Below, in pieces: positions 1-64,000 of a stretch of 64,000 nucleotides of DNA (positions are counted from its first letter, which is position 1; every line of letters starts with the position of its first letter). The notes under the pieces are model-generated. The model had not been told where the DNA came from. It ran no database searches and was given only the letters and a program-made list of their open reading frames with translations. The position numbers and the translations under genes were made by a program. Origin of the DNA: Phycisphaerales bacterium (GTDB lineage: Bacteria > Planctomycetota > Phycisphaerae > Phycisphaerales > UBA1924); the NCBI GenBank assembly GCA_023382935.1, contig JAHDXL010000006.1:124001-188000 (forward strand), read 5' to 3'.

Positions 1-590
1 TCAACGGCGAGTTCGAAAGCGATCCCAACCTTCTCACCTTCAGCGCCGGCTTGGTCTCCGGCTCCGGCCTGCTCGATTCCCACATCGCCAACACTGGCGC
101 CACCTTCGCCCCGGGCAACTCCATAGGTACGCTCAGCGTGGAGGGCAACTACACCCAGGGCGCCGCCGCCGCACTGGAGGTCGAACTGGCACTCGGGTCG
201 TCCGATCGCCTGGCCGTCACCGGTGTGGCGACCATGGACGGGATCATCCGCGCCCTGGTCAGTCCCGGCTATGTCCCGCTCGTCGGCGACGAGTTCGTCC
301 TTCTCACCGCCGCCTCCGTTGCCGGCGTGACCCCCGCGCTGGTGAAGGTCAACTTCCCGCTCGGGCGAGACTTGGACTTGATCGTCGAGCCTGCCCAAAT
401 CCGGCTGGTCGTAGTCCTTGGCTGCCTGGCCGACTGGAACGCCGACAGCCAGGTCAATTTCTTCGACGTGCAGGGCTACCTCAACGCCTTCTCCGCTCAC
501 CAGCCCCTGGCCGACCTCAACGACGACGGGTTTTTCAACTTCTTTGACGTGCAGGCCTTCCTGAACGCCTTCTCCGCCGGATGCCATTGA
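1..590 (+). CDS. secreted protein with C-terminal GC-type dockerin-like domain (5' end outside window)
   Basis: Open from the left edge in the frame starting at base 3, so only about 195 C-terminal residues are seen. The upstream part is a small-residue-rich beta-strand sequence with a 'GNSIGTLSVEGNYTQG' stretch, as in autotransporter-like passenger repeats of large secreted proteins. The last ~57 residues hold two repeats with the FFDVQ core and Asp/Asn-rich loops (DWNADSQVN, DLNDDGFFN). A Cys stands before the first loop and a Cys two residues from the end. This matches the dockerin-like C-terminal domain common in Phycisphaerae. Likely exported; the rest of the protein and its job cannot be judged. 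No clear terminator follows. Confidence 0.75.
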   Translation, partial: NGEFESDPNLLTFSAGLVSGSGLLDSHIANTGATFAPGNSIGTLSVEGNYTQGAAAALEVELALGSSDRLAVTGVATMDGIIRALVSPGYVPLVGDEFVLLTAASVAGVTPALVKVNFPLGRDLDLIVEPAQIRLVVVLGCLADWNADSQVNFFDVQGYLNAFSAHQPLADLNDDGFFNFFDVQAFLNAFSAGCH

Positions 591-743
591 GTTCTCGGCC
601 CTGACCGACCGATTGACCAGACTCACCCAACTCCGGCCGATCGGCAAGGGCCAGAAAGCCTTGTGTGCGAATGCTTTGCCGGGTACGCTATGAAACCACC
701 CCTCCGGGGGCGTTATCTTCATTGCGCTGGAAGGGAGAAAGAA

Positions 744-2579
744 GTGCCAAAGATCCGTTATTTTCGCAAAGAGTTGCTATGGGTCTCGATTGTGGCCGGC
801 GCCGGCGTCACACTCAGTTTCGCCCTTCCAGCCCCGACCAACATCAACGACTTCTTCGGCCCCGGCACGCAGCCCAACACCCTCTTTGACCCCATCATCT
901 CCTCTGCCCAGTGCTCCTTCTGCCACGGCAACTACAACGAAACCCATGAGCCTTACCGCCCCTGGGCCGCCAGCATGATGGGTCAGGCTGCCCGTGACCC
1001 CCTCTTCTTTGCTTGTCTGGCCATCGCCGAACAGGACGCGCCCGGCGTCGGCGACCTCTGCCTGCGTTGTCACACCCCCGGCGGCTGGCTGGCCGGTCGC
1101 AGCGAGCCCACCGACGGCTCCGGACTCATCGGCGAAGACTTCGAAGGCGTCAACTGCAACTTCTGCCACCGCATGGTCGACCCCGAGTACAAACCCGGCA
1201 TCAGCCCCGCCATCGACTGGTCCATCATCAATAACCTCGAAGACATTCCCACCAGCCCCCACTCCGGGCACTATGTCATCGACCCCATGGACCGTCGCCG
1301 CGGGCCTTATGACATCGGACCCGATTTCTACTTCCACGAGTGGCTCCAGTCGCCGTTCCACCGCGATTCAGCCATGTGCGCCACCTGCCATGACGTCTCC
1401 AACCCGGTGTACGAGAAGCAGCCCGACGGCTCCTATCTCCCCGGTGCCTGGCAGACCCCGGCCGCAAGCCACGACAAGTACGACCAGTTCCCCGTTGAAC
1501 GCACCTACTCCGAGTGGCTCATGAGCGACTTTGCCGATGGGCCCATCGACATGGGCGGGCGCTTCGGCGGCAACAACCCGCTCGTCTCTTCCTGCCAGGA
1601 CTGCCACATGCCCACCACCACGGGCCGCGGCTGCGCCTTCGAAGACTTCCCCGTCCGCGATGACCTGCCGCAGCACCACTTCAACGGCGGAAACACCTGG
1701 GTTCTCCGCGCCATCCAGAATCTCTACCCCGACGCCGAGACGGGGCTAACCACCGATTCAGTCAATGCCTCGATCGCCCGCGCCGAGCAGATGCTCCGCG
1801 ATGCCTCGGACATGACGCTCTGGCAGGACGGCTCGACCCTCTTCGTGCGCATCACGAATGAGTCCGGGCACAAACTCCCCACCGGCTACCCCGAGGGTCG
1901 CCGCATGTGGATCAACGTCCGATTCCTCGACTCGATGGGGCAACTCATCGCCGAGCGTGGAGCCTACGACGATCTGACCGCCGTGCTCGAAACCAGCGAC
2001 ACCAAGGTCTACGAGGCCAAACTCGGCATCAGCGAGGCGGTCGCTCCGGCGCTCGGCCTGCCCGCCGGAGAGAGTTTCCACTTCGCGCTCAACAACGAGT
2101 GGATCAAGGACAACCGCATCCCGCCGCGCGGGTTCACCAACGCCAATTTCGCGGCCGTGCAGTCCGCCCCGGTCGGCTACACCTACGCCGACGGCCAGCA
2201 CTGGGACGACACGCAGTTCACCATTCCCGCCGGCGCCGCGTCGGCCCAGGTGCGCCTGCTCTATCAGACGGCCTCGAAGGAGTACATCGAGTTCCTCCGC
2301 GACGCCAACAACACCAACACCGCCGGGCAGACTTTGTACGACCAGTGGCTGGCCACCGGCAAGAGCTCGCCGGCGGAGATGGATTTCCAGACCATCACTC
2401 TTTCGCAGCCCTGCGCTGGCGACTTCAACAACGACGGCGTGCTCAACTTCTTCGACGTGCAGGCCTTCCTCCAGGCCTTCTCCAGCCAGCATCCCAGCGC
2501 CGACCTGACACACGACGGGCTGTTCAACTTCTTTGACGTGCAGGCCTTCCTCCAGGCCTTCAGCGACGGCTGCCCGTGA
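744..2579 (+). CDS. secreted pentahaem cytochrome c with C-terminal dockerin-like domain
   Basis: About 611 residues. Five CXXCH haem-binding motifs lie near residues 57 (CSFCH), 106 (CLRCH), 138 (CNFCH), 212 (CATCH) and 284 (CQDCH). Further His residues could be distal ligands. A beta-sandwich-like segment with SGHKLPTGYPEGR follows (~residues 370-540). The last ~57 residues are a paired FFDVQ dockerin-like domain bracketed by Cys. The start is GTG 744, which has a GGGAG-type ribosome site and leads directly into a signal peptide (KIRYFRKELLW, then a hydrophobic stretch). An in-frame GTG at 663 would bury that signal. Likely an extracytoplasmic electron carrier; its substrate is unknown. A strong terminator follows at 2616. 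Confidence 0.85.
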   Translation: MPKIRYFRKELLWVSIVAGAGVTLSFALPAPTNINDFFGPGTQPNTLFDPIISSAQCSFCHGNYNETHEPYRPWAASMMGQAARDPLFFACLAIAEQDAPGVGDLCLRCHTPGGWLAGRSEPTDGSGLIGEDFEGVNCNFCHRMVDPEYKPGISPAIDWSIINNLEDIPTSPHSGHYVIDPMDRRRGPYDIGPDFYFHEWLQSPFHRDSAMCATCHDVSNPVYEKQPDGSYLPGAWQTPAASHDKYDQFPVERTYSEWLMSDFADGPIDMGGRFGGNNPLVSSCQDCHMPTTTGRGCAFEDFPVRDDLPQHHFNGGNTWVLRAIQNLYPDAETGLTTDSVNASIARAEQMLRDASDMTLWQDGSTLFVRITNESGHKLPTGYPEGRRMWINVRFLDSMGQLIAERGAYDDLTAVLETSDTKVYEAKLGISEAVAPALGLPAGESFHFALNNEWIKDNRIPPRGFTNANFAAVQSAPVGYTYADGQHWDDTQFTIPAGAASAQVRLLYQTASKEYIEFLRDANNTNTAGQTLYDQWLATGKSSPAEMDFQTITLSQPCAGDFNNDGVLNFFDVQAFLQAFSSQHPSADLTHDGLFNFFDVQAFLQAFSDGCP

Positions 2580-2615
2580 TCGCCGCGCAGCCAGACAACT
2601 CCAACTGACTCACGC

Positions 2616-2652
2616 AGCGCCCGGGCACGCAAGCCCGGGCGCTGTCTTTCTT
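2616..2652 (+). terminator. rho-independent terminator of the cytochrome gene
   Basis: An 11-bp perfect GC-rich stem (AGCGCCCGGGC / GCCCGGGCGCT) with a six-base loop, followed by a T-rich tract (GTCTTTCTT). It starts 37 bases after the cytochrome stop codon. Confidence 0.85.
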
Positions 2653-2750
2653 GGGCGTAACCCACTCGAGCGAAGACGCAAAGGGCGAGCGATCGGAGCC
2701 TCTTGCGCGAGCAGGGTGGTGTGCCGCAATGCCTTTCCGCGCACCTCAGG

Positions 2751-2776
2751 AAAAAACCCCCCGCTCGCGCGGGAGG
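2751..2776 (-). terminator. rho-independent terminator of transketolase
   Basis: Read on the minus strand: CCTCCCGC, loop GCGA, GCGGGGGG, then six T. It lies about 50 bases past the transketolase stop and faces the cytochrome terminator. Confidence 0.85.
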
Positions 2777-2826
2777 CTCTGAAAGTCCGACAAACCACGC
2801 ATCGTGTGCCGGAACGATGCTGCCGC

Positions 2827-4797
2827 TCACGCCACCTGCAGCAACTGCATCACCTTCTTGACCACGTCCTCGGCCGTCAGCCCGCACATTGCCAGCATCT
2901 CCGCCGTCGTGCGAGCGCTCTTCGGAATTCGCCTGACGTACATCTGCTCGAGCGTGAAGGCATCGCCGCTGGCGGTCAACGCATCGGCTACCGCCGAGCC
3001 CAGCGATCCGCCGTAGTTGTCCTCGAGGCTGATGGCGTACCCATTGTTCTGGCTGATGAGGTCGAGCAATTTCTCCTCGTCGAACGGGATGGAATACATA
3101 TCGACCAGGGTGGCGCTGATGCCGGCCTTGTCGAGCAGTTCCACCACGCGGTTGCCCTCGTGCACCATGTAGCCCGCGGCCAGCAGCGCCACGTCGCGCC
3201 CTTCGCTGAGCACTTCGAAGCCCCCGAGGTTGAACACCTGCTCGTCAGAATACAGGAACTCCGTGTCCACGCGCATTGTCCGCATGTAGCACATGCCTTC
3301 GTAGTCGGCCATCACGCCCGTGAGCGCATAGGCCGCGTATGCGTCCGACGGTTGCAGGACGTAGCAGCCCGGGTTGCCGCGGTGATCCTTGACCCGTGCC
3401 AGCGAGCGGAACCACGCCACGTCGGGCAGCGCCATCTGGCTCGGACCGTCGGCCGCCAGCGTGATCCCCACGTGCGAGCCGACGATCTTGATGTTCGCCC
3501 CGCTGTTCATCGCCATTTCGATCTGGTCATAGGCTCGCGTGACGAACTTGCCGAAGGACGAACAGAACGGGATTTTCCCGCCCGCCGCCAGGCCCGCCGC
3601 CACAGATATCATGTTCTGCTCGGCGATCTTGCACTCGACAAACCGCTCGGCCAGTTCCTGCGAACGGGCGAACGTCTCGGCAAAGGTCGAGTTGCTCACG
3701 TCGGCGTCCAGCACCACCACCTCGGAGTTCACCTGCCCCAGCGCCCGCAGCGCCAGTCCGTAGGCGCGCCTCGTGGCCATTCGCCCCGAGGCCAGTTTCG
3801 ACTCCATGTCCAGCGCCCGCATGGTCTGCGAGAGCGTGGGCATTTCACCGGGCGCCGGTTCGGGGTTCCGGGCCCCGGTTGGCGGCTGAATCGTGAACTG
3901 ATCGCTGCTGGCCAGCGAACTGGTCAGTTCGATGCGACGCTCGTCGAGTTCGCCCAGCGCCTTGCGCAGAGCCTCGTTCTGCGCCGGCTTGCCGTGCCAC
4001 CCCCCGCCCTGCACACTGGGGGCGCCCCAGCCCTTGATCGTCCGCGCCACCACCGCAAAGGGCGCCGCATCGGTCGAAGTCGCACGTGCCGAGAACTTGT
4101 CGAACGCCGCCTTGATCTGGCTGGGGCTGTGCCCGTCGATCGACAGCACCTCGAACCCGAAGGCCTCGAGTTTGGCCGCCAGTTTGCTCGCCGACTGCTG
4201 CTCGGACACGCGACCGGCCTGCCCGTACTCGTTGCAGTTGAAGATGGGCAGCACGTTGGTCAATTTGTGATCGACGATGAAATCCAGCGCCTCGGCCACC
4301 TGCCCTTCGCGCGATTCGCCGTCGCCGATGATGCAGAAGACGCGCCGGTCGCTCCCGTTGAGCCGCGCCGCAATGCCAAGCCCCGCGGCGACGCTCAACC
4401 CCTGTCCCAGCGAGCCGGTCGCCGCGTCAAAGAACGGGAACCCCTCCATCGGATTGGGGTGTCCATCCAGTTCGCTCTGCCAGGCGCGCAGGTTGGTCAG
4501 GTCGGCCTCGGTCAGTTTCCTTCGCGACGACGGGTTCCTGCCCACTTTCATCCCGAGAATGGCTGCCGCTGCGTACACCGCCGGCACCCCGTGTCCGGCG
4601 CTGAGCACCAACCGGTCGCTGGTCGGATAGTCAGGAAAATCCGGGCTCCAGCGCATGGTGTGGAACATCAGCACCGTCACGAGGTGTCCGATGCTCATTG
4701 CCGTCGTCGGATGCCCGCTGCCGGCCGCTGCGCACATCTCCAGACTGAGCCGGTCGATTTCGATGGCCTGAGCATGCACGGCGGCTTCAAATGACAT
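2827..4797 (-). CDS. tkt: transketolase
   Basis: About 656 residues, the usual length for a full transketolase. It moves two-carbon ketol units between sugar phosphates in the pentose phosphate and Calvin-type cycles, using thiamine diphosphate and Mg2+ in the cytoplasm. The N-terminal cofactor domain shows GSGHPTTAMS near the start and the GDGE motif (CIIGDGESREGQ). The pyrimidine-binding domain has CKIAEQNM with the catalytic Glu, then GPSQMALPD. The C-terminal transketolase domain follows. Start ATG 4797 was chosen because MSFEAAV begins the family alignment and an AGGAAGG site lies just upstream. Monocistronic, with its own terminator; divergent from dnaN. Confidence 0.93.
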   Translation of the reverse strand: MSFEAAVHAQAIEIDRLSLEMCAAAGSGHPTTAMSIGHLVTVLMFHTMRWSPDFPDYPTSDRLVLSAGHGVPAVYAAAAILGMKVGRNPSSRRKLTEADLTNLRAWQSELDGHPNPMEGFPFFDAATGSLGQGLSVAAGLGIAARLNGSDRRVFCIIGDGESREGQVAEALDFIVDHKLTNVLPIFNCNEYGQAGRVSEQQSASKLAAKLEAFGFEVLSIDGHSPSQIKAAFDKFSARATSTDAAPFAVVARTIKGWGAPSVQGGGWHGKPAQNEALRKALGELDERRIELTSSLASSDQFTIQPPTGARNPEPAPGEMPTLSQTMRALDMESKLASGRMATRRAYGLALRALGQVNSEVVVLDADVSNSTFAETFARSQELAERFVECKIAEQNMISVAAGLAAGGKIPFCSSFGKFVTRAYDQIEMAMNSGANIKIVGSHVGITLAADGPSQMALPDVAWFRSLARVKDHRGNPGCYVLQPSDAYAAYALTGVMADYEGMCYMRTMRVDTEFLYSDEQVFNLGGFEVLSEGRDVALLAAGYMVHEGNRVVELLDKAGISATLVDMYSIPFDEEKLLDLISQNNGYAISLEDNYGGSLGSAVADALTASGDAFTLEQMYVRRIPKSARTTAEMLAMCGLTAEDVVKKVMQLLQVA

Positions 4798-5057
4798 CAG
4801 CACCCATCCTTCCTGGCGCCTCCGACTACCGGAATGCCTCTCGCAGGCCCCCCAGCGGCCGCGCAATCAGCGTCCTGCAGCCGTTCGGCTGGTTACAGAA
4901 CTCCCTGTGATCCCAAGCATAGCCGACAACCGGGCGATCGGTTCGTTCTCCGCGGCGCCAATTCCGTGCCGACGGACTGCGATTCTCCACCGCCCAGCAC
5001 ACAACCAACCTGTCCCGGGGTACACTCTGTCGAGTTCACCCTCCCGAGGGACACCAT

Positions 5058-6233
5058 ATGAAGGTCATCTGTGATCGCGCCGCGCTGCTCGACGCCCTGA
5101 CGCTGGTTTCGGGCGTCGTGGCCACTCGCACGCCCAGGCCCCAACTCTCCTGCGTTCTCTTGGAAGCCGACACCGAGTCCGGTGCCGGCGAACTCACCTT
5201 GGCCGCCACCGACGCCGAAATCTCCCTGGTCGTCCGGATCGGGCGCGTCGATGTCGAGCAGCCCGGCAAGGCCCTGATCGTCGCCGACAAGATCCTCCAG
5301 ATCATCCGCGCCGAGGAAAACGACCCAACCCTGACCATCTCCACCGAAAAGGATCTCTGCCACATCACCGGCTCGGACGCTCACTTCCAACTCCACGGGT
5401 ACGACCCCAAGGACTTTCCCCCCATCCCCGACTTCAACCGCATCGCCAAGGGGTCGGCTGGCCAGGCCCCCGCTCGCACCATTTTCAGCCACCGCTCCGG
5501 CTCGCTGATGGGTCTGATCACCCGCACCTCCTTCGCCACCGCCCGCGAAAACTCCAGGTACGCCATCAATGGCGTCCTCTTCAAGAGGGACGGCAAGCGC
5601 CTCGAACTGGTCGCCACCGATGGCCGCCGACTCGCCTTGGCCCGCGACTCGGTCTCCGAATCGGTCGAGGGCGGACCGGTCAGTTGCATCATCCCCACCA
5701 AGGCCTTGTCCCTGCTCGTCAAACTGGCAGAGGACCAGGACGAGCCGATCAACGTTGCCATCACCGAGAACCAGGCGGTGTTCGCCTTCGGCCCGCTCGA
5801 TGACCAGAGCCGGGCGGTGCTTACCACCAACCTCGTGGAGGGTACTTTCCCCCCCTACGAGGACGTCATTCCAAAAGACCACGAGATCAAGGTGGGCTTC
5901 GACCGCGACGTGTTCGCTTCGGCTGTCCGCCGCGCCGCCCTGTTGACCAACGAGGAATCCCGCGGCGTTCGCATGGCCTTCAAGGGTGCGGACAAGCAAG
6001 TCGAACTGTCCAGTCGTGCCCCCGAAATGGGTGAGGCCCATGTGACCATCGATCTGTCCAGTTTCGAGGGCGACAGCATCGAAATCGGGTTCAATCCGGC
6101 GTTTATCACGGACGCCTTGAAGGTGATCGAGCAGCCTGAGGTTCTCATGGAACTCAAGGGCCCCAACAAGCCGGGTCTTTTCCGGTCCGGTTCTGACTTC
6201 CTCTACGTCGTGATGCCCGTAACGCTCACCTGA
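5058..6233 (+). CDS. dnaN: DNA polymerase III beta sliding clamp
   Basis: 391 residues, the normal clamp length, with three consecutive clamp-fold domains (about 1-125, 130-255, 260-391). It forms the ring that tethers polymerase III to DNA. Family signatures include the N-terminal MKVICDRAALLDAL, the RYAINGVLF strand in domain 2 and the C-terminal DFLYVVMPVTLT. A GAGGG ribosome site precedes ATG 5058. It is not beside dnaA or recF here. Its stop overlaps an in-frame ATG of the bamA reading frame (ATGA at 6231-6235). Confidence 0.96.
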   Translation: MKVICDRAALLDALTLVSGVVATRTPRPQLSCVLLEADTESGAGELTLAATDAEISLVVRIGRVDVEQPGKALIVADKILQIIRAEENDPTLTISTEKDLCHITGSDAHFQLHGYDPKDFPPIPDFNRIAKGSAGQAPARTIFSHRSGSLMGLITRTSFATARENSRYAINGVLFKRDGKRLELVATDGRRLALARDSVSESVEGGPVSCIIPTKALSLLVKLAEDQDEPINVAITENQAVFAFGPLDDQSRAVLTTNLVEGTFPPYEDVIPKDHEIKVGFDRDVFASAVRRAALLTNEESRGVRMAFKGADKQVELSSRAPEMGEAHVTIDLSSFEGDSIEIGFNPAFITDALKVIEQPEVLMELKGPNKPGLFRSGSDFLYVVMPVTLT

Positions 6234-6322
6234 TGGCTCGTACACAGTCCATCCCCCGGGATCCCGGATCAACCAGCCAGCGTTGTCGGGAACCAGTGGG
6301 ACGGTTATCTTTCCCCGATCCC

Positions 6323-8767
6323 GTGAACGAACCTCGCCGCACAGTCCAGACTCGACTGGCCGTCCTCATCGCCTGTGTGGGTCTGAGCGTCGCGGCCGCT
6401 CCGCTTGTCTGGGCGCAGGACGCCGCGCCCCGACCCGTCGGTGACGGGCTGGATGTGTACGAGAGTCGCCCGATCCGGCAGATCGTGCTTCAAACCCCCG
6501 CACCGGCCGGCGCCGAGCCAGGCGCGATCGACTCCAAACTCGAACAGAGCGTCTGGAACAACATCCGCTCGACGATAGGCGGAGCCTTCCGCGCCGAAAC
6601 CGTGCGTGCCGATGTGGCCCGGCTCAACCGGCTCAACTTCTTCCGTCAGGTGGACACTTCGGTGCAGTTGCTCGACGACGGGGGCGTGCGGCTGATCTTC
6701 ACGCTTGCCGAGCAGCCGGTCATCCAGGCGGTGCAGGTCAGCGGCAATCTGAAGATGACGGATCAGAAGATCTTCGAGAAGATCGACCTGGTCGTTGGCG
6801 GGCCGGTGGACCGCTTCCAGGTCGACCGGGCGGCCCGTCAGATCGAGCGGCTCTACCGCGACAAGGGGTACTACTTCGCCCGGGTCACGGTCGACCAGCG
6901 TGAACTGGACGAGAGCGGCATCGTGGTCTTCCAGATTCGCGAGGGCGAACGGGTCAAGATCACCGACATCCGTTTTGAGGGCAACCAGTCGTTCGAGGGG
7001 CGCGAGATCCGCCGCGAGGTGGAGACGCGCACCGCCAATCTGTTCAAGAAGGGGCAGATCGACGATTCCGAACTCGACCGCGACGTGGGCCGCGTCATCG
7101 AGTTCTATCGGAACAATGGTTTTCTGGACGTGCGCGCGGGCTACCGCATCCAGCCCGCGCCCAACGGCAAGGAAGCCATCATCGTCTTCCTCATCGAGGA
7201 AGGCCCGATCTACACGTTGCGCAACGTCGAAGTCGAGTACGCCGACGGCACCGGCCAGCGCCCGTTCAGCCCCGAGCAGATCCGCGGGCTGCTGACGGTC
7301 AAGCGCGGCGATGTCTACGGCGTGCGCGACGTCGAATCGGCGTTGCGCATCATCGTCGAAGCGTTCGGCAAACTCGGGCACACCGACGTCAAGGTCTTTC
7401 GCTTCGAACTGCGCGACACGGAACGACCCCAGGTCGATCTCCGCCTGGTCATCAACGCCGGCCCGCGCTACACCACCGGGCTGATCATCACGTCGGGAAA
7501 TGACCTGACGCAGAAAAAGGTCATTCTGCGCGAGACCGAACTGCGGCCCAACCGCCCGCTGGACTCCACGCGCATGGACCAGACCGAGTCTCGCCTCGAG
7601 CAGAAAAACCTCTTTGAACGCGGCTCGGTCAAGGTCACTCCCCAGTCGCCCGACGCGTTTGACCAGGTGACCCGCGACGTGCTGATCGAGGTGGCCGAGA
7701 CCAACACGGGCGACTTCTCGGTCGGCGGGGCGGTGTCGAGCGACTCGGGCGTGATCGGGCGGATTTCGCTGACGCAGCGGAACTTCGACATCACCGACCT
7801 TCCCGACACGCCGGGCGAACTGTTCAGTGGGCGTGCCTTCCGCGGGGCGGGGCAGGTCTTCAGCATCGAAGCGCTGCCCGGCGATCGCATCGAGACATAT
7901 GCGGTGAGCCTCACGGAGCCGTACCTCCTGGACACGGATTACTCCGGACAGGCGCAGGTCTATTACCGTTCCCGCGACTATGACGAGTTTGACGAGTTGC
8001 GATATGGCGGGCGCCTCAGCCTCGGACGCCGTTTCGGCACACGCTGGAGCGGCGCGCTCAGCCTGCGCATGGAGTCGATCGATCTGGCCGACATTCTGCC
8101 CGATCGACCCGTGGACGTCTTCGAGGTGCAGGATCGTCACTCCCTGACCGGGGTGGGTTTCACACTGGCGCGCACCAGCATCGACCACCGCTTTCGACCG
8201 ACGCGCGGCTCGTCGACGGAGTTTTCGATTGAGCAGACCGGTCTGCTCGGCGGCGACTTCGACTTCACGAAGTTCACGGCCGAGCACCAGGTGTTCATTC
8301 CCATTCGCGAGGACTACCTCGAACGTCGCACCGTGCTGAGTTTGCGCACAAAGGTTGGGTACATCCCGCAGGGACGGAGCGACACACCGACCTACGAGCG
8401 CTTCTACATGGGCGGGCAGAGTTTCCGCGGGTTGCAGTTCCGCACTGTCAGCCCCAAGGGCATCCGCAACGATAACGGCCAGCAGAGCGACCAGCCCGTG
8501 GGCGGCACGTTCATGTTTTTCGCCGGCGCCGAAATCAGGCAGCCGATCTTCGAGGAACTCTTCAGCATCGTGGGCTTCGTGGACACCGGAACCGTGCTGT
8601 TCGACCCGGGCATTGAGGAATACCGGGTAACGGTCGGCATGGGTTTGCGATTCAGCATCCCACAACTCAGCCCGGCGCCGCTGGCCTTTGACTTCGGCTT
8701 CCCGCTCCTGAAGGAAGACCTGGACGAGACCCGGGTGTTCACGTTCTCGATCGACGTGCCGTTCTGA
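6323..8767 (+). CDS. bamA: outer membrane protein assembly factor BamA (Omp85)
   Basis: About 814 residues from GTG 6323. It inserts beta-barrel proteins into the outer membrane. After a signal peptide (hydrophobic core LAVLIACVGLSVAAAPLVWA) come POTRA repeats to ~residue 420, with typical phrases such as GNLKMTDQKIFEKIDL and IRFEGNQSFEGREI. A C-terminal 16-strand Omp85 barrel follows, with RGSSTEFSIEQTG and the FRGLQFRTVSP lid-lock-like segment, ending in Phe. The same frame is open to ATG 6233, which overlaps the dnaN stop, but that would place ~30 polar residues before the signal peptide. Neither start has a strong ribosome site. It heads a bamA-ompH-lpxD-lpxC cluster. Confidence 0.93.
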   Translation: MNEPRRTVQTRLAVLIACVGLSVAAAPLVWAQDAAPRPVGDGLDVYESRPIRQIVLQTPAPAGAEPGAIDSKLEQSVWNNIRSTIGGAFRAETVRADVARLNRLNFFRQVDTSVQLLDDGGVRLIFTLAEQPVIQAVQVSGNLKMTDQKIFEKIDLVVGGPVDRFQVDRAARQIERLYRDKGYYFARVTVDQRELDESGIVVFQIREGERVKITDIRFEGNQSFEGREIRREVETRTANLFKKGQIDDSELDRDVGRVIEFYRNNGFLDVRAGYRIQPAPNGKEAIIVFLIEEGPIYTLRNVEVEYADGTGQRPFSPEQIRGLLTVKRGDVYGVRDVESALRIIVEAFGKLGHTDVKVFRFELRDTERPQVDLRLVINAGPRYTTGLIITSGNDLTQKKVILRETELRPNRPLDSTRMDQTESRLEQKNLFERGSVKVTPQSPDAFDQVTRDVLIEVAETNTGDFSVGGAVSSDSGVIGRISLTQRNFDITDLPDTPGELFSGRAFRGAGQVFSIEALPGDRIETYAVSLTEPYLLDTDYSGQAQVYYRSRDYDEFDELRYGGRLSLGRRFGTRWSGALSLRMESIDLADILPDRPVDVFEVQDRHSLTGVGFTLARTSIDHRFRPTRGSSTEFSIEQTGLLGGDFDFTKFTAEHQVFIPIREDYLERRTVLSLRTKVGYIPQGRSDTPTYERFYMGGQSFRGLQFRTVSPKGIRNDNGQQSDQPVGGTFMFFAGAEIRQPIFEELFSIVGFVDTGTVLFDPGIEEYRVTVGMGLRFSIPQLSPAPLAFDFGFPLLKEDLDETRVFTFSIDVPF

Positions 8768-8797
8768 GCGCGGGTCGGCTACGCTCTTGTCAGCAGG

Positions 8798-8814
8798 TCC
8801 GCCTGGCAGGCGGA
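8798..8814. repeat. short perfect inverted repeat between bamA and ompH
   Basis: TCCGCC-TGGCA-GGCGGA sits in the 77-base gap between bamA and ompH. It could form a small RNA hairpin just ahead of the ompH ribosome site. No T-tract follows, so it is not a standard terminator. Confidence 0.5.
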
Positions 8815-8844
8815 AGCATCAGGACAAGGCACAGGAGGCAACGC

Positions 8845-9501
8845 ATGCAGTCAGCCAAGGGTATCACACTTCGACTTTCGCGCCACGCGCTGGGGCTGGT
8901 CCTCGGCGCGGCGCTGCTCACCACGCTGGCCTGGCAGGCCGGCGCCAACGCCGCCCGTCCGCCCGCCAACCCGACCGCCGTGGCCGTGGTCAACCTGCCC
9001 AAGGTGCTCCAGTCGCTGGACGAGCGCACGGTGCGTCAGGACGCGATGAGCAAGGCCACCGAGTCCCGCCAGAAGCAACTGGACGAGTTGACCAAGCGCA
9101 TCGAAGCGCTGAACCTCGAACTGGACCCCAAGGAGGGCGGCACGATCAAGCCGGGCACGGCCGAATACCGCGACAAACTGATCCAACTCCGCGAGTTGCA
9201 GGTCACGCTCGACGCCCGCTTCAAACTGCTCGAGCAGGTGCTCAGTTTCGAGCGCGGCACCATCATGCGCGAGTTGTACGTGAAAATCGACAGCGCGGTC
9301 AACCGCATCGCCGATCGCGACGGGTATGACCTGGTACTGCTCGACGACACCGACTTCAAACTGCCCAATGAAGCCTCGCAGGACGACATGAATCGGGCCA
9401 TCCTGTCCCGCAGCGTGCTCTATCGGCACAACTCGATCGACATCACCGACCAGGTGGTGCAACTGCTCAACAACGAGTTCAAGGCCGGTTCTCGCCCGTA
9501 A
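8845..9501 (+). CDS. OmpH/Skp-family periplasmic chaperone
   Basis: 218 residues. An N-terminal signal peptide (hydrophobic HALGLVLGAALLTTLAWQ) ends near ANA. A short strand (AVAVVNLPKVLQSLDE) follows, then a long charged coiled-coil hairpin, as in Skp/OmpH, which escorts unfolded outer-membrane proteins to BamA. A CACAGGAGG ribosome site precedes ATG 8845. It lies between bamA and lpxD, the conserved Gram-negative order. Its TAA overlaps the lpxD ATG (TAATG), so the two are probably translationally coupled. Somewhat longer than E. coli Skp (161 residues). Confidence 0.87.
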   Translation: MQSAKGITLRLSRHALGLVLGAALLTTLAWQAGANAARPPANPTAVAVVNLPKVLQSLDERTVRQDAMSKATESRQKQLDELTKRIEALNLELDPKEGGTIKPGTAEYRDKLIQLRELQVTLDARFKLLEQVLSFERGTIMRELYVKIDSAVNRIADRDGYDLVLLDDTDFKLPNEASQDDMNRAILSRSVLYRHNSIDITDQVVQLLNNEFKAGSRP

Positions 9502-10559
9502 TGGCCATGTACGTCAGCACACTCACGACCGGGCAGATCGCTCAACTGGTGGACGCCGAACTGTTCGGACCAGCCGACCTGCTGATTTCGCGCCCGGCCA
9601 CGCTCGACGACGCGCAGCCGGGCGACATCTGCTTCATCCGCTCGCCCGACTATGCCGGGCGCTGGCCGACCTGCCGTGCTTCGGCGGCCTTGGTCAGCCG
9701 CGGCATCGACGTGCCTGGGCATGACGCCGCCCATCGCGCCCTGCTGGTCGTCCCCGACGCCGACCTGGCGCTGGCTCAACTGTTGGCACAGATCGAGGTT
9801 CAGGGCCCGGCTGAGCAGCCGGGAGTGCATCCGACTGCGGTGGTCAGCCCCGCGGCCGAAGTATCGGCACAGGCGCACGTCGGCCCGCACTGCGTGATCG
9901 CGCCCGGGGCACGCATCGACGCGGGCGCGGCGCTGATGAGCCACGTAAGCATCGGCGCCGGTGCGGCCGTCGGCGCCGGCTCCATGCTGCACCCCGGCGT
10001 GGTGATCTACGCCCGCAGTATCATCGGGGCCCGCGTCGTCATCCACGCCAACACCGTCATTGGCGCCGACGGCTTCGGCTACCTGCCCCCCGGCGGAGCC
10101 GGCGCCGGGCCGGTCAAGGTGCCGCACCTGGGCAACGTGGTCATCGGCGATGATGTCGAGATCGGCGCTGGCGTGTGCATCGACCGGGCCAAGTTCGGCA
10201 GCACCACCGTTGGCCCGCACACCAAGATCGACAACCTCGTGCAGGTCGGGCACAACTGCTCGATCGGGCGCTGCTGCGTCATCTGCGGCCACACCGGCAT
10301 TGCCGGTTCGGTCCGCATCGGCGATTACGTGACCATTGGCGGCAAAGTCGGGTTTGCCGACAACATCAGCGTTGGCGATGGCGCTTCGATCGGCGGCGGC
10401 TCGCTGGTGCACAGCGACGTGCCGGCCGGAGAAACCTGGATCGGCGTGCCCGCCGGCCCGGCCCGCGAAGCCATGGCCCGACATGCCGCGTTCCGAAACC
10501 TCCCGGAAATCGCGCGCAACGTCAAGAAACTGCTGCGCGCCCAAGAAAAGTCGTCATGA
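9501..10559 (+). CDS. lpxD: UDP-3-O-acylglucosamine N-acyltransferase LpxD
   Basis: 352 residues. It adds the N-linked acyl chain in the third step of lipid A synthesis, from acyl-ACP, in the cytoplasm. An N-terminal LpxD substrate-binding domain (~1-100, with DDAQPGDICFI) precedes a long left-handed beta helix of hexapeptide repeats (ADGFGY, IGDDVEIGAGVCIDRA). It also has the catalytic-type QVGHNCSIGR His and a C-terminal helical tail (RNLPEIARNVKKLL). The start ATG overlaps the ompH stop and its own stop overlaps the lpxC ATG (ATGA). Together with lpxC it shows the organism makes a lipid A-type molecule. Confidence 0.95.
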   Translation: MAMYVSTLTTGQIAQLVDAELFGPADLLISRPATLDDAQPGDICFIRSPDYAGRWPTCRASAALVSRGIDVPGHDAAHRALLVVPDADLALAQLLAQIEVQGPAEQPGVHPTAVVSPAAEVSAQAHVGPHCVIAPGARIDAGAALMSHVSIGAGAAVGAGSMLHPGVVIYARSIIGARVVIHANTVIGADGFGYLPPGGAGAGPVKVPHLGNVVIGDDVEIGAGVCIDRAKFGSTTVGPHTKIDNLVQVGHNCSIGRCCVICGHTGIAGSVRIGDYVTIGGKVGFADNISVGDGASIGGGSLVHSDVPAGETWIGVPAGPAREAMARHAAFRNLPEIARNVKKLLRAQEKSS

Positions 10560-11431
10560 TCCCCCGCCGCACTGTCGCAGGCGTGGCGCGCGTCGAAGGC
10601 TTCGGGCTCTTCACGGACGCGGCCGCACGGGTGGAAATCCAGCCCGCCGAAGCCGGATCGGGCATCGTCATTCGCCGAGGCCCGGCTCACGCCGTCGCGA
10701 CCATCGAACGCCTGACCACTCGCCCTGCTCACCCGGCGTTTGCCAGCATGAACGCCCGCTGCACCGGCGTGGATCTGTCCGACGGCTCGCCGGCGTTCAC
10801 CATCGAGCACATCCTCAGCGCTCTGGCCGGACTGGGCATCACCGACGCGCTCCTCGCACTCGAAGGCCCGGAAGTGCCCATTATCGACGGATCAGCCCTG
10901 CCTTTCATTCATGCGATCGAGCGCGTGGGCACACGCCACCTGCCGGCTGGGGCGCACCTCCCAGCGCTGGACGGGCCCACCGTGGTCGGAGACCCCAACG
11001 GCGTGCGCGTCGAGATCCACCCCGCCCAGGCCCTGTCTATGCACTTTCACCTCGAGTACGGGCCGGGGTCGCCCATTCCGCGTCAGTCGGCCCACTGGGA
11101 TGGCTCACCCGTCCACTATCGCGAGCATATCGCGCCCGCTCGCACCTATTGCCTGCTGCACGAAGCCGAGGCCATGCGTCAACTCGGACTCTTCGCCCGG
11201 CTCACCCCGTCCGACTTCGTGGTCTTCGGCCCGTCGGGACCGATCGACAACACCCTGCGGTGGAACGACGAACCGGCACGGCACAAGTTGCTCGACCTGA
11301 TCGGCGACCTGGCCCTGGCCGGGCTTCCCTTCCCGGCCATGCGGGTCGAGGCCTTTGGCTCCGGGCATGCCCTGCACCACCAGGCCGCCCGCGCGTTGCG
11401 CGCCGTTGCCGGAAGAGCGGGTACAGTGTGA
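10556..11431 (+). CDS. lpxC: UDP-3-O-acyl-N-acetylglucosamine deacetylase LpxC
   Basis: 291 residues, close to the usual ~300. It is the Zn-dependent committed step of lipid A synthesis. Visible motifs are the N-terminal TVAGVARVEGFGLFT, the zinc/Glu motif TIEHILSALAGLGI, the PEVPIIDGSALPF segment, HKLLDLIGDLAL with the second and third zinc ligands (His, Asp), and a late catalytic His in GSGHALHH. ATG 10556 overlaps the lpxD stop. In many Gram-negatives lpxC is elsewhere or fused to fabZ. Here it stands alone right after lpxD, with no fabZ or lpxA following. Confidence 0.95.
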   Translation: MIPRRTVAGVARVEGFGLFTDAAARVEIQPAEAGSGIVIRRGPAHAVATIERLTTRPAHPAFASMNARCTGVDLSDGSPAFTIEHILSALAGLGITDALLALEGPEVPIIDGSALPFIHAIERVGTRHLPAGAHLPALDGPTVVGDPNGVRVEIHPAQALSMHFHLEYGPGSPIPRQSAHWDGSPVHYREHIAPARTYCLLHEAEAMRQLGLFARLTPSDFVVFGPSGPIDNTLRWNDEPARHKLLDLIGDLALAGLPFPAMRVEAFGSGHALHHQAARALRAVAGRAGTV

Positions 11432-11433
11432 GC

Positions 11434-11901
11434 ATGATCCGACTGGTCCTCATCGCCATGCTGCTCGTGCTGCCGGGGTGCCTGCAGCGGCGCATCCGGG
11501 TCACGTCCGACCCGCCCGGAGCGTTTGTCTGGGTCAATGACACCGAAATCGGGCGTACCCCCGCGGAAACGACCTTCACCTTCTTCGGCGACTACGACGT
11601 GCGGCTGGAACTCGACGGCTATGAACCCGTGCACGAAATGCGCCGCGCCAAGGCGCCGCTGCACGAGTATCCCGGCCCTGACCTGGTCGCGGCCGCCCTG
11701 CCCGTGAAGTTCAAGACGCTCATCGAGTGGCACTTTGACCTGTCGCCTTCGCTCGAACACGCGCTCCCGCCCGATCAACTCGACGCCGAAATGGTCGAAC
11801 GGGCACGCAGACTGCGCCGTCAGACCGAGGGCTTGGAAGAGCCAGTCGCGCCCAAGCCCGCGGATTCTGCGCCGGCAGAATCCGACGGCGCGGGTTCCTG
11901 A
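11434..11901 (+). CDS. PEGA-domain lipoprotein
   Basis: 155 residues. It begins with a lipoprotein signal peptide (MIRLVLIAMLLVLPGC, lipobox LPGC at Cys16). A PEGA-type domain follows (VTSDPPGAFVWVNDTEIG...TP, then YDVRLELDGYEP), a small beta domain of surface-associated proteins. The rest is a helical, then Pro/Ala/Glu-rich tail (EEPVAPKPADSAPAESDG). It starts two bases after the lpxC stop, so it is the last gene of the dnaN/bamA-lpxC run, and it converges with the next gene three bases on. The role is unknown; position suggests an envelope function. Confidence 0.8.
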   Translation: MIRLVLIAMLLVLPGCLQRRIRVTSDPPGAFVWVNDTEIGRTPAETTFTFFGDYDVRLELDGYEPVHEMRRAKAPLHEYPGPDLVAAALPVKFKTLIEWHFDLSPSLEHALPPDQLDAEMVERARRLRRQTEGLEEPVAPKPADSAPAESDGAGS

Positions 11902-11903
11902 TC

Positions 11904-12530
11904 TCAAATGACTCTGGCCGGCACGCCGACGACGCAGGCGCCGTCCGGCACGTCGCGCGTCACCACCGCGCCCGCGCCTACCACGCAGCGCGAGCCGATG
12001 CGCACGCCCGGCAGCACGCGCGAGCCGAGCCCGATGAGCGTATCAGGCCCGATCGACACGCGCCCACCCAGCACCGCGCCGGGGGCCACGTGCACGTTCG
12101 CCCCGATGCGGCACTCATGCTCGATGATGGCGCCGGTGTTGATGATCGCGTGCTCGCCGACGCTGGCACGCACCTGCACCACCGCCTTGGCTCCGACGTA
12201 CACCCCCGCCCCCAGTTGGCTCACCACCGCCACCATCGCCGCGCCATCGATCACCACCAGCCCGCGCCGCAACGAGTGGGGGTGGGCGTCGATCAGGCGT
12301 CGGCGCAACGTCAGGTCGCCCAGCGCCAGGATCATGTCCGCCCCGGCCGCGGCGATGCGCTCGATCTGGCTCAGCGCCCCGAGGCGCTCGACGGCAGCAG
12401 GCTCATGGGCCAGTACGGCTGCGGGGTCGTCGTCGAGGAATCCGACCACAGCGGCGCCCGCTCGCCTCAGCGAACCGGCCACCACCAGCGCGTGTCCACC
12501 ACCGCCCACGAGTATGACGCCGTGTTCCAC
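11904..12530 (-). CDS. NeuD/PglD-family sugar O-/N-acyltransferase
   Basis: 208 residues. An N-terminal PglD-type Rossmann domain (VILVGGGGHALVVAGSL, then VVGFLDDDP) is followed by a left-handed beta helix of hexapeptide repeats with the catalytic-type IINTGAIIEHECRIG segment and VTRDVPDGACVVGVPARVI at the end. The family acetylates sugars, often nucleotide sugars or sialic acid, for surface glycans. It stands 15 bases downstream of pilB on the same strand. The glycan genes at 20.7-29.5 kb could supply its context, but that link is inference. Start ATG 12530 fits the family N-terminus. Confidence 0.85.
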   Translation of the reverse strand: MEHGVILVGGGGHALVVAGSLRRAGAAVVGFLDDDPAAVLAHEPAAVERLGALSQIERIAAAGADMILALGDLTLRRRLIDAHPHSLRRGLVVIDGAAMVAVVSQLGAGVYVGAKAVVQVRASVGEHAIINTGAIIEHECRIGANVHVAPGAVLGGRVSIGPDTLIGLGSRVLPGVRIGSRCVVGAGAVVTRDVPDGACVVGVPARVI

Positions 12531-12545
12531 GAACCCAGTGTATCG

Positions 12546-14522
12546 TCAGTGCGTCGAATCGGTCACGCGGAGAACTTCCTGCACGGTGGTGCGACCTTCC
12601 ACCGCCTTCATCATCCCGTCCTGGCGCAGCGTCACCATCCCGCGCTCGATGCACAGGCGCCGGAACTCGGTCACGTTGGGGTTCCGCGCGATTACGTCAC
12701 GCAACGAATCATCCATGGTCAGCAACTCGTAAATGCCCACGCGCCCCGCGTGCCCAGTTCCGCGGCACTTCTCGCAGCCCCTGGGCGACCACATCTTGCT
12801 GATCGGAAGACCCTGCATCTCCAGGTACTCGGCCATCTCCTCGGTCGGGTTCTCCTCGACCTTGCACGCCTGGCACAGTCGCCGCACCAGTCGCTGGGCC
12901 AGCACCGCGTTCAGGGCCGCGCCCACCAGGAACGGCTCCAGCCCGATGTTCACCAGGCGCGTCACCGAACTGGGTGCATCGTTGGTGTGCAGCGTGCTGA
13001 GCACCAGGTGCCCGGTCAGGGCGGCCTGCACGGCGGTGTGGGCCGTCTCGTGGTCGCGAATTTCGCCCAGCATGATCACGTCGGGATCCTGACGCAGCAA
13101 CGCCTTGAGCGCCTTGGCGAAGGTCATCCCGATCTTGTCGTGCGTCTGCGTCTGCGTGATCCCGTCCAGGTGATACTCGACCGGATCCTCGACGGTCGAG
13201 ATGTTCAACTTGGCCTTGTCCAACTGCCGCAGCGAGGCGTACAGTGTGGTCGTCTTGCCTGACCCGGTCGGGCCGGTCACCAGCACGATGCCGTGCGGCT
13301 CGTTGATCGCGTTCTTCCAGATCTGCAGCGCGTGCTCGCTGAAGCCCAGGTTCTCCAGGTCCACGTTGATCGACCGCGTGTCGAGAATACGCATCACCGT
13401 CTTCTCGCCGTAGGTCGAAGGAATCGTCGAGACGCGCAGGTCCAGTTTGCGCCCCTGCACCGTGCACCGGATGCGCCCGTCCTGCGGCACGCGCCGTTCG
13501 GAGATGTCGAGGTTGGCCATGATCTTCAGGCGGCTGGTCAGCGCGGCCGCCATCGAGGCCGGCGGATTCATCATCTCGAACAGGATGCCGTCAATGCGGA
13601 AACGCACCTTGAGCCGCTTGTCGCCCGGCTCGATGTGAATGTCCGACGCCCCCTCCTTCACCGCCGTCTGGATGATATAGTTGGCATACCGAATGACCGG
13701 GCTTTCGCCGGCCTTGGCCTCCAGGTCCACCGCGTCGGCCGACGACTCGGCGGCGCTCACCTCCACGTCGCCTTCCTCGACGTCGGAGAGAATCTCGGAC
13801 AGATCGACCTCCTCGGCCGCCTCCCCGCCGAGCACCTCCAGCGCCCCGCGCAGGTCCATCGACGTGATCAGAACCAGTTTGATGCCGCTCACTCCCAGAC
13901 GTGCCCGGATCGCGTCGAGCATGAACACGTCGTCGGGCGACGTTGCACCGATCACTACGCGCGAGCCTTCCGAACGCAGCGGGAGCACCGAGTGCTCCTT
14001 GCAGAAGTCCGGACCCAGCCGCTGCAGCAACTTCCCGTCAAATCCCCCTTCCAGCCCCGCCTTCAGATCCACGCGCTCGAACGGCACGCCCGCCAGTTCG
14101 GCCACCGCCCGCTGCACCGCCTCCTCGTCGGCTCCCCGATCGATCAGCAGTTCGGCCAGCCGCCGTCCCGGCGTCTGCTTGAGAATCTGCTCGGCCCCGG
14201 ACAACTGCTCGCGCGAGATCACCTGCCGCGCCATCAGCAGTTCGCCCAGGCTCTGCCCATTGCCCTCGCTCGCAGGCCCGGGGTCAAAAACCGTCTCCGC
14301 CCGCACGCCTTCCTGAGTCTCCTTCTCCTTTGGAGAATCAGCCTGCCCGAAGCGCTTCTGCCCCGATGGCATGGCCGGAACCGGACTGAACGACAACTCC
14401 GCCTCGTCCAGCGAGTGTTTGCGCTCCACCTTGCCGGTCTTGGCCCGCCGGGACTGCGTTGTGTCGCTCTCCTGCGCGCCCAACTGGCTCAGAATGTCGT
14501 CGATGTTGATCTTGCCCGCCAC
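12546..14522 (-). CDS. pilB: type IV pilus / type II secretion assembly ATPase (PilB/GspE)
   Basis: About 658 residues. It is a cytoplasmic hexameric ATPase powering pilin polymerisation. A polar N-terminus (~1-100) is followed by an MshEN-type domain (LGELLMARQVISREQL...PGRRLAELL) and the GspE core. The core has Walker A GPTGSGKTTTLYA near residue 415, the Asp-box GEIRDHETA and the His box LVLSTLHTNDA. A zinc-type double Cys pair (LCQAC ... GCEKCRG) lies near 550-590. Start GTG 14522 is chosen because AGKINIDDILSQLG begins there, 22 bases after the upstream gene stops. The retraction ATPase, platform protein PilC, secretin and pilins are not in this window. Confidence 0.92.
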   Translation of the reverse strand: MAGKINIDDILSQLGAQESDTTQSRRAKTGKVERKHSLDEAELSFSPVPAMPSGQKRFGQADSPKEKETQEGVRAETVFDPGPASEGNGQSLGELLMARQVISREQLSGAEQILKQTPGRRLAELLIDRGADEEAVQRAVAELAGVPFERVDLKAGLEGGFDGKLLQRLGPDFCKEHSVLPLRSEGSRVVIGATSPDDVFMLDAIRARLGVSGIKLVLITSMDLRGALEVLGGEAAEEVDLSEILSDVEEGDVEVSAAESSADAVDLEAKAGESPVIRYANYIIQTAVKEGASDIHIEPGDKRLKVRFRIDGILFEMMNPPASMAAALTSRLKIMANLDISERRVPQDGRIRCTVQGRKLDLRVSTIPSTYGEKTVMRILDTRSINVDLENLGFSEHALQIWKNAINEPHGIVLVTGPTGSGKTTTLYASLRQLDKAKLNISTVEDPVEYHLDGITQTQTHDKIGMTFAKALKALLRQDPDVIMLGEIRDHETAHTAVQAALTGHLVLSTLHTNDAPSSVTRLVNIGLEPFLVGAALNAVLAQRLVRRLCQACKVEENPTEEMAEYLEMQGLPISKMWSPRGCEKCRGTGHAGRVGIYELLTMDDSLRDVIARNPNVTEFRRLCIERGMVTLRQDGMMKAVEGRTTVQEVLRVTDSTH

Positions 14523-14544
14523 GCGTCGCGTCCCGTCTCCGGGA

Positions 14545-15246
14545 TCAGGGCTGCCCGGTGTTGCCCATCGTGATCTCGTACTCCACCCCATCGGCCTCGA
14601 GCACGACCGAGCGAACCGCGATCGACTTGACCTTGAACAGATCCTCAATCTCGTCGCCCACGCGCACCACCTTGTCGTTGATCCGCGCCGCCGGCGTCCG
14701 GCCGCCCACCACGCCGAACAACTTCATCTTCGCCAGGGCCGTTTCAATCCGGCGCTTGCGCTCGGCCTCGGCTTTGACCCGGGCCTCTTCGGCCAGGCGC
14801 GCCAGCCGCTGCTCCTCGGTCTCCTTCACCACCTCTGCCGCCGCCGGCGCGTTCTCCACCGCCAGTTCGAACGGGCTGCGGCCCAGTTTGCTCGAGTCCA
14901 CCTGCACCGGGCGGTCCCCAGCCTCCAGTTCGGTCATCAACTTCTCGAAGCGCCCCGACTCGACCTTGGGCGGTCCGGCCGACTCAATCGCGATCGGCAC
15001 CTCCGCCGACGCTGTCCGCGCGCTCATCCCCAGTTTGCGCATGCCAAAGATGCCCCCGGCCGCGAGCACGACCATGAACGCCGAAACAGCCGCGAACGAC
15101 GACTTGATCAGTGAACCCTTGCCGACCTCGGCACGCACCGGGATCGCGCCGGCCCCGTTGCCGAGGTCCACGAAAAGCCGGGTCCCCGCCGGGCTGCCCC
15201 CAGCGCTCGACTCGGTCCCCGGGTGCTCCATGGGTGCATCACTCAC
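14545..15246 (-). CDS. PilP-like inner-membrane pilus/secretion protein
   Basis: 233 residues. A cytoplasmic leader of ~50 residues precedes one transmembrane segment (FAAVSAFMVVLAAGGIFGM). A linker and a strongly charged helix (TEEQRLARLAEEARVKAEAERKRR) lead to a C-terminal beta domain. Its VVGGRTPAARINDKVVRVGDEIEDLFKV pattern, split here as VVGGRTPAARINDKVV and VRVGDEIEDLFKV, recalls the PilP/GspC HR domain that contacts the secretin. GTG 15246 has an AAGGAGAA ribosome site and overlaps the pilO stop. Order M-N-O-this-B supports the PilP-like role; sequence identity to true PilP was not tested. Confidence 0.6.
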   Translation of the reverse strand: MSDAPMEHPGTESSAGGSPAGTRLFVDLGNGAGAIPVRAEVGKGSLIKSSFAAVSAFMVVLAAGGIFGMRKLGMSARTASAEVPIAIESAGPPKVESGRFEKLMTELEAGDRPVQVDSSKLGRSPFELAVENAPAAAEVVKETEEQRLARLAEEARVKAEAERKRRIETALAKMKLFGVVGGRTPAARINDKVVRVGDEIEDLFKVKSIAVRSVVLEADGVEYEITMGNTGQP

Positions 15247-15790
15247 CGGCGTTCTCCTTGTCCTGGAAGTAGATGCTCAGCGTGAACTTCACCGAGATTT
15301 CCGGTTCCCCCGCCGTGACGTTGCCTCGCTTGATCTCCATGTCCACCACGCGCGTGATCCGCGGCAGCCGCTCCATCCGCCGCAGAAACCCATAGAACCC
15401 GCGGAACGTGCCGGAGGTGCTCAGTTCCAGCGGCTGCTCCCAGTACACCGCCGCCTGCACCGGCTTGAGGCTCTTGAGCGTCGGAGCCGCCAGCCCGGAG
15501 TCCACGGCCAGCATCGACACCTGCTTGACGATCTGGTCCACCCCCTTCGACGACGGGAGGCGAGCCTCGTCCTTGCGGATGCGATCGGCGATGAGTTCGT
15601 TCGCCTTGGCCAGGTCCGCGTTGCGCGCGGTCTCGGCACGCAGACGCTCGAGCACCTCGCGCTTGTGCCCGATCTCCGCCAGCGCCGCGTCAATCGCCCG
15701 ATTCTGCGGGCGGAACACCAGCAGAAAACTCATCACCGGGATGAGCAGCACCAGCGCAAAGGTCAGCAGTTCCCGCGCTCCCAGTCTCAT
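15239..15790 (-). CDS. pilO: type IV pilus inner-membrane protein PilO
   Basis: 183 residues. A short cytoplasmic N-terminus and one membrane segment (LLTFALVLLIPVMSFLLVF) are followed by a coiled coil (EIGHKREVLERLRAET). A ferredoxin-like domain with GTFRGFYGFLRRMERLPRIT follows, the PilO signature. It pairs with PilN in the alignment complex spanning the periplasm. ATG 15790 overlaps the pilN stop as ATGA, so an upstream in-frame start inside pilN is less likely. Its own stop overlaps the PilP-like gene. Confidence 0.85.
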   Translation of the reverse strand: MRLGARELLTFALVLLIPVMSFLLVFRPQNRAIDAALAEIGHKREVLERLRAETARNADLAKANELIADRIRKDEARLPSSKGVDQIVKQVSMLAVDSGLAAPTLKSLKPVQAAVYWEQPLELSTSGTFRGFYGFLRRMERLPRITRVVDMEIKRGNVTAGEPEISVKFTLSIYFQDKENAGE

Positions 15791-16611
15791 TGCTCCTGCC
15801 CCCCCATCCCGAACAGCCCCCACAGCCCCTTGCCCGCCTTTTCGTCGGGCGTCAGGCTGGCCGTCTCGTCAAAAAGCGTGGTTTCCTCGGCCTCCTTCAC
15901 CGCCGACGCATCCGCGTCAGGGTCGAGCGTCGCCGTGATCCGGAACTTCCTCAGTTTCAGTCCCTCCAGCGTTGTCTCCGAGATGAACTGCAACTCCACG
16001 TTCTTGAGCAGCGGCGAGGCCTTCAGGCGCGCCAGGTAATCGGCAATCTGGTCGTTCCCCTCCGACACGCCCTCCACCGTCAGCATGTGCTTGAACTCCG
16101 GAGGCACGATCTTCGTGTCCTCGGGCTTCGGCTCGCCCGACGGGGCCGTCGTCCCTGGCTTGAGCGACACCACCGGCTTGCCCTTCTGCGCTCCGGGCGC
16201 CGGCGCCGGCGGCGCAATCTTCACACGCTCGCCCGCAAGTTTGATCTCCGTCAGCGTCGCTTCCTTCGGCTTGGCTCTCCACAATTCGGCCATCAGCACC
16301 GATCGCGGAACGTTGTCGCGCAGTGCCGCCACCACGGCCGCCTTGTCCATCATCTCCACGCGCTGCTTCTCCAGTGCCTTGAGCGCTTCGATCTTGACTG
16401 CCTCTTCCTCGAACTCCACCCGGATCTGCCCCTGATCGGCGCGCACGCTCTGCCAGCGCCGGTTGGTCAGCACAAAGGCCGACACCACCGCCACCATCAC
16501 CACCCCGAACAGCAGCAGCGAAATCACGTTCCAACGCGCCTCGTCCTTCCCGCGGACATAGTCCTCGGGCAGAAAACTGGCCGGACCGCTCCTGGTCACA
16601 CCGCGGCTCAT
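15787..16611 (-). CDS. pilN: type IV pilus inner-membrane protein PilN
   Basis: 274 residues. A short cytoplasmic N-terminus (SFLPEDYVRGKDEAR, the PilM-binding type) precedes one transmembrane segment (VISLLLFGVVMVAVVSAFVL) and a coiled coil. A Pro-rich linker (~130-160) and a ferredoxin-like domain with GVSEGNDQIADYLARLKASP follow, the Fimbrial-PilN signature. A 45-residue acidic tail is longer than usual. A GGAGGTG ribosome site precedes ATG 16611. Part of the pilM-N-O-P-B run. Confidence 0.85.
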   Translation of the reverse strand: MSRGVTRSGPASFLPEDYVRGKDEARWNVISLLLFGVVMVAVVSAFVLTNRRWQSVRADQGQIRVEFEEEAVKIEALKALEKQRVEMMDKAAVVAALRDNVPRSVLMAELWRAKPKEATLTEIKLAGERVKIAPPAPAPGAQKGKPVVSLKPGTTAPSGEPKPEDTKIVPPEFKHMLTVEGVSEGNDQIADYLARLKASPLLKNVELQFISETTLEGLKLRKFRITATLDPDADASAVKEAEETTLFDETASLTPDEKAGKGLWGLFGMGGQEQ

Positions 16612-16623
16612 CGCCACCTCCGA

Positions 16624-17901
16624 TCAAAGATCCGTCGGGCTCAGGCACATGCCAAGAGCCGCCGTCCAGCCCGGCTGGGCCTTGCCGAACTCCACCCCCG
16701 CGATCGGCTCGCTCCCCGTCCTTGACAGACGCGAAATCGGATCGCCCACCTGCACCGGAATGCGGATCGCCCGCGCCAGATGCTGGCACAGCCACGCCTG
16801 CCTCGCCTCGCCTCCCACCAGCACCGCGCGCTCCACATTCCGACCCCCGAACATCGACTTGTGATACCGCAGACTCATGCAGATCTCGTCGGTCAGGATC
16901 TCCAGAGGTTCGGCCAGATCCACTCCCTGCGGATAACGCAGCGCCGTCGTTGCCGGTTGCACCTCGGCGCTCATCCCGGGCGTGCCCCCCACGCCGCGCC
17001 GATCGTCTACCGCCACGCTGGTTTCCTCCGCCGACTTCCCTTCCGCACCGTTGGCACCCGCCTCGGCCTTCTTCGACCTCGCGATCGCCGCGTGCAGCAG
17101 CGCCAACCCGTCTCCCCCCTCGCCGGCTGGCTCGCCCGTCGTGGCACGCTCCAGCACGATCTGCCGGCGCAGCTCCCTCGCCTCGGTCATGCCCACGTGG
17201 GCCTGCTTCATGATGGCCACGTCCATGTGCAGCCCGCCCAGGTCCACCGTGCGCGCAAACACAAGGCTGGTCCCGTGCGCGATCATCACGTTCGTGGACG
17301 CGTATCCCAAGTCGAGATACAGCGTGGTCTTGCCCGCGTCCTCTTCACGACGATTCACGTCGTCGAACGCCCGCAGCACCGACTGGAACGGCCCGTGCAC
17401 GCCCACCGGCTCCAAGTGGGCCGACTTCAGCGCCGCCATCAGCCGACCCACCAGGTCGCGGCTGGCCGCCATGCAGATCACTTCGCTCTTGCCCCCGCGA
17501 CCCCCGCCCGGCACTTCCACGCTGCGGCACACCAGCGATTCAAACTCGCACCCCACCTGTGCCGGCAGCAACGCCTTGAGCATCGAGTCCACGCCCACGC
17601 CTTCGCTTAACTGGAACTGCATGTGCTTGCAGAACATCTGCGAAGCGGGAATCAGGCACACCGCCCGCTTGGTCGTGAACCCGCCCTTCCTGATCAACTT
17701 GGGCAACTGCTCGATCTGAAATCGCAGTCGCGAGCTGGCATCCTCCACCAGATCGTCCGGTGTCGGCAGAAAGGCCGCAGCCACCAACTTGCGACTCTCA
17801 TTCCCGCTGATCTGCAGCGCCTTCAGCCCGCCCGCGCCAAAGTCGATCGCGATCGGCGCGGCGCCGACGGCTGGCAATGACCGGAGCCCCTTGTAACGCA
17901 T
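16624..17901 (-). CDS. pilM: type IV pilus assembly protein PilM
   Basis: 425 residues. It is an actin-like cytoplasmic ATP-binding protein that recruits PilN. The N-terminal phosphate-1 motif APIAIDFGAGGLKALQ, the later LYLDLGYASTNVMI phosphate-2 segment and the AVLVGGEARQAWLC adenosine motif follow the family order. An insert of ~45 residues rich in Ala/Glu/Gly (EGKSAEETSVAVDDRRG region) between the last two motifs looks disordered and lengthens the protein beyond the usual ~350. Start ATG 17901 has GAGG eight bases upstream. First gene of the pilus run. Confidence 0.88.
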   Translation of the reverse strand: MRYKGLRSLPAVGAAPIAIDFGAGGLKALQISGNESRKLVAAAFLPTPDDLVEDASSRLRFQIEQLPKLIRKGGFTTKRAVCLIPASQMFCKHMQFQLSEGVGVDSMLKALLPAQVGCEFESLVCRSVEVPGGGRGGKSEVICMAASRDLVGRLMAALKSAHLEPVGVHGPFQSVLRAFDDVNRREEDAGKTTLYLDLGYASTNVMIAHGTSLVFARTVDLGGLHMDVAIMKQAHVGMTEARELRRQIVLERATTGEPAGEGGDGLALLHAAIARSKKAEAGANGAEGKSAEETSVAVDDRRGVGGTPGMSAEVQPATTALRYPQGVDLAEPLEILTDEICMSLRYHKSMFGGRNVERAVLVGGEARQAWLCQHLARAIRIPVQVGDPISRLSRTGSEPIAGVEFGKAQPGWTAALGMCLSPTDL

Positions 17902-18061
17902 GGCAGACACCTCACAGGCGGCGCCGGCAACCCTCGTCCCAACGCACGCTTGCGAGCATCGGCCTGCGCCGACCCCCGGTTGATCCCCGCACCACTTCGC
18001 TCAAGCCCCTGATCGGCGCGGCCCGCACAGCCGGGTCATCCCGACCCCCCGGTACGTCCGA

Positions 18062-18754
18062 TCATCCCAGGCCCCCCTCGCCCGACACCGCGCGCAGGAG
18101 CCGGAACACTTCCCCCAGTCGGGCCAGCGAGCCGGGCATATCCCACTTCTGCCGCGTCCGATCTCCCGTGGTGTTGCTCACCACCCGCACCTCGACAAAC
18201 CGCACCCCGCGGCGTTCCGCCACCAGCCCCACCGCCGCGCCCTCCATCGCCTCGACCGCGGCTCCGGTTCGCCGAACCACTTCCAACGCTCGCTCGTCAG
18301 TCCCCGAACAGGTCGAGACCGTGGCGATGCGCAGGGATTTCACACCAGTTTCCCTGAGTCGCTCGAGCAGTCGCTCGTCGCCGTTCACTTCGTCCCCATG
18401 CGCGAAGGCCGGAAACCCCAGAATCGCCAATGACTGATAACCATCCGGGGCTTGCACACCCTCGTCGGCAAACACGCTGGCACTCCCCGCGACTACGTCC
18501 CCCATCTCCAGCCCACTTCCGGGGAGTAGACCTCCGATGCCGAGATTGACGACGGCCGCGTGTCGGCCGGGGTCGATGACGCTGGCAACTCCCCCGGCCG
18601 CGGCCGCCTTCCCGACCCCGGTCAGCACCACGCTCAGCCCCGGTTCAATGGACGACTCGGTCCAGACTTCCAGGTCGGGAAGCCCGCACGCGCGCGCTTC
18701 GATCCTCGACGCGATGGCGATCAGCAGGTTGTGGGCGCATTGCGGGCCGCTCAT
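18062..18754 (-). CDS. mqnB: futalosine hydrolase
   Basis: 230 residues, the typical size. A nucleoside phosphorylase-fold enzyme that releases hypoxanthine from futalosine in the alternative menaquinone pathway. Motifs include the glycine-rich TGVGKAAAAGG, AVVNLGIGGLLPGSGLEMGDVV, FADEGVQAPDGY and the active-site-like EAMEGAAVGLVAERRGVRFVEVRVVSNTTGDR with catalytic Glu and Asp. These distinguish it from MTA/SAH nucleosidase, the nearest alternative. ATG 18754 follows a GGGAGG site. No other mqn genes are in the window. It points to menaquinone-based respiration. Confidence 0.85.
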   Translation of the reverse strand: MSGPQCAHNLLIAIASRIEARACGLPDLEVWTESSIEPGLSVVLTGVGKAAAAGGVASVIDPGRHAAVVNLGIGGLLPGSGLEMGDVVAGSASVFADEGVQAPDGYQSLAILGFPAFAHGDEVNGDERLLERLRETGVKSLRIATVSTCSGTDERALEVVRRTGAAVEAMEGAAVGLVAERRGVRFVEVRVVSNTTGDRTRQKWDMPGSLARLGEVFRLLRAVSGEGGLG

Positions 18755-18856
18755 GGAACAAAATCCTCCCCCTGCGCCTATGAATCCTACAGGAAGTCGG
18801 ACTAGGCGTGTGATCTTGCGCCCGCGGGGGGGTGCGTGGGCGAACGGGAGGCGGAC

Positions 18857-20743
18857 ATGGCTCAGAGCACGAAGGGGCGTCAGTCCCGCAAGGGCGGAAC
18901 GCTCTTGGTCATCATCGGCGTCGTCGCGCTCATCGCCGTCGGCGTTCTGGCGGCCATCTACTACAACTCCGACAGCCCGGCCACCTCCGCCCGAGTCACC
19001 AGCACCGCCGACATCGTCGAGTCCGAGCGCGGGAGTTTCGAGATCCGAACGCTGGCCACCGGAGAACTGGAGGCCAAGAACCGCATCGAGTTGCGCAACA
19101 AACTCGACAAGCCGGCCACCATCATCGAGATCATCCCCGAGGGCACTTTTGTGCAGGCGGGAGACGTGCTGGTCCGGCTCAACTCCAACTCCATAGAGGA
19201 ACAGAAACTCACTGAAGAACTGGCGCTGGAAGAAGCACGCTCCCAACTGCTCAACGCGCAGACGGCCCTGGAGATCCAGGTGAGCGAAAACCAGTCGCGC
19301 TCGCGCAACGCCAGCCTCAAGGTGCTGCTGGCCGAACTGTCGCTCAAACAGTGGGCCGAGGGCGACGACATCCGCACCAAGAAGGAACTGGAACTGGCGA
19401 TTGCCCAGGCCGAACGCCAGGTTGAACGCCTGACCGAAAAGTATGAGCGCAACCTGGAACTGCTGGAGAAGAAGTTCATCAGCCCCGACCAGTTCAAACT
19501 GGACGAGATTGCGAAGAAGGAGGCCGAGGCCTCTCTCGACAAGGCCAACCTGAACCGCATGGTCTACGAGACCTACACGCGCGTGAAGGAACTAGAGCAG
19601 AAGGAATCCGATCTGCGTGAAGCCCAGGCCGAGTTCGATCGAACCGAGCAGGAAAACGAGATCAACCTGAACTCCCGCAAGGAAACCGTGTACAACCGGG
19701 AGCGCCAAGTGCAGCGCCGCGAGACCCGTCTGTCGGAACTGAACCAGCAACTCGACTATTGCACCATCGTGGCGCCGTCTGCAGGCCTGGTGGTATACGG
19801 CACGACAGTGCAGAGCGACAACTTCCGGTTTGGCAACGAAGGCCCGCTTCAGGTCGGGCGCAACGTTTCCCCCAACGACCTGCTCATCGTGCTGCCCGAC
19901 ACCTCGCAGATGGTTGCTCGCGTCAAAGTGCACGAGAGTCTGGCCGGTCGCGTTCGCCCCGGGCTGCCCGCCGACGTGCAGATCGACGCCGCGGGAAAGC
20001 GCACCTTCTCCGGGCGCGTCGAGACCATCGGCGTGATGGCCGAGAGCGTCGGGTGGCGCGACCCCAACCGTCGCGAGTATTCCGTCCGTGTCTCGCTGGA
20101 CCCCGGCCAGGACACCGAGGGCCTCAAGCCCTCCATGCGCTGCGAAGCCCGCATCCAGTTGGGTGTGGTCGAGGACGTGGTGCACGTGCCGGTGCAGGCC
20201 GTGTTCATCGACGGCCCGGTGACCTTCGTCTACACGCCCCGTGCCGGCAAGTTCGCCCGCCTGCCGGTGCAACTGGGTCGTCGATCTGATACGCGCGCCG
20301 AACTGGTGGCCGGCGCCCCGGCCGGGCTGCCCGTGCTGCTCCGCGCTCCGTCAGCCGGCGAAGTTCTGGCCGAGGCCTGGAAGCCCGATGAACTCAAGAT
20401 TGCCGGCTACACGCTGGATGAGAAGGGCAACCCGGTCGCGCCTGTGATGGCGCAACAGGGTCGCCCGCGCATGCCAGGCCAGGGGCCCAATGGCGCAATG
20501 GGACAAGGGCGTCCGGCAAATGGTGAAGGCATGCCGCGTCCCGACGCTGACAACGCGCAGCCGCAGGAAGGTGTGGCGCAACAGGACGGCTCGCAGACCG
20601 GTCCATCGGGGGACAGCCAGCCCGAGCCGACCGATGCGGCCGACGCCAACAAGCCCGCGCCGACCACTGAGCCAGGCGCACAGCCCCGCGCGCGTCCGGG
20701 CGGAGGCGGGGAAGGTCGCGGCCCACGCCGCGGGCAGGGCTGA
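18857..20743 (+). CDS. HlyD/RND-type periplasmic adaptor protein
   Basis: 628 residues. One N-terminal membrane anchor (TLLVIIGVVALIAVGVLAAIYY), a biotinyl-lipoyl-like half (GELEAKNRIELRNKLDKPAT) and a long alpha-helical hairpin of Glu/Arg/Leu coiled coil (~115-300). The second lipoyl half with DYCTIVAPSAGLVVYG follows, then beta-barrel and membrane-proximal domains. The last ~105 residues (MPGQGPNGAMGQGRPANGEG...) are Gly/Pro/Gln-rich and probably disordered. ATG 18857 has GGGAGG upstream. Such adaptors bridge inner-membrane pumps (MacB ABC or RND) and TolC; no pump gene is adjacent, so its partner is unknown. Confidence 0.85.
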   Translation: MAQSTKGRQSRKGGTLLVIIGVVALIAVGVLAAIYYNSDSPATSARVTSTADIVESERGSFEIRTLATGELEAKNRIELRNKLDKPATIIEIIPEGTFVQAGDVLVRLNSNSIEEQKLTEELALEEARSQLLNAQTALEIQVSENQSRSRNASLKVLLAELSLKQWAEGDDIRTKKELELAIAQAERQVERLTEKYERNLELLEKKFISPDQFKLDEIAKKEAEASLDKANLNRMVYETYTRVKELEQKESDLREAQAEFDRTEQENEINLNSRKETVYNRERQVQRRETRLSELNQQLDYCTIVAPSAGLVVYGTTVQSDNFRFGNEGPLQVGRNVSPNDLLIVLPDTSQMVARVKVHESLAGRVRPGLPADVQIDAAGKRTFSGRVETIGVMAESVGWRDPNRREYSVRVSLDPGQDTEGLKPSMRCEARIQLGVVEDVVHVPVQAVFIDGPVTFVYTPRAGKFARLPVQLGRRSDTRAELVAGAPAGLPVLLRAPSAGEVLAEAWKPDELKIAGYTLDEKGNPVAPVMAQQGRPRMPGQGPNGAMGQGRPANGEGMPRPDADNAQPQEGVAQQDGSQTGPSGDSQPEPTDAADANKPAPTTEPGAQPRARPGGGGEGRGPRRGQG

Positions 20744-21991
20744 TCAGGCCGCCGAACTGCGTCCTTCTTCGCCCGCGCCGCAATAAATCCGCCACACGCG
20801 CACGCCGCGTTGCCGGTGCGCCTGTGAACCGGCCCACATCGCCTCCTCATGCCAGTCACTCGACAGCAGCACATGCTCGCCCGCGCCGATGGCCGACGGA
20901 CTCTCCACGCGATACCCGAACCGCTCCTGCCCGGCCAGCGCATCATCCACGATGCCCACGATCGGCACGCCTAGGTCGTCCGCATGATTGAGCAGCCAGT
21001 CGGTGTGCCGACCGGCGCCCCACACCCACACCGCTGATACGCCCTTGCCGCGCAACTCGCGCCCAACCTCGCGCACCCGCGCCGCGCGCGCCGAGTCAAA
21101 GGCCCGCAGGTGCGATCCGGGGCTGGTCCACGAGCCCCATAGCCACGCGAGCAAGTCCGCCATGCTGGGCCCGCCCTGCCGCATGCGCTCCTCGATCCGC
21201 GTTCGCGCCGGCTCGATTTCACCGCGCTCGGCCATGGCTGCGATGAGTTCAAGCATTTCGCCGGCACAGCCGCGCGGCAGCGCATCCCACGCCCGCGCCA
21301 TGACCCGCGCCGCGTGCGTGCCCTGCAGGGGAGTGGCTCCGAAAGCCCGCGCTTCGTCCCGGCGCGTCAGCGTGTAGAGCACCTCGGGCAGCGCGCACAC
21401 TCCTGTGCGCCCCCCGCGCATGCTCAGTCGCGACCACAGTTCGTAGTCCTGCGCCCGTTCAAAGGTCTCGTCGTATCCACCGGCCGTCAGCACCGCGCTG
21501 CGACGCAGCATCATCGACCCGTGCGCGAACGGGTTGGAAATCAGCAGGCGCCAGCGTGTCTCCTCTGGCTCCGCCGGCGGCGTCACCACGCCTAGGCTGC
21601 CGCCATCCGGGCCCGCCACGCGGTAACTCGTGCCCAGCGCCGCGACGTTGGGCCGCGCGTTCATCGCCTCGGCCTGCATTGCCACGCGCTCGGCGTCGCA
21701 GGCATCGTCGGCGTCCATGCGGGCCACCAGTTCGTACCTTGCCTCGCTCAGCCCCACGTTCAGCGCCGCCGCCAGTTGGGCCCGCTCGATCTCGACGACC
21801 CACGCCCGTTCATCGCCCAAGCACAATCGTTGCGCGCATTGGCGCGTCTGCTCGTCGGCCCCGTTGAGCACGAGCAGAATCTCCAGCCGCTCGTACGTCT
21901 GGTTCTGCACGCACATGAACGCCCGCTCGAGCAGATCCGGATCGCCTTGCGACACGGGCAACAACACTGTCACGCCTTCCTGCACGCGCAT
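20744..21991 (-). CDS. glycosyltransferase family 2 with C-terminal PglD-like Rossmann module
   Basis: 415 residues. The N-terminal GT-A domain shows VTVLLPVSQGDPDLLERAF, the ARMDADDACD metal-binding DxD and a later FERAQDYELWSRL acceptor motif. A helical middle follows. From ~residue 310 to the end is a separate module: VWVWGAGRHTDWLL, IVGIVDD, VLLSSDWHEEAMWA, GVRVWRIY. The same module ends the GT4 protein at 26922-28454. It resembles the nucleotide-binding half of NeuD/PglD proteins, but its substrate is unknown. Start ATG 21991, 11 bases after the upstream methyltransferase stop. Converges directly with the RND adaptor. Confidence 0.8.
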   Translation of the reverse strand: MRVQEGVTVLLPVSQGDPDLLERAFMCVQNQTYERLEILLVLNGADEQTRQCAQRLCLGDERAWVVEIERAQLAAALNVGLSEARYELVARMDADDACDAERVAMQAEAMNARPNVAALGTSYRVAGPDGGSLGVVTPPAEPEETRWRLLISNPFAHGSMMLRRSAVLTAGGYDETFERAQDYELWSRLSMRGGRTGVCALPEVLYTLTRRDEARAFGATPLQGTHAARVMARAWDALPRGCAGEMLELIAAMAERGEIEPARTRIEERMRQGGPSMADLLAWLWGSWTSPGSHLRAFDSARAARVREVGRELRGKGVSAVWVWGAGRHTDWLLNHADDLGVPIVGIVDDALAGQERFGYRVESPSAIGAGEHVLLSSDWHEEAMWAGSQAHRQRGVRVWRIYCGAGEEGRSSAA

Positions 21992-22001
21992 GCCTGCACT
22001 C

Positions 22002-22814
22002 CTACGCCACCTTTCGCTGGCTCGCCGCCTCGCCCGGCTTGACGGCCACCACCAGCAGCATGTGCCCGACCGCGGCCCGCACCCACCGCGGCGGATGATC
22101 GACCAGTCTCCGCCACCGCGGCCCGCGAGCCCGCACACGGTCGAGCAGCCCCTTGCATCCCAGCGTGTCCTTCAGCCCCTTGTAGGCGTCGTAGGCGTCG
22201 ACCAGATCCACGCGCAGCCCCACCGCAAGCAACTCGCCGACCAGTTCCTCCGCACGCAGGAAATACTGATAAAACGGCACGTCTACCGGCGGCGCTCCTC
22301 GCGAAAGCAACCCATGGCGCACGCGCCGCAGCGCGTTGTAGTGCGGTACCGTTACCAGCGCCACGCCCCCCGGCCTCAGACACCGCGCCGCCTCCCGCAG
22401 GATCTGTCTTCGCGTCGCATCGTCAAAGTGCTCGATGACCCCGAGCGAGATGTACCCCGCCAGCGAACCCGACGCACAATCGAGCGCCCGCACGTCGCCC
22501 ACCCGATAGCGGCCGCCCGGATCGATCGCCCGGTTGGCCTCGATCACCTGCGGGGCAAAATCGACTCCCTCGATGTCATACCCGGCGGCCCGGATCGTCC
22601 GCGCCGTGTTCCCGTTGCCGCAGCCGGCCTCAATGATGAGCCCCTCGCGCGGCATGAAACGCTCGATTGCCTCGCGAAATCCAGCGTACACACCCATGCC
22701 CGCCATCGTTTCCGGCGGATGCCGCCTCCAGTGCGCATCCCAGTACGCGGGGGTGTCGGCCCCCTGCCGATACATCTCCAGCCGCCCGCGCCGATGCACC
22801 ACCACCGTCTTCAT
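22002..22814 (-). CDS. class I SAM-dependent methyltransferase
   Basis: 270 residues. Motif I LIIEAGCGNGNTARTIRAAG, motif II acidic DIEGVDFAP, motif III YRVGDVRALD and the SLGVIEHFDD post-motif are typical of the UbiE/Methyltransf_11 group. The N-terminal segment TPAYWDAHWRRHPPE is common in glycan-cluster methyltransferases. ATG 22814 has a GGGAGGGAG site and overlaps the stop of the next methyltransferase (ATGA). By position it probably methylates a sugar or carrier in the surface-glycan pathway; the acceptor is not readable from sequence. Confidence 0.8.
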   Translation of the reverse strand: MKTVVVHRRGRLEMYRQGADTPAYWDAHWRRHPPETMAGMGVYAGFREAIERFMPREGLIIEAGCGNGNTARTIRAAGYDIEGVDFAPQVIEANRAIDPGGRYRVGDVRALDCASGSLAGYISLGVIEHFDDATRRQILREAARCLRPGGVALVTVPHYNALRRVRHGLLSRGAPPVDVPFYQYFLRAEELVGELLAVGLRVDLVDAYDAYKGLKDTLGCKGLLDRVRARGPRWRRLVDHPPRWVRAAVGHMLLVVAVKPGEAASQRKVA

Positions 22815-23707
22815 GCCCGACTCCCTCCCGGCCACACCACCGCCGCATACAGCGAGGCCGGTCGATTGCCCGTCCACCGATCAAGATGATGGCTGCACGC
22901 GCGCAGCCGTCGGTACACGCCCGTGAATCGCTGCCGTCGCTCGCGCTGAGGACAGTTCGCGTGCGAAATCATCCCCTCATGCAACAGCGCCGAGAAGAAG
23001 CCACCGATGCGATAGATCTCAGCCCGCGGACACAGCCGCCGCACGCAACGCGGGCTGTATTGGCGCCACCCGTGCGGGCCCCACAGGTCCAGCCCCTTCT
23101 CGCCCGGCACGATGTGCACCTCGCCCGCGCCCGGCGCCAGCATGCGCCGCGCCCGCTCAAGGGCCCGAGCATCGTCCTCAAAGTGCTCCAGCGCAGTCAT
23201 CGAGATCAGCAGGTCGATCGGCCCCACGTCGGCAAGATCCAGCGCATGCACGTCGCCGATGATGAGCCGGGGCGCAAATGCTGCGCAGTCAAACGAGCCA
23301 AATCGCGGATGCTCGGCCTGGTCGAGCCCCACATACACACCGCTCAGTCCAGCGTCCGCGAGCAGCCGACGCGCGTACCCGCTCCCACAACCGAGATCGA
23401 GGACGCGAATCTCGGACCTTGCCAGACGCTGTAGCGCCACCGCTCCGAACCAGCGCACGAACGAGTCCATCGCGACGCGCGAAGGCGAACTCCCCGAACG
23501 TTCCTCGACCACCGAACAGGGCATCGGAAGAGTCCGGACGCGCTCCACCCTGGACAGGTGAGCCAGGTGCGCGTTGCGCTCGCGATGGAAATGCAGATAG
23601 GCCTCGCGATCGTCCGAAGTAAGACCGACGTCCCCATTCAGGCGGGACGGGTCGGGCCGGATGGAACCAGCCGGGAGGGGGGCAATGACCGACGACGAAG
23701 CGCTCAT
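22811..23707 (-). CDS. class I SAM-dependent methyltransferase
   Basis: 298 residues. A ~75-residue N-terminal extension (DREAYLHFHRERNAHLAHL) precedes the Rossmann core: IRVLDLGCGSGYARRLLADAG, VYVGLDQAEHP, LIIGDVHALDLADV and ISMTALEHFEDDARAL. The C-terminus is Arg/His-rich (YRRLRACSHHLDRW). It is first in the minus-strand run of two methyltransferases and a GT2. It diverges from a GT4 across a 58-base gap that must hold both promoters. The acceptor is unknown, presumably a glycan. Confidence 0.78.
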   Translation of the reverse strand: MSASSSVIAPLPAGSIRPDPSRLNGDVGLTSDDREAYLHFHRERNAHLAHLSRVERVRTLPMPCSVVEERSGSSPSRVAMDSFVRWFGAVALQRLARSEIRVLDLGCGSGYARRLLADAGLSGVYVGLDQAEHPRFGSFDCAAFAPRLIIGDVHALDLADVGPIDLLISMTALEHFEDDARALERARRMLAPGAGEVHIVPGEKGLDLWGPHGWRQYSPRCVRRLCPRAEIYRIGGFFSALLHEGMISHANCPQRERRQRFTGVYRRLRACSHHLDRWTGNRPASLYAAVVWPGGSRA

Positions 23708-23765
23708 GCGAGAACCTATCGAGTACCCGAATCCGTCTGCTTGACCATTCAGTCCCCGGACCTTG

Positions 23766-25106
23766 ATGAGCACAAGACTGGCCCAAACTCTCTTCGCCAC
23801 CATGACGCGCGGGATGTCGTTGCGCGAGTGGGAACGCTCCGGGCTGCTCTATCGCGAATGGGCCCTCTACGAACGGGTCGCCCGGGACTACGAGCGCGTC
23901 GTCGTCATCTCGCACGGCGACGACGACGACCAGACGATGGCCTCGCTGCTGAACCCGCGTCCCATCGTCATCGCCAATCGCGACCATCTTCCCGTCCTCG
24001 ACTATCTCGCCTCGCTGCCCGCACGCATCGAGGAGGCTCTGGGCCCGGTCGAGTCGGCCGTTGTCCGCACCAACCAGATGGACGACGCCGGGGCGGCCTG
24101 CACCATCGCTGGCTGGCTGCGCCATCAGGGCACTGCGTGTGCGCTCATCGCCCGCTGCGGATATCTGCGCTCGCAGTTCCTCGCCGCCGAGTTCGGCCCG
24201 GGCTCGCCACAGGCCGCCGACGCCGCCCTGATCGAGCGGACCGTCATCGGGATGGCCGACTTGGTCGTGGGCACGACCGAGCGCATCGTCAGCGACCTTG
24301 CCTGGCGCGACGGGCTGAGCGATGAACAGGTGCGCGTGGTGCCCAACTACGTGCTCGACGATGCGTGCATCCTTCCCGACGCTTCGCGCCAGCCGGGCCT
24401 CTTGGTTTGCGTAGGGCAACTGGTGCCTCGCAAGCGCGTGGACCACCTCGTTCGCGCCGTCGCCGAACTGCACCACGATCATGACGTCACGCTGCATGTC
24501 ATCGGTTCGGGGCCTGAAGAGGGCCCGCTGCGCGCGCTGGCCGCCGAACTGGGTGCCCCCGTCACCTTCTTTCCACGTCTGCCGCACCACGAGGTGCTCG
24601 ACCGCATGCGCCGAGCCTCGGTTTATCTTCAGGCCAGCGCCTTGGAGGGCCATCCCAAGACCCTCATGGAAGCCATGGCCTGCGGAGCGGCCTGCATCGT
24701 CGCCGACTCGCCCGGGCTGGGCAACCTCATCCAGAATGGCGTCACCGGGCTGTGCGTCTCCGGCGAGCCGCAGGCCTTCGCCTACGCACTGGCCGGGCTG
24801 CTCGAAGACGCATGCTGGCGCGAACAACTCGGCGCCTGCGCCTCGCAGTTTGCCCGCACGCACTTCGGGCTCGACCGCGTGATCGAACTCGAGCGTGAGG
24901 CCCACCGCGCAGCGCTTCAACTGGCCGCACACCGTCCACGCAGCAACAACACCCTCATCCGCTGGTGCCCGGCCCTGTTGCACCGGCAGCCGGAGGAAAT
25001 TGCCGGCGCCTGGGCCGAAGCGATGGAAGCCCTGCTCGCCCGGCTCCCAACCGAACGTCGGGCCCAACTGCGCAACGAACTGGCGCGCCGCGACCTGGCT
25101 GCCTGA
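23766..25106 (+). CDS. glycosyltransferase family 4
   Basis: 446 residues. A GT-B fold. The C-terminal half has LLVCVGQLVPRKRVDHLVRA, VTLHVIGSGPEEGPLRALA, the ASVYLQASALEGHPKTLMEA nucleotide-sugar EX7E-type motif and GVTGLCVSGEPQAF. The N-terminal half, with the run ISHGDDDDQTMASLL and RTNQMDDAG, is less typical. ATG 23766 is preceded in frame by TTG 23763; neither has a clear ribosome site. The protein probably extends a surface polysaccharide. It is convergent with the sulfotransferase gene. Confidence 0.82.
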   Translation: MSTRLAQTLFATMTRGMSLREWERSGLLYREWALYERVARDYERVVVISHGDDDDQTMASLLNPRPIVIANRDHLPVLDYLASLPARIEEALGPVESAVVRTNQMDDAGAACTIAGWLRHQGTACALIARCGYLRSQFLAAEFGPGSPQAADAALIERTVIGMADLVVGTTERIVSDLAWRDGLSDEQVRVVPNYVLDDACILPDASRQPGLLVCVGQLVPRKRVDHLVRAVAELHHDHDVTLHVIGSGPEEGPLRALAAELGAPVTFFPRLPHHEVLDRMRRASVYLQASALEGHPKTLMEAMACGAACIVADSPGLGNLIQNGVTGLCVSGEPQAFAYALAGLLEDACWREQLGACASQFARTHFGLDRVIELEREAHRAALQLAAHRPRSNNTLIRWCPALLHRQPEEIAGAWAEAMEALLARLPTERRAQLRNELARRDLAA

Positions 25107-25134
25107 CTCGACCCATGCTTCGATTCACGATGGA

Positions 25135-25683
25135 TCAGGCCGCCCTGCGCGTCTGATTCAGCCGAGGGATCGGCTGCTCTGGAATCGGCACGCCCAGGAA
25201 CGGGCACAGCCTCTCCCACCCCTCTCCCCCGCACAGGTCCAGTTCGAGCAGATCCTTCGGCCTGCGGTAGAAGTAGTCACGCACCTGCTCGACGTGGGTC
25301 CAGTAGGCGTTGACGAACGTCACCCGGTCAAAGCCGCGCGTGCCGTAGATCACTTCGCGCAACGCCGCCTTCGGACAGTCCGGATCGTTCAACTCGTGCT
25401 CGCGCCGCAGGCGATGATCTTCGACACTGCGCAGCCAACTCTCGATGTCGCGCACCGTGAGGATGAACTTGCTGCCGGGATAGGCCAGGTCGAGTTCGCG
25501 GTAGTACGCGCTGACGGAGATATCCGTGGCCGCGTCATAGCCAGCCAGCGCCTCCTCGAACTTCCCCGCGGTCATCAGCATCGGGCTGGGGTAGTGAATC
25601 GAGCGGAATCCCAGGATCTCCAGGCACGCATTGAGCGTGTGCGTGCCGGTCTTGCTCATCCCGATGCCGAAAATCATGCCCAT
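25135..25683 (-). CDS. sulfotransferase-family protein
   Basis: 182 residues. Near the N-terminus is the 5'-phosphosulfate-binding loop of PAPS-dependent sulfotransferases (FGIGMSKTGTHTLNACLEIL, Lys and Thr in place). The 3'-phosphate motif FILTVRDIESWLRSV with Arg and Ser comes later. The end, YFYRRPKDLLELDLCGGEGW followed by LCPFLGVPIP, is the family's usual closing pattern. Three in-frame ATG codons cluster at 25689, 25683 and 25677; 25683 has the best-spaced GGAG. It probably sulfates a glycan in this island, which would make the product anionic. Confidence 0.8.
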   Translation of the reverse strand: MGMIFGIGMSKTGTHTLNACLEILGFRSIHYPSPMLMTAGKFEEALAGYDAATDISVSAYYRELDLAYPGSKFILTVRDIESWLRSVEDHRLRREHELNDPDCPKAALREVIYGTRGFDRVTFVNAYWTHVEQVRDYFYRRPKDLLELDLCGGEGWERLCPFLGVPIPEQPIPRLNQTRRAA

Positions 25684-25830
25684 CGCCATTCTCCACCCCC
25701 AACATCGGTCAGACCGCCCACGGTGTCCACCACCGGCCCGCCGCGATCGTCCTTCGCGCACGCTTTGCGCCCTGGCACGCCGTCTCACGCCTCCAGCGGG
25801 CTCACGCATCGGACCGATGCAAACCACCGC

Positions 25831-26925
25831 ATGCGCATCGCCGTCGTCAGCCAGATCCGCCCGGGCAGTTCGCTCGCACACGCGATCAACGTGATCAAGA
25901 CCGCTGGCGGCTTCGCACGCCTCGGACACCACGTCACGCTCTACACGCTGGCTTGCGAAGCCGAACATCCCGCCGATCTCTACCACGAGCCCGACCTGCG
26001 CTGGGTCGCCGCCCCGGCGCTGGACGCAGCGAACCTCGACGAGTGCTTCGGCCGCTGGGCTGCCAACGCCATCGCCGCCGACGCGCCCGATCTGGTCTAC
26101 GCCCGCAACTTCGTGGCGCCCCTTTTTCTGGCCGAGCGTGGGATTCCCGTGGTCGTCGAAACGCACGCCCACGTCGGGGCAATCAATTCGCTCCTCGACC
26201 GCACGCTGCACGCGACGCACTCCTCCGACGCGCTGCGGGCCATCATCACCATCGCGCCGATCCTGCGCGACCACTACATCGCGCGCGGAGGACGCTCCGA
26301 TCGCATCCACGTCGTGCCCGATGGCGTGGACATCGATCTCTTCACCACGCCCCAGCCCGCGCCCTGGCCCACTGGCGCCATACGCGCCGTCTACGCCGGA
26401 CACCTCTTTGACTACAAGGGGATTCCGACCATACTCGACGCAGCCGCCCTCATGCCTCACGTGCGCTTCGAAATGGTCGGCGGACTTCCCGGCGATATCG
26501 AACGCGCGCGACAGCGCGTCGCGGAGCGCTTGCTCCCCAACGTCGCCATGCACGGGCATGTGCCGCATGCGAGGGTTCCCGCGTTCGTCCAGCATGCCGA
26601 CGTGCTGCTGCTTCCGCCTTCGGCTCGCGAGGCGTCCAGGGACTGGACCAGCCCGGTCAAACTCGGTGAATACCTGGCCACCGGTGTGCCCATCGCCTGC
26701 TCGAGCATCCCCGCCCTGACGCGCGTGCTCCGTGAGCCGCTCGTCCGCTTCTGCACACCCGACGACGCTTCCTCCCTGGCCGACGCGATTGAACGGAGTC
26801 TGCTGGAGTCGCCCGACGATCCGGCGCGCCACGCCCGTATCGCGCACGCCCGCACCCTCAGTTATGCCGCGCGCGCCGGAGCCATCCTCAACGCCGCCAC
26901 TTCGACGAAAGCCCTGGCCGCATGA
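25831..26925 (+). CDS. glycosyltransferase family 4
   Basis: 364 residues. The N-terminal GT-B half has MRIAVVSQIRPGSSLAHAIN and VYARNFVAPLFLAERGIPVVVETHAH. The C-terminal half has IHVVPDGVDIDLF, AVYAGHLFDYKGIPTILDAA and the DVLLLPPSAREASRDWTSPVKLGEY nucleotide-sugar region, read here as two short motifs (DVLLLPPSA, SPVKLGEYLA). Start ATG 25831 fits the family N-terminus although no ribosome site is visible. Its stop overlaps the next gene's ATG (ATGA), so the two GT4 genes form an operon. Divergent from the sulfotransferase. Confidence 0.82.
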   Translation: MRIAVVSQIRPGSSLAHAINVIKTAGGFARLGHHVTLYTLACEAEHPADLYHEPDLRWVAAPALDAANLDECFGRWAANAIAADAPDLVYARNFVAPLFLAERGIPVVVETHAHVGAINSLLDRTLHATHSSDALRAIITIAPILRDHYIARGGRSDRIHVVPDGVDIDLFTTPQPAPWPTGAIRAVYAGHLFDYKGIPTILDAAALMPHVRFEMVGGLPGDIERARQRVAERLLPNVAMHGHVPHARVPAFVQHADVLLLPPSAREASRDWTSPVKLGEYLATGVPIACSSIPALTRVLREPLVRFCTPDDASSLADAIERSLLESPDDPARHARIAHARTLSYAARAGAILNAATSTKALAA

Positions 26926-28454
26926 CCGCCACGTTGTTCATCCTGCCGCAGGGCCCGACCATCGGCGGCGTGACCACCTGGGTGTGCCAGAGCGCCTCGG
27001 CGCTGGCCGGCGCCGGAGAGCGCGTCGGCGTGCTGGTTCACGGAGCACTGGCGGACCACACCGACACGGTCCTGCCGCTTCACCCCGGCGTGACCCTGTT
27101 CACCGACCCCGCTCTGCCCGCGCCCTGCACGCTGGCCGGCGCGATCAGGCCCGTCGTCGATCGCTACGCCGACGTGGCACGACAACTGGCCAGTTCACAC
27201 TCCGAGACCGTCGTGCTGGTTCCCACGCGCGATGCTGACTGTTTCACAGCCGCGGCCCGGCTGGTGGCGAGCGATCCAGTCCGGCGGCGCATGCTCGGCT
27301 GGCGTCACTCCCCGATGCCCTATGAGCGCGAAATCTTCGCCCGCTCCGCCCCGGCCATGTCGCGCCTGGTTGGTGTCAGTCAACACCTGGCGGACGAACT
27401 GCGCACACTCCACCCCTCGCGTGCGCTCGACATCGCCTGCGTCCACAATGCCGTCCCGGTTCCGCCAGCGCCACCTTCCCGCGCGCCTCTCCACGCCCGT
27501 CCGCTCCGACTCATCTACACCGGCCGCCTCGACGAGCCCTTCAAGCGCGTCGAAGCCCTCGTGCACATGAGCGACGCCCTGCTCGCTCTGCGGTTGCCCC
27601 ACCAACTCTCCATCATCGGCGACGGGCCTTCGCAACCATCGCTGGAAGCCCTGGCTTCCTCGCGACCTGCAATCACGCTGCACGGCCCGTTGCCGCCACA
27701 CCAGGTCGCGCCCGCGCTCGCACAGGCCGATATCTTCGTTCTGCCCTCGCGCGTCGAAGGCCTGAGCCTCTCCGCCCTCGAAGCCATGGCCACCGGCTGC
27801 GCACTCATCCTAGCCCGCACCCCTTCCGGCGCCACCGACCTGATCGGGGATGACGAGGCCGGAATGATCGCCGGCGCCGTGCCGCACCAAGGCCCGGTCG
27901 AGGCAGGGCACGCCCTCGCCCGCGCGGTCCAGTCTGTTTCTTTTCGTGACCTCGCTGCGATCGGACGCCGCGCCCACGCGCGCTCCGCTCGCCTCTTCTC
28001 GCTTCATCGCTTTACGCGCGCCCTGCTCGACCAGGTCGCCCACGCTGCGGCGACGCCTCCGTCGCTCGATGCTCCCATCGAGTCTTTCCACGATGCCCGC
28101 CGTCCTGCCAGCGTGCCGCCCGACGCCGCCGAGCGCATGCGGTCGTGCCTGGACACGCTGGCCGATCGGCCTGTCGTCATCTTCGGCTGCGGCGCGCATA
28201 CGCGCGCCTTGGCCGACGTGTTTGCCAACTCGCCCGCTCGCATCGTTGCGCTCTCTGATGATGACCCGGGTACGCATGGCCAGACGATGCTCGACCGCCC
28301 CGTCGTCGCACCCGACGAACTCGCTCGCACCGGCGCCACCGACCTGGTGCTCAGTTCATGGATGCACGAGGATGCCCTCTGGGCACGCCGCGCCCTCTTC
28401 GAGCGGCAGGGCCTGCGCGTCCACCGGCTCTATGCCCTCAGGCGGCCTGCGTGA
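26922..28454 (+). CDS. glycosyltransferase family 4 with C-terminal PglD-like Rossmann module
   Basis: 510 residues. The GT-B domain (~1-390) has LPQGPTIGGVTTWVCQSAS, RLIYTGRLDEPFKRVEALV, LSIIGDGPSQPSLEAL and the donor-binding VLPSRVEGLSLSALEAMA motif. After a linker, residues ~410-508 form a second domain: VVIFGCGAHTRALADV, IVALSDDDPG, DRPVVAPDEL, DLVLSSWMHEDALWA, GLRVHRLYAL. This matches the end of the GT2 at 20744-21991 almost motif for motif. The 17 last bases overlap the convergent GT2 gene. The module could bind a nucleotide or sugar cofactor; this is inference. Confidence 0.82.
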   Translation: MTATLFILPQGPTIGGVTTWVCQSASALAGAGERVGVLVHGALADHTDTVLPLHPGVTLFTDPALPAPCTLAGAIRPVVDRYADVARQLASSHSETVVLVPTRDADCFTAAARLVASDPVRRRMLGWRHSPMPYEREIFARSAPAMSRLVGVSQHLADELRTLHPSRALDIACVHNAVPVPPAPPSRAPLHARPLRLIYTGRLDEPFKRVEALVHMSDALLALRLPHQLSIIGDGPSQPSLEALASSRPAITLHGPLPPHQVAPALAQADIFVLPSRVEGLSLSALEAMATGCALILARTPSGATDLIGDDEAGMIAGAVPHQGPVEAGHALARAVQSVSFRDLAAIGRRAHARSARLFSLHRFTRALLDQVAHAAATPPSLDAPIESFHDARRPASVPPDAAERMRSCLDTLADRPVVIFGCGAHTRALADVFANSPARIVALSDDDPGTHGQTMLDRPVVAPDELARTGATDLVLSSWMHEDALWARRALFERQGLRVHRLYALRRPA

Positions 28455-29487
28455 GTTGAGGACCGCGCTCGCGCTGCTCAGCCCCGGCCAGCGCATCGAG
28501 CAGTCCGCTCCGCCAGAACCATCGCTTCAGCGGAAGATGCTGGCTGTAGCACAGGTCGATCAATTCCTGCGCAAACAGGCCGTCGGCAAACCCCGCGGGC
28601 AGTTGCGCCAACTGCGCGAATGGACCCAGCGCCCGCTGCGCCCCCACGCGCTCGCGCTCGACAAACTGTCGTGTGTACTCGGCCTCCTCCTCGGCCAGCA
28701 GGTCGCGCCCGAACAACTCGCGCGCACACTCCGGCGCCGCCTGCGCAAAGCCCAGCGCCGCGTACCCCAGCCGATACTCGCGCTGCAGGTAACTCGAAGG
28801 CTCGTAGCGGTGATCGTGCCAGGCCACCGCCTCGGGGCGATAGCGCACCGGCGCGCCGAACTGCTCGCGCAGCCGCCAGGCCAGTTCATCGTCCTCGAAC
28901 CCGTACGTACTCGGAAACTCCGACAGCCCCCCGACTTCGCGCACGGCCCAGGCCGGTATCGACAAATTGAGCATCCACGCGTGCCGGAAGCCCCAGTCGC
29001 GCTGCCGCGCGTCCGGCGCCGCCCGCATCCGGTCGTAGAAGAAGATCATCGAGGTCTCACGCACCAGCAGGTCAAACATACGGTCGACCTCGTGCACGAT
29101 CCACGGCGAATCGCCGACCACGATCGTCGGCCGTCCGTCGCCCGACAACTCGCGCTGCGCTCCCAGGTGCGCCTCGATCAGCGTCGGCTCCGGGCGCATG
29201 TCATCGTTGAGAAAGATGAGGCTCTCACCCCGGGCCTCTTCCAGCAGCGCGTTGCGCACCCCCGCCTGTCCGCGCCGCGTGAAGGTGCGCACCTTCAGGT
29301 GCTCCCGCGGGCCCACCCAGAACTCGCGCAGCATTGGCTCGATGCCCACGTCCAGCCCATCAACCCCTACCAGCACCTCGAACCGCCCGGGGTCCACGGT
29401 CTGCTGTCCCAGCAGGCGTACACATTGCCGGACCTTGTCTGCACGCCCGCACGTTGGAATGAGAACGGTTGCTTCGATGTGACTCAC
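28438..29487 (-). CDS. glycosyltransferase family 2
   Basis: 349 residues. The GT-A core: ATVLIPTCGRADKVRQCV, FLNDDMRPEPTLIEAH (DD metal site) and a WGFRHAWMLNLSIPAW acceptor region. The STYGFEDDELAWRLRE ED motif follows, typical of polymerase-like or chain-extending GT2 enzymes. A ~120-residue helical C-terminus follows. The start is taken as GTG 29487, six residues before the first strand; ATG 29520 is possible, and neither has a strong ribosome site. Last gene of the glycan island, divergent from a PilZ gene. Confidence 0.8.
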   Translation of the reverse strand: MSHIEATVLIPTCGRADKVRQCVRLLGQQTVDPGRFEVLVGVDGLDVGIEPMLREFWVGPREHLKVRTFTRRGQAGVRNALLEEARGESLIFLNDDMRPEPTLIEAHLGAQRELSGDGRPTIVVGDSPWIVHEVDRMFDLLVRETSMIFFYDRMRAAPDARQRDWGFRHAWMLNLSIPAWAVREVGGLSEFPSTYGFEDDELAWRLREQFGAPVRYRPEAVAWHDHRYEPSSYLQREYRLGYAALGFAQAAPECARELFGRDLLAEEEAEYTRQFVERERVGAQRALGPFAQLAQLPAGFADGLFAQELIDLCYSQHLPLKRWFWRSGLLDALAGAEQRERGPQLTQAA

Positions 29488-29628
29488 GCCGCCTATATCG
29501 GCGGGCCACCCGCGCGCCATGCATCTTCGGACCTGATGCGCAACTTCGGCCGCCGATACACGCACCCCGATGCGCACAGTCTCAGCCCTCTCCTGACCGA
29601 TGGAGCAACAGCAAGACGGAGAAGAAGC

Positions 29629-29964
29629 ATGCTGACTCCCGATCGCCGCCGCCACCCGCGACACCACGCCGAGGTCTCGTGCAAGATCCGTTGCCCCGAC
29701 ACCGGACGCTACCTCCAGGCCATCACGACGGACCTGTCCGAGGGTGGCGCTTTGCTCACTGTGCGTACCTCGCGTCCCCTCGCCGACGGACAGACCATCG
29801 AACTGGCCCTGCGGGACGATGGACAGGTGCTGGTCCGTCGCGAGGAACTCATCCTCGCGCAAATCGTGCGCTCCAGCGCCCGCCTTGACGATCGGCAGAT
29901 CCTTGCCCTGCGGTTCGAGAGGCCCCAGGTGCAGCTCGGTCGTTCCGTCCGCGCGGCCGCCTGA
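29629..29964 (+). CDS. PilZ-domain protein (probable c-di-GMP receptor)
   Basis: 111 residues, a single PilZ domain. The c-di-GMP-binding RxxxR is present at the N-terminus (RRHPR) and the second motif is TTDLSEGGALL (DxSxxG). Both ligand motifs are intact, so binding is likely. ATG 29629 has GGAG seven bases upstream. The gene stands alone between the glycan island and nadA, and could link c-di-GMP to glycan or pilus output. That link is inferred only from position. Confidence 0.82.
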   Translation: MLTPDRRRHPRHHAEVSCKIRCPDTGRYLQAITTDLSEGGALLTVRTSRPLADGQTIELALRDDGQVLVRREELILAQIVRSSARLDDRQILALRFERPQVQLGRSVRAAA

Positions 29965-29965
29965 G

Positions 29966-29993
29966 TTAACTCCCCGACGCGGCCACCTATAGT
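29966..29993 (+). promoter_or_regulatory. predicted sigma70-type promoter of nadA
   Basis: TTAACT (-35, 4/6), a 16-base spacer and TATAGT (-10, 5/6), ending 21 bases before the nadA ATG. It begins just past the PilZ stop codon. Confidence 0.6.
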
Positions 29994-30014
29994 TCGGGAG
30001 AAAGGCGGATCCCG

Positions 30015-31229
30015 ATGCTGTGGCAGCCCTCGCTCCCCGAGCGATACACCCGACTGTCTGACCACGACTTGGCCGACGCCATTGCGGACCGGCGCCGCCG
30101 CCTCGGCCATCAACTGGTCATTCTCGGACATCACTACCAGACCGACGAGGTCATCCGCCACGCCGACTTCACCGGCGACTCGCTCAAACTCTCCCAACTC
30201 GCCGGTTCCGTCGCCCGCCAGCGCGACGTCCGCTGGGTGGTCTTCTGCGGCGTCCACTTCATGGCCGAATCGGCCGACATGCTCACCCCCGAGCACGTTC
30301 AGGTCATCCTGCCCGACCTGTCCGCCGGCTGCTCCATGGCCGACATGGCCGACATCGACGACACCATCGCCGCGTGGGACACCATCTCCGGCTCCCTCGC
30401 CCGCGCCGGATGGACCGGGCGCATCGTCCCCATCACCTACGTCAACTCCACCGCCGCCATCAAGGCCTACGTCGGTGACCGCGACGGCGCCTGCTGCACC
30501 AGTTCCAACGCCGACCGCGTCTTCGAGTGGGCAATCAGTCAGGGCGACGACGTCAAGATCCTCTTCCTGCCCGACCAGCACCTCGGACGCAACACCGCCG
30601 CCAGGTTCGGCATCGACGTGACGCGCCAGACCTGCGTCTACGACCCCAAACTCGCCCGCCAAGGCGAGCCCTTCGGCGGCGCCACCGAAGTGGAACTCCT
30701 CCGCTCGCGCGTCATCCTCTGGGCCGGCCACTGCTCGGTGCACAAACTCTTTCGCCCCGAACACTGCCACAGAGTCCGCCAGGCCAACCAAAGCCTTCAG
30801 CACGGCCAGCAGCCCATGCGCATCCTCGTCCACCCCGAGTGCGCCAAGGAAGTTGTCGATCTGGCCGATTTGTCCGGATCGACCGAATACATCATCAACA
30901 CGATCCGCCAGTCGCCCCCCGGTTCGCGCTGGGCCGTCGGCACCGAACACCACCTCGTCGATCGTCTTCGACAGGAATCACAGACGCGCGGCGTCGAGGT
31001 CCGAATCCTCTCCGACTGCCAGTGCATGTGCACCACCATGTATCGAATCGACCAGCCTCACCTGCTCTGGGTGCTCGACGGTTTGTGCGGCGTGGGCACG
31101 GGCCCGAACGGCGCTGACGGCCCGCCCGTCGCGCGCAATGTCATCAGCGTGCCGACGGATGTCCGCAACGCAGCCCTGCGTGCCCTCTCACGCATGCTCG
31201 AACTGACCACGCTCCAGCCGGTGGACTGA
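30015..31229 (+). CDS. nadA: quinolinate synthase A
   Basis: 404 residues. It condenses iminoaspartate with dihydroxyacetone phosphate to quinolinate in de novo NAD synthesis, with a 4Fe-4S cluster. Family motifs are VILGHHYQTDEVI, VVFCGVHFMAESADML (first cluster Cys), GCSMADMAD, YVNSTAAIKA, FLPDQHLGRNTA, LWAGHCSVHKLF (second Cys), VHPEC and SDCQCMCTTMYRID (third Cys). An extra ~25-residue segment in the C-terminal third makes it slightly longer than E. coli NadA (347). No nadB or nadC adjacent. Convergent with HU, with a 3-base gap. Confidence 0.95.
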   Translation: MLWQPSLPERYTRLSDHDLADAIADRRRRLGHQLVILGHHYQTDEVIRHADFTGDSLKLSQLAGSVARQRDVRWVVFCGVHFMAESADMLTPEHVQVILPDLSAGCSMADMADIDDTIAAWDTISGSLARAGWTGRIVPITYVNSTAAIKAYVGDRDGACCTSSNADRVFEWAISQGDDVKILFLPDQHLGRNTAARFGIDVTRQTCVYDPKLARQGEPFGGATEVELLRSRVILWAGHCSVHKLFRPEHCHRVRQANQSLQHGQQPMRILVHPECAKEVVDLADLSGSTEYIINTIRQSPPGSRWAVGTEHHLVDRLRQESQTRGVEVRILSDCQCMCTTMYRIDQPHLLWVLDGLCGVGTGPNGADGPPVARNVISVPTDVRNAALRALSRMLELTTLQPVD

Positions 31230-31232
31230 TCT

Positions 31233-31586
31233 TCAGTCTCGCTCGGACATCTCGCGGTCCATCAGGCGGGCCCGGACTTCGACCATCGGCCTCCCCGCCT
31301 CGGCTGCGTCCAGCGCCTCGCGCATCTTCCGCCCCATCTTGAACTTGATCGTCTTCTTGGCCGGTACCGTCACCGGAGCCAGCGTCTTGGGGTTCTGTGC
31401 CACGCGCGGGGCTCGCTCCCGGATCTCGAAAACCCCGAAGTCGCGAAACTCCAGCCGATTGCCCTGCCCCAGTTCGATGGTGACCTCGTCAAGGAACTGC
31501 TGGATCGTCCGCTTGACCGATGTCCGCTTCTGCTTCGTGCGCTCGGCAATGCGGTCGATCAGATCCTTTTTCGTAATGGTTGCCAT
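31233..31586 (-). CDS. HU-family DNA-binding protein with C-terminal extension
   Basis: 117 residues against the usual ~90. The HU/IHF fold is clear: ITKKDLIDRIAERTKQKRTS, then FRDFGVFEIRERAPRVAQNP (the DNA-bending arm with Arg-x-x-x-Arg and Asn-Pro), TVPAKKTIKFKMGRKMREAL. After the normal end come ~20 extra residues (AAEAGRPMVEVRARLMDREM) of mixed charge. It would compact or bend chromosomal DNA. ATG 31586 is the family start. A predicted promoter lies 170 bases upstream. Confidence 0.9.
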   Translation of the reverse strand: MATITKKDLIDRIAERTKQKRTSVKRTIQQFLDEVTIELGQGNRLEFRDFGVFEIRERAPRVAQNPKTLAPVTVPAKKTIKFKMGRKMREALDAAEAGRPMVEVRARLMDREMSERD

Positions 31587-31724
31587 CGCTTCTTTCCCCA
31601 GCATAGGTAGCACACGTCGGCGACCCGCGACTCCATGACCACACGGCGACGCCCGCCCAGCCGCCGCCCCCTTCTGCACCCGCGAGTCGCCATAACCCAC
31701 GCTGCGGCTCGCTCTTATGCACGC

Positions 31725-31745
31725 CTTTCCCAGCCCGGGGGAAAG
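31725..31745 (-). repeat. hairpin in the HU leader
   Basis: A 7-bp perfect stem CTTTCCC / GGGAAAG with a seven-base loop, beginning about 12 bases downstream of the predicted HU -10 box. It would therefore sit at the very 5' end of the HU mRNA, whose leader is otherwise ~150 bases long. Confidence 0.5.
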
Positions 31746-31756
31746 CGTCGTCCAGA

Positions 31757-31785
31757 AGTATGACAGAACTTTATCTCCCCGTCAA
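31757..31785 (-). promoter_or_regulatory. predicted sigma70-type promoter of the HU gene
   Basis: On the minus strand TTGACG (5/6), exactly 17 bases, then CATACT (4/6). It lies in an AT-richer patch between the outer-membrane protein gene and HU. Confidence 0.65.
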
Positions 31786-31826
31786 CACGCAACTTGCCGC
31801 TGCATGGGATATCCGGACAATCCACC

Positions 31827-32693
31827 TCAGAATCGCACCGAAAGCCCAGCGAACAACCCCGCCATCGACCCGGACCACTCAAACTCCCGGGGCGACTCCC
31901 CGTCCTCCATCCGGTGAACCAACAGGCGGTATCCCACCTCCACACCCACCCTCGAACGGGGGTGCCAGGCCAGTGTCGGCTCGATCGAGAAACTGGCCGA
32001 CGTGCGGTCGTCCAGCCCGAAGGCTCCACCCGAAGCCTCCACCGACAGGTACCAGCGCTCGTACAGGTCGATGTCCAGAGCCCCCGCAGCCAGCAGTTCG
32101 ACAAAGGTGCCCTCATACCCGCTCGTCAGCACCTCCCCGCCGGTTCGACCGGGGTCGGTCGGGTTGACGGAGAAGTCAAAATCCACCCCACTGACGCGCA
32201 GCCCCCCGCCCAGCGAGCCGCGAATCCGCACCTCGTCGCGCCCGTCGGCCGTGCTCCCGTCGACGTAACTGAATAGTTCGTACAGCGCCAGCGCGTCCAT
32301 CGACCAGTGCGAGAAGTCGAGCCGGGACCGCTCGCCCGCGTATACATCGACGTCGCCCAGCGTCCGCGTCGTCTCGATGGTGCTGCCCCTCTCGGCACTG
32401 AAGAATGAGCCGGCGATGCCCAGTCGCAACTTGCCCCGCTGCACGCGCAACTCGCCATAAGGCGAGAGGCGGGGACTGTCCATGTTCAATTCTTCGAGAT
32501 CAATCTCGTCGTCGGGCGTGACCCCGCCCGGCAGCGTCAGGTCGCCCGCGGGCGCCTGGTACCAGGCCCGGGCTTCGAAGGACAGCGTCCAGTCGTGCAG
32601 CCTCGGGCGATTCCACGGCGTCACTCCCCCGGCGTCCTGGGCGACCGCCGTCGAGCAAGCCAGACAACACGCCCACACGATCAGGCTCTTCAT
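31827..32693 (-). CDS. predicted outer-membrane beta-barrel protein
   Basis: 288 residues. A signal peptide (MKSLIVWACCLACSTAVAQ) is followed by alternating-hydrophobic strands throughout (LSFEARAWYQAPAGDL, SPYGELRVQRGKLRLGIAGS, WYLSVEASGGAFGL) and an end in Phe (AGLFAGLSVRF), the barrel C-terminal signature. No specific family is recognised; it resembles generic barrel proteins of the outer membrane. ATG 32693 has GGGAGG seven bases upstream, which rejects the longer in-frame start at 32729. Divergent from arfB. Confidence 0.7.
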   Translation of the reverse strand: MKSLIVWACCLACSTAVAQDAGGVTPWNRPRLHDWTLSFEARAWYQAPAGDLTLPGGVTPDDEIDLEELNMDSPRLSPYGELRVQRGKLRLGIAGSFFSAERGSTIETTRTLGDVDVYAGERSRLDFSHWSMDALALYELFSYVDGSTADGRDEVRIRGSLGGGLRVSGVDFDFSVNPTDPGRTGGEVLTSGYEGTFVELLAAGALDIDLYERWYLSVEASGGAFGLDDRTSASFSIEPTLAWHPRSRVGVEVGYRLLVHRMEDGESPREFEWSGSMAGLFAGLSVRF

Positions 32694-32882
32694 CGAAAAC
32701 CTCCCGCCGTGATTGATACCCGATTTCACGTACCTTCGCCGGGATCGTTGGGCTGGTCAACGGTATCCGGCTCGCCGAACCTGATGCGGGTGCCGCGACC
32801 GTGTTCACTGCGTGAACAGGCCGTCGAGCATCGTCGCGGGTTTCCGGCAGGCAGACCTCTGCACCGGCGTATCGTTGCGGCG

Positions 32883-33329
32883 GTGAATGTTCGCCCTGGT
32901 GAGTTTGAATCCGGCTTCGAGGTCGCGCCCGGCGTCCGAGTGGCGCCCGACGCGATCCGGCTCGACTTTGTGTCCAGTTCGGGCCCCGGGGGGCAGAACG
33001 TCAACAAGCGGGCGACCAAGGCCCAGTTGCGCGTCTCCCTGGCCGACATCCCCATCGCCGAAGATGCCCGCGCCCGCCTGGCCGGTCTGGCTGGCTCGCG
33101 CCTGACCGACGAGGGCGTGCTGGTCATCTCGGCCGACGAAACCCGCTCGCAGAAGCGCAACCGTGACGCGGCCCTGGCACGTCTTCGGGAACTGATCGTC
33201 CGCGCGACCCACCCGCCCCGCGTCCGCCGCCCCACCCGCATCCCGCGCGGCGCCGTTGAACGCCGACTGGACGCGAAACGTCGGCGCTCCGATGCCAAGC
33301 AGTCCCGCCGTCCGCCCGAATCCCCATGA
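32883..33329 (+). CDS. arfB: alternative ribosome-rescue factor ArfB / peptidyl-tRNA hydrolase
   Basis: 148 residues. The release-factor GGQ catalytic loop is intact (FVSSSGPGGQNVNKRATK). A domain-3 fold follows and then a basic tail (RRPTRIPRGAVERRLDAKRR), which in ArfB enters the empty mRNA channel of stalled ribosomes. It hydrolyses peptidyl-tRNA on ribosomes without a stop codon. Start GTG 32883 is the most likely of several; no strong ribosome site is visible. Its stop overlaps the tsaB ATG (ATGA). Confidence 0.87.
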   Translation: MNVRPGEFESGFEVAPGVRVAPDAIRLDFVSSSGPGGQNVNKRATKAQLRVSLADIPIAEDARARLAGLAGSRLTDEGVLVISADETRSQKRNRDAALARLRELIVRATHPPRVRRPTRIPRGAVERRLDAKRRRSDAKQSRRPPESP

Positions 33330-34009
33330 CAGGTGTTGTCTTGAGCCTCATTCTCGCGATTGAAACCAGCAATCCCGCTTCGGGAAAAGGCGCCCCGAGC
33401 GCTGGCATTGCGCTCGTCGAGGCCGACGGATCGGGGAGCGTTCGTCCTCTCGACGTTGAATGGCTGCGCACGCTGGGCCGGCACGAGGATGACCTGATGC
33501 CCGCGGTGGATCGCCTGGCTGGCCGGTTGGGCATTCTGCCGCGATCCATCGATCGAGTGGCCGTGTCCCTCGGTCCGGGCGGGTACACGGGTCTGCGGGT
33601 AGCCTCGACCACGGGCACCATGATCGCAGCCGCCCTGGGGGCCGAGTGCATCGGCGTCCCCACCGCCGAGGCCTTGGCAAGGCGCTCGACCGGACCGGGT
33701 CCGAAGGCTGTGTGCCTGGCGGTCAAGGGCACTTCAGTCTGGGTCCATGTATTCCCAGGAACAGGCGGTTTCCTGCTCCCCGTCGAACAGTTTCCCAAAC
33801 TCAGCGTCCGCACGCTGGTTGCCGATGCGTTTCTTCCGGAATCAGTGCGCGAGTGGGCAATTGGTTCCGGTGTGTTCATCGAGGCGCCCCGGTATGACCC
33901 GGTGGCGGTAGCGGAGGCCTGCCTTGATCGGGTGGAGGCGGGGCCGGTGTTGCCGCTGTACGCGCGCGAGCCTGAGGCGGTGACTCGGTGGCGTACCCGG
34001 GGAAAGTAG
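33326..34009 (+). CDS. tsaB: tRNA threonylcarbamoyladenosine biosynthesis protein TsaB
   Basis: 227 residues. The ASKHA-type N-terminal strand LSLILAIETSNPASGK, the RHEDDLMPAVDRL helix, and the signature DRVAVSLGPGGYTGLRVAST identify TsaB. This is the inactive partner that scaffolds TsaD in making t6A37 on tRNAs. The C-terminal half (residues ~125-225) is more divergent, as usual for the family. Translationally coupled to arfB. The partners tsaD and tsaE are not in the window. Confidence 0.88.
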   Translation: MTGVVLSLILAIETSNPASGKGAPSAGIALVEADGSGSVRPLDVEWLRTLGRHEDDLMPAVDRLAGRLGILPRSIDRVAVSLGPGGYTGLRVASTTGTMIAAALGAECIGVPTAEALARRSTGPGPKAVCLAVKGTSVWVHVFPGTGGFLLPVEQFPKLSVRTLVADAFLPESVREWAIGSGVFIEAPRYDPVAVAEACLDRVEAGPVLPLYAREPEAVTRWRTRGK

Positions 34010-34245
34010 CGGAAGAGCCGAGCCCCGAAGTGGGGTCTTTCCTATAAACTGGGGGTGCTGCCTCCCAGGCCGTTTCCGGTTTTGACAGGAGACCCGGATG
34101 GCGCAGCGGGAAGTTCACACGCGTTGAAGTGTCTCCCGGGGTTGGCCGATAGGCAGGTGGTCAAACTGGGAGAACTGGGAGGAGAAGGCGTTTTGGGGAA
34201 CGACGGCACCGCGGCCTCGTAGTCGCCGCAAGTCGGGGCGCAGGC
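34010..34245 (+). other. 236-base non-coding leader region before the signalling operon
   Basis: No credible coding frame. TATAAA at ~34041 could be a -10 element. Just after it CTGGGGG-TGCTGC-CTCCCAG can form a 7-bp hairpin followed by a T-rich stretch. Further on, GGAGAC (~34088) and GTCTCC (~34130) can pair around a ~35-base loop. The distance from the presumed start to the ATG at 34246 leaves about 190 bases of leader, long enough for a regulatory RNA, but no known riboswitch core was recognised. Confidence 0.4.
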
Positions 34246-34857
34246 ATGGCGACGAGCGGAATCAGACAGGGCGAATGGGCCGACAAGCGCGTCTTCACCA
34301 CCGGCGAAGCAGCCCAGGTGTGCAAGGTGAGCCAGCAGACGATCATCCGCTGCTTCGACAGCGGGCGTCTGACGGGATTTCGCGTGCCCGGCTCGAAGTT
34401 CCGGCGCATTCCGCGCGACGAACTGATCCGCTTCATGAAGGCCAACGGAATACCGCTCGGTCCGCTCGAAGGCGGCAAGCGTCGCATCCTGATCGTGGAT
34501 GATGACCCTGCGGTGAACGAGTTGTTCGTCGAGGTGCTGACGCGCGACGGGCGCTTCGAGGTGGAGACGGCCGAGACGGGCTACGAGGCCGGCTTGCTGA
34601 CCGAGTCGTTCAAGCCGCACCTGATGATCCTGGACTACATGCTGCCGGACATCAACGGGAACGTGGTGTGCGAGCGGGTGAAGGGGCGTGAGTCGACGAA
34701 GGACACGCGGATCATTTTCATCAGTGGGGTGGTGAACCAGAGCGAGGTGCAGTCGATGCTCGGCGCCGGGGCCGACGATTTCATCAAGAAGCCCTTTGAC
34801 GTCGATCGCCTGGTGTCGCGGATTGCCGAGTTGCTGGAGATGAACCAGGACGGCTGA
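34246..34857 (+). CDS. response regulator with N-terminal excisionase-type HTH
   Basis: 203 residues. An N-terminal MerR/excisionase-like helix-turn-helix (FTTGEAAQVCKVSQQTIIRC, FRVPGSKFRRIPRDEL) precedes a complete receiver domain. The receiver has ILIVDDDPAVNELF (acid pair), ILDYMLPDINGN with phospho-acceptor Asp130, IIFISG and DDFIKKPFD (Lys). The order HTH-REC is the reverse of ordinary OmpR or NarL regulators. It begins a three-gene signalling run and is probably phosphorylated by the kinase that follows ten bases later. Target genes unknown. Confidence 0.87.
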   Translation: MATSGIRQGEWADKRVFTTGEAAQVCKVSQQTIIRCFDSGRLTGFRVPGSKFRRIPRDELIRFMKANGIPLGPLEGGKRRILIVDDDPAVNELFVEVLTRDGRFEVETAETGYEAGLLTESFKPHLMILDYMLPDINGNVVCERVKGRESTKDTRIIFISGVVNQSEVQSMLGAGADDFIKKPFDVDRLVSRIAELLEMNQDG

Positions 34858-34867
34858 GGACGACCCG

Positions 34868-37108
34868 ATGAGCGTGCAGCCGGTCGATGGCGGTCGTCGC
34901 ATGGAACTGATCGTGCGCGAGGTGGACCGTCTGGGAACGCTCTCGCCGGTGGCCACGCGCCTGCTCGAAGCGGCCAGTGTGGACGAGGTGGACCTCGGAG
35001 AATTGGTCAGACTGCTGGAACTGGACCCGGCGCTGTCGGCCACGCTGCTGCGCCTGTGCCGCACGGTCGACCGCGGGCTGGGCGATCGCATCAAGACGGT
35101 GCGACACGCGGTGGCGATGCTCGGGCTGGAGACGGTGCGGTCGGTGGTGCTGGGCATCGAGGTGATGGGAGTGCTGCGAGGCGAGGAAGAGCAGCGCCGC
35201 GCTGGCGAGGCCACGGGCTTTGACGTGCGCGGTTTCTGGATGCACTCTGTCGCGGTGGCCAGCGCGTCGGAAGTGATCGCCAAGCGCCTGCGGCGTGCAG
35301 GATTGCAGCCGGGCGAGGCTTTTCTTGCCGGGCTGCTGCACGGTTTGGGGCGGCTGGTGCTGCACCTCGTGCTTCCGAAGGTCTATGACCGCGCCCTGCT
35401 GGGCGCGCAACAGCGTCGCAGCACCAGCGCCGCGGTCGAGCGGATGTTGATCGGCATGGATCATCACACCGCTGGACGGCGCTTGGCCGAGCGATGGGGG
35501 CTTCCGGAGCCGGTGCGCGACGTGATCTGGTTTCATGGGCAGGCCTTCGACGGCGTACCGGAGTCGGCGCATCGCGACCTGGTGAGCGTGGTGACGCTGG
35601 CCAGGGCGTTGTGCGAGCGACAGCACCTGGGCTGGAGCGGGGACTGTGCGCCCGTGCCGGCCCTTCAGCCGTTGGCGCAGCGCGTGGGGCTGGAGGTAGA
35701 CGAGGTCGAGGCGCTGGTGCCGGCGCTGGTCGACGAAGTGGCCGAGCGATGCGAGATTCTGGGCCTGGGAGAGCAGAGCGGGCCGGAGGTGCTGCTGGGC
35801 GCGATTGTCGAGGCCAATCGGAGGTTGGGGCAGATCAACGAAACGCTGGATCGCGAGGCACGGGCGCTGCGCCGGCGGGCGCGCGTGGGCGAGGCAATCA
35901 CCTTTTTCCACGAGTGCTGGTGCGGGGACGAGCCGGTGGAGCACACGGCCGCGTGCGTGTGCGGCTCGCTGCGGCACATGCTCGAACCGACCTGCAGCGC
36001 GGTCGTATGGTGGACGAACAGGCAGGGCTGGCGACTGGCGCGCCAGGGCGCGCGCGCCAGGCCGGAGTGCGTGCCGCTGCCCGAACTGCGCGCCGATCCG
36101 CTGGCGCTGTGTGAAACGATGTCAGACCTGCATGGCCGCAGCGCACCGGCCGGTGCGGTGATAGGTTCGCTTGATGCGCTCCCTTTGCCGATGGGTGCAG
36201 CACTCCGCGCCATGCCGATCCTCCTCGACCGGGATCTGGTGGCGATCGTGCTGCACGACGCGGATGTGCGGGCGTGGAACGAGGCGAGCGAACTGGAGCC
36301 GATCCGCTCGGTGTGGGCGTCGGCGCTGCGCTCGGCCGAGATGCTGGCGCGAGCGCGGGCTCTGGAGGATGATCTTGCCTCGGCCAATCGTGTGCTGGCC
36401 GAGACGCAGGCCGAACTGGCCGAGTGTGAGTCGATGGCTCGCCTGGGTGAGATGACGGCCGGTGCGGCGCACGAGATGAATAACCCGCTGGCGGTGATCA
36501 GGGGACGGGCGCAGTTGCTGGCGTCCAGGCTGGGAGAAACGGACCTTTCCACCAGCGTGCAGGCGCTGGTACGGGCGGCCGACCACCTCAGCGGACTGAT
36601 CAGCGAACTGAACCGCTTGGCGTGCGTCGACGGGCCACGGCTGGCCGACGTGGGCATCGAAGAGGTGATCGATCGGGCGATCTCGCGTGCGGGGGAGCGG
36701 CTGTCGGGACGCCCGCAGATCGAGGTCTCGGGCGCCTCGGGGGGACGGCGGATCAGGACGGACCGAGAACTGCTGGCCGACGCGCTGGCGGAACTGATCG
36801 TGAACGCGGAGGAATCGGGATCGCAGGCGAAGGTGCGGGTCGAAGTTCATGAAGCGCCCGGTGATGGCCGACTCTATGTGCGTGTGGTGGACAGGGGCCG
36901 AGGCATGAGTGAACGTGCGATTCGACATGCGTTCGACCCCTTCTTCAGTGAGAAGCCGGCGGGACGACAGCGCGGACTGGGACTGGCCCGCGCCCGGCGG
37001 TGCATCGAACTGTTGGGTGGACGCATCCGGCTTGAAGCGCCTCGCGAGGGAGGAACCATCGCGAGCATCGAACTGGATCGTGCATGTGTGATGGCGCCAG
37101 CCGCGTGA
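34868..37108 (+). CDS. HDOD-domain sensor histidine kinase
   Basis: 746 residues with no membrane segment. Residues ~12-280 are an HDOD domain (LGTLSPVATRLLEAASVDEV, LDPALSATLLRLC, TVRHAVAMLGLETVRSVVLG). The HD-like position reads LLHGLG, so the metal Asp is absent, as in HDOD. The middle (~320-500) looks GAF-like. A coiled coil leads to HisKA (ARLGEMTAGAAHEMNNPLAV, phospho-His535). The HATPase domain has NAEESG (N box), VDRGRGMSE (G1), FDPFFSEKPAGRQRGLGLA (F/G2). A soluble kinase presumably sensing a cytoplasmic signal through HDOD/GAF. Neighbours suggest it feeds the HTH-REC regulator upstream. Confidence 0.87.
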   Translation: MSVQPVDGGRRMELIVREVDRLGTLSPVATRLLEAASVDEVDLGELVRLLELDPALSATLLRLCRTVDRGLGDRIKTVRHAVAMLGLETVRSVVLGIEVMGVLRGEEEQRRAGEATGFDVRGFWMHSVAVASASEVIAKRLRRAGLQPGEAFLAGLLHGLGRLVLHLVLPKVYDRALLGAQQRRSTSAAVERMLIGMDHHTAGRRLAERWGLPEPVRDVIWFHGQAFDGVPESAHRDLVSVVTLARALCERQHLGWSGDCAPVPALQPLAQRVGLEVDEVEALVPALVDEVAERCEILGLGEQSGPEVLLGAIVEANRRLGQINETLDREARALRRRARVGEAITFFHECWCGDEPVEHTAACVCGSLRHMLEPTCSAVVWWTNRQGWRLARQGARARPECVPLPELRADPLALCETMSDLHGRSAPAGAVIGSLDALPLPMGAALRAMPILLDRDLVAIVLHDADVRAWNEASELEPIRSVWASALRSAEMLARARALEDDLASANRVLAETQAELAECESMARLGEMTAGAAHEMNNPLAVIRGRAQLLASRLGETDLSTSVQALVRAADHLSGLISELNRLACVDGPRLADVGIEEVIDRAISRAGERLSGRPQIEVSGASGGRRIRTDRELLADALAELIVNAEESGSQAKVRVEVHEAPGDGRLYVRVVDRGRGMSERAIRHAFDPFFSEKPAGRQRGLGLARARRCIELLGGRIRLEAPREGGTIASIELDRACVMAPAA

Positions 37109-37131
37109 CGCGCCGGGGGAGGCTTTCCAGG

Positions 37132-38256
37132 ATGGAGCGACAGGGAGATTCGTTTCCGGACGTGCCGGCGCTTTCGGGTGAGTTCAACCCGGGCGTCCAG
37201 CCCATCGGCGCCGATGACAACCGCGCCCAAATCCTCATCGTTTCGCCCAAGCGGCAGGTACGCGATCGACTGGCGGGGCTGCTGACGACGCACGGATGCG
37301 GGGTCCGCACGGTGACGAACACTTCAGACGCACGCTCGCTCTTGAGCGAATGTGCCGTTGACCTGGCTCTGATCGATTGCGCCCTGGGCAACCCGGCGGC
37401 CTTCGAACTCTGCCGCGCGTGCGCCGAACACGAGCCGGGCGTGCTGACCATCCTGCTGACCTCGCAACCGACACTGGAAGACGCCGTGTGCGCCATGCGC
37501 CACGGCGCGGTGGACATGGTGCCGGTCAACATCGACTCGGCCGAACTGTTCGAGCGCATCAACGACGGACTGGACCGGGCCCAGAACCTGCGCGAACGCG
37601 AGCGACGGGCGCTGCGTCTGCGCGGACTGTGCCTGCGTCTCAACTCGGCACGCCAGGAAGTCTCGCGCCACGTCGGCGAACTGTGCTCGGACCTGGTCGA
37701 AGCCTATCAAGACCTTTCGACGCAGATCGATCACATCGGCATGACCAGCGAACTCAACTGCCTTCTGCGGCAGGAACTCGACCTCGAGACGCTGCTGCGT
37801 ACCACGCTGGAGTATCTGCTCTCGAAGGTCGGATCGACCAACGCGGCCATCTTCCTGCCTTCCAGTTCGGGCGAGTTCTCGCTGGGGGCCTATGTCAACT
37901 ACGATCGCTCGAAGGACGAGGCCGAGGTCATGCTCGATCATCTGGCCTCGGCGCTGGCGCCCAAGTTTGAAGACCAGACCTCGCCCGTGTGGCTGCGCGA
38001 GCCCGCCGAACTCGAACTGTGGATGGAAGAAGAGGCCCACTGGCTGGATGACTGCCAGACCATGGTGGTGCCGTGCCACGAGGGTGGGGAGTGTCTTGCG
38101 GTGCTGACGGCCTTCCGCAAGCGTCGCACGCCCTTCTCCGAGAACGACCGGGTGATCATCGAGACGCTGGGCAAACTGTTCGGCAAACAACTGGCGCGGG
38201 TGATCGGGATCCACCACCGGCACGTGCCCAGGGACAAGTGGGGCGAGGTAGATTGA
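37132..38256 (+). CDS. degenerate receiver-GAF protein
   Basis: 374 residues. N-terminal receiver-like domain: QILIVSPKRQVRDRLAGLL, LALIDCALGN (Asp82 in the phosphorylation position), AVDMVPVNIDSAELFERI. The acidic pair after the first strand is Ser-Pro, and the usual Lys before Pro is missing, so normal Mg2+-dependent phosphorylation is doubtful. A coiled coil (~150-215) leads to a GAF domain (~220-360: LDLETLLRTTLEYLLSKVGS, LAVLTAFRKRRTPFSENDR). No output domain. ATG 37132 has GGAGG nine bases upstream and begins 23 bases after the kinase stop, so it probably belongs to the same operon. Confidence 0.8.
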   Translation: MERQGDSFPDVPALSGEFNPGVQPIGADDNRAQILIVSPKRQVRDRLAGLLTTHGCGVRTVTNTSDARSLLSECAVDLALIDCALGNPAAFELCRACAEHEPGVLTILLTSQPTLEDAVCAMRHGAVDMVPVNIDSAELFERINDGLDRAQNLRERERRALRLRGLCLRLNSARQEVSRHVGELCSDLVEAYQDLSTQIDHIGMTSELNCLLRQELDLETLLRTTLEYLLSKVGSTNAAIFLPSSSGEFSLGAYVNYDRSKDEAEVMLDHLASALAPKFEDQTSPVWLREPAELELWMEEEAHWLDDCQTMVVPCHEGGECLAVLTAFRKRRTPFSENDRVIIETLGKLFGKQLARVIGIHHRHVPRDKWGEVD

Positions 38257-38734
38257 GCGTCACGAAGTTGCTCCCTGCGCGGGCGCTCGCATTTCAGTGA
38301 GCGATCATGCCTGTCCCGTAAAGGGGCGAGGGTCGTGAGAGGCCGCGGCGTTGAGTCGATCGCAGGGGGCAATCTCAGCGGATCCTGCCGGTCAAGAGTT
38401 GGTTCCACTGGTTGAGCAACGTCCAAAGACGCACAGTGCCGACACGGCAGGAGAGAGTCCGGAATCGTGCCAGCAACCTTGCCTTCAAGGTTGCTGTCGG
38501 CGAGGTCGAAGCCGGTCCTGCCGGAATTCGCATCGTTCCTGCGGAGTCAATACTGCATCGTGTTGCAAGGGCCGATTTGCCCAAGACCGGCCACGCGGTG
38601 CCATTGACCAGTCGAAAGCCGGTCCCCGTGGCGCGCGTGCCGACGGCAAGCCAGTGCCCGCCAGGGAGTTAACTGACTCGGCCGCTGCTCGTCATGAGCG
38701 TGTCGAAGATGCGGCTGTGCGAGGCGCCGCGATC
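38257..38734. other. non-coding stretch of ~480 bases
   Basis: Between the REC-GAF gene and the terminator of the dockerin-protein gene. Reading frames here have low-complexity Arg/Pro/Ser composition and no family features. The minus strand is open for ~90 codons ending at 38375, but without a credible start. A perfect 10-bp hairpin lies at 38472. It could hold a small RNA or a decayed gene; nothing firmer can be said. Confidence 0.5.
38472..38495. repeat. perfect 10-bp inverted repeat in non-coding DNA
   Basis: AGCAACCTTG - CCTT - CAAGGTTGCT. It is fully symmetric, with a four-base loop and no T-tract on either side, so it is not a simple terminator. It may be an RNA hairpin or a protein-binding palindrome. 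Confidence 0.7.
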
Positions 38735-38772
38735 TCGAAAAGAGCGGGGGCGCCCCTGCGTGGAGCGCCCCC
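38735..38772 (-). terminator. rho-independent terminator of the dockerin-protein gene
   Basis: On the minus strand GGGGGCGC, an eleven-base loop that can pair further, GCGCCCCC, then GCTCTTTT. It lies 40 bases past the stop at 38814. Confidence 0.8.
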
Positions 38773-38813
38773 GAGTTCCATCTTTCATCACGAGCGTCAC
38801 GAGGTTTGGAAAC

Positions 38814-39668
38814 CTACGGGCAGCCCGCGCTGAAGTAGTTCAGATACGTGCTCACGTCGAAGAAATCGAACACACCCGTCGGCGGGGCCAGGTCGGCCTC
38901 GGGGTTGTGGGCCGAGAACGACGCCAGGAATTGCTGCACGTCGAAGAAGTTCAAGACACCATACGGTTCAGCCAGGTCCGCCGGATTGCACGGACCGGGC
39001 TCGTCGCCCTGCGTCATGGACAGATCATCCCAGAAGATGTCGCCCTGCGGCAGCGGGCCTGCCCCGTAGTCGCCCGGGAACCAGCGGAACGGCAGGATGG
39101 ACACACTCGTCGCGTACGGCGGCCAGTCGCCCACCGCCAGCATCATTGCGTCGGTCACCTCGCACTCGAAGTACTGCCACTGTCCGTTCGTCGCGGCGAT
39201 CGGCACCGCAAACTCGAAGGCTGTGTAAATCGAAAAGTTCGGCGGCTCGCGACGGAACTCCAGTTTGATGCCCACCGTGTCGTTGGCCAGTGCCTGTCCC
39301 GGGGGCACCAGGTAGTACCCGCTCACCTTCACCGTTCCGCCCAAGTAGGTGTAGTCGGGGTCATACAGGTCTGAACCGTCCGGCAGGAACACGTTGGTCG
39401 TCCAGCCCATGAACCGGTTGCCCGGGTTCGTGCTCGGGGGCAACTTGATCGCCTTGCTGCCCGTACGCACGTATGCGCCGGGGTCGCTCGCATCGACCCA
39501 CTGTGGGGCGGGTGCTGAGATCGGGTTCCATCCCTCCGGGCGATCGCTGAAGGCGGGATTCTCCAACTCGAAACTCGGATTGAAGATCCGGTTGTCCGCC
39601 GCCTGGGCGAGTCCGACCAGAGCGGCCAGTCCAAACGCCGCTACGACATTGCTAACCTTCACATGCAT
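38814..39668 (-). CDS. secreted protein with degenerate GC-type dockerin-like domain
   Basis: 284 residues. A signal peptide (hydrophobic VVAAFGLAALVGLAQA) is followed by a carbohydrate-binding-like or PEP-CTERM-type jelly-roll domain (NPSFELENPAFSDRPEGW, GTVKVSGYYLVPPG, GQWQYFECEVTDAMM). At ~228-284 is a paired FFDVQ/FFDVS domain flanked by Cys and ending in GCP. Both calcium loops have lost most acidic ligands (DLAEPYGVLN, DLAPPTGVFD). It probably binds a glycan or matrix outside the cell. A stand-alone gene with its own promoter and terminator; divergent from a PfkB kinase. Confidence 0.78.
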   Translation of the reverse strand: MHVKVSNVVAAFGLAALVGLAQAADNRIFNPSFELENPAFSDRPEGWNPISAPAPQWVDASDPGAYVRTGSKAIKLPPSTNPGNRFMGWTTNVFLPDGSDLYDPDYTYLGGTVKVSGYYLVPPGQALANDTVGIKLEFRREPPNFSIYTAFEFAVPIAATNGQWQYFECEVTDAMMLAVGDWPPYATSVSILPFRWFPGDYGAGPLPQGDIFWDDLSMTQGDEPGPCNPADLAEPYGVLNFFDVQQFLASFSAHNPEADLAPPTGVFDFFDVSTYLNYFSAGCP

Positions 39669-39713
39669 GATGTTCTCCCTCTGTGCGAGGGCCCAGATCG
39701 GGCCCTAAACTCC

Positions 39714-39743
39714 ATAATGTAAACCTTTTCATGCCCGCGTCAA
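39714..39743 (-). promoter_or_regulatory. predicted sigma70-type promoter of the dockerin-protein gene
   Basis: On the minus strand TTGACG (5/6), 18 bases, CATTAT (4/6), about 45 bases before the ATG. The leader contains the inverted repeat GGGCCC-AGATC-GGGCCC at 39689-39705. Confidence 0.65.
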
Positions 39744-39821
39744 GACCCCAGCGCGCTTTCTACACAACTTCTCAACGCCCCCCCCTCTCCTAGGCTACCC
39801 CAGACGCGATCAGGAGCCCCC

Positions 39822-40757
39822 ATGTCCCTCACCGTGACCGGTACCATCTGCATCGACACCATTGAGACTCCCGACGGCGTCCGCCGCGAGGGGATTCTCG
39901 GCGGCTCATGCGCTTATTTCGCCGCTGCCGCCTCGATCTACGGCCCGGTACGCCTAGTGGCCGTGGTCGGCGATGACTTCCCGGCCGCCCACCGGGCCAC
40001 GCTGGCCCGGTTCCCGAACATCGACGCCTCCGGGCTGGAGGTGCGGCATGGGGCAAAAACCTTCCGCTGGGGTGGGAAATACCTCCACAACATGGACCAC
40101 CGCGAGACCATGTACACCGAACTGGGGGTTCTGGCGGAGGAGCCCCCGGCCGTTCCCGCGTCCTTCCGCGACTCCCGCTTCGTGTTCCTTGCCAACTCGC
40201 ACCCGGCGGTGCAGGCCGACATGCTCAGCCAGTTCCCCCGGCCCGCGCTGGCGGTGGCCGACACCATGGATTTCTGGATCAACGGCGCTCGCGACGATCT
40301 TGAGCGCCTGCTCAAGCGGGTGGATGGACTGGTGCTCAACTACGACGAGGCCGAACTGTTCACCGGGAGGAAAAACCCCGTCACCGCCGGTCGCCTCATG
40401 CTTGACTACGGCCCGCGCTTCGTGGTCATCAAGAAGGGTGAGCACGGCGCCATCCTCGTCCATCGCGACGGGCTCGCGGCCCTGCCGGCATACCCGACCG
40501 ACGTGGTCGTTGATCCCACCGGCGCCGGCGATACCTTTGCGGGGGGCATGATGGCCTATCTGGCCCGAGCCCACGCCGCCGGCAATCTGCCCGACCCCGG
40601 TTCCTACGACGCCATTCGTCGATCGCTGGCGCACGGCACCATCATCGCAAGTTTCACCATCGAGGCCTTCAGCCTTGATCGCCTGGCCCGTCTCGACCGG
40701 GCCGAAGTGCAGCAGCGGTTCGACCAGTTCGCCTCGATGATGCACCTGCACGACTGA
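39822..40757 (+). CDS. PfkB-family sugar kinase
   Basis: 311 residues, a normal ribokinase-like size. The N-terminal glycine motif ILGGSCAYFAAAASIYG and the C-terminal catalytic signature VVDPTGAGDTFAGGMMAYLA with the base Asp are intact. KKGEHGAILV precedes it. The substrate is not readable: sugar, nucleoside or sugar acid are all possible in this family. First of four closely spaced plus-strand genes (3-, 22- and 0-base gaps). Start ATG 39822 has a weak GGAG site. Confidence 0.87.
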   Translation: MSLTVTGTICIDTIETPDGVRREGILGGSCAYFAAAASIYGPVRLVAVVGDDFPAAHRATLARFPNIDASGLEVRHGAKTFRWGGKYLHNMDHRETMYTELGVLAEEPPAVPASFRDSRFVFLANSHPAVQADMLSQFPRPALAVADTMDFWINGARDDLERLLKRVDGLVLNYDEAELFTGRKNPVTAGRLMLDYGPRFVVIKKGEHGAILVHRDGLAALPAYPTDVVVDPTGAGDTFAGGMMAYLARAHAAGNLPDPGSYDAIRRSLAHGTIIASFTIEAFSLDRLARLDRAEVQQRFDQFASMMHLHD

Positions 40758-40760
40758 GCC

Positions 40761-41435
40761 ATGTTCTCCCGTCGCGCCAGGAAGGATCGGGAAGAGCCGG
40801 GCTACCTGCGGCCTTACGCCGAAGTGGCACGTCGTGTCGGCGCACAGTTTGAAGCCCTCCTCTGGCAAAGCGCGGAGGGGCAGCGCCGTCGTTTCGACGT
40901 GCTGGCCGAGATGATCGAGCCCGAGAGACGCTCGATTGCCGATCTGGGTTGCGGGCGTGTCGACCTGCTCGTTCACCTGCATGCGCTGGGCCGAGTGCCG
41001 CGGCGCTACGTGGGTGTCGATGGTCTGCGGGCGATGGTCGAGGCCGGGCGAGGGGTCATTGATGCGCACCGGTATCCCGACGCCGAGGTGCATGAACTCG
41101 ACTTTGTCGCCGACGCCGAGGCGTTGACCGAACTGGTGCAGGCGTGCCACATCGACACGCTGATATTTTCCGGCTCGCTCAACACCCTCGAACAGCCGAT
41201 GGCCGAAGAGGTGCTGCAGCGGGCCTACGACGTGGTCCCCCCGGGCGGTCTGCTTGCGTTCAACTTCCTCAGCAATTTGTTGGCGGGCCAGGAGACCGGC
41301 GAGCGGGGCCCGGCTTTTCGCTTCGCGACCCTCGACCTAGTGGCATGGGCGCTGCGCCGTACGCCCCTGGTTCGTTTTCGGCATGACTATCTGGGCGGGC
41401 ACGACGCGACAATCACCATGACAAAGCCCGCCTGA
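40761..41435 (+). CDS. class I SAM-dependent methyltransferase-like protein
   Basis: 224 residues. An N-terminal helical region (YLRPYAEVARRVGAQFEALL) precedes a Rossmann core with motif I SIADLGCGRVDLLVHLHALG, YVGVDGLRAMVE and LDFVADAEALTE. Motif I is GCGRVDL rather than the classic GxGxG, so cofactor binding is likely but not certain. The late segment IFSGSLNTLEQPMAEEVLQR matches the post-motif helix of these enzymes. It starts three bases after the PfkB stop. The acceptor is unknown. Confidence 0.75.
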   Translation: MFSRRARKDREEPGYLRPYAEVARRVGAQFEALLWQSAEGQRRRFDVLAEMIEPERRSIADLGCGRVDLLVHLHALGRVPRRYVGVDGLRAMVEAGRGVIDAHRYPDAEVHELDFVADAEALTELVQACHIDTLIFSGSLNTLEQPMAEEVLQRAYDVVPPGGLLAFNFLSNLLAGQETGERGPAFRFATLDLVAWALRRTPLVRFRHDYLGGHDATITMTKPA

Positions 41436-41457
41436 TCCTGACCTACGATCACCGACC

Positions 41458-42195
41458 ATGGCAAATATCGTGGTTCTTCAACACGGCAAGCACGGTGGCC
41501 CAGGTCGCCTGGGCATGACCCTCCGCGATCACGGTTTCAAACTCGACATTCGCAGGGTTGACCTGCCTTCCGATGCCGGCGGAAGGCCCGTCCCCCGCGA
41601 CCTCGACAACGTCCACGGCGTGTTCTCGCTCGGCGGAGCCCAGAACGTGGACGAGAATCACCCCTGGCTCAAGCCCGAGATGGAGTTCCTGAAGAGCGCC
41701 CACGAGGCCGCCCTGCCCGTTGTCGGCATCTGCCTGGGCGCCCAACTCATCGCGACCGCCCTCGGCGGCGAGGTGGGCAAGATGGAGCGACCCGAGGCCG
41801 GCTTCGCCAAGGTCAACCTGCTCTTCCCCGCACAGACCGACGTGCTCTTCCAGGGCATCCCCTGGACCAGTTACCAGTTTCACTCGCACGGGTACGAGGT
41901 CAAGAAACTCCCGCCCGTGGCCCAACTGCTGGCTTCGAGCGAACGCTGCAAGGTGCAGGCCTTCCGCGCCGGCATGCGCACCATCGGCTTCCAGTTCCAC
42001 CCCGAGTACGATCGCGCCATGATCGAGGCCAGCCACTCCAACGGACAGGCGATGTACGCCGGCGCCAACGTCACGGTCGATGAACTCTCACGCCAAGCCG
42101 ATCGGCACTACGCCGAGTATGCTCGACTGAGCGACCGGCTGGCCCTCAACTTGGCGACACTGTGCTTCCCGTTCAGCGGACTGCTGGCGGTCTGA
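41458..42195 (+). CDS. class I glutamine amidotransferase-like protein
   Basis: 245 residues. The catalytic triad is visible: nucleophile elbow PVVGICLGAQLIATALGG (Cys) and FQFHPEYD (His, Glu). The oxyanion-type FSLGGAQNVDE lies before them. It resembles stand-alone GMP-synthase-like GATases that act on free substrates or transfer ammonia to an unknown synthetase. No synthetase domain is adjacent. Its stop is immediately followed by the GTG of the next gene. Confidence 0.83.
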   Translation: MANIVVLQHGKHGGPGRLGMTLRDHGFKLDIRRVDLPSDAGGRPVPRDLDNVHGVFSLGGAQNVDENHPWLKPEMEFLKSAHEAALPVVGICLGAQLIATALGGEVGKMERPEAGFAKVNLLFPAQTDVLFQGIPWTSYQFHSHGYEVKKLPPVAQLLASSERCKVQAFRAGMRTIGFQFHPEYDRAMIEASHSNGQAMYAGANVTVDELSRQADRHYAEYARLSDRLALNLATLCFPFSGLLAV

Positions 42196-43089
42196 GTGGG
42201 CACGCGCCTGTCCATCGTTGCACCGGCCGACTATCGCCTGGCGCGCGACGTGTGCTCCTATGGCTACTTCCGGCTCGCGCCCGATCGCTGGGATGTGCCC
42301 ACGCAGACACTGCACACGATCTTCGACCTGGCGGACGGTCCGGCCCGGGCGCACATCGCCGAGGCCAAGCCCGGTCGACTGAACGTCGCGTTCGACCGGG
42401 TCATCTCGCGCCTCGAGCAGCGTGAGGCCCGCGCGAAGATCGCCCGCATGCTCCGGCTCAACGAGACCGAGGCCGATCTTGCCGCCTTTCACGCCATCGA
42501 CCCACGCTGGAAGGACTCGGGGCGAGGCCGCATCTTCCGTTCACCCACGCTCTTCCAGGACGTGGTGCGCACCGTTACCAGTTGCAACGTCACCTGGCCC
42601 AGCACGGTGTACATGAACCGGCGCCTGTGCGAGGTGCTCGGCCGCAGTGGCGCCTTTCCACGCGAAGGGCGCCTGGCGCGCGCACGAGCCGGCACGCTGC
42701 GCGGGCGTTGCCGCGTGGGCTATCGCGACCAGCGCCTCATTGACCTGGCGAAAATGTTCGTGGCAGGCGTGGTCAATGAACACTGGCTCGAAGACCCCGG
42801 CACACCCGACGAGGCAGTGTACAAGTTCCTGCTCACGCTTCCCGGCGTCGGGCCGTACGCAGCCAGCAACATCATGCAGTTGCTCGGGCGCTACTCGCGC
42901 CTGGCCATTGACTCCGAACTGGTCCGGCACGGCAAGAGCGCCCTCGGCTTCGTCGGCGACGACCGACAGGTCATCCGACAACTCCACGCGCACTACGAAC
43001 CCTTCGGCCCGCACAAGTTCCGAAGTTACTGGCTGGAGATGTGGGCCGGCTATGAGGCCAGACTCGGACCGGCGTGGCAATGGGACTGA
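42196..43089 (+). CDS. HhH-GPD DNA glycosylase (3-methyladenine/8-oxoguanine type)
   Basis: 297 residues. The N-terminal AlkA/OGG-like domain (~1-110: VAPADYRLARDVCSYGYFRL) is followed by the helix-hairpin-helix LTLPGVGPYAASNIMQLLGR and the catalytic Asp region RLAIDSELVRHGK. A long DVVRTVTSCNVTWPSTV helix, typical of OGG1/AlkA-like members, precedes it. No 4Fe-4S Cys cluster. It excises damaged bases. Start GTG 42196 immediately follows the GATase stop, implying translational coupling. Confidence 0.85.
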   Translation: MGTRLSIVAPADYRLARDVCSYGYFRLAPDRWDVPTQTLHTIFDLADGPARAHIAEAKPGRLNVAFDRVISRLEQREARAKIARMLRLNETEADLAAFHAIDPRWKDSGRGRIFRSPTLFQDVVRTVTSCNVTWPSTVYMNRRLCEVLGRSGAFPREGRLARARAGTLRGRCRVGYRDQRLIDLAKMFVAGVVNEHWLEDPGTPDEAVYKFLLTLPGVGPYAASNIMQLLGRYSRLAIDSELVRHGKSALGFVGDDRQVIRQLHAHYEPFGPHKFRSYWLEMWAGYEARLGPAWQWD

Positions 43090-43314
43090 GTGAGAGCCTG
43101 TTGCGCACCTGCCGTCGGAAGCCTGAGTCACTCACCTCCATTGACAACAGCGTCAACCCGCAGGCCCAGGTTGGCCGCACAGATCTCATATCTACCGGCC
43201 CCCGGCGCCCGAGACGATCGCGGCCAGTCCGAACTCCGCTTCGCTCCGGTCGGACCAGCAGCAGGCAACAGCATCAACTCTCAGATAGATTCTGCCATGC
43301 AAACCGGCGGAAGG
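43090..43314. other. non-coding gap of 225 bases
   Basis: Between the glycosylase and the SUMF1-like remnant. No coding frame with family features, no terminator seen. It is likely eroded sequence beyond the truncated 3' end of the neighbouring pseudogene. Confidence 0.4.
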
Positions 43315-43937
43315 TCATCCGTGCATGCCTTTGATCCACTCATCGAGCGTGGGAATCCAGAACTTCGTGTCGGCGTGGTGGGCTGGCTGATCGGTGAACG
43401 ACCCGCCGAGATTGCGACCGAAGGTTGACGCGTCGTACGCCCCGTTCTCGAACGCGGGCTGATCGAGGCTCCTGCCGTTGTGCAGGCAGTTGCAGTTTCG
43501 GGCGGAGTAGCGCCAGCCCATGTTGGTCGCAAGAGTCTCTGAGCCGGCAAACGCGCGGTACTGTCTTGTCGAGTAGTCGAAGATGATCCCGTCGCTGGTG
43601 AACTCGAGCGCGTTTGCGAAACCCTCGTAGTACGGCGCGTACGCGTTCACGAACTCGAGCCACTGTTCGACTGTGACCTCGGTGCGGGCCATGCGGTAGC
43701 GGTAGTTCACCTTGCCAATCAGCCAGTCTGGACTGGTGTATGGTGGATAAAGCCACGGACGCTCTTCCTGGTTCACCGGCCGATTGCCCGCGTCGCCGGC
43801 GACGACGAAGTCGTGCCCGCGGTCCGGCACCGGCCCCGCCGGCGACACCTGTGCTCCGGGTGCGAGAAGAAGCGATCCGGCGAGGACTCTCGACCAGGCA
43901 CTTGGGGGCACCATGTGGCCATCGATGAAAGCGGCAT
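43315..43937 (-). pseudogene. truncated, probably frameshifted SUMF1/formylglycine-generating-enzyme-like gene
   Basis: The central frame (stop 43315, open to 43998) has SUMF1-type segments: FVVAGDAGNRPVNQEE, VNYRYRMARTEVTVEQWLEF, ATNMGWRYSARNCNCLHNGR and FWIPTLDEWIKGMHG. It ends right there, where functional relatives run on for ~100 residues with the Cys/Ser core. A GGAGG-preceded ATG at 43937 is in a different frame, while the signal-peptide-like SRVLAGSLLLAPGAQVSPAG lies in the main frame. Both ends therefore look damaged. No intact relative nearby. Confidence 0.6.
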
Positions 43938-44171
43938 GGCACACCTCCGCGGAAAGGCGAAGTACCTCCAGTATTCCACCACACCCGCCGGCGACCAACC
44001 AGAATCGGCCGTGTCAGCCCGAGAACACCGCGCCCAGGACTCTGGCGCGGTGTGTGAGCAGCCACGCACGACGCGGAAGGGTTGGCCGCGATCCGTGAAC
44101 GGCTGCGCTCGGGTCCGGTGGTTTCATGGGATCCCGCCGCATCATGCCTCTCGGGCGGCGGCGGGGCGAAG

Positions 44172-44243
44172 CAGGGGATTAAGGACTCGAACCTTAACTA
44201 ACGGAACCAGAATCCGTCGTGCTACCAATTACACCAATCCCCC
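44172..44243 (-). tRNA. tRNA-Gln (anticodon CTG)
   Basis: On the minus strand the acceptor GGGGGAT pairs with ATCCCC(T), allowing one G-U. The D-loop has AATTGGTAGC, the anticodon stem ACGGA/TCCGT holds loop TTCTGGT (anticodon CTG, reads CAG), and the T-arm TAAGG-TTCGAGT-CCTTA is perfect. 72 bases, no encoded CCA. Confidence 0.92.
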
Positions 44244-44259
44244 TTGGGATGCGAGCGGG

Positions 44260-44287
44260 ATTGTACGCTCAGGGCAAAGGCGGGCAA
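44260..44287 (-). promoter_or_regulatory. predicted sigma70-type promoter of tRNA-Gln
   Basis: On the minus strand TTGCCC (4/6), 16 bases, TACAAT (5/6), starting ~16 bases upstream of the tRNA. Confidence 0.7.
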
Positions 44288-44352
44288 GAGGCCTTCAGAC
44301 CCCATCGCGGCACTGAGGGCTAGGGCGCGGGCGGGAGACCGGTTGGACTCGG

Positions 44353-44637
44353 TCAGTCCCCGTTCTGCCAGGAGCCATTGCCGGGCTTGGCGATGGGCTT
44401 GGCGCGTCCGAACTGTCCGCGCATCTTTGCGTAACCGGAGGCCGGGGCTTCCGGGGTGGTCGCAGCCGCGCGAGGGGCGGGAATCTCGTCCTGAGGCACG
44501 GGCGCTGGCGTGGCCGGGGCTGCGGGGGGCTCGTTGACCGGCTTGCCCAGTCGCCTTGAGCGGGCCTCGGTGATCGAACGGTCGAGTTTGCCGAGGATGG
44601 CTCGAACCTGGTTGAAGGCGTCAGGTGACTGGTTCAT
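44353..44637 (-). CDS. small hypothetical protein, Pro/Ala-rich
   Basis: 94 residues. A short amphipathic helix (AFNQVRAILGKLDRSITEAR) is followed by a disordered Pro/Ala linker and a basic C-terminus (YAKMRGQFGRAKPIAKP). ATG 44637 has a GGAGG nine bases upstream, which supports real translation. No family recognised. It lies ~65 bases upstream of the tRNA-Gln promoter on the same strand. It could be an adaptor or nucleic-acid-associated peptide, but nothing specific supports this. Confidence 0.6.
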   Translation of the reverse strand: MNQSPDAFNQVRAILGKLDRSITEARSRRLGKPVNEPPAAPATPAPVPQDEIPAPRAAATTPEAPASGYAKMRGQFGRAKPIAKPGNGSWQNGD

Positions 44638-44805
44638 GCGGGTGCCCCTCCGTGGACGCCGGATCTATCGGCCCAGACCTCGGGACACTTGGGTCCACGT
44701 CCTCCCAATGCGGACCTTGGAGGCGAAATGAACCGGTTGTATGGGTTGGCCGGGCCCTGACGGGTGGTTAGGCTCTCTGTGATTTCCATCCGCGGAAGGG
44801 ACCAC

Positions 44806-45954
44806 ATGGCCGAAGTGACGCTCAGCGACGTTTGGAAGGTTTTCCCAGGGGGCGTCGAGGCGGTGCGCGAGTTCAACCTCGACATCGCTGACGGGGAGTT
44901 CGTGGTGCTGGTCGGGCCTTCCGGGTGCGGCAAGAGCACGACGCTGCGCATGATCGCGGGACTGGAGGAGGTGTCACGCGGCATCATCCGAATCGGGGAT
45001 CGCGTGGTCAACGACGTGCACCCCAAGGACCGTGACATCGCGATGGTGTTTCAGAACTATGCGCTGTATCCCCACATGTCGGTGTACAAGAACATGGGCT
45101 TTGCGCTGCGGCTGCGCAACGTGCCCAAGGCGGAAATTGATCGGCGCGTGCGCCAGGCCGCCCGGATCTTGGGCATTGAGCACCTGCTGGAGCGCAAGCC
45201 GCGAGCCCTGTCGGGCGGACAGCGCCAGCGCGTGGCGGTGGGGCGTGCGATCGTGCGCGAGCCCAAGGCCTTTCTGTTCGACGAGCCGTTGTCCAACCTC
45301 GACGCGAAGATGCGCGTGACGACGCGCGGGGAACTCAAGGCCTTGCACCAGCGATTGCGCACGACGACGGTCTATGTCACCCACGATCAGGAAGAGGCGA
45401 TGACGCTGGGCGATCGCGTGGTGGTGATGGCCGATGCGGTGATCCAGCAGGTGGATACACCATTCGAGGTGTATCGCAACCCGGTCAATCGCTTCGTGGC
45501 CGAGTTCATCGGCACACCCCCGATGAACTTTTTCCAAGGGCGCCTGGAGAAGCAGAACGGGCACATGGTGTTCATCGAGCAGGGCGAGGGCGGGCAGAGC
45601 CTGCGGCTGTGCGCGCACCACGCCGAGTTGCTGGGAGGGCGGGCGGGGGCCGAGGTGGTGGTGGGGGTGAGGCCTCAGGCGCTGCGGGCGAGCGGACAGA
45701 TCGAGCAGGACCGGTCGGAGGGGTGCGCGCTCGAGGTGAACGTGGAAGTGGTCGAGCCTTTGGGCGATGAGATGGACGTGCGGATGTCGACCGTCGCACA
45801 CAAGGGGCTGGTGGCGCGGATTTCGGCGCTGAGCGGAGTGAAGGCCGGCGAAAAGCGCACGTTCACGGTTGATCCCCGGCGCTTGCACGTGTTCGAGCCG
45901 GGGGCTTTCGGGCTCAATCTCACGTCGGCGCGAGCGCCGGCGATGGTGGGTTGA
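44806..45954 (+). CDS. sugar ABC transporter ATP-binding protein (MalK/UgpC type)
   Basis: 382 residues. Nucleotide-binding domain: Walker [12 protein letters not shown]-loop [16 protein letters not shown], signature [15 protein letters not shown], Walker [15 protein letters not shown]-loop [15 protein letters not shown]. The C-terminal TOBE/OB domain has [20 protein letters not shown]. It energises carbohydrate or glycerol-phosphate importers. No permease or binding protein is adjacent, so it may serve several permeases elsewhere, as is known for such shared ATPases. ATG 44806 follows GGAAGGG. It leads the run up to 49877. Confidence 0.92.
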
Positions 45955-45959
45955 GCACC

Positions 45960-47039
45960 ATGTGGGCGATGCTGGGCATGGCGCTGGCCTGTGCGCTGGG
46001 GGCGGTCGCGCTGGGGCAGCCACGCAGCGGCGTGGTGGCGCAACTGGACATCGAGGGCGACCTGAACGAACGCGCGATGGGTGATCGGATCGTCGCGTGG
46101 CTGGGACGGCGCGACCCGTCGCGCGAGTCGATGGCTTTGATCGTGCCAAACTGCCCACGCGCCCGGGCCGACCAGTTGGTGCGTGCCGCCGAAGCGATCG
46201 AGGCGTGCCCGATTCCGGTGGGCATTTTCGTGGATGGGGGGAGCGTGGTGGCTCCGGGGTTCCTGACCTGGATGCTGGCTGCTGACCACGCGGGAATGGG
46301 AAAAGGCGCACGCCTGGCGGGCGACGAGGGTTGGAGTCTGCCCGACCTGTGCGAGGTGGCGGAGAGCGGGTGGCGCGGGCGGTATGAGCAGATGTGCGCG
46401 CGCCTGCTGGAGCAGCGCGGGATGCCGACGATGCTTCAGGACGTGGCCGGGCGTCCACTGGGCGACTTGTACCTTGTCGGGGGAGCCGGCGATGCCCGGC
46501 TGTTGCGTGAGCGCAATGATGCAGGAGGCCGGGCGGTGTTGACCCGCTTGGATGATGCGCACTGGAGTGTCGAGTTGGATCGCGAGACGCTGATCATTTT
46601 GAAGGTCGCCGACGAGGCGGACAGCCTCGGACAGGTGTTGAGGCTCGGAGGCGTCGGCGCGTTCAAGCGTGAGCGTGAGCGGGTGACGAGCGGCCTGGCC
46701 GAGGCGCACGCGAGCGCGGGGAGACTGCGCGATGAGTTGCGTGTGAGCGTGGCGCGACTGGAGCGTGGGTTTGCGGACTTGAAGAAGGCCAAGCCGCATC
46801 AGCGGAATGAGGTGCTGGGCGCGCTGCGATCGCAACTGAACGAGGCAAAGGCGGGCTCGGCGCGCCTGGCGGAGATCCTGAGCGTGCATCCGGAGGTGTC
46901 GCGCCTGGCGCCGCCCTGGGGGGCCGCGACGGGTGCGGGGGTCGAGGAGCATCAAAGGCGCTGGGCGCGTGAGGTGGCGGAGTTGAGCAGCGAACTTGAC
47001 GAGTTGGCAGTCCAACTGGAGGCGATCGACAAGCCATGA
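45960..47039 (+). CDS. ClpP/NfeD-like (crotonase-fold) protein without catalytic Ser
   Basis: 359 residues. A signal peptide (MWAMLGMALACALGAVALGQ) is followed by a segment that follows the NfeD1b/SppA protease fold: GVVAQLDIEGDLNERAM, ESMALIVPNCPRARADQLVRA, CPIPVGIFVDGGSVVAPGFL, ADHAGMGKGARLAG. In active relatives the Ser precedes Ala-Gly in the APGFL position; here it is Val-Ala-Pro, so protease activity is doubtful. The C-terminal ~130 residues are coiled coil (~240-355). ATG 45960 is chosen over TTG 45951. Overlaps the next gene (ATGA). Confidence 0.6.
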   Translation: MWAMLGMALACALGAVALGQPRSGVVAQLDIEGDLNERAMGDRIVAWLGRRDPSRESMALIVPNCPRARADQLVRAAEAIEACPIPVGIFVDGGSVVAPGFLTWMLAADHAGMGKGARLAGDEGWSLPDLCEVAESGWRGRYEQMCARLLEQRGMPTMLQDVAGRPLGDLYLVGGAGDARLLRERNDAGGRAVLTRLDDAHWSVELDRETLIILKVADEADSLGQVLRLGGVGAFKRERERVTSGLAEAHASAGRLRDELRVSVARLERGFADLKKAKPHQRNEVLGALRSQLNEAKAGSARLAEILSVHPEVSRLAPPWGAATGAGVEEHQRRWAREVAELSSELDELAVQLEAIDKP

Positions 47040-47620
47040 GGGAACAGCAGCCCAGAAGCGGTGGAAGCATGGCCTCTCGCGTGCAGGGGGCGTCGGCGCT
47101 GGGTGATCTGACGCGACGGCGCGAGGTGTTCTGGCAGAACGTGGTGCAGGAGATACTCAGCGCGCTGTCGGTGGCGGCGGGATCGGGCGGGCGCTTGTCC
47201 GCATCGGCGCGTGGCGCGGCGACGAGTCCCGGGCCGCTCGACGAGATGTTCGACGGGCGCATGGCGGTGATCACGCGGCTTGGGCAGCGGATTCCGATTG
47301 CGGACGTGTTCCCGGTGTTTGCCTGTTCGGTGGAGGCCAATCCCGGTGATCGGGAGGTTTCGACCGACGTGCAGTGCACGGTGTTTCAGATTCACACGCC
47401 GGGGGGCGAGGTGTTCACGCTCCCGGTGCATGAGATTGTGGCGGTGCACTCGCTGAGCGAGGAACTGGTGCGGCGGATGGAAGAGGCGGCCCAGGCAAGC
47501 CACATGGACGATCCGGAGTCGCCCGAGACGATGCCGTTCGGGTTTGCGGCCTTTACGTCGCTGGTCAAGGCGGAGCGTGCGCAGCAGTCGGGCGGCAACG
47601 ACGACGAAGGCGAGGCGTGA
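47036..47620 (+). CDS. hypothetical protein
   Basis: 194 residues, not recognised. The N-terminus has a helical DLTRRREVFWQNVVQEILSA. A central beta-rich part (MAVITRLGQRIPIADVF, QCTVFQIHTPGGEVFTLPVH, EIVAVHSLSEEL) and an acidic end (DDPESPETMPF) follow. No signal peptide and no membrane segment. Translationally coupled to the ClpP/NfeD-like gene, so a shared job is likely. A 125-base gap follows before the GT2 gene. Confidence 0.6.
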   Translation: MREQQPRSGGSMASRVQGASALGDLTRRREVFWQNVVQEILSALSVAAGSGGRLSASARGAATSPGPLDEMFDGRMAVITRLGQRIPIADVFPVFACSVEANPGDREVSTDVQCTVFQIHTPGGEVFTLPVHEIVAVHSLSEELVRRMEEAAQASHMDDPESPETMPFGFAAFTSLVKAERAQQSGGNDDEGEA

Positions 47621-47745
47621 ATCGGTGGGAAGCCGGTCGGGCGAAGGGGACACCCGACCGGGGGATTGGCGCGTTGGCCGGAGGCGGGAATAGTGTGTGA
47701 GGTGGACGGGTTGGCGGTAAGGCCGACGCCCCGGGAGGAGGTTCC

Positions 47746-48504
47746 TTGCGCAGCCTGGTGGTCATACCGGTGTTCAACGAGGTTTCCACGGTGGAGCGAG
47801 TGCTCCGTCGCGTTCGGGCGTTTGCCGGCGATGTAGCGGTGATCGACGACGCATCGACGGATGGAACATCGGAGGTGCTGGCGCACCTGTCGCCCGGGCT
47901 TGGGATCCGGGTGGTGGTGCGGGAGCGGAATGCCGGGTATGGGCGGGCGATGCAGGACGCCTTTGCGCTGGGGGCGCGGGGTGGGTATGACTGGGTCATC
48001 ACGATGGACTGCGATGAGCAGCACGAACCGGACTGGATTCCGCGGTTTCTGTGCGAGGCGCGCGCCGGGCGGTTTGACGTGATCAGCGGATCGCGCTATC
48101 TGAATGTCGAGGATGCCGAGGGCAGCCCGCCGGAGGATCGACGCTCAATCAACCTGCGCATCACCACGGAGATCAACGATCGTCTGGGGCTGAGCCTGAC
48201 GGACGGGTTCTGCGGGTTCAAAGCCTACCGGGTCGCTGCGGTGCAGGGACTGGAACTGAACGAGGACGGATATGCGTTTCCGATGCAGTTCTGGGTCGAG
48301 GCGGTGGTGGCCGGGTTGCGCATCGGTGAGATTCCCGTGCGGCTGATTTACACCAGCGCGAATCGCTCGTTCGGCGGCGGGCTGGACGACCCGGAAGTGC
48401 GGTACGGGCACTACCGCCGCGTGTTGCACTGCGCCCTCAAGCGTCGGGCCGACCGATTGCCCGAGGCGGCAGTGGACGGGCTGATGTGCTCGCCCTGCTC
48501 ATAG
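47746..48504 (+). CDS. glycosyltransferase family 2 (dolichol-phosphate-mannose-synthase-like)
   Basis: 252 residues. A compact GT-A domain: LVVIPVFNEVSTVERVLRRV, VAVIDDASTDGTSEVL, RNAGYGRAMQDAF, ITMDCDEQHEPDWIP (DxD-type metal site), SGSRYLNVED, TDGFCGFKAYRVAAV and IPVRLIYTSANRSFGGG. No transmembrane tail. Start TTG 47746 has a strong GGGAGGAGG site seven bases upstream. It probably transfers a sugar to a polyprenyl phosphate or similar lipid. Overlaps the possible early start of the next gene. Confidence 0.87.
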   Translation: MRSLVVIPVFNEVSTVERVLRRVRAFAGDVAVIDDASTDGTSEVLAHLSPGLGIRVVVRERNAGYGRAMQDAFALGARGGYDWVITMDCDEQHEPDWIPRFLCEARAGRFDVISGSRYLNVEDAEGSPPEDRRSINLRITTEINDRLGLSLTDGFCGFKAYRVAAVQGLELNEDGYAFPMQFWVEAVVAGLRIGEIPVRLIYTSANRSFGGGLDDPEVRYGHYRRVLHCALKRRADRLPEAAVDGLMCSPCS

Positions 48505-48512
48505 GATGGTGC

Positions 48513-49877
48513 GTGAAGGCGCCGAGCGAGGATGGGTACCTGCTGATTGAGCCGCCGCCCGGGCGTTGGGGGGCGTTGTGGGCGCAGGGGCGCTCGGCGC
48601 CGACGTGGGTGCGTCCGGAGCGATTTCGCGAGCAGATGGGTCTGCCTGCGCGGCGGCCGCTGGTGATGTCGGGGCATCAGGCCGGTTTGTGGCACGCGGG
48701 GATCGCGGCCAAGTACTTCACCCTGCGTGCGCTGGAGGGGGTGGCGGCGACGGCGTGGCTGGTCGCGGACCTTGATGAGAACGACGTGGCGTACCTGCGT
48801 GTGCCCGTTCGCGATGCGCACGGCGCGTGGACTGGGCGGATGCTTGATCTTGCAGAAAAGGACGAGGGGCATCCGGACGCGGCCAGCGGATTTCGGCCGA
48901 CGGTGAGGGTGCGGCGCGACGTGCCGGAGGTGGCGCGCCCGGCGGCCGAGGCGATGGAGCAGGCGCGGGCGAGCGCTCGCACGCTGGCCGAGCAGGGGCA
49001 CCGGGCGGCGGAGAAGGTGCTGGAGAGCGCGGGCATCGGGCTGGTGCGGCCGGTGGTGTACGGCAGCGCGACGGCGCGGACCGATCTGTTCGGCGATCTG
49101 GTGCGGCGCATGTGTGAAGATCCAGACGGCTGTGTGCGAGCGTACAACGCGGCGGCGGCGGCGTTCCCGGATGCGGGCGTGCGCGCGCTGATGTGCCGTG
49201 CGGAGCGCGGGCGGTTTGAGTTGCCGATCTGGCGTGTGGGAATGAACCAGCCGCGCCTGCCGGTGCTCGTCGAGCGCGGGCAAACGCTGGATTGCGGCAA
49301 CCTGGCGCCGCGCGGGCTGTTGATGACGGGCATGTTGCGCCTGGCGGGCTGCGAGATGTTTATCCACGGCACGGGCGGCGGGGCGTATGACCGGGTGACG
49401 CAGCGCTGGCTGAGCGATTGGCTCGGGCCTGACGTGGTGCTGGCGCCAGTGGCGGTGGTGAGCGCGACGCGGCTGGTGGATCTGGGCGTCGAGCCTGTGG
49501 CGGAGGCAGTGGTGTCGCGTGCGGTGGCGGCCGCACATCGGGCGCGGCATGATCCGGCACTGCTGGGCGATGAAGAAGGCGGGCTGCGCAAGAGGGAACT
49601 GGTGGCGAAGATCAGGGGTCTTGCGCGTGGCTCGGCGGGGCGGGCGGCCGCGTATCGCGCGATGCACGAGTTGCTGAGGAAGAGTGTGTGCGATCACGCG
49701 GATGCTCTGGCGCGCTTGGAGGGGCAGGCTGGGCAAATGAGGAACGCGATGGCGTCGAGCGAGGCGGCGCGTGATCGAACGTGGTCTATCGCACTGCATG
49801 CGCCCACCACCCTGCGATCGCTGGGTGAGCAGGTGCGCGCGGCGCTGGCTCAGGCGGCGTCGCGGACAATGGCGTAG
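48513..49877 (+). CDS. BshC-like protein of unknown function
   Basis: 454 residues. The early motif VMSGHQAGLWHAGIAAKYFT recalls the BshC (bacillithiol synthase) nucleotide-binding start (typically TGQQxGLFTGP with Lys), and MFIHGTGGGAYDRVTQRWLS recalls its later active-site region. Identity looks low, and no other bacillithiol genes are near. Start GTG 48513 has AGGA six bases upstream and lies past the GT2 stop; an in-frame GTG at 48486 would overlap that gene. The 3' end overlaps the convergent PilZ gene by 28 bases. Confidence 0.5.
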   Translation: MKAPSEDGYLLIEPPPGRWGALWAQGRSAPTWVRPERFREQMGLPARRPLVMSGHQAGLWHAGIAAKYFTLRALEGVAATAWLVADLDENDVAYLRVPVRDAHGAWTGRMLDLAEKDEGHPDAASGFRPTVRVRRDVPEVARPAAEAMEQARASARTLAEQGHRAAEKVLESAGIGLVRPVVYGSATARTDLFGDLVRRMCEDPDGCVRAYNAAAAAFPDAGVRALMCRAERGRFELPIWRVGMNQPRLPVLVERGQTLDCGNLAPRGLLMTGMLRLAGCEMFIHGTGGGAYDRVTQRWLSDWLGPDVVLAPVAVVSATRLVDLGVEPVAEAVVSRAVAAAHRARHDPALLGDEEGGLRKRELVAKIRGLARGSAGRAAAYRAMHELLRKSVCDHADALARLEGQAGQMRNAMASSEAARDRTWSIALHAPTTLRSLGEQVRAALAQAASRTMA

Positions 49878-50233
49878 CGCACGCTGTGACAGCGGACCAA
49901 CTCGGAGATGATCTGGCGGGTGGGCGCGTCGAGGTTGATGAACTGGATGCCCAGTTCGGCGGTCATGAAACCAAGCCGCCGCCGACGAGCGATCTGGGCT
50001 GAGACGGCGGTCCTATTGCCGTAGCCGCAGAGTTGGAGTTGGACGGGCGTGCCGACATCCCAGCGTGCCAGGCCCCGGTACACGACGCGGGCGCCGGACA
50101 GGCTCAGGTCGATGACGGGCCCGAGGTTCGAGGTCAGGTCTTCGCAGTGCACTCGTGCGGCGCGCTTGCGCAGCGTGAGACCTGCCTGCGAGGGCGGATT
50201 CGCATGCGAATCGGTGAAGTCTCCCTTTGACAT
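49850..50233 (-). CDS. PilZ-domain protein, first c-di-GMP motif altered
   Basis: 127 residues. The PilZ barrel is clear: VIDLSLSGARVVYRGLARW (DxSxxG intact), GTPVQLQLCGYG and LGIQFINLDAPTRQII. The N-terminal motif is RKRAAR, which does not give an exact RxxxR, so c-di-GMP affinity is uncertain. It is convergent with, and overlaps, the BshC-like gene. No partner evident. Confidence 0.78.
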   Translation of the reverse strand: MSKGDFTDSHANPPSQAGLTLRKRAARVHCEDLTSNLGPVIDLSLSGARVVYRGLARWDVGTPVQLQLCGYGNRTAVSAQIARRRRLGFMTAELGIQFINLDAPTRQIISELVRCHSVRYAIVRDAA

Positions 50234-50291
50234 GGCGTGTGGAGAATCGGATCCGGGCGGGAAGCCGTGGAGCAGCGGACGTGTGCGTCAG

Positions 50292-50328
50292 TGGAAAAGA
50301 ACGCATGCGGGCCTTGTGACCCGCACGC
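50292..50328 (-). terminator. rho-independent terminator of the carboxypeptidase gene
   Basis: On the minus strand GCGTGCGGG, loop TCACAAGG, CCCGCATGC (9-bp stem with one G-T), then GTTCTTTTCC. It lies ~20 bases past the stop at 50349. Confidence 0.85.
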
Positions 50329-50348
50329 GCGTCGGTTATCGGAACTTT

Positions 50349-52640
50349 TCACCCGTGGCTGAAGAGATCGAGGAAGATCTGGACGTCGAAGAAGTCGTAG
50401 AGCCCGTCGCTGTTGAAGTCGGCCGACGGGTTGTGATGGGCGAAGGCGTCGAGGAAGATCTGCACGTCGAAGAAGTCGAGCGTGCCGTCGCAGTTCATGT
50501 CGGCCGGATAGCAGGCGCAGCCACGGATTTCCAGGCGGACGTCGTCGATGGCAGCCTCGACGATGGAGCCCGAGCCGAGGTCGCGGGCGATGAAGCGGAC
50601 GCGCATGTTGGCGGTCGGAGTGACGTAGTCGGCGATGTTGAACTCGCGATAGACCCAGGCGTTGGCATTCTGGGTGACCAGTTCGAGCGGGGTCCAGGTC
50701 GAGCCGTTGTTGTTGGAAATCTCGATGGGCATCGAGTCTTCGTTGGGCGCGGCGCCCTGATCGTTGGAGTACCAGCGCCAGTAACTGAGGATGGCCTGCA
50801 TGTCGCCCGAAGCGGCCTCGGAGGCGTCGAGGCGTGGAGAGAGCAGTGTGGTGTAGCCGTTGTCGACGTCGTAGGCGCCGATGCTGCTGCCAGCCAGCGC
50901 GCCGGTGACCCAGCACATGGTGCCGGGGTTGGAGTGGTCGTTTTCCGGCTGCGCAGCGGTGCCCTGCGGATCGGCCAGTTGCCACTGGCCGGTCGTGGCG
51001 GTGTCGCCTGCGACTCCGGCGGACCAGCCGTTCACGCCGGTTTCCATGTTGTCGTTGAACGCGACGGTGAGGTCAAGCGCTTCGGCCGAGAATGGTGCGG
51101 AAGCCCCGTCGGCGGGGAGCGAGACGGTGCGTCCGTCCGTCGATCCGGCGGTGATGTAGTAGTCGATCTCGGTGCCGCAGGAAGCCGCGGGGAGCGAAGC
51201 CTGGAACAGACCGTTGCCCAGCGGCGTCAGGGCGGATGTGGTGAAGGGACTGTTGCCGACGCGGACGTGGAGTTGTCCGGTGCCGTTGGCGTAGGTGCTG
51301 GCGGCGCTGGAGATGAGCACTTGGAAGGGAGTGGTGGTGGTGGTGGAAGCCGACGCGGGCGTGCCGCCGGGCAGGGAGATGGTGATGGGGCGGATGGCCT
51401 GCTCGGCGAAGTAGAGGAAGGCAGGCCAGTTTTCCTGGCATGTCGGCAGGATCTGCGAGGCGGGCAGTTCGAAGCCATAGGTGCCCGTGTCGCGGAGTTC
51501 AATGGTGTAGGAGAGGGCGTCGATAGCGCCGTAGAACCAGTCGCTGGCGACGCCGGCGGCCGGGTAGAGGTTGTACGAGGACTGGGCTGTGTAGGAAACT
51601 CCGCCGGCGTTGAGCATCTCCTGTCGCATCTGCACGCCGACGGCGGTGTATCGTGCCAGGTCGTCGGCCGGGGGATCGACGTAGTCGTAGGACCACGGCC
51701 AGAGGATCAACTGGGAGTAACTGTGGTAGTCGATAGCGGCGACGACGCGGCCATTGGCCAGGACGTAGTTGCGGATGCCGGCGGTTTCGGGTTCAGAGAA
51801 GGGAGCCGTGCCGCGATAGACGTCGGAACTGGTCGAGCCGCTGGAGCCTTCGCCGCCCCAGAACCAGTCCCAGTTGCGATTGAGGTCGACGCCGTACCCG
51901 CCGCGGCGGTTCTTGCGCCACAGGCGGTAGTTGGTCCAGGTGTAGACGAAGCCGTCGGGGTTGACGATGGGGACGATGATGACCTCGCACTCATCGAGCA
52001 GATCGGTGACGCGCGGGTCCGAGCCGTAGCCGTTGAGGAGGCTCTCGGCGATGTACATGACGACCTTGGTGCTGACCCACTCGCGGGCGTGCTGGGTGCC
52101 GTTGATGAAGACCACGGGGCGCTGCGAGCCGTCGCCCGGGCCAGTGATGCGGATGGCGGGAATGTCGCGGTTTTCGATCGAGGTGCCGGCGCTCTGGATG
52201 ACGGCCAGGTTGGGATGCGCGGCGGCGAGGGCGTTGAGATACGTGATGACGGTCGCGTAGTTGTGGTAGTTCTGATACCACGAGATGTCGCGCTGCTGGT
52301 TGCGGAGTTGGATCTCGGCCCACTCGGCGTCGATGAGCGCCTGCACGTCTTCGTGGATCACGCGGTGAGCGATGCCGAGTTTCGAAAGTTCGGCTACCGC
52401 CGCGGGGGGGAACTGCACGTCAAGCAGGCCCAGCCCGACGCGATCGGACCAGACGGTGTCGGCCATGGCAACGACGGCGTCCAGTTGCTCCTGGGTGTTG
52501 ACGCGCACCTCGACGAGTTGGTGCCCGTCGACGCGGATGCGCGGATCGGCCTGGATCAACTCGGGCGCAACCTGAGCCGACGACGTGACAGCCAGGCCCG
52601 CGGACACGAAGACCGCTGAGCAAGCGACGAATCTACGCAT
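50349..52640 (-). CDS. secreted M14 zinc carboxypeptidase with dockerin-like tail
   Basis: 763 residues. A signal peptide (VACSAVFVSAGLAVTSSAQ) is followed by a propeptide (~25-115). The M14 catalytic domain has zinc ligands His184 and Glu187 (QHAREW) and His306 (DYHSYSQ), VDLNRNWDWFW (Asn-Arg) and general base Glu381 (TIELRDTG). Two beta-sandwich domains (~430-700) include a domain with a likely glycan-binding fold. The last ~55 residues carry two FFDVQ loops (DMNCDGTLD, DFNSDGLYD) but end SHG without the usual terminal Cys. Extracellular peptide degradation. ATG 52640 follows GAGGAGG. Confidence 0.9.
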   Translation of the reverse strand: MRRFVACSAVFVSAGLAVTSSAQVAPELIQADPRIRVDGHQLVEVRVNTQEQLDAVVAMADTVWSDRVGLGLLDVQFPPAAVAELSKLGIAHRVIHEDVQALIDAEWAEIQLRNQQRDISWYQNYHNYATVITYLNALAAAHPNLAVIQSAGTSIENRDIPAIRITGPGDGSQRPVVFINGTQHAREWVSTKVVMYIAESLLNGYGSDPRVTDLLDECEVIIVPIVNPDGFVYTWTNYRLWRKNRRGGYGVDLNRNWDWFWGGEGSSGSTSSDVYRGTAPFSEPETAGIRNYVLANGRVVAAIDYHSYSQLILWPWSYDYVDPPADDLARYTAVGVQMRQEMLNAGGVSYTAQSSYNLYPAAGVASDWFYGAIDALSYTIELRDTGTYGFELPASQILPTCQENWPAFLYFAEQAIRPITISLPGGTPASASTTTTTPFQVLISSAASTYANGTGQLHVRVGNSPFTTSALTPLGNGLFQASLPAASCGTEIDYYITAGSTDGRTVSLPADGASAPFSAEALDLTVAFNDNMETGVNGWSAGVAGDTATTGQWQLADPQGTAAQPENDHSNPGTMCWVTGALAGSSIGAYDVDNGYTTLLSPRLDASEAASGDMQAILSYWRWYSNDQGAAPNEDSMPIEISNNNGSTWTPLELVTQNANAWVYREFNIADYVTPTANMRVRFIARDLGSGSIVEAAIDDVRLEIRGCACYPADMNCDGTLDFFDVQIFLDAFAHHNPSADFNSDGLYDFFDVQIFLDLFSHG

Positions 52641-52944
52641 GTTGCCTCCTCACCAAACTGGGCGCGTCGGCGGGTGCGAAGGCGCGTCAAGCGCGGCGCG
52701 CTCCGTTCGGATCCCCTCCAGCCGACCTCCTGCTCAGAATAGCGTTGCGGAAGCACCCATGGTTTGTCAAGTCAAACCTCGCCAGTTTGGGGGTCGAGTT
52801 GCCATTCCGGTCGAATTGGCTTTGATTCGGACGTTGGATCGTCTGCCTCCGAGTCTGGTGCGTATGGGCGTGCCGTCTGGGGTGAAGTCTTGGTTCGGCG
52901 GCGGGTTGTGGGGCTGCGCCCGGTGCCTTGTGGGAGGTCGGTCG
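52641..52944. other. 304-base divergent intergenic region
   Basis: Between the M14 gene and ggt. It contains a small inverted repeat GGTTTG-TCAAGT-CAAACC at 52761-52778. Within it, on the minus strand, is a perfect TTGACA, but the nearest -10-like TATTCT is 23 bases away. The plus frame of ggt is open through this stretch, but no signal or ribosome site supports an earlier start. Confidence 0.45.
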
Positions 52945-54669
52945 ATGCTGCGACGAGGCCTGGCGATGCTGCTGGCGCTGCTGGGCGCCTTGGTGCTTTG
53001 CGGGTGCAGCGGTGGTGGAGAACTGTCGATGCGGGGCGTGAGCGAGCCGGGCATCCTCCGCTGCGGCGTGGTCGCAGCCGACCACGAACTGGCTTCGCGG
53101 GCCGGCGCGGGTGTGCTCAAGGCCGGGGGCAACGCGGTGGATGCGGCGGTGGCCACGTCGCTGGCGCTGTCAGTGGTGAGGCCTGACTCGTGCGGAATCG
53201 GAGGCGGCGGGTTCATGATCGTCCGTCTGGTCGACGGGGGCGACGGGCGCGAGTTCATCACCGCGATCGATTATCGGGAGACGGCTCCGGCGGGCGTTGG
53301 GCCCGATTACTACACGAACGGCACGCGATCGAGCACCCGAGGCGGAACGGCCGTGGCGGTGCCCGGAACGGTGGCCGGGCTGGTCTATGCCCACCAGCGT
53401 TATGGGAAGTTGCCGCTGGCGTCGGTGGTGCAGCCGGCGATCGACTTGGCCGAACGCGGCTTTGCCGCCGATGCGCACTACGCGGCCATGAGCGCCGACC
53501 TGATCAAGAAGTTCGAGAAGAACCCGGGCTGGAAGCACCGCTTCGCGTTCGTGTGGCAGCGGATGCTGCGTGGAGGTCAGGTGCGTGTGGGCGACGTGAT
53601 CGTGGCGCCCGAGCAAGCGGCGGTGCTTCGGCTGATTGCCCGGCAGGGGCGCGCGGGCTTCTACGAGGGCGACGTGGCGCGGCAGATCGTGCACGCGGTT
53701 CGCAAGGACGGCGGCGACCTTTCGCTGGACGACCTGCGGCGCTATCAGCCGCGCGAACTCGAGCCGGTGCGGGCGACCGTGTTCGGGCGGACGTTCGTGG
53801 GGATGCCTCCGCCGTCGAGCGGCGGGGTGACGATGCTCGAGGCGCTGCGGATCATGGAGGCGGCGGGCTACGACGCCGGCCGGTTGTGTGATGATGCGGC
53901 TTCGGCGCACATCATGGTTGAGGCGCTCAAGCACGCCTTTGCCGACCGGGCGCGGTGGTTCGGTGATCCGGGCTTCGTGGACGTGCCGGTGGAAGGGTTG
54001 CTCAGCGACCGGAACGTGCGTGCGCGGGCGGGCAGCATCGACCTTGCCCAAACGCAGGCGCCGCAGTCGTACGGCAGCGCCGAGCCGATGAGCGACGACC
54101 ACGGCACGAGCCATTTCAGCGTGGTTGATGCGGCGGGCAACGCCGTGGCATGCACCGAGACGATCAACCTCGAGTTCGGTTCGCTTCTGTCGATTGACGC
54201 CTACGGGTTCGTGCTCAACAACGAGATGGACGATTTCCTGACGGTGCGCGGCGAGCCCAACGCATTCGGGCTGGTGCAAGGCGAGCGCAACCTGCCGGCG
54301 CCGGGCAAGAGGCCGTTGTCGAGCATGTCGCCGACCCTGGTGTTTGACGAGCAGGGGCTGCTGCTGGTGGTCGGGGGCTCGGGCGGGCCTCGGATCATCA
54401 CGGGCACGATGCAGGTGATTCTGAACGCGCTGGCGGGGGCGTCGGCCCAGGAAGCGTTGGCGCGCCCGCGGGTGCATCATCAGTGGATGCCCGATCGGCT
54501 CGAATTGGAGCCCGGGGCGCTCGGCGACGCGCGAGGCGACCTGGAGGCGATGGGGCACGAGTTGGGCGAGCGCAGCGAGATCGGCAACGTGCAGATCATC
54601 CTGCGGCGGGGGCAGGGCTGGGAGGCCGCCAGCGACCCGCGCAAGGGCGGAAAGCCCGCGGGTTTCTAG
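52945..54669 (+). CDS. ggt: gamma-glutamyltransferase lipoprotein
   Basis: 574 residues. A lipoprotein signal (LALLGALVLCGC, lipobox LCGC) replaces the usual Sec signal. The large-subunit part has GGNAVDAAVATSLALSVVRP, CGIGGGGFMIVR and DYRETAP. The cleavage/nucleophile Thr388 sits in DDHGTSHFSVVD, and the small subunit has GFVLNNEMDDF, GKRPLSSMSPT and GGSGGPRIITG. It cleaves and transfers gamma-glutamyl groups such as those of glutathione, with self-processing. ATG 52945 has GGGAGG seven bases upstream. A 68-base gap precedes the MFS gene. Confidence 0.93.
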   Translation: MLRRGLAMLLALLGALVLCGCSGGGELSMRGVSEPGILRCGVVAADHELASRAGAGVLKAGGNAVDAAVATSLALSVVRPDSCGIGGGGFMIVRLVDGGDGREFITAIDYRETAPAGVGPDYYTNGTRSSTRGGTAVAVPGTVAGLVYAHQRYGKLPLASVVQPAIDLAERGFAADAHYAAMSADLIKKFEKNPGWKHRFAFVWQRMLRGGQVRVGDVIVAPEQAAVLRLIARQGRAGFYEGDVARQIVHAVRKDGGDLSLDDLRRYQPRELEPVRATVFGRTFVGMPPPSSGGVTMLEALRIMEAAGYDAGRLCDDAASAHIMVEALKHAFADRARWFGDPGFVDVPVEGLLSDRNVRARAGSIDLAQTQAPQSYGSAEPMSDDHGTSHFSVVDAAGNAVACTETINLEFGSLLSIDAYGFVLNNEMDDFLTVRGEPNAFGLVQGERNLPAPGKRPLSSMSPTLVFDEQGLLLVVGGSGGPRIITGTMQVILNALAGASAQEALARPRVHHQWMPDRLELEPGALGDARGDLEAMGHELGERSEIGNVQIILRRGQGWEAASDPRKGGKPAGF

Positions 54670-54737
54670 CACATGCAGCATCGCTCGTCGCCCGCCTATC
54701 GTTTGCTTCCTCAAGCGGGGAGCGGGGGTTTGGCGTC

Positions 54738-56048
54738 TTGACCACACTTGGTGTTCAGTCTGTCGGTTCGCCGTCGGCGGCGGGTTCGGCGCGGTTGCGT
54801 CGCGCCGGGGCCAACGTGACGTCGCACGCCATCGTTGACTTCTTTTCGTTCTTCACCATTGCGTTGATGCCGCTGCTGACGGTGCGCCTGAGTCTGAGCG
54901 CCCCGCAGGTGGCGATGGTGATCGGCATCGGCTCGGTGTGCAGCGGGCTGATCCAGCCGCTGGTGGCCTATCTGAGCGACCGGCATGACTCGCGTGTGTT
55001 CGGAACGCTGGGCATGGCGGTGGCGGTGGTGGGAACTTCGAGTTTGGGGCTGGTGGAGAACTTCTGGCAGTTGCTGGCCCTGCAGGCGATCAGCGCGACG
55101 GGCGTCGGGGCGTTTCACCCCATCGCCGCGGCGGCCATCGGCTCGCTGGCGGGCAAGCGCCGCACGCGATACGTCGCGGCTTTTTTCGTGGCGGGCATGG
55201 TGGGCGGGATCCTGGGCAACATGAGCACGCCGCAGTATGTGGGGCTGATGGGCCGGCTGGGCGCGGGCGAGCCTGATGTGGAGCGCGGGCTGCACGCGCT
55301 GCTGTGGCTGATTCCCGGCGGCGGCCTGGGCGTGCTGCTCATGGCCTGGTCGGTGCGAGGGACCTCGCACCGGGCGCACGGCGCTATGGAGCACCATGCA
55401 CGCCTGACGCGGGAGGAGCGCACGGCGCGGTGGATGGCGGTCGGGGTGCTGTTCCTTGGAAACGTGCTGCGCTTCTGCACGAACATGGCGCTGGTGTATT
55501 TGATGGTGCAGTGGGCTACGCAACTGGCGCAGCGCCGGCAGCCCGGCGCGGGCATCGAAGCGGTCGGCATGCTGGCTTCGAAGATCAACGGGCCGATGCA
55601 GGGCGCTCAGCAGGTGGGCATGGGCATCGGGGGCATCGGGCTGGGGATGCTGCTCAGTGCGCGGTTTGAGAAGACAGCCTTCTGCGTGTTCCCGTTCATC
55701 GGGGCCGTGGCCATCGCGTGTTTGCCGTGGGCCAACGGGCTGCCGGACCGCGCGGTGATGCCGGTGGCCTTTGCGGTGACGGCGCTGGCGGGGCTGGGAT
55801 TCGGGAGCATCGTGCCGGTGAGCGTGTCGCTGGCACAGCGCCTGCTGCCGCATCGCACCTCGCTGGCGTCGGGGCTGATGATGGGCGGGGCGTGGGCGCT
55901 GGCGATTCTCGGGCCTCACTTCGCCGGGGCAGTGCAGGCCCGGTTCGGGCTGGAGACAGCCTTCCACGCCACGAGCGTGCTGCTGGCCTGCTCGGGCGTG
56001 CTGGCGCTGGCGTTGCCGGGCAGGTTGATCCGGGCGACGGAAGGGTAA
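54738..56048 (+). CDS. MFS transporter, fosmidomycin-resistance (Fsr)-like
   Basis: 436 residues with about twelve hydrophobic segments. The first is HAIVDFFSFFTIALMPLLTV; then come VAMVIGIGSVCSGLIQPLVA with LSDRHDS (loop 2-3), FLGNVLRFCTNMALVYLMV, and GLMMGGAWALAILGPHFAGA late. The early His and the LIQPLVAYLSDR motif resemble Fsr exporters. Start TTG 54738 is the best available; GGGGAGCGGGGG lies upstream. The substrate is unknown. Confidence 0.78.
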   Translation: MTTLGVQSVGSPSAAGSARLRRAGANVTSHAIVDFFSFFTIALMPLLTVRLSLSAPQVAMVIGIGSVCSGLIQPLVAYLSDRHDSRVFGTLGMAVAVVGTSSLGLVENFWQLLALQAISATGVGAFHPIAAAAIGSLAGKRRTRYVAAFFVAGMVGGILGNMSTPQYVGLMGRLGAGEPDVERGLHALLWLIPGGGLGVLLMAWSVRGTSHRAHGAMEHHARLTREERTARWMAVGVLFLGNVLRFCTNMALVYLMVQWATQLAQRRQPGAGIEAVGMLASKINGPMQGAQQVGMGIGGIGLGMLLSARFEKTAFCVFPFIGAVAIACLPWANGLPDRAVMPVAFAVTALAGLGFGSIVPVSVSLAQRLLPHRTSLASGLMMGGAWALAILGPHFAGAVQARFGLETAFHATSVLLACSGVLALALPGRLIRATEG

Positions 56049-56195
56049 GGCCGGCGGAGGCCCCCCTCTCGCTGCAAGCGCCACCTCGCACTGCGGGGGA
56101 GGATGTGGCAGGCCGTTACAGGGCAGTGACCCCTCGCAGGCCGAGGATTTCGTACAACAACACTGGACGAAACCCCACGCGGAAGGAGCCCAGTT

Positions 56196-58535
56196 ATGCT
56201 TCGACTCTCAATTGTCACGGCGGCCTTGGCGCTCATCGGGCTGGTGGTGCCGGCGGCGCGGCTGCAAGCACAGCCGATTGACCCGCGGCCTATCGAACCG
56301 GGGCCTGACATCATTATCCCGCAGCGACACTGGACCCGGCCCGGCATGGTCGAGGTCAAGGGGGTCGAGGTCGACATTGACGTGGTGGATCAGGTGGCCA
56401 CCACGCACATGGCCATCGTGCTGCACAACCCCACCGGCTCGCCGCGCGAAGCGCAACTGGTGCTTCCGGTGCCGCGTGAGGCAGCCATTCGCTCGTTCGG
56501 CGTGGACGCGATCAGTGAAGAGCCCAACGCGGTGCTGCTGCCGCGCGAGGAGGCGACGCGCATCTACCGCGAGATCGTGAGCAAGATGGTCGATCCCGGT
56601 CTGCTTGAGTTCGTGGGTACGGGGCTGATCCGGTCCAGCGTGTTCCCGGTGCCGGCGGGCGGGACGCAGACCTTCCGCGTGGTCTACGAGCACGCGATGC
56701 CGAGCGAAGCGGGGCGGGTTGATTACGTGCTGCCGCGCAGCCAGTCGCTGTCGTCGCATGCCGTGAACTGGACCATCGGCATGCGGATCCGTTCGGCGCG
56801 CGACATCGGCGCGGTGTATTCGCCGACCCACGCGCTCGACGAGTCTCGCAGCAGCGCCCGCGACATCCGCGTCAAGGTGCTGGACGCCGGGCAGGCGGGC
56901 CCGTTCCGATTGTGCTACGTGCCGGCCGACAAGCAAGGAGCGGCCATCACCACGATCCTGTATCCCGATCCTCGCGTGGGTAACGGCAAGGGCGGGTACT
57001 TCATGCTGTTCCTCTCGGCCCCGGACAAGGTGGGGGGGCCGGTGATGAAGCGTGAGGTCACGCTGGTGCTCGATCGCTCGGGCAGCATGCGCGGGGAGAA
57101 GATTGAGCAGGCCAGGAGCGCGGCGCTGCAGGTGATCGAGGCGCTCAATGAAGGTGAGTTGTTCAACATCATCGACTACTCGGATACCATCGAGTCGTTT
57201 GCGCCGGCGCCGGTGGCCAAGAACGCCGAGACGGTGAGCAAGGCACGCGAGTACATCGGGCAGATCAAGGCCGTGGGGGGGACCAATATCCACGACGCGC
57301 TGCTGACGGCCGTGAAGGCCAGGCCCGCCGACGGACACCTGCCCATCGTGCTGTTCCTGACCGACGGACTGCCGACGGTCGGGCCGACGTCGGAGGTAGC
57401 AATCCGCGAGGCCGTCGAGAAGGGCAACGAGTTCAGGCGCCGCGTGTTCACCTTCGGCGTCGGGTACGACGTGAACGCGCCGCTGCTGACCGCGCTGGCG
57501 CAGCAGAGCCGCGCGGTGCCGACTTTTGTTGAGCCGCGGGAAGACGTGGAGGTGAAAGTCGGGCAGGTATTTGAGAAACTGGCCGGCCCGGTGCTGGCGA
57601 TGCCGGAACTGCGCGTGGTGTCGCCCGAACTGGCGATCGGGCCATCGCCGATCCGCGAGTTGATGCCTGCTTCGCTTCCTGACCTGTTTGCCGGCGAGCA
57701 GTTGATCGTGCTGGGGCAGTACACCGGCAGCGAGAGCAAGACCCTGTCGATCTGCGGGCAGAGCAACGGCGAGCAGCGGACGTTCACGACGATGCTGGAT
57801 CCCGGGTTGGCCAGCAGCGCCAACGGGTTTGTCGCGCGCCTGTGGGCACAGCGCAAGATCGGGACGCTGATCGACCAGATCCGCCAGGCCGGGGCCGACG
57901 GACAGACCAGCCCCGATGATCCCAAGTACAAGGAACTGGTGGACTCGGTGGTGGCGTTGTCGCAGGAGTACGGAATCCTGACCGAGTACACGGCCTTCAT
58001 CGCGGTCGAGGACATGTACCGGCAGAACCTGGCCACCAATGGCGAGATGCAGTACCGCCTGGGGCTTCAGGCGGTGGAAGATCGCTCGGGCGAGCGCGGC
58101 GTGCAGCGTGAGATGCTCAACCAGCAGCGGCAGCAAGTGGCAAGGCCTTCCTCCGCCCCGGAAAGTCAGTTCATGCCCTTGTTCGACCTGAACTCCGCTA
58201 TCCAGGACGCCGGCGGCGGACGCGGTGGTGGCGCGCCCCGCGACGGCGGGGGGGCGCTGGCCATCACGTCCACCCGTGATCTGGCCAACGCAGTGCAGAA
58301 CATTGCCGGGCGCACCTTTTATCTGCGCGGCCAGCGCTGGGTGGACAGTGCGCTGCTCGACAGGGCCGACGAGGCGCCCGAGCAGACCATCGCCTTCGGC
58401 AGCGCCGACTACGACAAGGTTGTCGATCAGTTGATCGCGCAGAACCAGCAGGCGGTGTTGGGGCTCAACTCGGTGCAGGACGTGTACCTGCTGGTCGGGG
58501 GCAGGCGCGTGCTGCTCCAGCGGCCGACGGAGTGA
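56196..58535 (+). CDS. VIT and von Willebrand A domain protein
   Basis: 779 residues. A signal peptide (IVTAALALIGLVVPAARLQA) is followed by a VIT domain (~50-190: VEVKGVEVDIDVVDQVATTH, LVLPVPREAAIRSF). A VWA domain (~285-460) has an intact MIDAS: LVLDRSGSMRGEK (DxSxS), the NIHDAL Thr/Asn region and FLTDGLPTVG. The ~300-residue C-terminus carries DSVVALSQEYGILTEYTAFI, typical of VIT-VWA proteins, and a Gly-rich insert ([16 protein letters not shown]). Probable periplasmic or surface metal-dependent adhesion. ATG 56196 has AAGGAG. The two-component genes follow 31 bases later. Confidence 0.87.
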   Translation: MLRLSIVTAALALIGLVVPAARLQAQPIDPRPIEPGPDIIIPQRHWTRPGMVEVKGVEVDIDVVDQVATTHMAIVLHNPTGSPREAQLVLPVPREAAIRSFGVDAISEEPNAVLLPREEATRIYREIVSKMVDPGLLEFVGTGLIRSSVFPVPAGGTQTFRVVYEHAMPSEAGRVDYVLPRSQSLSSHAVNWTIGMRIRSARDIGAVYSPTHALDESRSSARDIRVKVLDAGQAGPFRLCYVPADKQGAAITTILYPDPRVGNGKGGYFMLFLSAPDKVGGPVMKREVTLVLDRSGSMRGEKIEQARSAALQVIEALNEGELFNIIDYSDTIESFAPAPVAKNAETVSKAREYIGQIKAVGGTNIHDALLTAVKARPADGHLPIVLFLTDGLPTVGPTSEVAIREAVEKGNEFRRRVFTFGVGYDVNAPLLTALAQQSRAVPTFVEPREDVEVKVGQVFEKLAGPVLAMPELRVVSPELAIGPSPIRELMPASLPDLFAGEQLIVLGQYTGSESKTLSICGQSNGEQRTFTTMLDPGLASSANGFVARLWAQRKIGTLIDQIRQAGADGQTSPDDPKYKELVDSVVALSQEYGILTEYTAFIAVEDMYRQNLATNGEMQYRLGLQAVEDRSGERGVQREMLNQQRQQVARPSSAPESQFMPLFDLNSAIQDAGGGRGGGAPRDGGGALAITSTRDLANAVQNIAGRTFYLRGQRWVDSALLDRADEAPEQTIAFGSADYDKVVDQLIAQNQQAVLGLNSVQDVYLLVGGRRVLLQRPTE

Positions 58536-58566
58536 GTATGCTGGACAGTCGGCACAGGAGACGCGC

Positions 58567-59283
58567 ATGCCTCTGGGCAAGATCCTCGTGGTGGAAGACG
58601 ACGCGGCCATCCGTCGCGGACTGGTCGATGCGTTGTCGGTGAGCAACTACGAGGCACTGGAAGCGGGCGAGGGGGTGCGTGGGCTCTCCCTCGCCCTGGG
58701 CTGCGAGGTTGATCTGGTGCTTCTGGACATCATGATGCCGGGGATGGACGGCTTCGCGGTGCTGCGCGAGATTCGCAAGGCCAAGCCCACGTTGCCGGTC
58801 ATCATGCTCACGGCCAAGGGCGAGGAGACCGACCGGGTCAAGGGGCTCAAACTCGGGTCAGATGATTACGTGGTCAAGCCGTTTGGCATCAAGGAACTGC
58901 TGGCGCGGATCGAGGCGGTGATGCGTCGTTCGGCCGAGAGGCCCCGGTCGCGCAGCAAACTCTCGATCGCGGGGCGCATCGTGGATTTCGAGCGTCGCGA
59001 GGCACACCTGCCCGACGGCACGGTGGTGCAGTTGCCGCAACGTGAGGCCGACGTGCTGGCGTATCTGGCGGCCAATCCGGGGCGTGCGGTGACGCGCGAG
59101 GAGTTGCTCAGTCGCGTATGGGGATTTGATCCGCGCGGGGTGCACACGCGGACGGTGGATATGGCGGTGGCGCGGCTGCGCGAGCAGTTGGGAGATGATC
59201 CAACCGAGCCGTCGGTGATTGCGACGGTGCGCGGGCGTGGATACATGCTGGCCAAGGTCGTGCCCGTGGAGGCCGACGGGTGA
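58567..59283 (+). CDS. OmpR/PhoB-family response regulator
   Basis: 238 residues. The receiver is complete: ILVVEDDAAIRRGLVDAL (acid pair), LVLLDIMMPGMDG with Asp54, MLTAKG and DDYVVKPFGIKELLARI (Lys). The C-terminal winged helix follows (LPQREADVLAYLAANPGRAV, RVWGFDPRGVHTRTVDMAVA). It would bind DNA as a dimer after phosphorylation. Its stop overlaps the kinase GTG (59280), so the pair is coupled. AGGAG precedes the ATG. Confidence 0.94.
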   Translation: MPLGKILVVEDDAAIRRGLVDALSVSNYEALEAGEGVRGLSLALGCEVDLVLLDIMMPGMDGFAVLREIRKAKPTLPVIMLTAKGEETDRVKGLKLGSDDYVVKPFGIKELLARIEAVMRRSAERPRSRSKLSIAGRIVDFERREAHLPDGTVVQLPQREADVLAYLAANPGRAVTREELLSRVWGFDPRGVHTRTVDMAVARLREQLGDDPTEPSVIATVRGRGYMLAKVVPVEADG

Positions 59284-61160
59284 CATCGCGGCGATGGATC
59301 ACATGGGGCATTTTTGTGATCTGTGCCCTGCTGGTGTTCGACGGGCTGGGCTTCGTCACTTGGCAGGTGCTGCGACTGGAGCGGCGCGAGGCACAGTCCA
59401 TCATCGAGAGCGCGCGACAGGAAAACGAGCGGCTTGCCCTGTGGCGCATGGATTTCTTCATGGCGCCGCTGCTGGCGCAAGAGTCGGCCCGGCCTTACTT
59501 TCACTACCTGCCCTTCTATCCGGCCGAGCGGGCGTATACGCGCATGTGGGAACAGGTGCAGCCGGGCGACGTGCTTGTCCCCTCGCCGCTGCTGACCGGC
59601 TCGCGGTCGACGAGCAACACGGGGCAGTTGATCCGCCTGTATTTCCAGATCGACGCGCAGGGGCGCTTCACCTCCCCGCAGGTGCCGACGGGCAACATGC
59701 TCGACCTGGCGGAGGGTCGCTTCGGGCTGGCCGGGCGCATCGAGCCGAATGAACGGCTGCTCGAGCAGGTGTACCGTCTGCATCTGGAGGTGGCGCGGGA
59801 GGAGCAGATGCGGTTGTCGGCCCCGAGCGGGCCGACCGCGCAGGCCGCGACCGATGGGTTGAACCTCCGGGCAGATCAGACGACCGGGACGCAGGCCGGA
59901 GCGGTGAGCGACGATGCCGAGTTCGCACGCCGTGCCAAGAGCATCGAGCAGGCCGCCACCTCGGAGATGCGCGATGCCGATCCGGTGCTGACCGATGCAG
60001 CGCCGGTGGCGACGTTGGCCATGCCCGAGAAGACTTCCCGTGCCCGCACCGTCGCGGACGGCTCCGAGGCCGACGCCTCCATCCGCGTGGGCAACTTCCG
60101 ACCGCACTGGCTGAGGCGAGGTGAGTCGCACAGTCCGGAGTTGATCTTCGTGCGCGAAGTATGGGCCGAGGGGCAGGTGGTGCGCCAGTGCATCTGGATC
60201 GACTGGCCCATGCTCCGCACGCTCCTGATCACCGGCGTGCTTGATCTTCTCCCTGAACCGAAACTGGTGCCCATCACGGGTCCGGAGGGCGTGTCGACCG
60301 GGCTGTCGCGCGTGATGGCCTCGCTGCCGGTCATGCTCGACCCCGGCCCGATGCCCGAGCCCGGGCCGCTGGGCCTGACCTGGGTGCGTGCCACGCTCGG
60401 GGCGACGTGGCTGGCGATCCTTGCGGCCGTCGCCGCCATCGGCTGGGTGCTCCGCGCCTCGCTGCGGCTGAGCGAGCGTCGCGGTCGCTTCGTTTCGGCA
60501 GTGACGCACGAACTGCGCACGCCGCTGACGACCTTCTGCCTCTACACCGAAATGCTCGAGGCGGGCATGGTCGACCCCGCTGCCCGGCAGTCGTACCTTT
60601 CAACCCTGCGCAGCGAGTCGAAGCGCCTGGCGGGCATCGTCGAGAACGTGTTGGCCTACGCGCGCCTTGGACGCGCCCGCCCCAAGACCGATGGCTCGCT
60701 TGCCGTGGGCACACTGATTGAACAGGTGCGCGACGCGCTCGAACGCCGGGTCGAACGGGCCGGCGGGGTGTTCCAATTTGACCTTCGGTCCGAGGCATTG
60801 AGGCTCAGCGTCCGCGGCGAGCCTGAGAGCATCGAGCGCATCCTGCTCAACCTGGTCGACAACGCCTGCAAGTATGGGCGCCGGGGCGACGAGCCTCCGG
60901 CGGTGGACTTGAGTGTGAGCGCCGAGCACCACCGGGTGGTCTTCCGGGTGTGCGATCAAGGTCCGGGAATCGCGCCCGACGAGCGCGGGAGGATCTTCGG
61001 AGCCTTCCAGCGGGGGGTGGTGCATGCCTCTCATGCCGAGTCGGGCCTGGGGCTGGGGCTGGCCCTGTCGCGCGGGCTGGCCGAGGAAATGGGCGGTGAA
61101 CTGAACTTGGAGCCCTCGGAACGGGGAGCCTGCTTTGCGCTGCGGTTGCGGGTGGGGTAG
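59280..61160 (+). CDS. membrane sensor histidine kinase with long periplasmic domain
   Basis: 626 residues. Two membrane segments (~5-27: WGIFVICALLVFDGLGFVTW; ~377-398: WLAILAAVAAIGWVLRASL) flank a ~345-residue periplasmic part. That part is unusually long and matches no sensor family I recognise. It contains an Ala/Thr-rich middle stretch (TAQAATDGLNLRADQTTGTQ). HisKA has SAVTHELRTPLTTF with His410. HATPase has NLVDNACKYG (N box), VCDQGPGIAPDERGRIFGAF (G1) and GLGLGLALSRGLAEEMGG (G2). Partner of the regulator at 58567. Confidence 0.92.
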   Translation: MTSRRWITWGIFVICALLVFDGLGFVTWQVLRLERREAQSIIESARQENERLALWRMDFFMAPLLAQESARPYFHYLPFYPAERAYTRMWEQVQPGDVLVPSPLLTGSRSTSNTGQLIRLYFQIDAQGRFTSPQVPTGNMLDLAEGRFGLAGRIEPNERLLEQVYRLHLEVAREEQMRLSAPSGPTAQAATDGLNLRADQTTGTQAGAVSDDAEFARRAKSIEQAATSEMRDADPVLTDAAPVATLAMPEKTSRARTVADGSEADASIRVGNFRPHWLRRGESHSPELIFVREVWAEGQVVRQCIWIDWPMLRTLLITGVLDLLPEPKLVPITGPEGVSTGLSRVMASLPVMLDPGPMPEPGPLGLTWVRATLGATWLAILAAVAAIGWVLRASLRLSERRGRFVSAVTHELRTPLTTFCLYTEMLEAGMVDPAARQSYLSTLRSESKRLAGIVENVLAYARLGRARPKTDGSLAVGTLIEQVRDALERRVERAGGVFQFDLRSEALRLSVRGEPESIERILLNLVDNACKYGRRGDEPPAVDLSVSAEHHRVVFRVCDQGPGIAPDERGRIFGAFQRGVVHASHAESGLGLGLALSRGLAEEMGGELNLEPSERGACFALRLRVG

Positions 61161-61225
61161 GATCTTCAGATGGGGGACTTGCGAAGGCGGGTCGGACGCG
61201 CCATAGAATCGTCCCACGACATGCC

Positions 61226-61299
<74 letters not shown>

Positions 61300-61324
61300 C
61301 TTTGGAAATGAGTTCCGCCCGCAG

Positions 61325-61354
61325 GACCGGCCGAGAGGCCGGTTCGCCACTTTT
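61325..61354 (+). terminator. probable terminator after tRNA-Ile
   Basis: ACCGGCC-GAGA-GGCCGGT, a 7-bp perfect stem with a tetraloop, then CGCCACTTTT. The U-tract starts a few bases late, which lowers confidence. Confidence 0.55.
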
Positions 61355-61376
61355 GTCGGGTCGAGCCACGCGGTGT

Positions 61377-61757
61377 CAGATCAACGTCGCGCCCGGCTGC
61401 AGTGGGGGCACCGGCACGTCCAGCGCCTGGGCGTGGCCCGGAATGGTTCGGCCTCGACGGCCGTCACCTTGCGATCAGCCGACAGCGTCGCGGCGCACGC
61501 CTCGATCACCCGACGTTGGTGGCTCGGCGCTACCTGCGCCAGTTCGTCGATGGCCCACGCAAGTTCGGGCAAGTCCCCGGCGTCGAATCGGTCAGGCCCA
61601 GTTCGGCGACCGGCTCGGCACCTTGGCGAAAGGCACGCCGTCGCGCTCCTTCGTCAGCCTGCGCCACCTGAGCCGGCGCGCTGAGCAGCGTGCGCACCTG
61701 CCTGGCAAGCCCCTTGAGCGCGTAAACCCGCGTCCGCGGCGGGGTCGCGCGCTGAAC
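61377..61757 (-). pseudogene. decayed C-terminal remnant of an M48-type peptidase gene
   Basis: Three stretches in different minus-strand frames join into one family-like tail. First VYALKGLARQVRTLLSAPAQ ... RRRAFRQGAEPVAELGL, then LPELAWAIDELAQVAPSHQR ... VIEACAATLSADRKVTAVEA, then HAQALDVPVPPLQPGATLI and a stop at 61377. The order resembles the C-terminal TerB-like tail of M48-family membrane peptidases (DELA, CA..ADG.., EAELLRA..LD.P.PPL). At least two frameshifts and the missing protease domain mean it is not functional. The family call is from memory and moderate. Confidence 0.5.
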
Positions 61758-61929
61758 CCATCATCAGCGGTGTCTCAATTCAACCTCCTTCGGACGCCCA
61801 CGCCGGAGACTGCCGCGCCCATGCCACACCAATCGCGCCGTTCCCGGCGTGATCCGCTCATGTGGCGGCGGCCTCATCGGGCTTGCCCGCCCGTTTCCTA
61901 GGTGGACAGACGAACCGGTTTTGTCCTGA

Positions 61930-63306
61930 TCAGCCCCTCGGCCAGGGGCCGCGGATGGCCACCGTGATGCCGTGATGCTGGAGATTGACGAACAGCGTTG
62001 AACCGTCCGGGCTGAAGGTGCACCCGGCCAACTCCGAGGCGTCGATGGCGCTGCGGGCGATCCTGTAGACCTGGCCCTGGGGAGTGACGCCGAGCACGAA
62101 TGAGTCGGGCGAGGATCCGTCCTCGCACAGCACCAGGTCACCCCACGGGGCCACCACGCAGTTGTCGGGCATGTCGAGCAATGACTTGTCGTCGGGCTCG
62201 ATGAAGAGCGTGAGCGTTCCGGGCGAGTCGCTCTCCCGTGCGTTGCCCTCGTGCGGGCTGGGCACATAGCGCCAGACCTGACCGCGCCGGGCGCGTCCGC
62301 CGTCGGTGCAGACGATGTAAATGCCGCGCTCGCTCCAGTCGATGCCCTCGCCTCGGGCGAAGATGGCCGCGCCCGCCTTGTGCGAGCGCACGCGCAGGTC
62401 GTCCTTCGGGGCTTCGACGTCTTCCAGGTCAAACCAGCGCACCGCCAGCGTTTCGTCGCGCACCACCGTGGCCGTTTCGTGGTTGCGCGTGTCCAAGCCG
62501 GGTCGATCGATGATCGCCAGCGCCTGCAGCCGCCCTCCCTCGCTCAGTCGCCCGGGTCTGTTCGGAATGAAGCGATACACGCACCCATCCCCCCGGTCTT
62601 CGGTCAGGTACACGATGCCCGTGCCCGGGTCGACGGCCACGGCTTCGTGGTTGAAGCGCCCCATCGCTTTGATCGGCTCGGCCTTGTGGAGCACCGGCTC
62701 GGCGGTGGCGGGCACTTCAAACACCCAGCCGTGCGGCTCGGCGTGCTTGTCGTCGGGCATCTGCACCGACTCCTCGCAGGTCAGCCACGAGCCCCAGGGG
62801 GTGCGCCCTCCGGCGCAGTTGCGCGCCGTGCCGCCCAGGCTCAGGAACTGGCGCACCAGTTTGTGCTCGCGAGTGTCCCAGACGAAGGTGCTCGTTCCCC
62901 CGTGCGATGGGGTGGCATCGTGTCCGCGGTCGAACAACTTGCTCCGGTCGATGCGATCGAGCCGCTCGTAGGCCGTCCCAAAGCCGGAAACGTGCCCACC
63001 GTCGTGTCGTGTCTCGCATTCGTGATTGCGCACCACGATGGTCAGCCCGTCGGGCCCCGGGAACGCGGCCATGCCGTCGGGCTTGCCCGGAACGAGCAGT
63101 CCGTCGCTCATCCGGTCGCCCACGCGCGAGACGATCGAGTATGCAAAGCCCTCGGGCAGGTCGAGGATGCCGCGAGGGTCGGACAGCAACGGAGGCATCG
63201 GCGACCACCGCGACGTCGAAGCGGCGCACGCCTGGCGCAAACTCAGGAACCCCAGCGACGCCAGCCCGGCGGCCTGCATGAACGAACGCCGATCGATCTG
63301 TTGCAT
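61930..63306 (-). CDS. PhoX/DUF839-like protein with Tat signal
   Basis: 458 residues. The N-terminus has a Tat-type motif (DRRSFMQAAGLASLGFLSL). The body is a beta-propeller-like repeat: IVVRNHECETRHDGGHVSGF, GGTARNCAGGRTPWGSWLTC followed by EES, GRFNHEAVAVDPGTGIVYLT and EDRGDGCVYRFIPN. The conserved Cys, Asn, His and Glu of PhoX-type phosphatases are recognisable. Likely a cofactor-bearing, folded-before-export periplasmic hydrolase; the substrate is unproven. ATG 63306 with GAGGGG upstream; GTG 63309 is possible. Divergent from rsgA. Confidence 0.82.
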   Translation of the reverse strand: MQQIDRRSFMQAAGLASLGFLSLRQACAASTSRWSPMPPLLSDPRGILDLPEGFAYSIVSRVGDRMSDGLLVPGKPDGMAAFPGPDGLTIVVRNHECETRHDGGHVSGFGTAYERLDRIDRSKLFDRGHDATPSHGGTSTFVWDTREHKLVRQFLSLGGTARNCAGGRTPWGSWLTCEESVQMPDDKHAEPHGWVFEVPATAEPVLHKAEPIKAMGRFNHEAVAVDPGTGIVYLTEDRGDGCVYRFIPNRPGRLSEGGRLQALAIIDRPGLDTRNHETATVVRDETLAVRWFDLEDVEAPKDDLRVRSHKAGAAIFARGEGIDWSERGIYIVCTDGGRARRGQVWRYVPSPHEGNARESDSPGTLTLFIEPDDKSLLDMPDNCVVAPWGDLVLCEDGSSPDSFVLGVTPQGQVYRIARSAIDASELAGCTFSPDGSTLFVNLQHHGITVAIRGPWPRG

Positions 63307-63395
63307 CACGCTTTCCCCTCGTTGGTTTGGGCAATACTACCGTTCACCGCTCCCCCGGTCGGATGAAGGATCTGCGAAGGTCGGCCCCCTCTCCC

Positions 63396-64000
63396 ATGAA
63401 TCCCCACCAGCGCCGACAACTCGAAGCCACCCTCGACGCGATGGGCAAGGTCGAGCGCAACCGTCTGTTCAAGGAGGCCGCCGAGCGACGGATCGAGGCT
63501 CAGAAACTGCGGCGGAAGTCCGAGCGGGAGGTCGACGTGCCGGCCGCACGCCGCCGACCCGACCCCCTGCGCGAGTGGGCGCTGAGGATTCTGGCCGAGC
63601 GGCAGCGGGAATCGCCAGCGTGCGACGGCACAGGCGAAGCGTGCGAGGGCTCGATCGGCGTGGTCGTGAGGGTGGGTCGACGACGTTGCACGATCGAGCA
63701 GGCAGGCCGTCTGTTTGAGTGCCTTCTCAGCCCCGATCAGGCGGGCGCCCAGCACGAAGACCTGGCCGTGGGCGACCACGTCCTCTTTGTTGCCGGGCAG
63801 GACGGAGAGCCGTCGCGCCTGTTGCGGGTGCTCCCGCGGCAGAGCGAACTGTCCAGGCCCGACCCCCGCCGCCCCGGGCGTCGGCGCGTGATTGTCGCCA
63901 ACGTCGACGTGGTGGTGATCGTGGTTTCCGTGGTTGCGCCGCCGCTGCACCCCAGGTTGATCGATCGCTATCTGGTGGCCGTGCAGCGAGGTGGGGCACG
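63396..64000 (+). CDS. rsgA: ribosome small-subunit-dependent GTPase A (3' end outside window)
   Basis: About 201 residues are seen, open at the right edge. A long basic N-terminal extension (~1-65, KEAAERRIEAQKLRRKSERE) precedes the OB-fold (SIGVVVRVGRRRCTIEQAGR, GDHVLFVAG). The start of the GTPase domain follows (RRVIVANVDVVVIVVSVVAP, LIDRYLVAVQRGG). RsgA helps late 30S assembly. The circularly permuted G-motifs would lie beyond the edge. ATG 63396 fits; the N-terminal extension is longer than in E. coli. Confidence 0.82.
   Translation, partial: MNPHQRRQLEATLDAMGKVERNRLFKEAAERRIEAQKLRRKSEREVDVPAARRRPDPLREWALRILAERQRESPACDGTGEACEGSIGVVVRVGRRRCTIEQAGRLFECLLSPDQAGAQHEDLAVGDHVLFVAGQDGEPSRLLRVLPRQSELSRPDPRRPGRRRVIVANVDVVVIVVSVVAPPLHPRLIDRYLVAVQRGGA

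Follow-up and report, generated by a model that had tools for sequence, protein, structure and literature searches.

The locus analysed here raises the question of why two glycosyltransferases of different fold should end in the same small domain, and what that domain does for them. The window, by which we mean the whole 64,000-nucleotide stretch of Phycisphaerales DNA that was studied, encodes a GT-A enzyme of family GT2 (20744 to 21991, minus strand, 415 amino acids; Pfam PF00535, Glycos_transf_2, 1.1e-17) and a GT-B enzyme of family GT4 (26922 to 28454, plus strand, 510 amino acids; PF13692, Glyco_trans_1_4, 2.9e-22), and the initial annotation had proposed that both carry one C-terminal Rossmann-like module with the same ordered motifs. 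The Pfam assignments bear out the difference in fold, and both tails were found where they had been placed: module A (20780 to 21085, minus strand, 102 amino acids) at the C-terminus of the GT2 protein and module B (28128 to 28436, plus strand, 103 amino acids) at that of the GT4 protein. The ATG that opens the GT2 frame, at 21991, is preceded by AGGAG and lies shortly past the stop codon of the neighbouring methyltransferase gene; a DADD stretch in the GT2 protein is presumably of the DXD type.

Most of the surrounding glycan genes do without the module. Directly upstream of the GT2 gene lies a class-I methyltransferase (22002 to 22877, minus strand; Methyltransf_25, 9.9e-15), followed by a second (22811 to 23803, minus strand; Methyltransf_11, 1.1e-11). 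Two further GT4 enzymes are encoded on the plus strand at 23763 to 25106 (PF00534, 7e-29) and at 24895 to 26925 (PF13439, 6.7e-13), the latter directly upstream of the GT4 gene with module B, and another GT2 enzyme lies at 28438 to 29862 on the minus strand (PF00535, 1e-10). In a module scan of the window, these three of the five glycosyltransferases and both methyltransferases were without the module, and in the source genome modules A and B are the only two copies (next-best places E 0.007 and 0.14). No sugar-nucleotide synthesis gene was seen among the 13 ORFs scanned between 12546 and 29862. The PglD/NeuD-type protein proposed at 11904 is indeed such an acetyltransferase (11904 to 12530, minus strand; NCBIfam TIGR03570, NeuD_NnaD, 7.6e-55, 185.6 bits against a cut-off of 160.8; PglD_N 1.3e-8, 35.7 bits), and represents the familiar use of an N-domain related to the module.

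The two tails are homologous domains of about 103 residues. Smith-Waterman alignment of tail A with tail B scored 92, compared with a maximum of 52 and a mean of 26 in 2,000 shuffles, and chance likeness was rejected on this comparison; the full GT2 and GT4 proteins also matched one another in two-sequence comparisons (BLASTP E 2e-7, phmmer 1e-8). In order, the motifs in modules A and B are GAGRHT and GCGAHT, IVGIVDD and IVALSDDD, RVESP and PVVAP, LSSDWHEEAMWA and LSSWMHEDALWA, and GVRVWRIY and GLRVHRLY. Both tails fall below every Pfam and NCBIfam cut-off.

AlphaFold2 models of the tails (pLDDT 92.3 for A and 94.6 for B) agree with one another, since their best VIA match is identical: the C-terminal domain of the sugar-nucleotide C-3 methyltransferases KijD1, TcaB9 and MtmC, aligned over its full length with Z 10.7, rmsd 3.2 and 106 residues for tail A and Z 11.0, rmsd 3.1 and 104 residues for tail B. 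Alignment with hhalign gave 98.6% for the module against the Methyltransf_14 domain, 89.9% against PglD_N and at most 3.6% against four unrelated catalytic domains. By Foldseek itself, tail A had no match at E <= 0.001. In the case of tail B, 3nkl scores level with the C-methyltransferase domain, and other Rossmann proteins come near to both. Over its full length the module is closest to the C-domain of the sugar C-methyltransferases, PglD_N ranking second, and models and alignments together support the Rossmann-like fold with a PglD-type GxGxH and DD signature that had been suggested.

In total, 182 module copies were collected in 176 reading frames, with the module C-terminal in 144 frames, N-terminal in 17 and internal in 15, as inferred from stop-to-stop frames, in which long GC-rich frames may inflate the length of N-terminal partners. 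Tandem doubles and triples also occur. The fused partners, grouped by similarity and named after a Pfam scan of one or a few proteins per group, include GT4, GT2, FkbM and other methyltransferases, radical-SAM, GSCFA, sulfotransferase, sulfatase-type and polysaccharide deacetylase enzymes, one asparagine synthase and unassigned domains; 24 of the 182 modules were classed beside class-I methyltransferases, and a three-member cluster labelled a second Methyltransf_24 type includes one protein with a weak Nucleotid_trans match. Two recurring partner domains have no Pfam match. The proposal of one module shared by unrelated glycosyltransferases therefore stands, while its restriction to glycosyltransferases does not, and a role special to glycosyltransferases cannot explain everything because of the many other carriers. 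Carriers are mainly Phycisphaerales, and most named relatives are planctomycetes; the module was also found in Lentisphaerae, Deltaproteobacteria and one cultured Azospirillum (Azospirillum oryzae KACC 14407, HUE56_RS00925). A phylum scan scored only 12 candidates in most genomes and may have missed copies. One of 72,556 plasmid records contained it.

This range of partners bears on another reading, in which some known family of glycosyltransferases would simply end this way, or the tail would be ligand-free baggage of the fold. Within the window the carriers are two glycosyltransferases only, as the former would have it. Nevertheless, an ordinary glycosyltransferase C-terminus was rejected, since the module is fused to many unrelated families and on either side of them, and since one cluster, that of G438, encodes three Asn_synthase paralogs, one with the module and two without. 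Near-invariant loop residues speak against this reading too; it is contradicted as far as sequence evidence reaches, and we regard it as highly improbable.

Conservation is concentrated where a Rossmann domain would hold a ligand. In alignment A1, which was gathered without the motif-1 pattern and comprises 54 of 56 modules (leaving out the PglD-type L056 and L031:2-271, which is cut by a contig end), the eight most informative columns are Y101, H27, T28, D47, D48, S75, G25 and G23. All eight lie within six residues past strands 1, 2, 4 or 5, the Rossmann ligand edge, a placement equalled by one of 101 circular shifts with the choice of strands and the six-residue span set by the analyst. Across partner classes, the 182 modules retain G25 in 182 copies, D47 in 181, G23 in 180, H27 in 171, S75 in 170, Y101 in 169, T28 in 165 and D48 in 162, and more weakly S76 in 146 and E80 in 140; among the modules of class-I methyltransferases, the share with D48 drops to 62%. 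Loci were collected with the pattern [VI][AG][IL]YG[AF]GxHT, which biases motif-1 conservation in alignment A4 and in part among the 182 modules (A4 and A5 hold 82 and 78 of the 133 non-redundant pattern-collected modules, with both window tails in each). Uracil and ribose are bound, in one enzyme of the PglD type, by the two Asp residues that correspond to DD (PMC8040287). The same source places a Cys where PglD has His15, which implies that the conserved His is not required for UDP binding as such.

With these observations in mind, we tentatively favor the view, which falls just short of being probable, that the module is a portable grip on a nucleotide or sugar nucleotide, comparable in role to the RiPP recognition elements. 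It would be a Rossmann-type binding domain of a sugar-nucleotide superfamily, with the fold of the TylC3-type C-methyltransferase C-domain and the pocket signature of PglD_N, that has been attached repeatedly to enzymes building or decorating one glycan. Homology, fold, loop conservation, the range of partners, the crowding of copies and the tracking of enzyme class are observed, whereas the ligand and the effect on the partner are what we infer: most likely, the module would use GxGxHT and DD to grip the nucleotide part of an NDP-sugar, or the freed nucleotide. On editing enzymes (methyltransferase, radical SAM, amidotransferase) it would keep the NDP-sugar substrate in place, which is what the related N-domain does in PglD, and on glycosyltransferases it would concentrate the pathway donor or sense the product. 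The C-methyltransferase fold match, the conserved ligand-edge loops and the role of the Asp pair in the PglD-type enzyme support such a grip, the contact of the KijD1/TcaB9 domain with a sugar nucleotide being taken from the fold match and PDB titles. It is weakened by the lack of a Foldseek match at E <= 0.001 for tail A, the tie of tail B with 3nkl and the non-PglD third motif. Sulfotransferase, sulfatase-type, polysaccharide deacetylase and GSCFA enzymes are better known to act on polymers. Such partner types weaken the grip, as do the same-cluster enzymes without the module, the D48 figure for class-I methyltransferases, the scanned ORFs free of sugar-nucleotide synthesis genes, the small same-locus signal described below and the Cys in the UDP-binding enzyme of PMC8040287.

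Two other functions deserve consideration. The module could be a docking element, gathering glycan enzymes by self-association or through one hub protein, with the conserved face being structural or a ligand switch. Such gathering would fit the crowding of copies in one cluster per genome: in 21 unselected genomes with at least two copies, the set free of any choice for multi-module loci, 42 of 48 copies lie inside one 25-kb group, as do 62 of 73 in one cluster in 15 genomes partly picked for multi-module loci. It would also fit the free position of the module, its tandem copies and the want of a chemistry common to the partners. Docking is nonetheless at odds with the location of conservation in the ligand-edge loops and with the little mutual adaptation among modules of one locus. 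The nearest module in another locus belongs to the same partner class in 124 of 152 cases (expected 30; loci are counted, and one genome may contribute several), and module similarity tracks enzyme class far more than cluster. Different-class modules score 43.0 bits within one locus and 44.0 between loci, so within-locus pairs are no more alike. There is a small cluster signal, in that 9 of 130 modules have their nearest module in their own locus (expected 1.3). The module tree, built from 182 short modules by a fast method without support values, shows 109 changes of locus label compared with 114 to 121 in 60 shuffles. Cluster-wise co-adaptation is hence weak at most, and the tracking of class over cluster favors one common ligand over cluster-specific docking, which we consider unlikely. 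An allosteric sensor, in which the module would read the level of UDP or NAD(H) and throttle the attached enzyme, appears more unlikely still. NAD(H)-sensing Rex repressors come just after 3nkl in the Foldseek list for tail B, and UDP is bound by the N-domain of a PglD-type enzyme (PMC8040287). Yet a Rex-type NAD(H) domain needs the third glycine of GxGxxG, and the modules have T at this place in 165 of 182 copies, S in 9, A in 4, V in 3, C in 1 and G in none; fitting a sensor to such a variety of tailoring enzymes would also be less economical.

Beyond the nucleotide grip, the module may be a general substrate-recognition element, a carbohydrate counterpart of the RiPP recognition element by which unrelated enzymes of bacterial glycan clusters (transferases, methylases, radical-SAM enzymes, amidotransferases and sulfotransferases) would all recognise one shared moiety, be it an activated sugar or a carrier, a possibility we hold to be rather doubtful. 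If it were true, a single profile could find unknown glycan pathways. A module profile marks glycan clusters and ties together enzymes that are annotated by their catalytic part alone or as hypothetical; should its ligand prove to be a nucleotide-activated sugar, this would reveal the stage at which these decorations are made. Azospirillum oryzae, as a cultured carrier, opens experimental access.

No curated family is a good fit for the module, and titles and abstract openings in the literature gave no match to a described module of this kind. Methyltransf_14 (PF08484) shares the fold of the KijD1/TcaB9 C-domain and the C-terminal position, and some module proteins reach its cut-off of 23.5 (L134, 45.7 bits; L143, 43.6 bits). 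At E <= 0.01 it matches 9 of the 54 modules in A1, but it matches neither window protein at E <= 10. Motif 1 is GAGxHT in the module and G(A/S)x(S/A)K(G/A) in the C-methyltransferase domains of 11 relatives; motif 2 is DDDP as opposed to (V/A)Dx(N/S)xx(K/R)xG, and the window modules show VDDAL (A) and SDDDP (B) rather than the latter. Methyltransf_14 sits on a SAM methyltransferase, whereas the window partners are GT2 and GT4 enzymes and the module at large occurs beyond methyltransferases. PglD_N (PF17836; NeuD, PglB and VioB acetyltransferases) has the GxGxH loop, the DD after strand 2 and DDDP in common with the module. With the same limit of E <= 0.01, it matches 18 of the 54 modules in A1, chiefly over the first half, a few pass its cut-off of 23.4 (L025, 26.7; L215, 29.3), and in the window it gives 14.6 bits for tail B and no match for tail A. 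The SSxxxE motif of the module differs from PglD's third motif, and the PglD N-domain precedes a left-handed beta-helix acetyltransferase while both window modules are C-terminal with no beta-helix after them. One relative, L056, seems to have the PglD order of N-domain and then left-handed beta-helix. 3nkl, a Rossmann domain annotated as UDP-D-quinovosamine 4-dehydrogenase, is the best PDB sequence match (1.1e-7) and the top Foldseek match for both tails, with VIA Z scores of 11.0 for B and 8.5 for A; it shares DDD with the module but has GAGSAG at the place of GxGxHT and differs in context. A last parallel is the RiPP recognition element, which is not known to be homologous to the module. 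Like the module, it is a single small binding domain that recurs in biosynthetic clusters (PMC7470986, PMC12710340); it differs in binding peptides and in belonging to peptide pathways.

Two glycosyltransferases of the window, a GT2 protein (20744-21991, minus strand) and a GT4 protein (26922-28454, plus strand), had been proposed in the initial annotation to end in one shared module, and their tails (tails A and B, respectively) are indeed homologous, well above chance level, while the catalytic partners differ in fold (GT-A versus GT-B). Both enzymes look intact, because the DADD and EGLSLSALE stretches of the two proteins (P0001, P0002) resemble the DXD and EX7E motifs typical of such enzymes. 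Both module genes belong to a small glycan cluster of divergent layout, with two methyltransferase genes and the GT2-module gene on the minus strand, and GT4, GT4 and then GT4-module genes on the plus strand. A further GT2 gene (28438-29862, minus strand), type IV pilus genes (12546-17910) and an HlyD-type protein (18836-20743) were also annotated, and outer-membrane biogenesis genes (6233-10559) are found near the cluster, encoding a POTRA-repeat protein of the Omp85 superfamily (6233-8767) and, at 9501-10559, an acyltransferase that is LpxD-like. The 3.7 Mb genome holds only these two copies, 7.3 kb apart; the next-best places in it reach just E 0.007 and 0.14. The gene pair is kept within the genus: in one relative (G002) both genes lie on one contig, 6.3 kb apart.

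Using tail B as query against the window's own genome and 60 relatives (61 in all; E <= 0.001), we found 59 matching places across 32 genomes. Of these genomes, 28 belong to the window's family (37 searched, the window's own among them) and 4 to other families of the order (24 searched). Iterated profiles yielded 56 distinct modules, 54 of which were aligned (alignment A1); G23, G25, D47 and D48 are invariant, and H27, T28, S75 and Y101 are conserved in at least 90%. Across the phylum (392 genomes), 76 genomes contain hits at E <= 1e-6, often partial ones, and 13 reach 50 bits, nine of these from the window's family (10 family genomes among the matches listed). Searching named genomes gave 79 loci, with titles mostly from Phycisphaerales or other planctomycetes and the remainder from Lentisphaerae, Deltaproteobacteria and relatives, Omnitrophica, Verrucomicrobia, Magnetospirillum and Romboutsia. 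Among 72,556 plasmid records, the sole match was a plasmid of the cultured alphaproteobacterium Azospirillum oryzae (L215, 11860-18459), on which three genes in a row (HUE56_RS00920, 00925 and 00930) bear the module, in N-terminal, C-terminal and internal position. The stretch also has radical-SAM, B12, GNAT, carbamoyltransferase, methyltransferase and ketoacyl synthase III genes, and is natural-product-like rather than plain capsule.

Pfam has no model that fits the module well. PglD_N and Methyltransf_14 match 18 and 9 of the 54 A1 members (E <= 0.01), and NCBIfam NeuD matches 32; the Pfam cut-offs are passed by some full-length relatives (PglD_N in L025 and L215, Methyltransf_14 in L134 and L143), and neither is reached by the window proteins. 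One protein (L056:7951-9711) looks PglD-type, with repeats that by eye are hexapeptide-like after a module-like N-domain. The module profile gives this N-domain 59.8 bits, and the protein may bridge the module and PglD_N. In profile comparison, the module matched the Methyltransf_14 domain at 98.6% over 117 columns and PglD_N at 89.9%, versus 0.1-3.6% for catalytic domains (FkbM, methyltransferase, GT2, GT4). AlphaFold2 models (pLDDT 94.6 for tail B, 92.3 for tail A) share an identical element order except for helix 65-71 of B, which is three residues long in A. For both tails the top VIA match, over the whole domain, was the C-terminal domain of the sugar-nucleotide C-3 methyltransferases KijD1/TcaB9/MtmC (Z 11.0 for B, 10.7 for A). 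With tail A these enzymes stand apart (Z 9.7 or more; next row 8.6), while with tail B they tie with 3nkl (Z 11.0) and are followed closely by the uncharacterised protein 2g6t (10.3), Rex (10.0) and succinyl-CoA synthetase (9.7). Foldseek by itself placed 3nkl top for both tails, reaching E <= 0.001 for tail B only. Genuine C-methyltransferases are present in 7 of the 61 relatives and absent from the window's own genome.

A partner census of modules reaching 40 bits gave 182 modules in 176 reading frames, of which 144 carry the module at the C-terminus, 17 at the N-terminus and 15 internally; only two modules lack a neighbouring segment of at least 110 residues. Partner classes were assigned by similarity cluster and representatives named with Pfam: GT4 (57), class-I methyltransferase (24), a first (17) and a second (10) unassigned domain, GT2 (16), FkbM (9), radical SAM (8), Methyltransf_24-type (6 and 3), SGNH-like (5; a weak assignment at 28.2 bits, below the cut-off of 32.9), TylF (4), multi-enzyme (3), GSCFA, sulfotransferase and Glyco_trans_1_2 (2 each), other (12) and none (2). 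Pfam named the FkbM, class-I methyltransferase, TylF, GSCFA, sulfotransferase, sulfatase and Asn_synthase partners and radical SAM with a B12 domain. It also named two giant fusions with the module, Capsule_synth, methyltransferase and polysaccharide deacetylase in a single chain (L120:1-2775; L122:4986-8321 and L164:4896-8147 were assigned by similarity) and radical SAM, methyltransferase and deacetylase (L203:3183-6575). Modules also occur in tandem inside a single protein, as a triple (L131:6615-8663) or double (L130:7908-9473, L143:6624-8270, L037:8647-10626), in one case behind a GSCFA domain. A recurrent partner domain of ~240-435 residues (16 segments, e.g. L105:7164-8351, L104:7110-8363, L037:10104-11246) matched no Pfam model in those members that were scanned; one member has a GGDDxxPD stretch, which suggests a GT-A-type enzyme not yet described. 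Another has ten members (L089:7206-8336, L025:703-1794, L090:7437-8336 among them), bears some of the highest-scoring modules and, in the two members scanned, gave no Pfam match besides the module. The C-terminal part of L049:7151-9412 (residues 349-754) has no similar segment among the other proteins and no Pfam match; it resembles a DUF115/MptE-type domain.

Module copies crowd into single clusters. In an unselected set of 21 genomes with at least two copies, the largest 25-kb group holds 42 of 48 copies, and all lie together in 15 genomes; in a set of 15 genomes partly chosen for several modules, the figures are 62 of 73 and 7. The Azospirillum oryzae plasmid, with its three adjacent module genes, shows this pattern too. 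In genome G438, nine module places lie inside 22 kb, with no other at E <= 1e-5 in the rest of the genome; they include five consecutive genes (TylF-type, GT4, Asn_synthase, GT4, Glyco_trans_1_2). The module is an appended part and not the core of the enzyme, because only one of the three G438 Asn_synthase paralogs has it and two do not.

On a fast tree, the nine partner classes change 25 times, compared to 82-94 in 60 shuffles, and in 124 of 152 cases (30 expected) the nearest module from another locus shares the partner class. The fusions therefore seem old and inherited, re-fusion having happened several times. Modules of different class are no more alike within one locus (43.0 bits, 64 pairs) than between loci (44.0 bits, 9,150 pairs). 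A small cluster signal exists: in 9 of 130 cases the nearest module comes from the same locus, where 1.3 would be expected, and locus labels change 109 times on the tree versus 114-121 shuffled. On balance these results argue against docking specific to one cluster and favour one ligand shared by all clusters; non-specific self-association of modules is possible. We regard a docking module as unlikely, and an allosteric sensor as slightly more so. We tentatively prefer a grip on a nucleotide or sugar nucleotide; the module itself, its fold, relatives, conserved face, partners and crowding are observed, and which ligand it would hold and how this would affect the partner are inferred.

Conservation is concentrated on one face of the module: loops after strands 1, 2, 4 and 5 average 2.72 bits in A1 versus 1.48 elsewhere, a difference matched by 1 of 101 circular shifts in A1 and 1 of 105 in A4, an alignment of 82 modules from named-genome loci. 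According to a study of a PglD-type enzyme (PMC8040287), the corresponding N-domain is the UDP platform: Asp41 (PglD 36) holds uracil, Asp40 (PglD 35) sits at the ribose together with Ser11, which is also at the alpha-phosphate, and Cys13 (PglD His15) is next to the sugar. In a profile alignment that leaves out C. jejuni PglD itself, the GxGxH and DD motifs of the module align to these UDP-site places. The third motif, SSxxxE, is specific to the module and differs from that in PglD.
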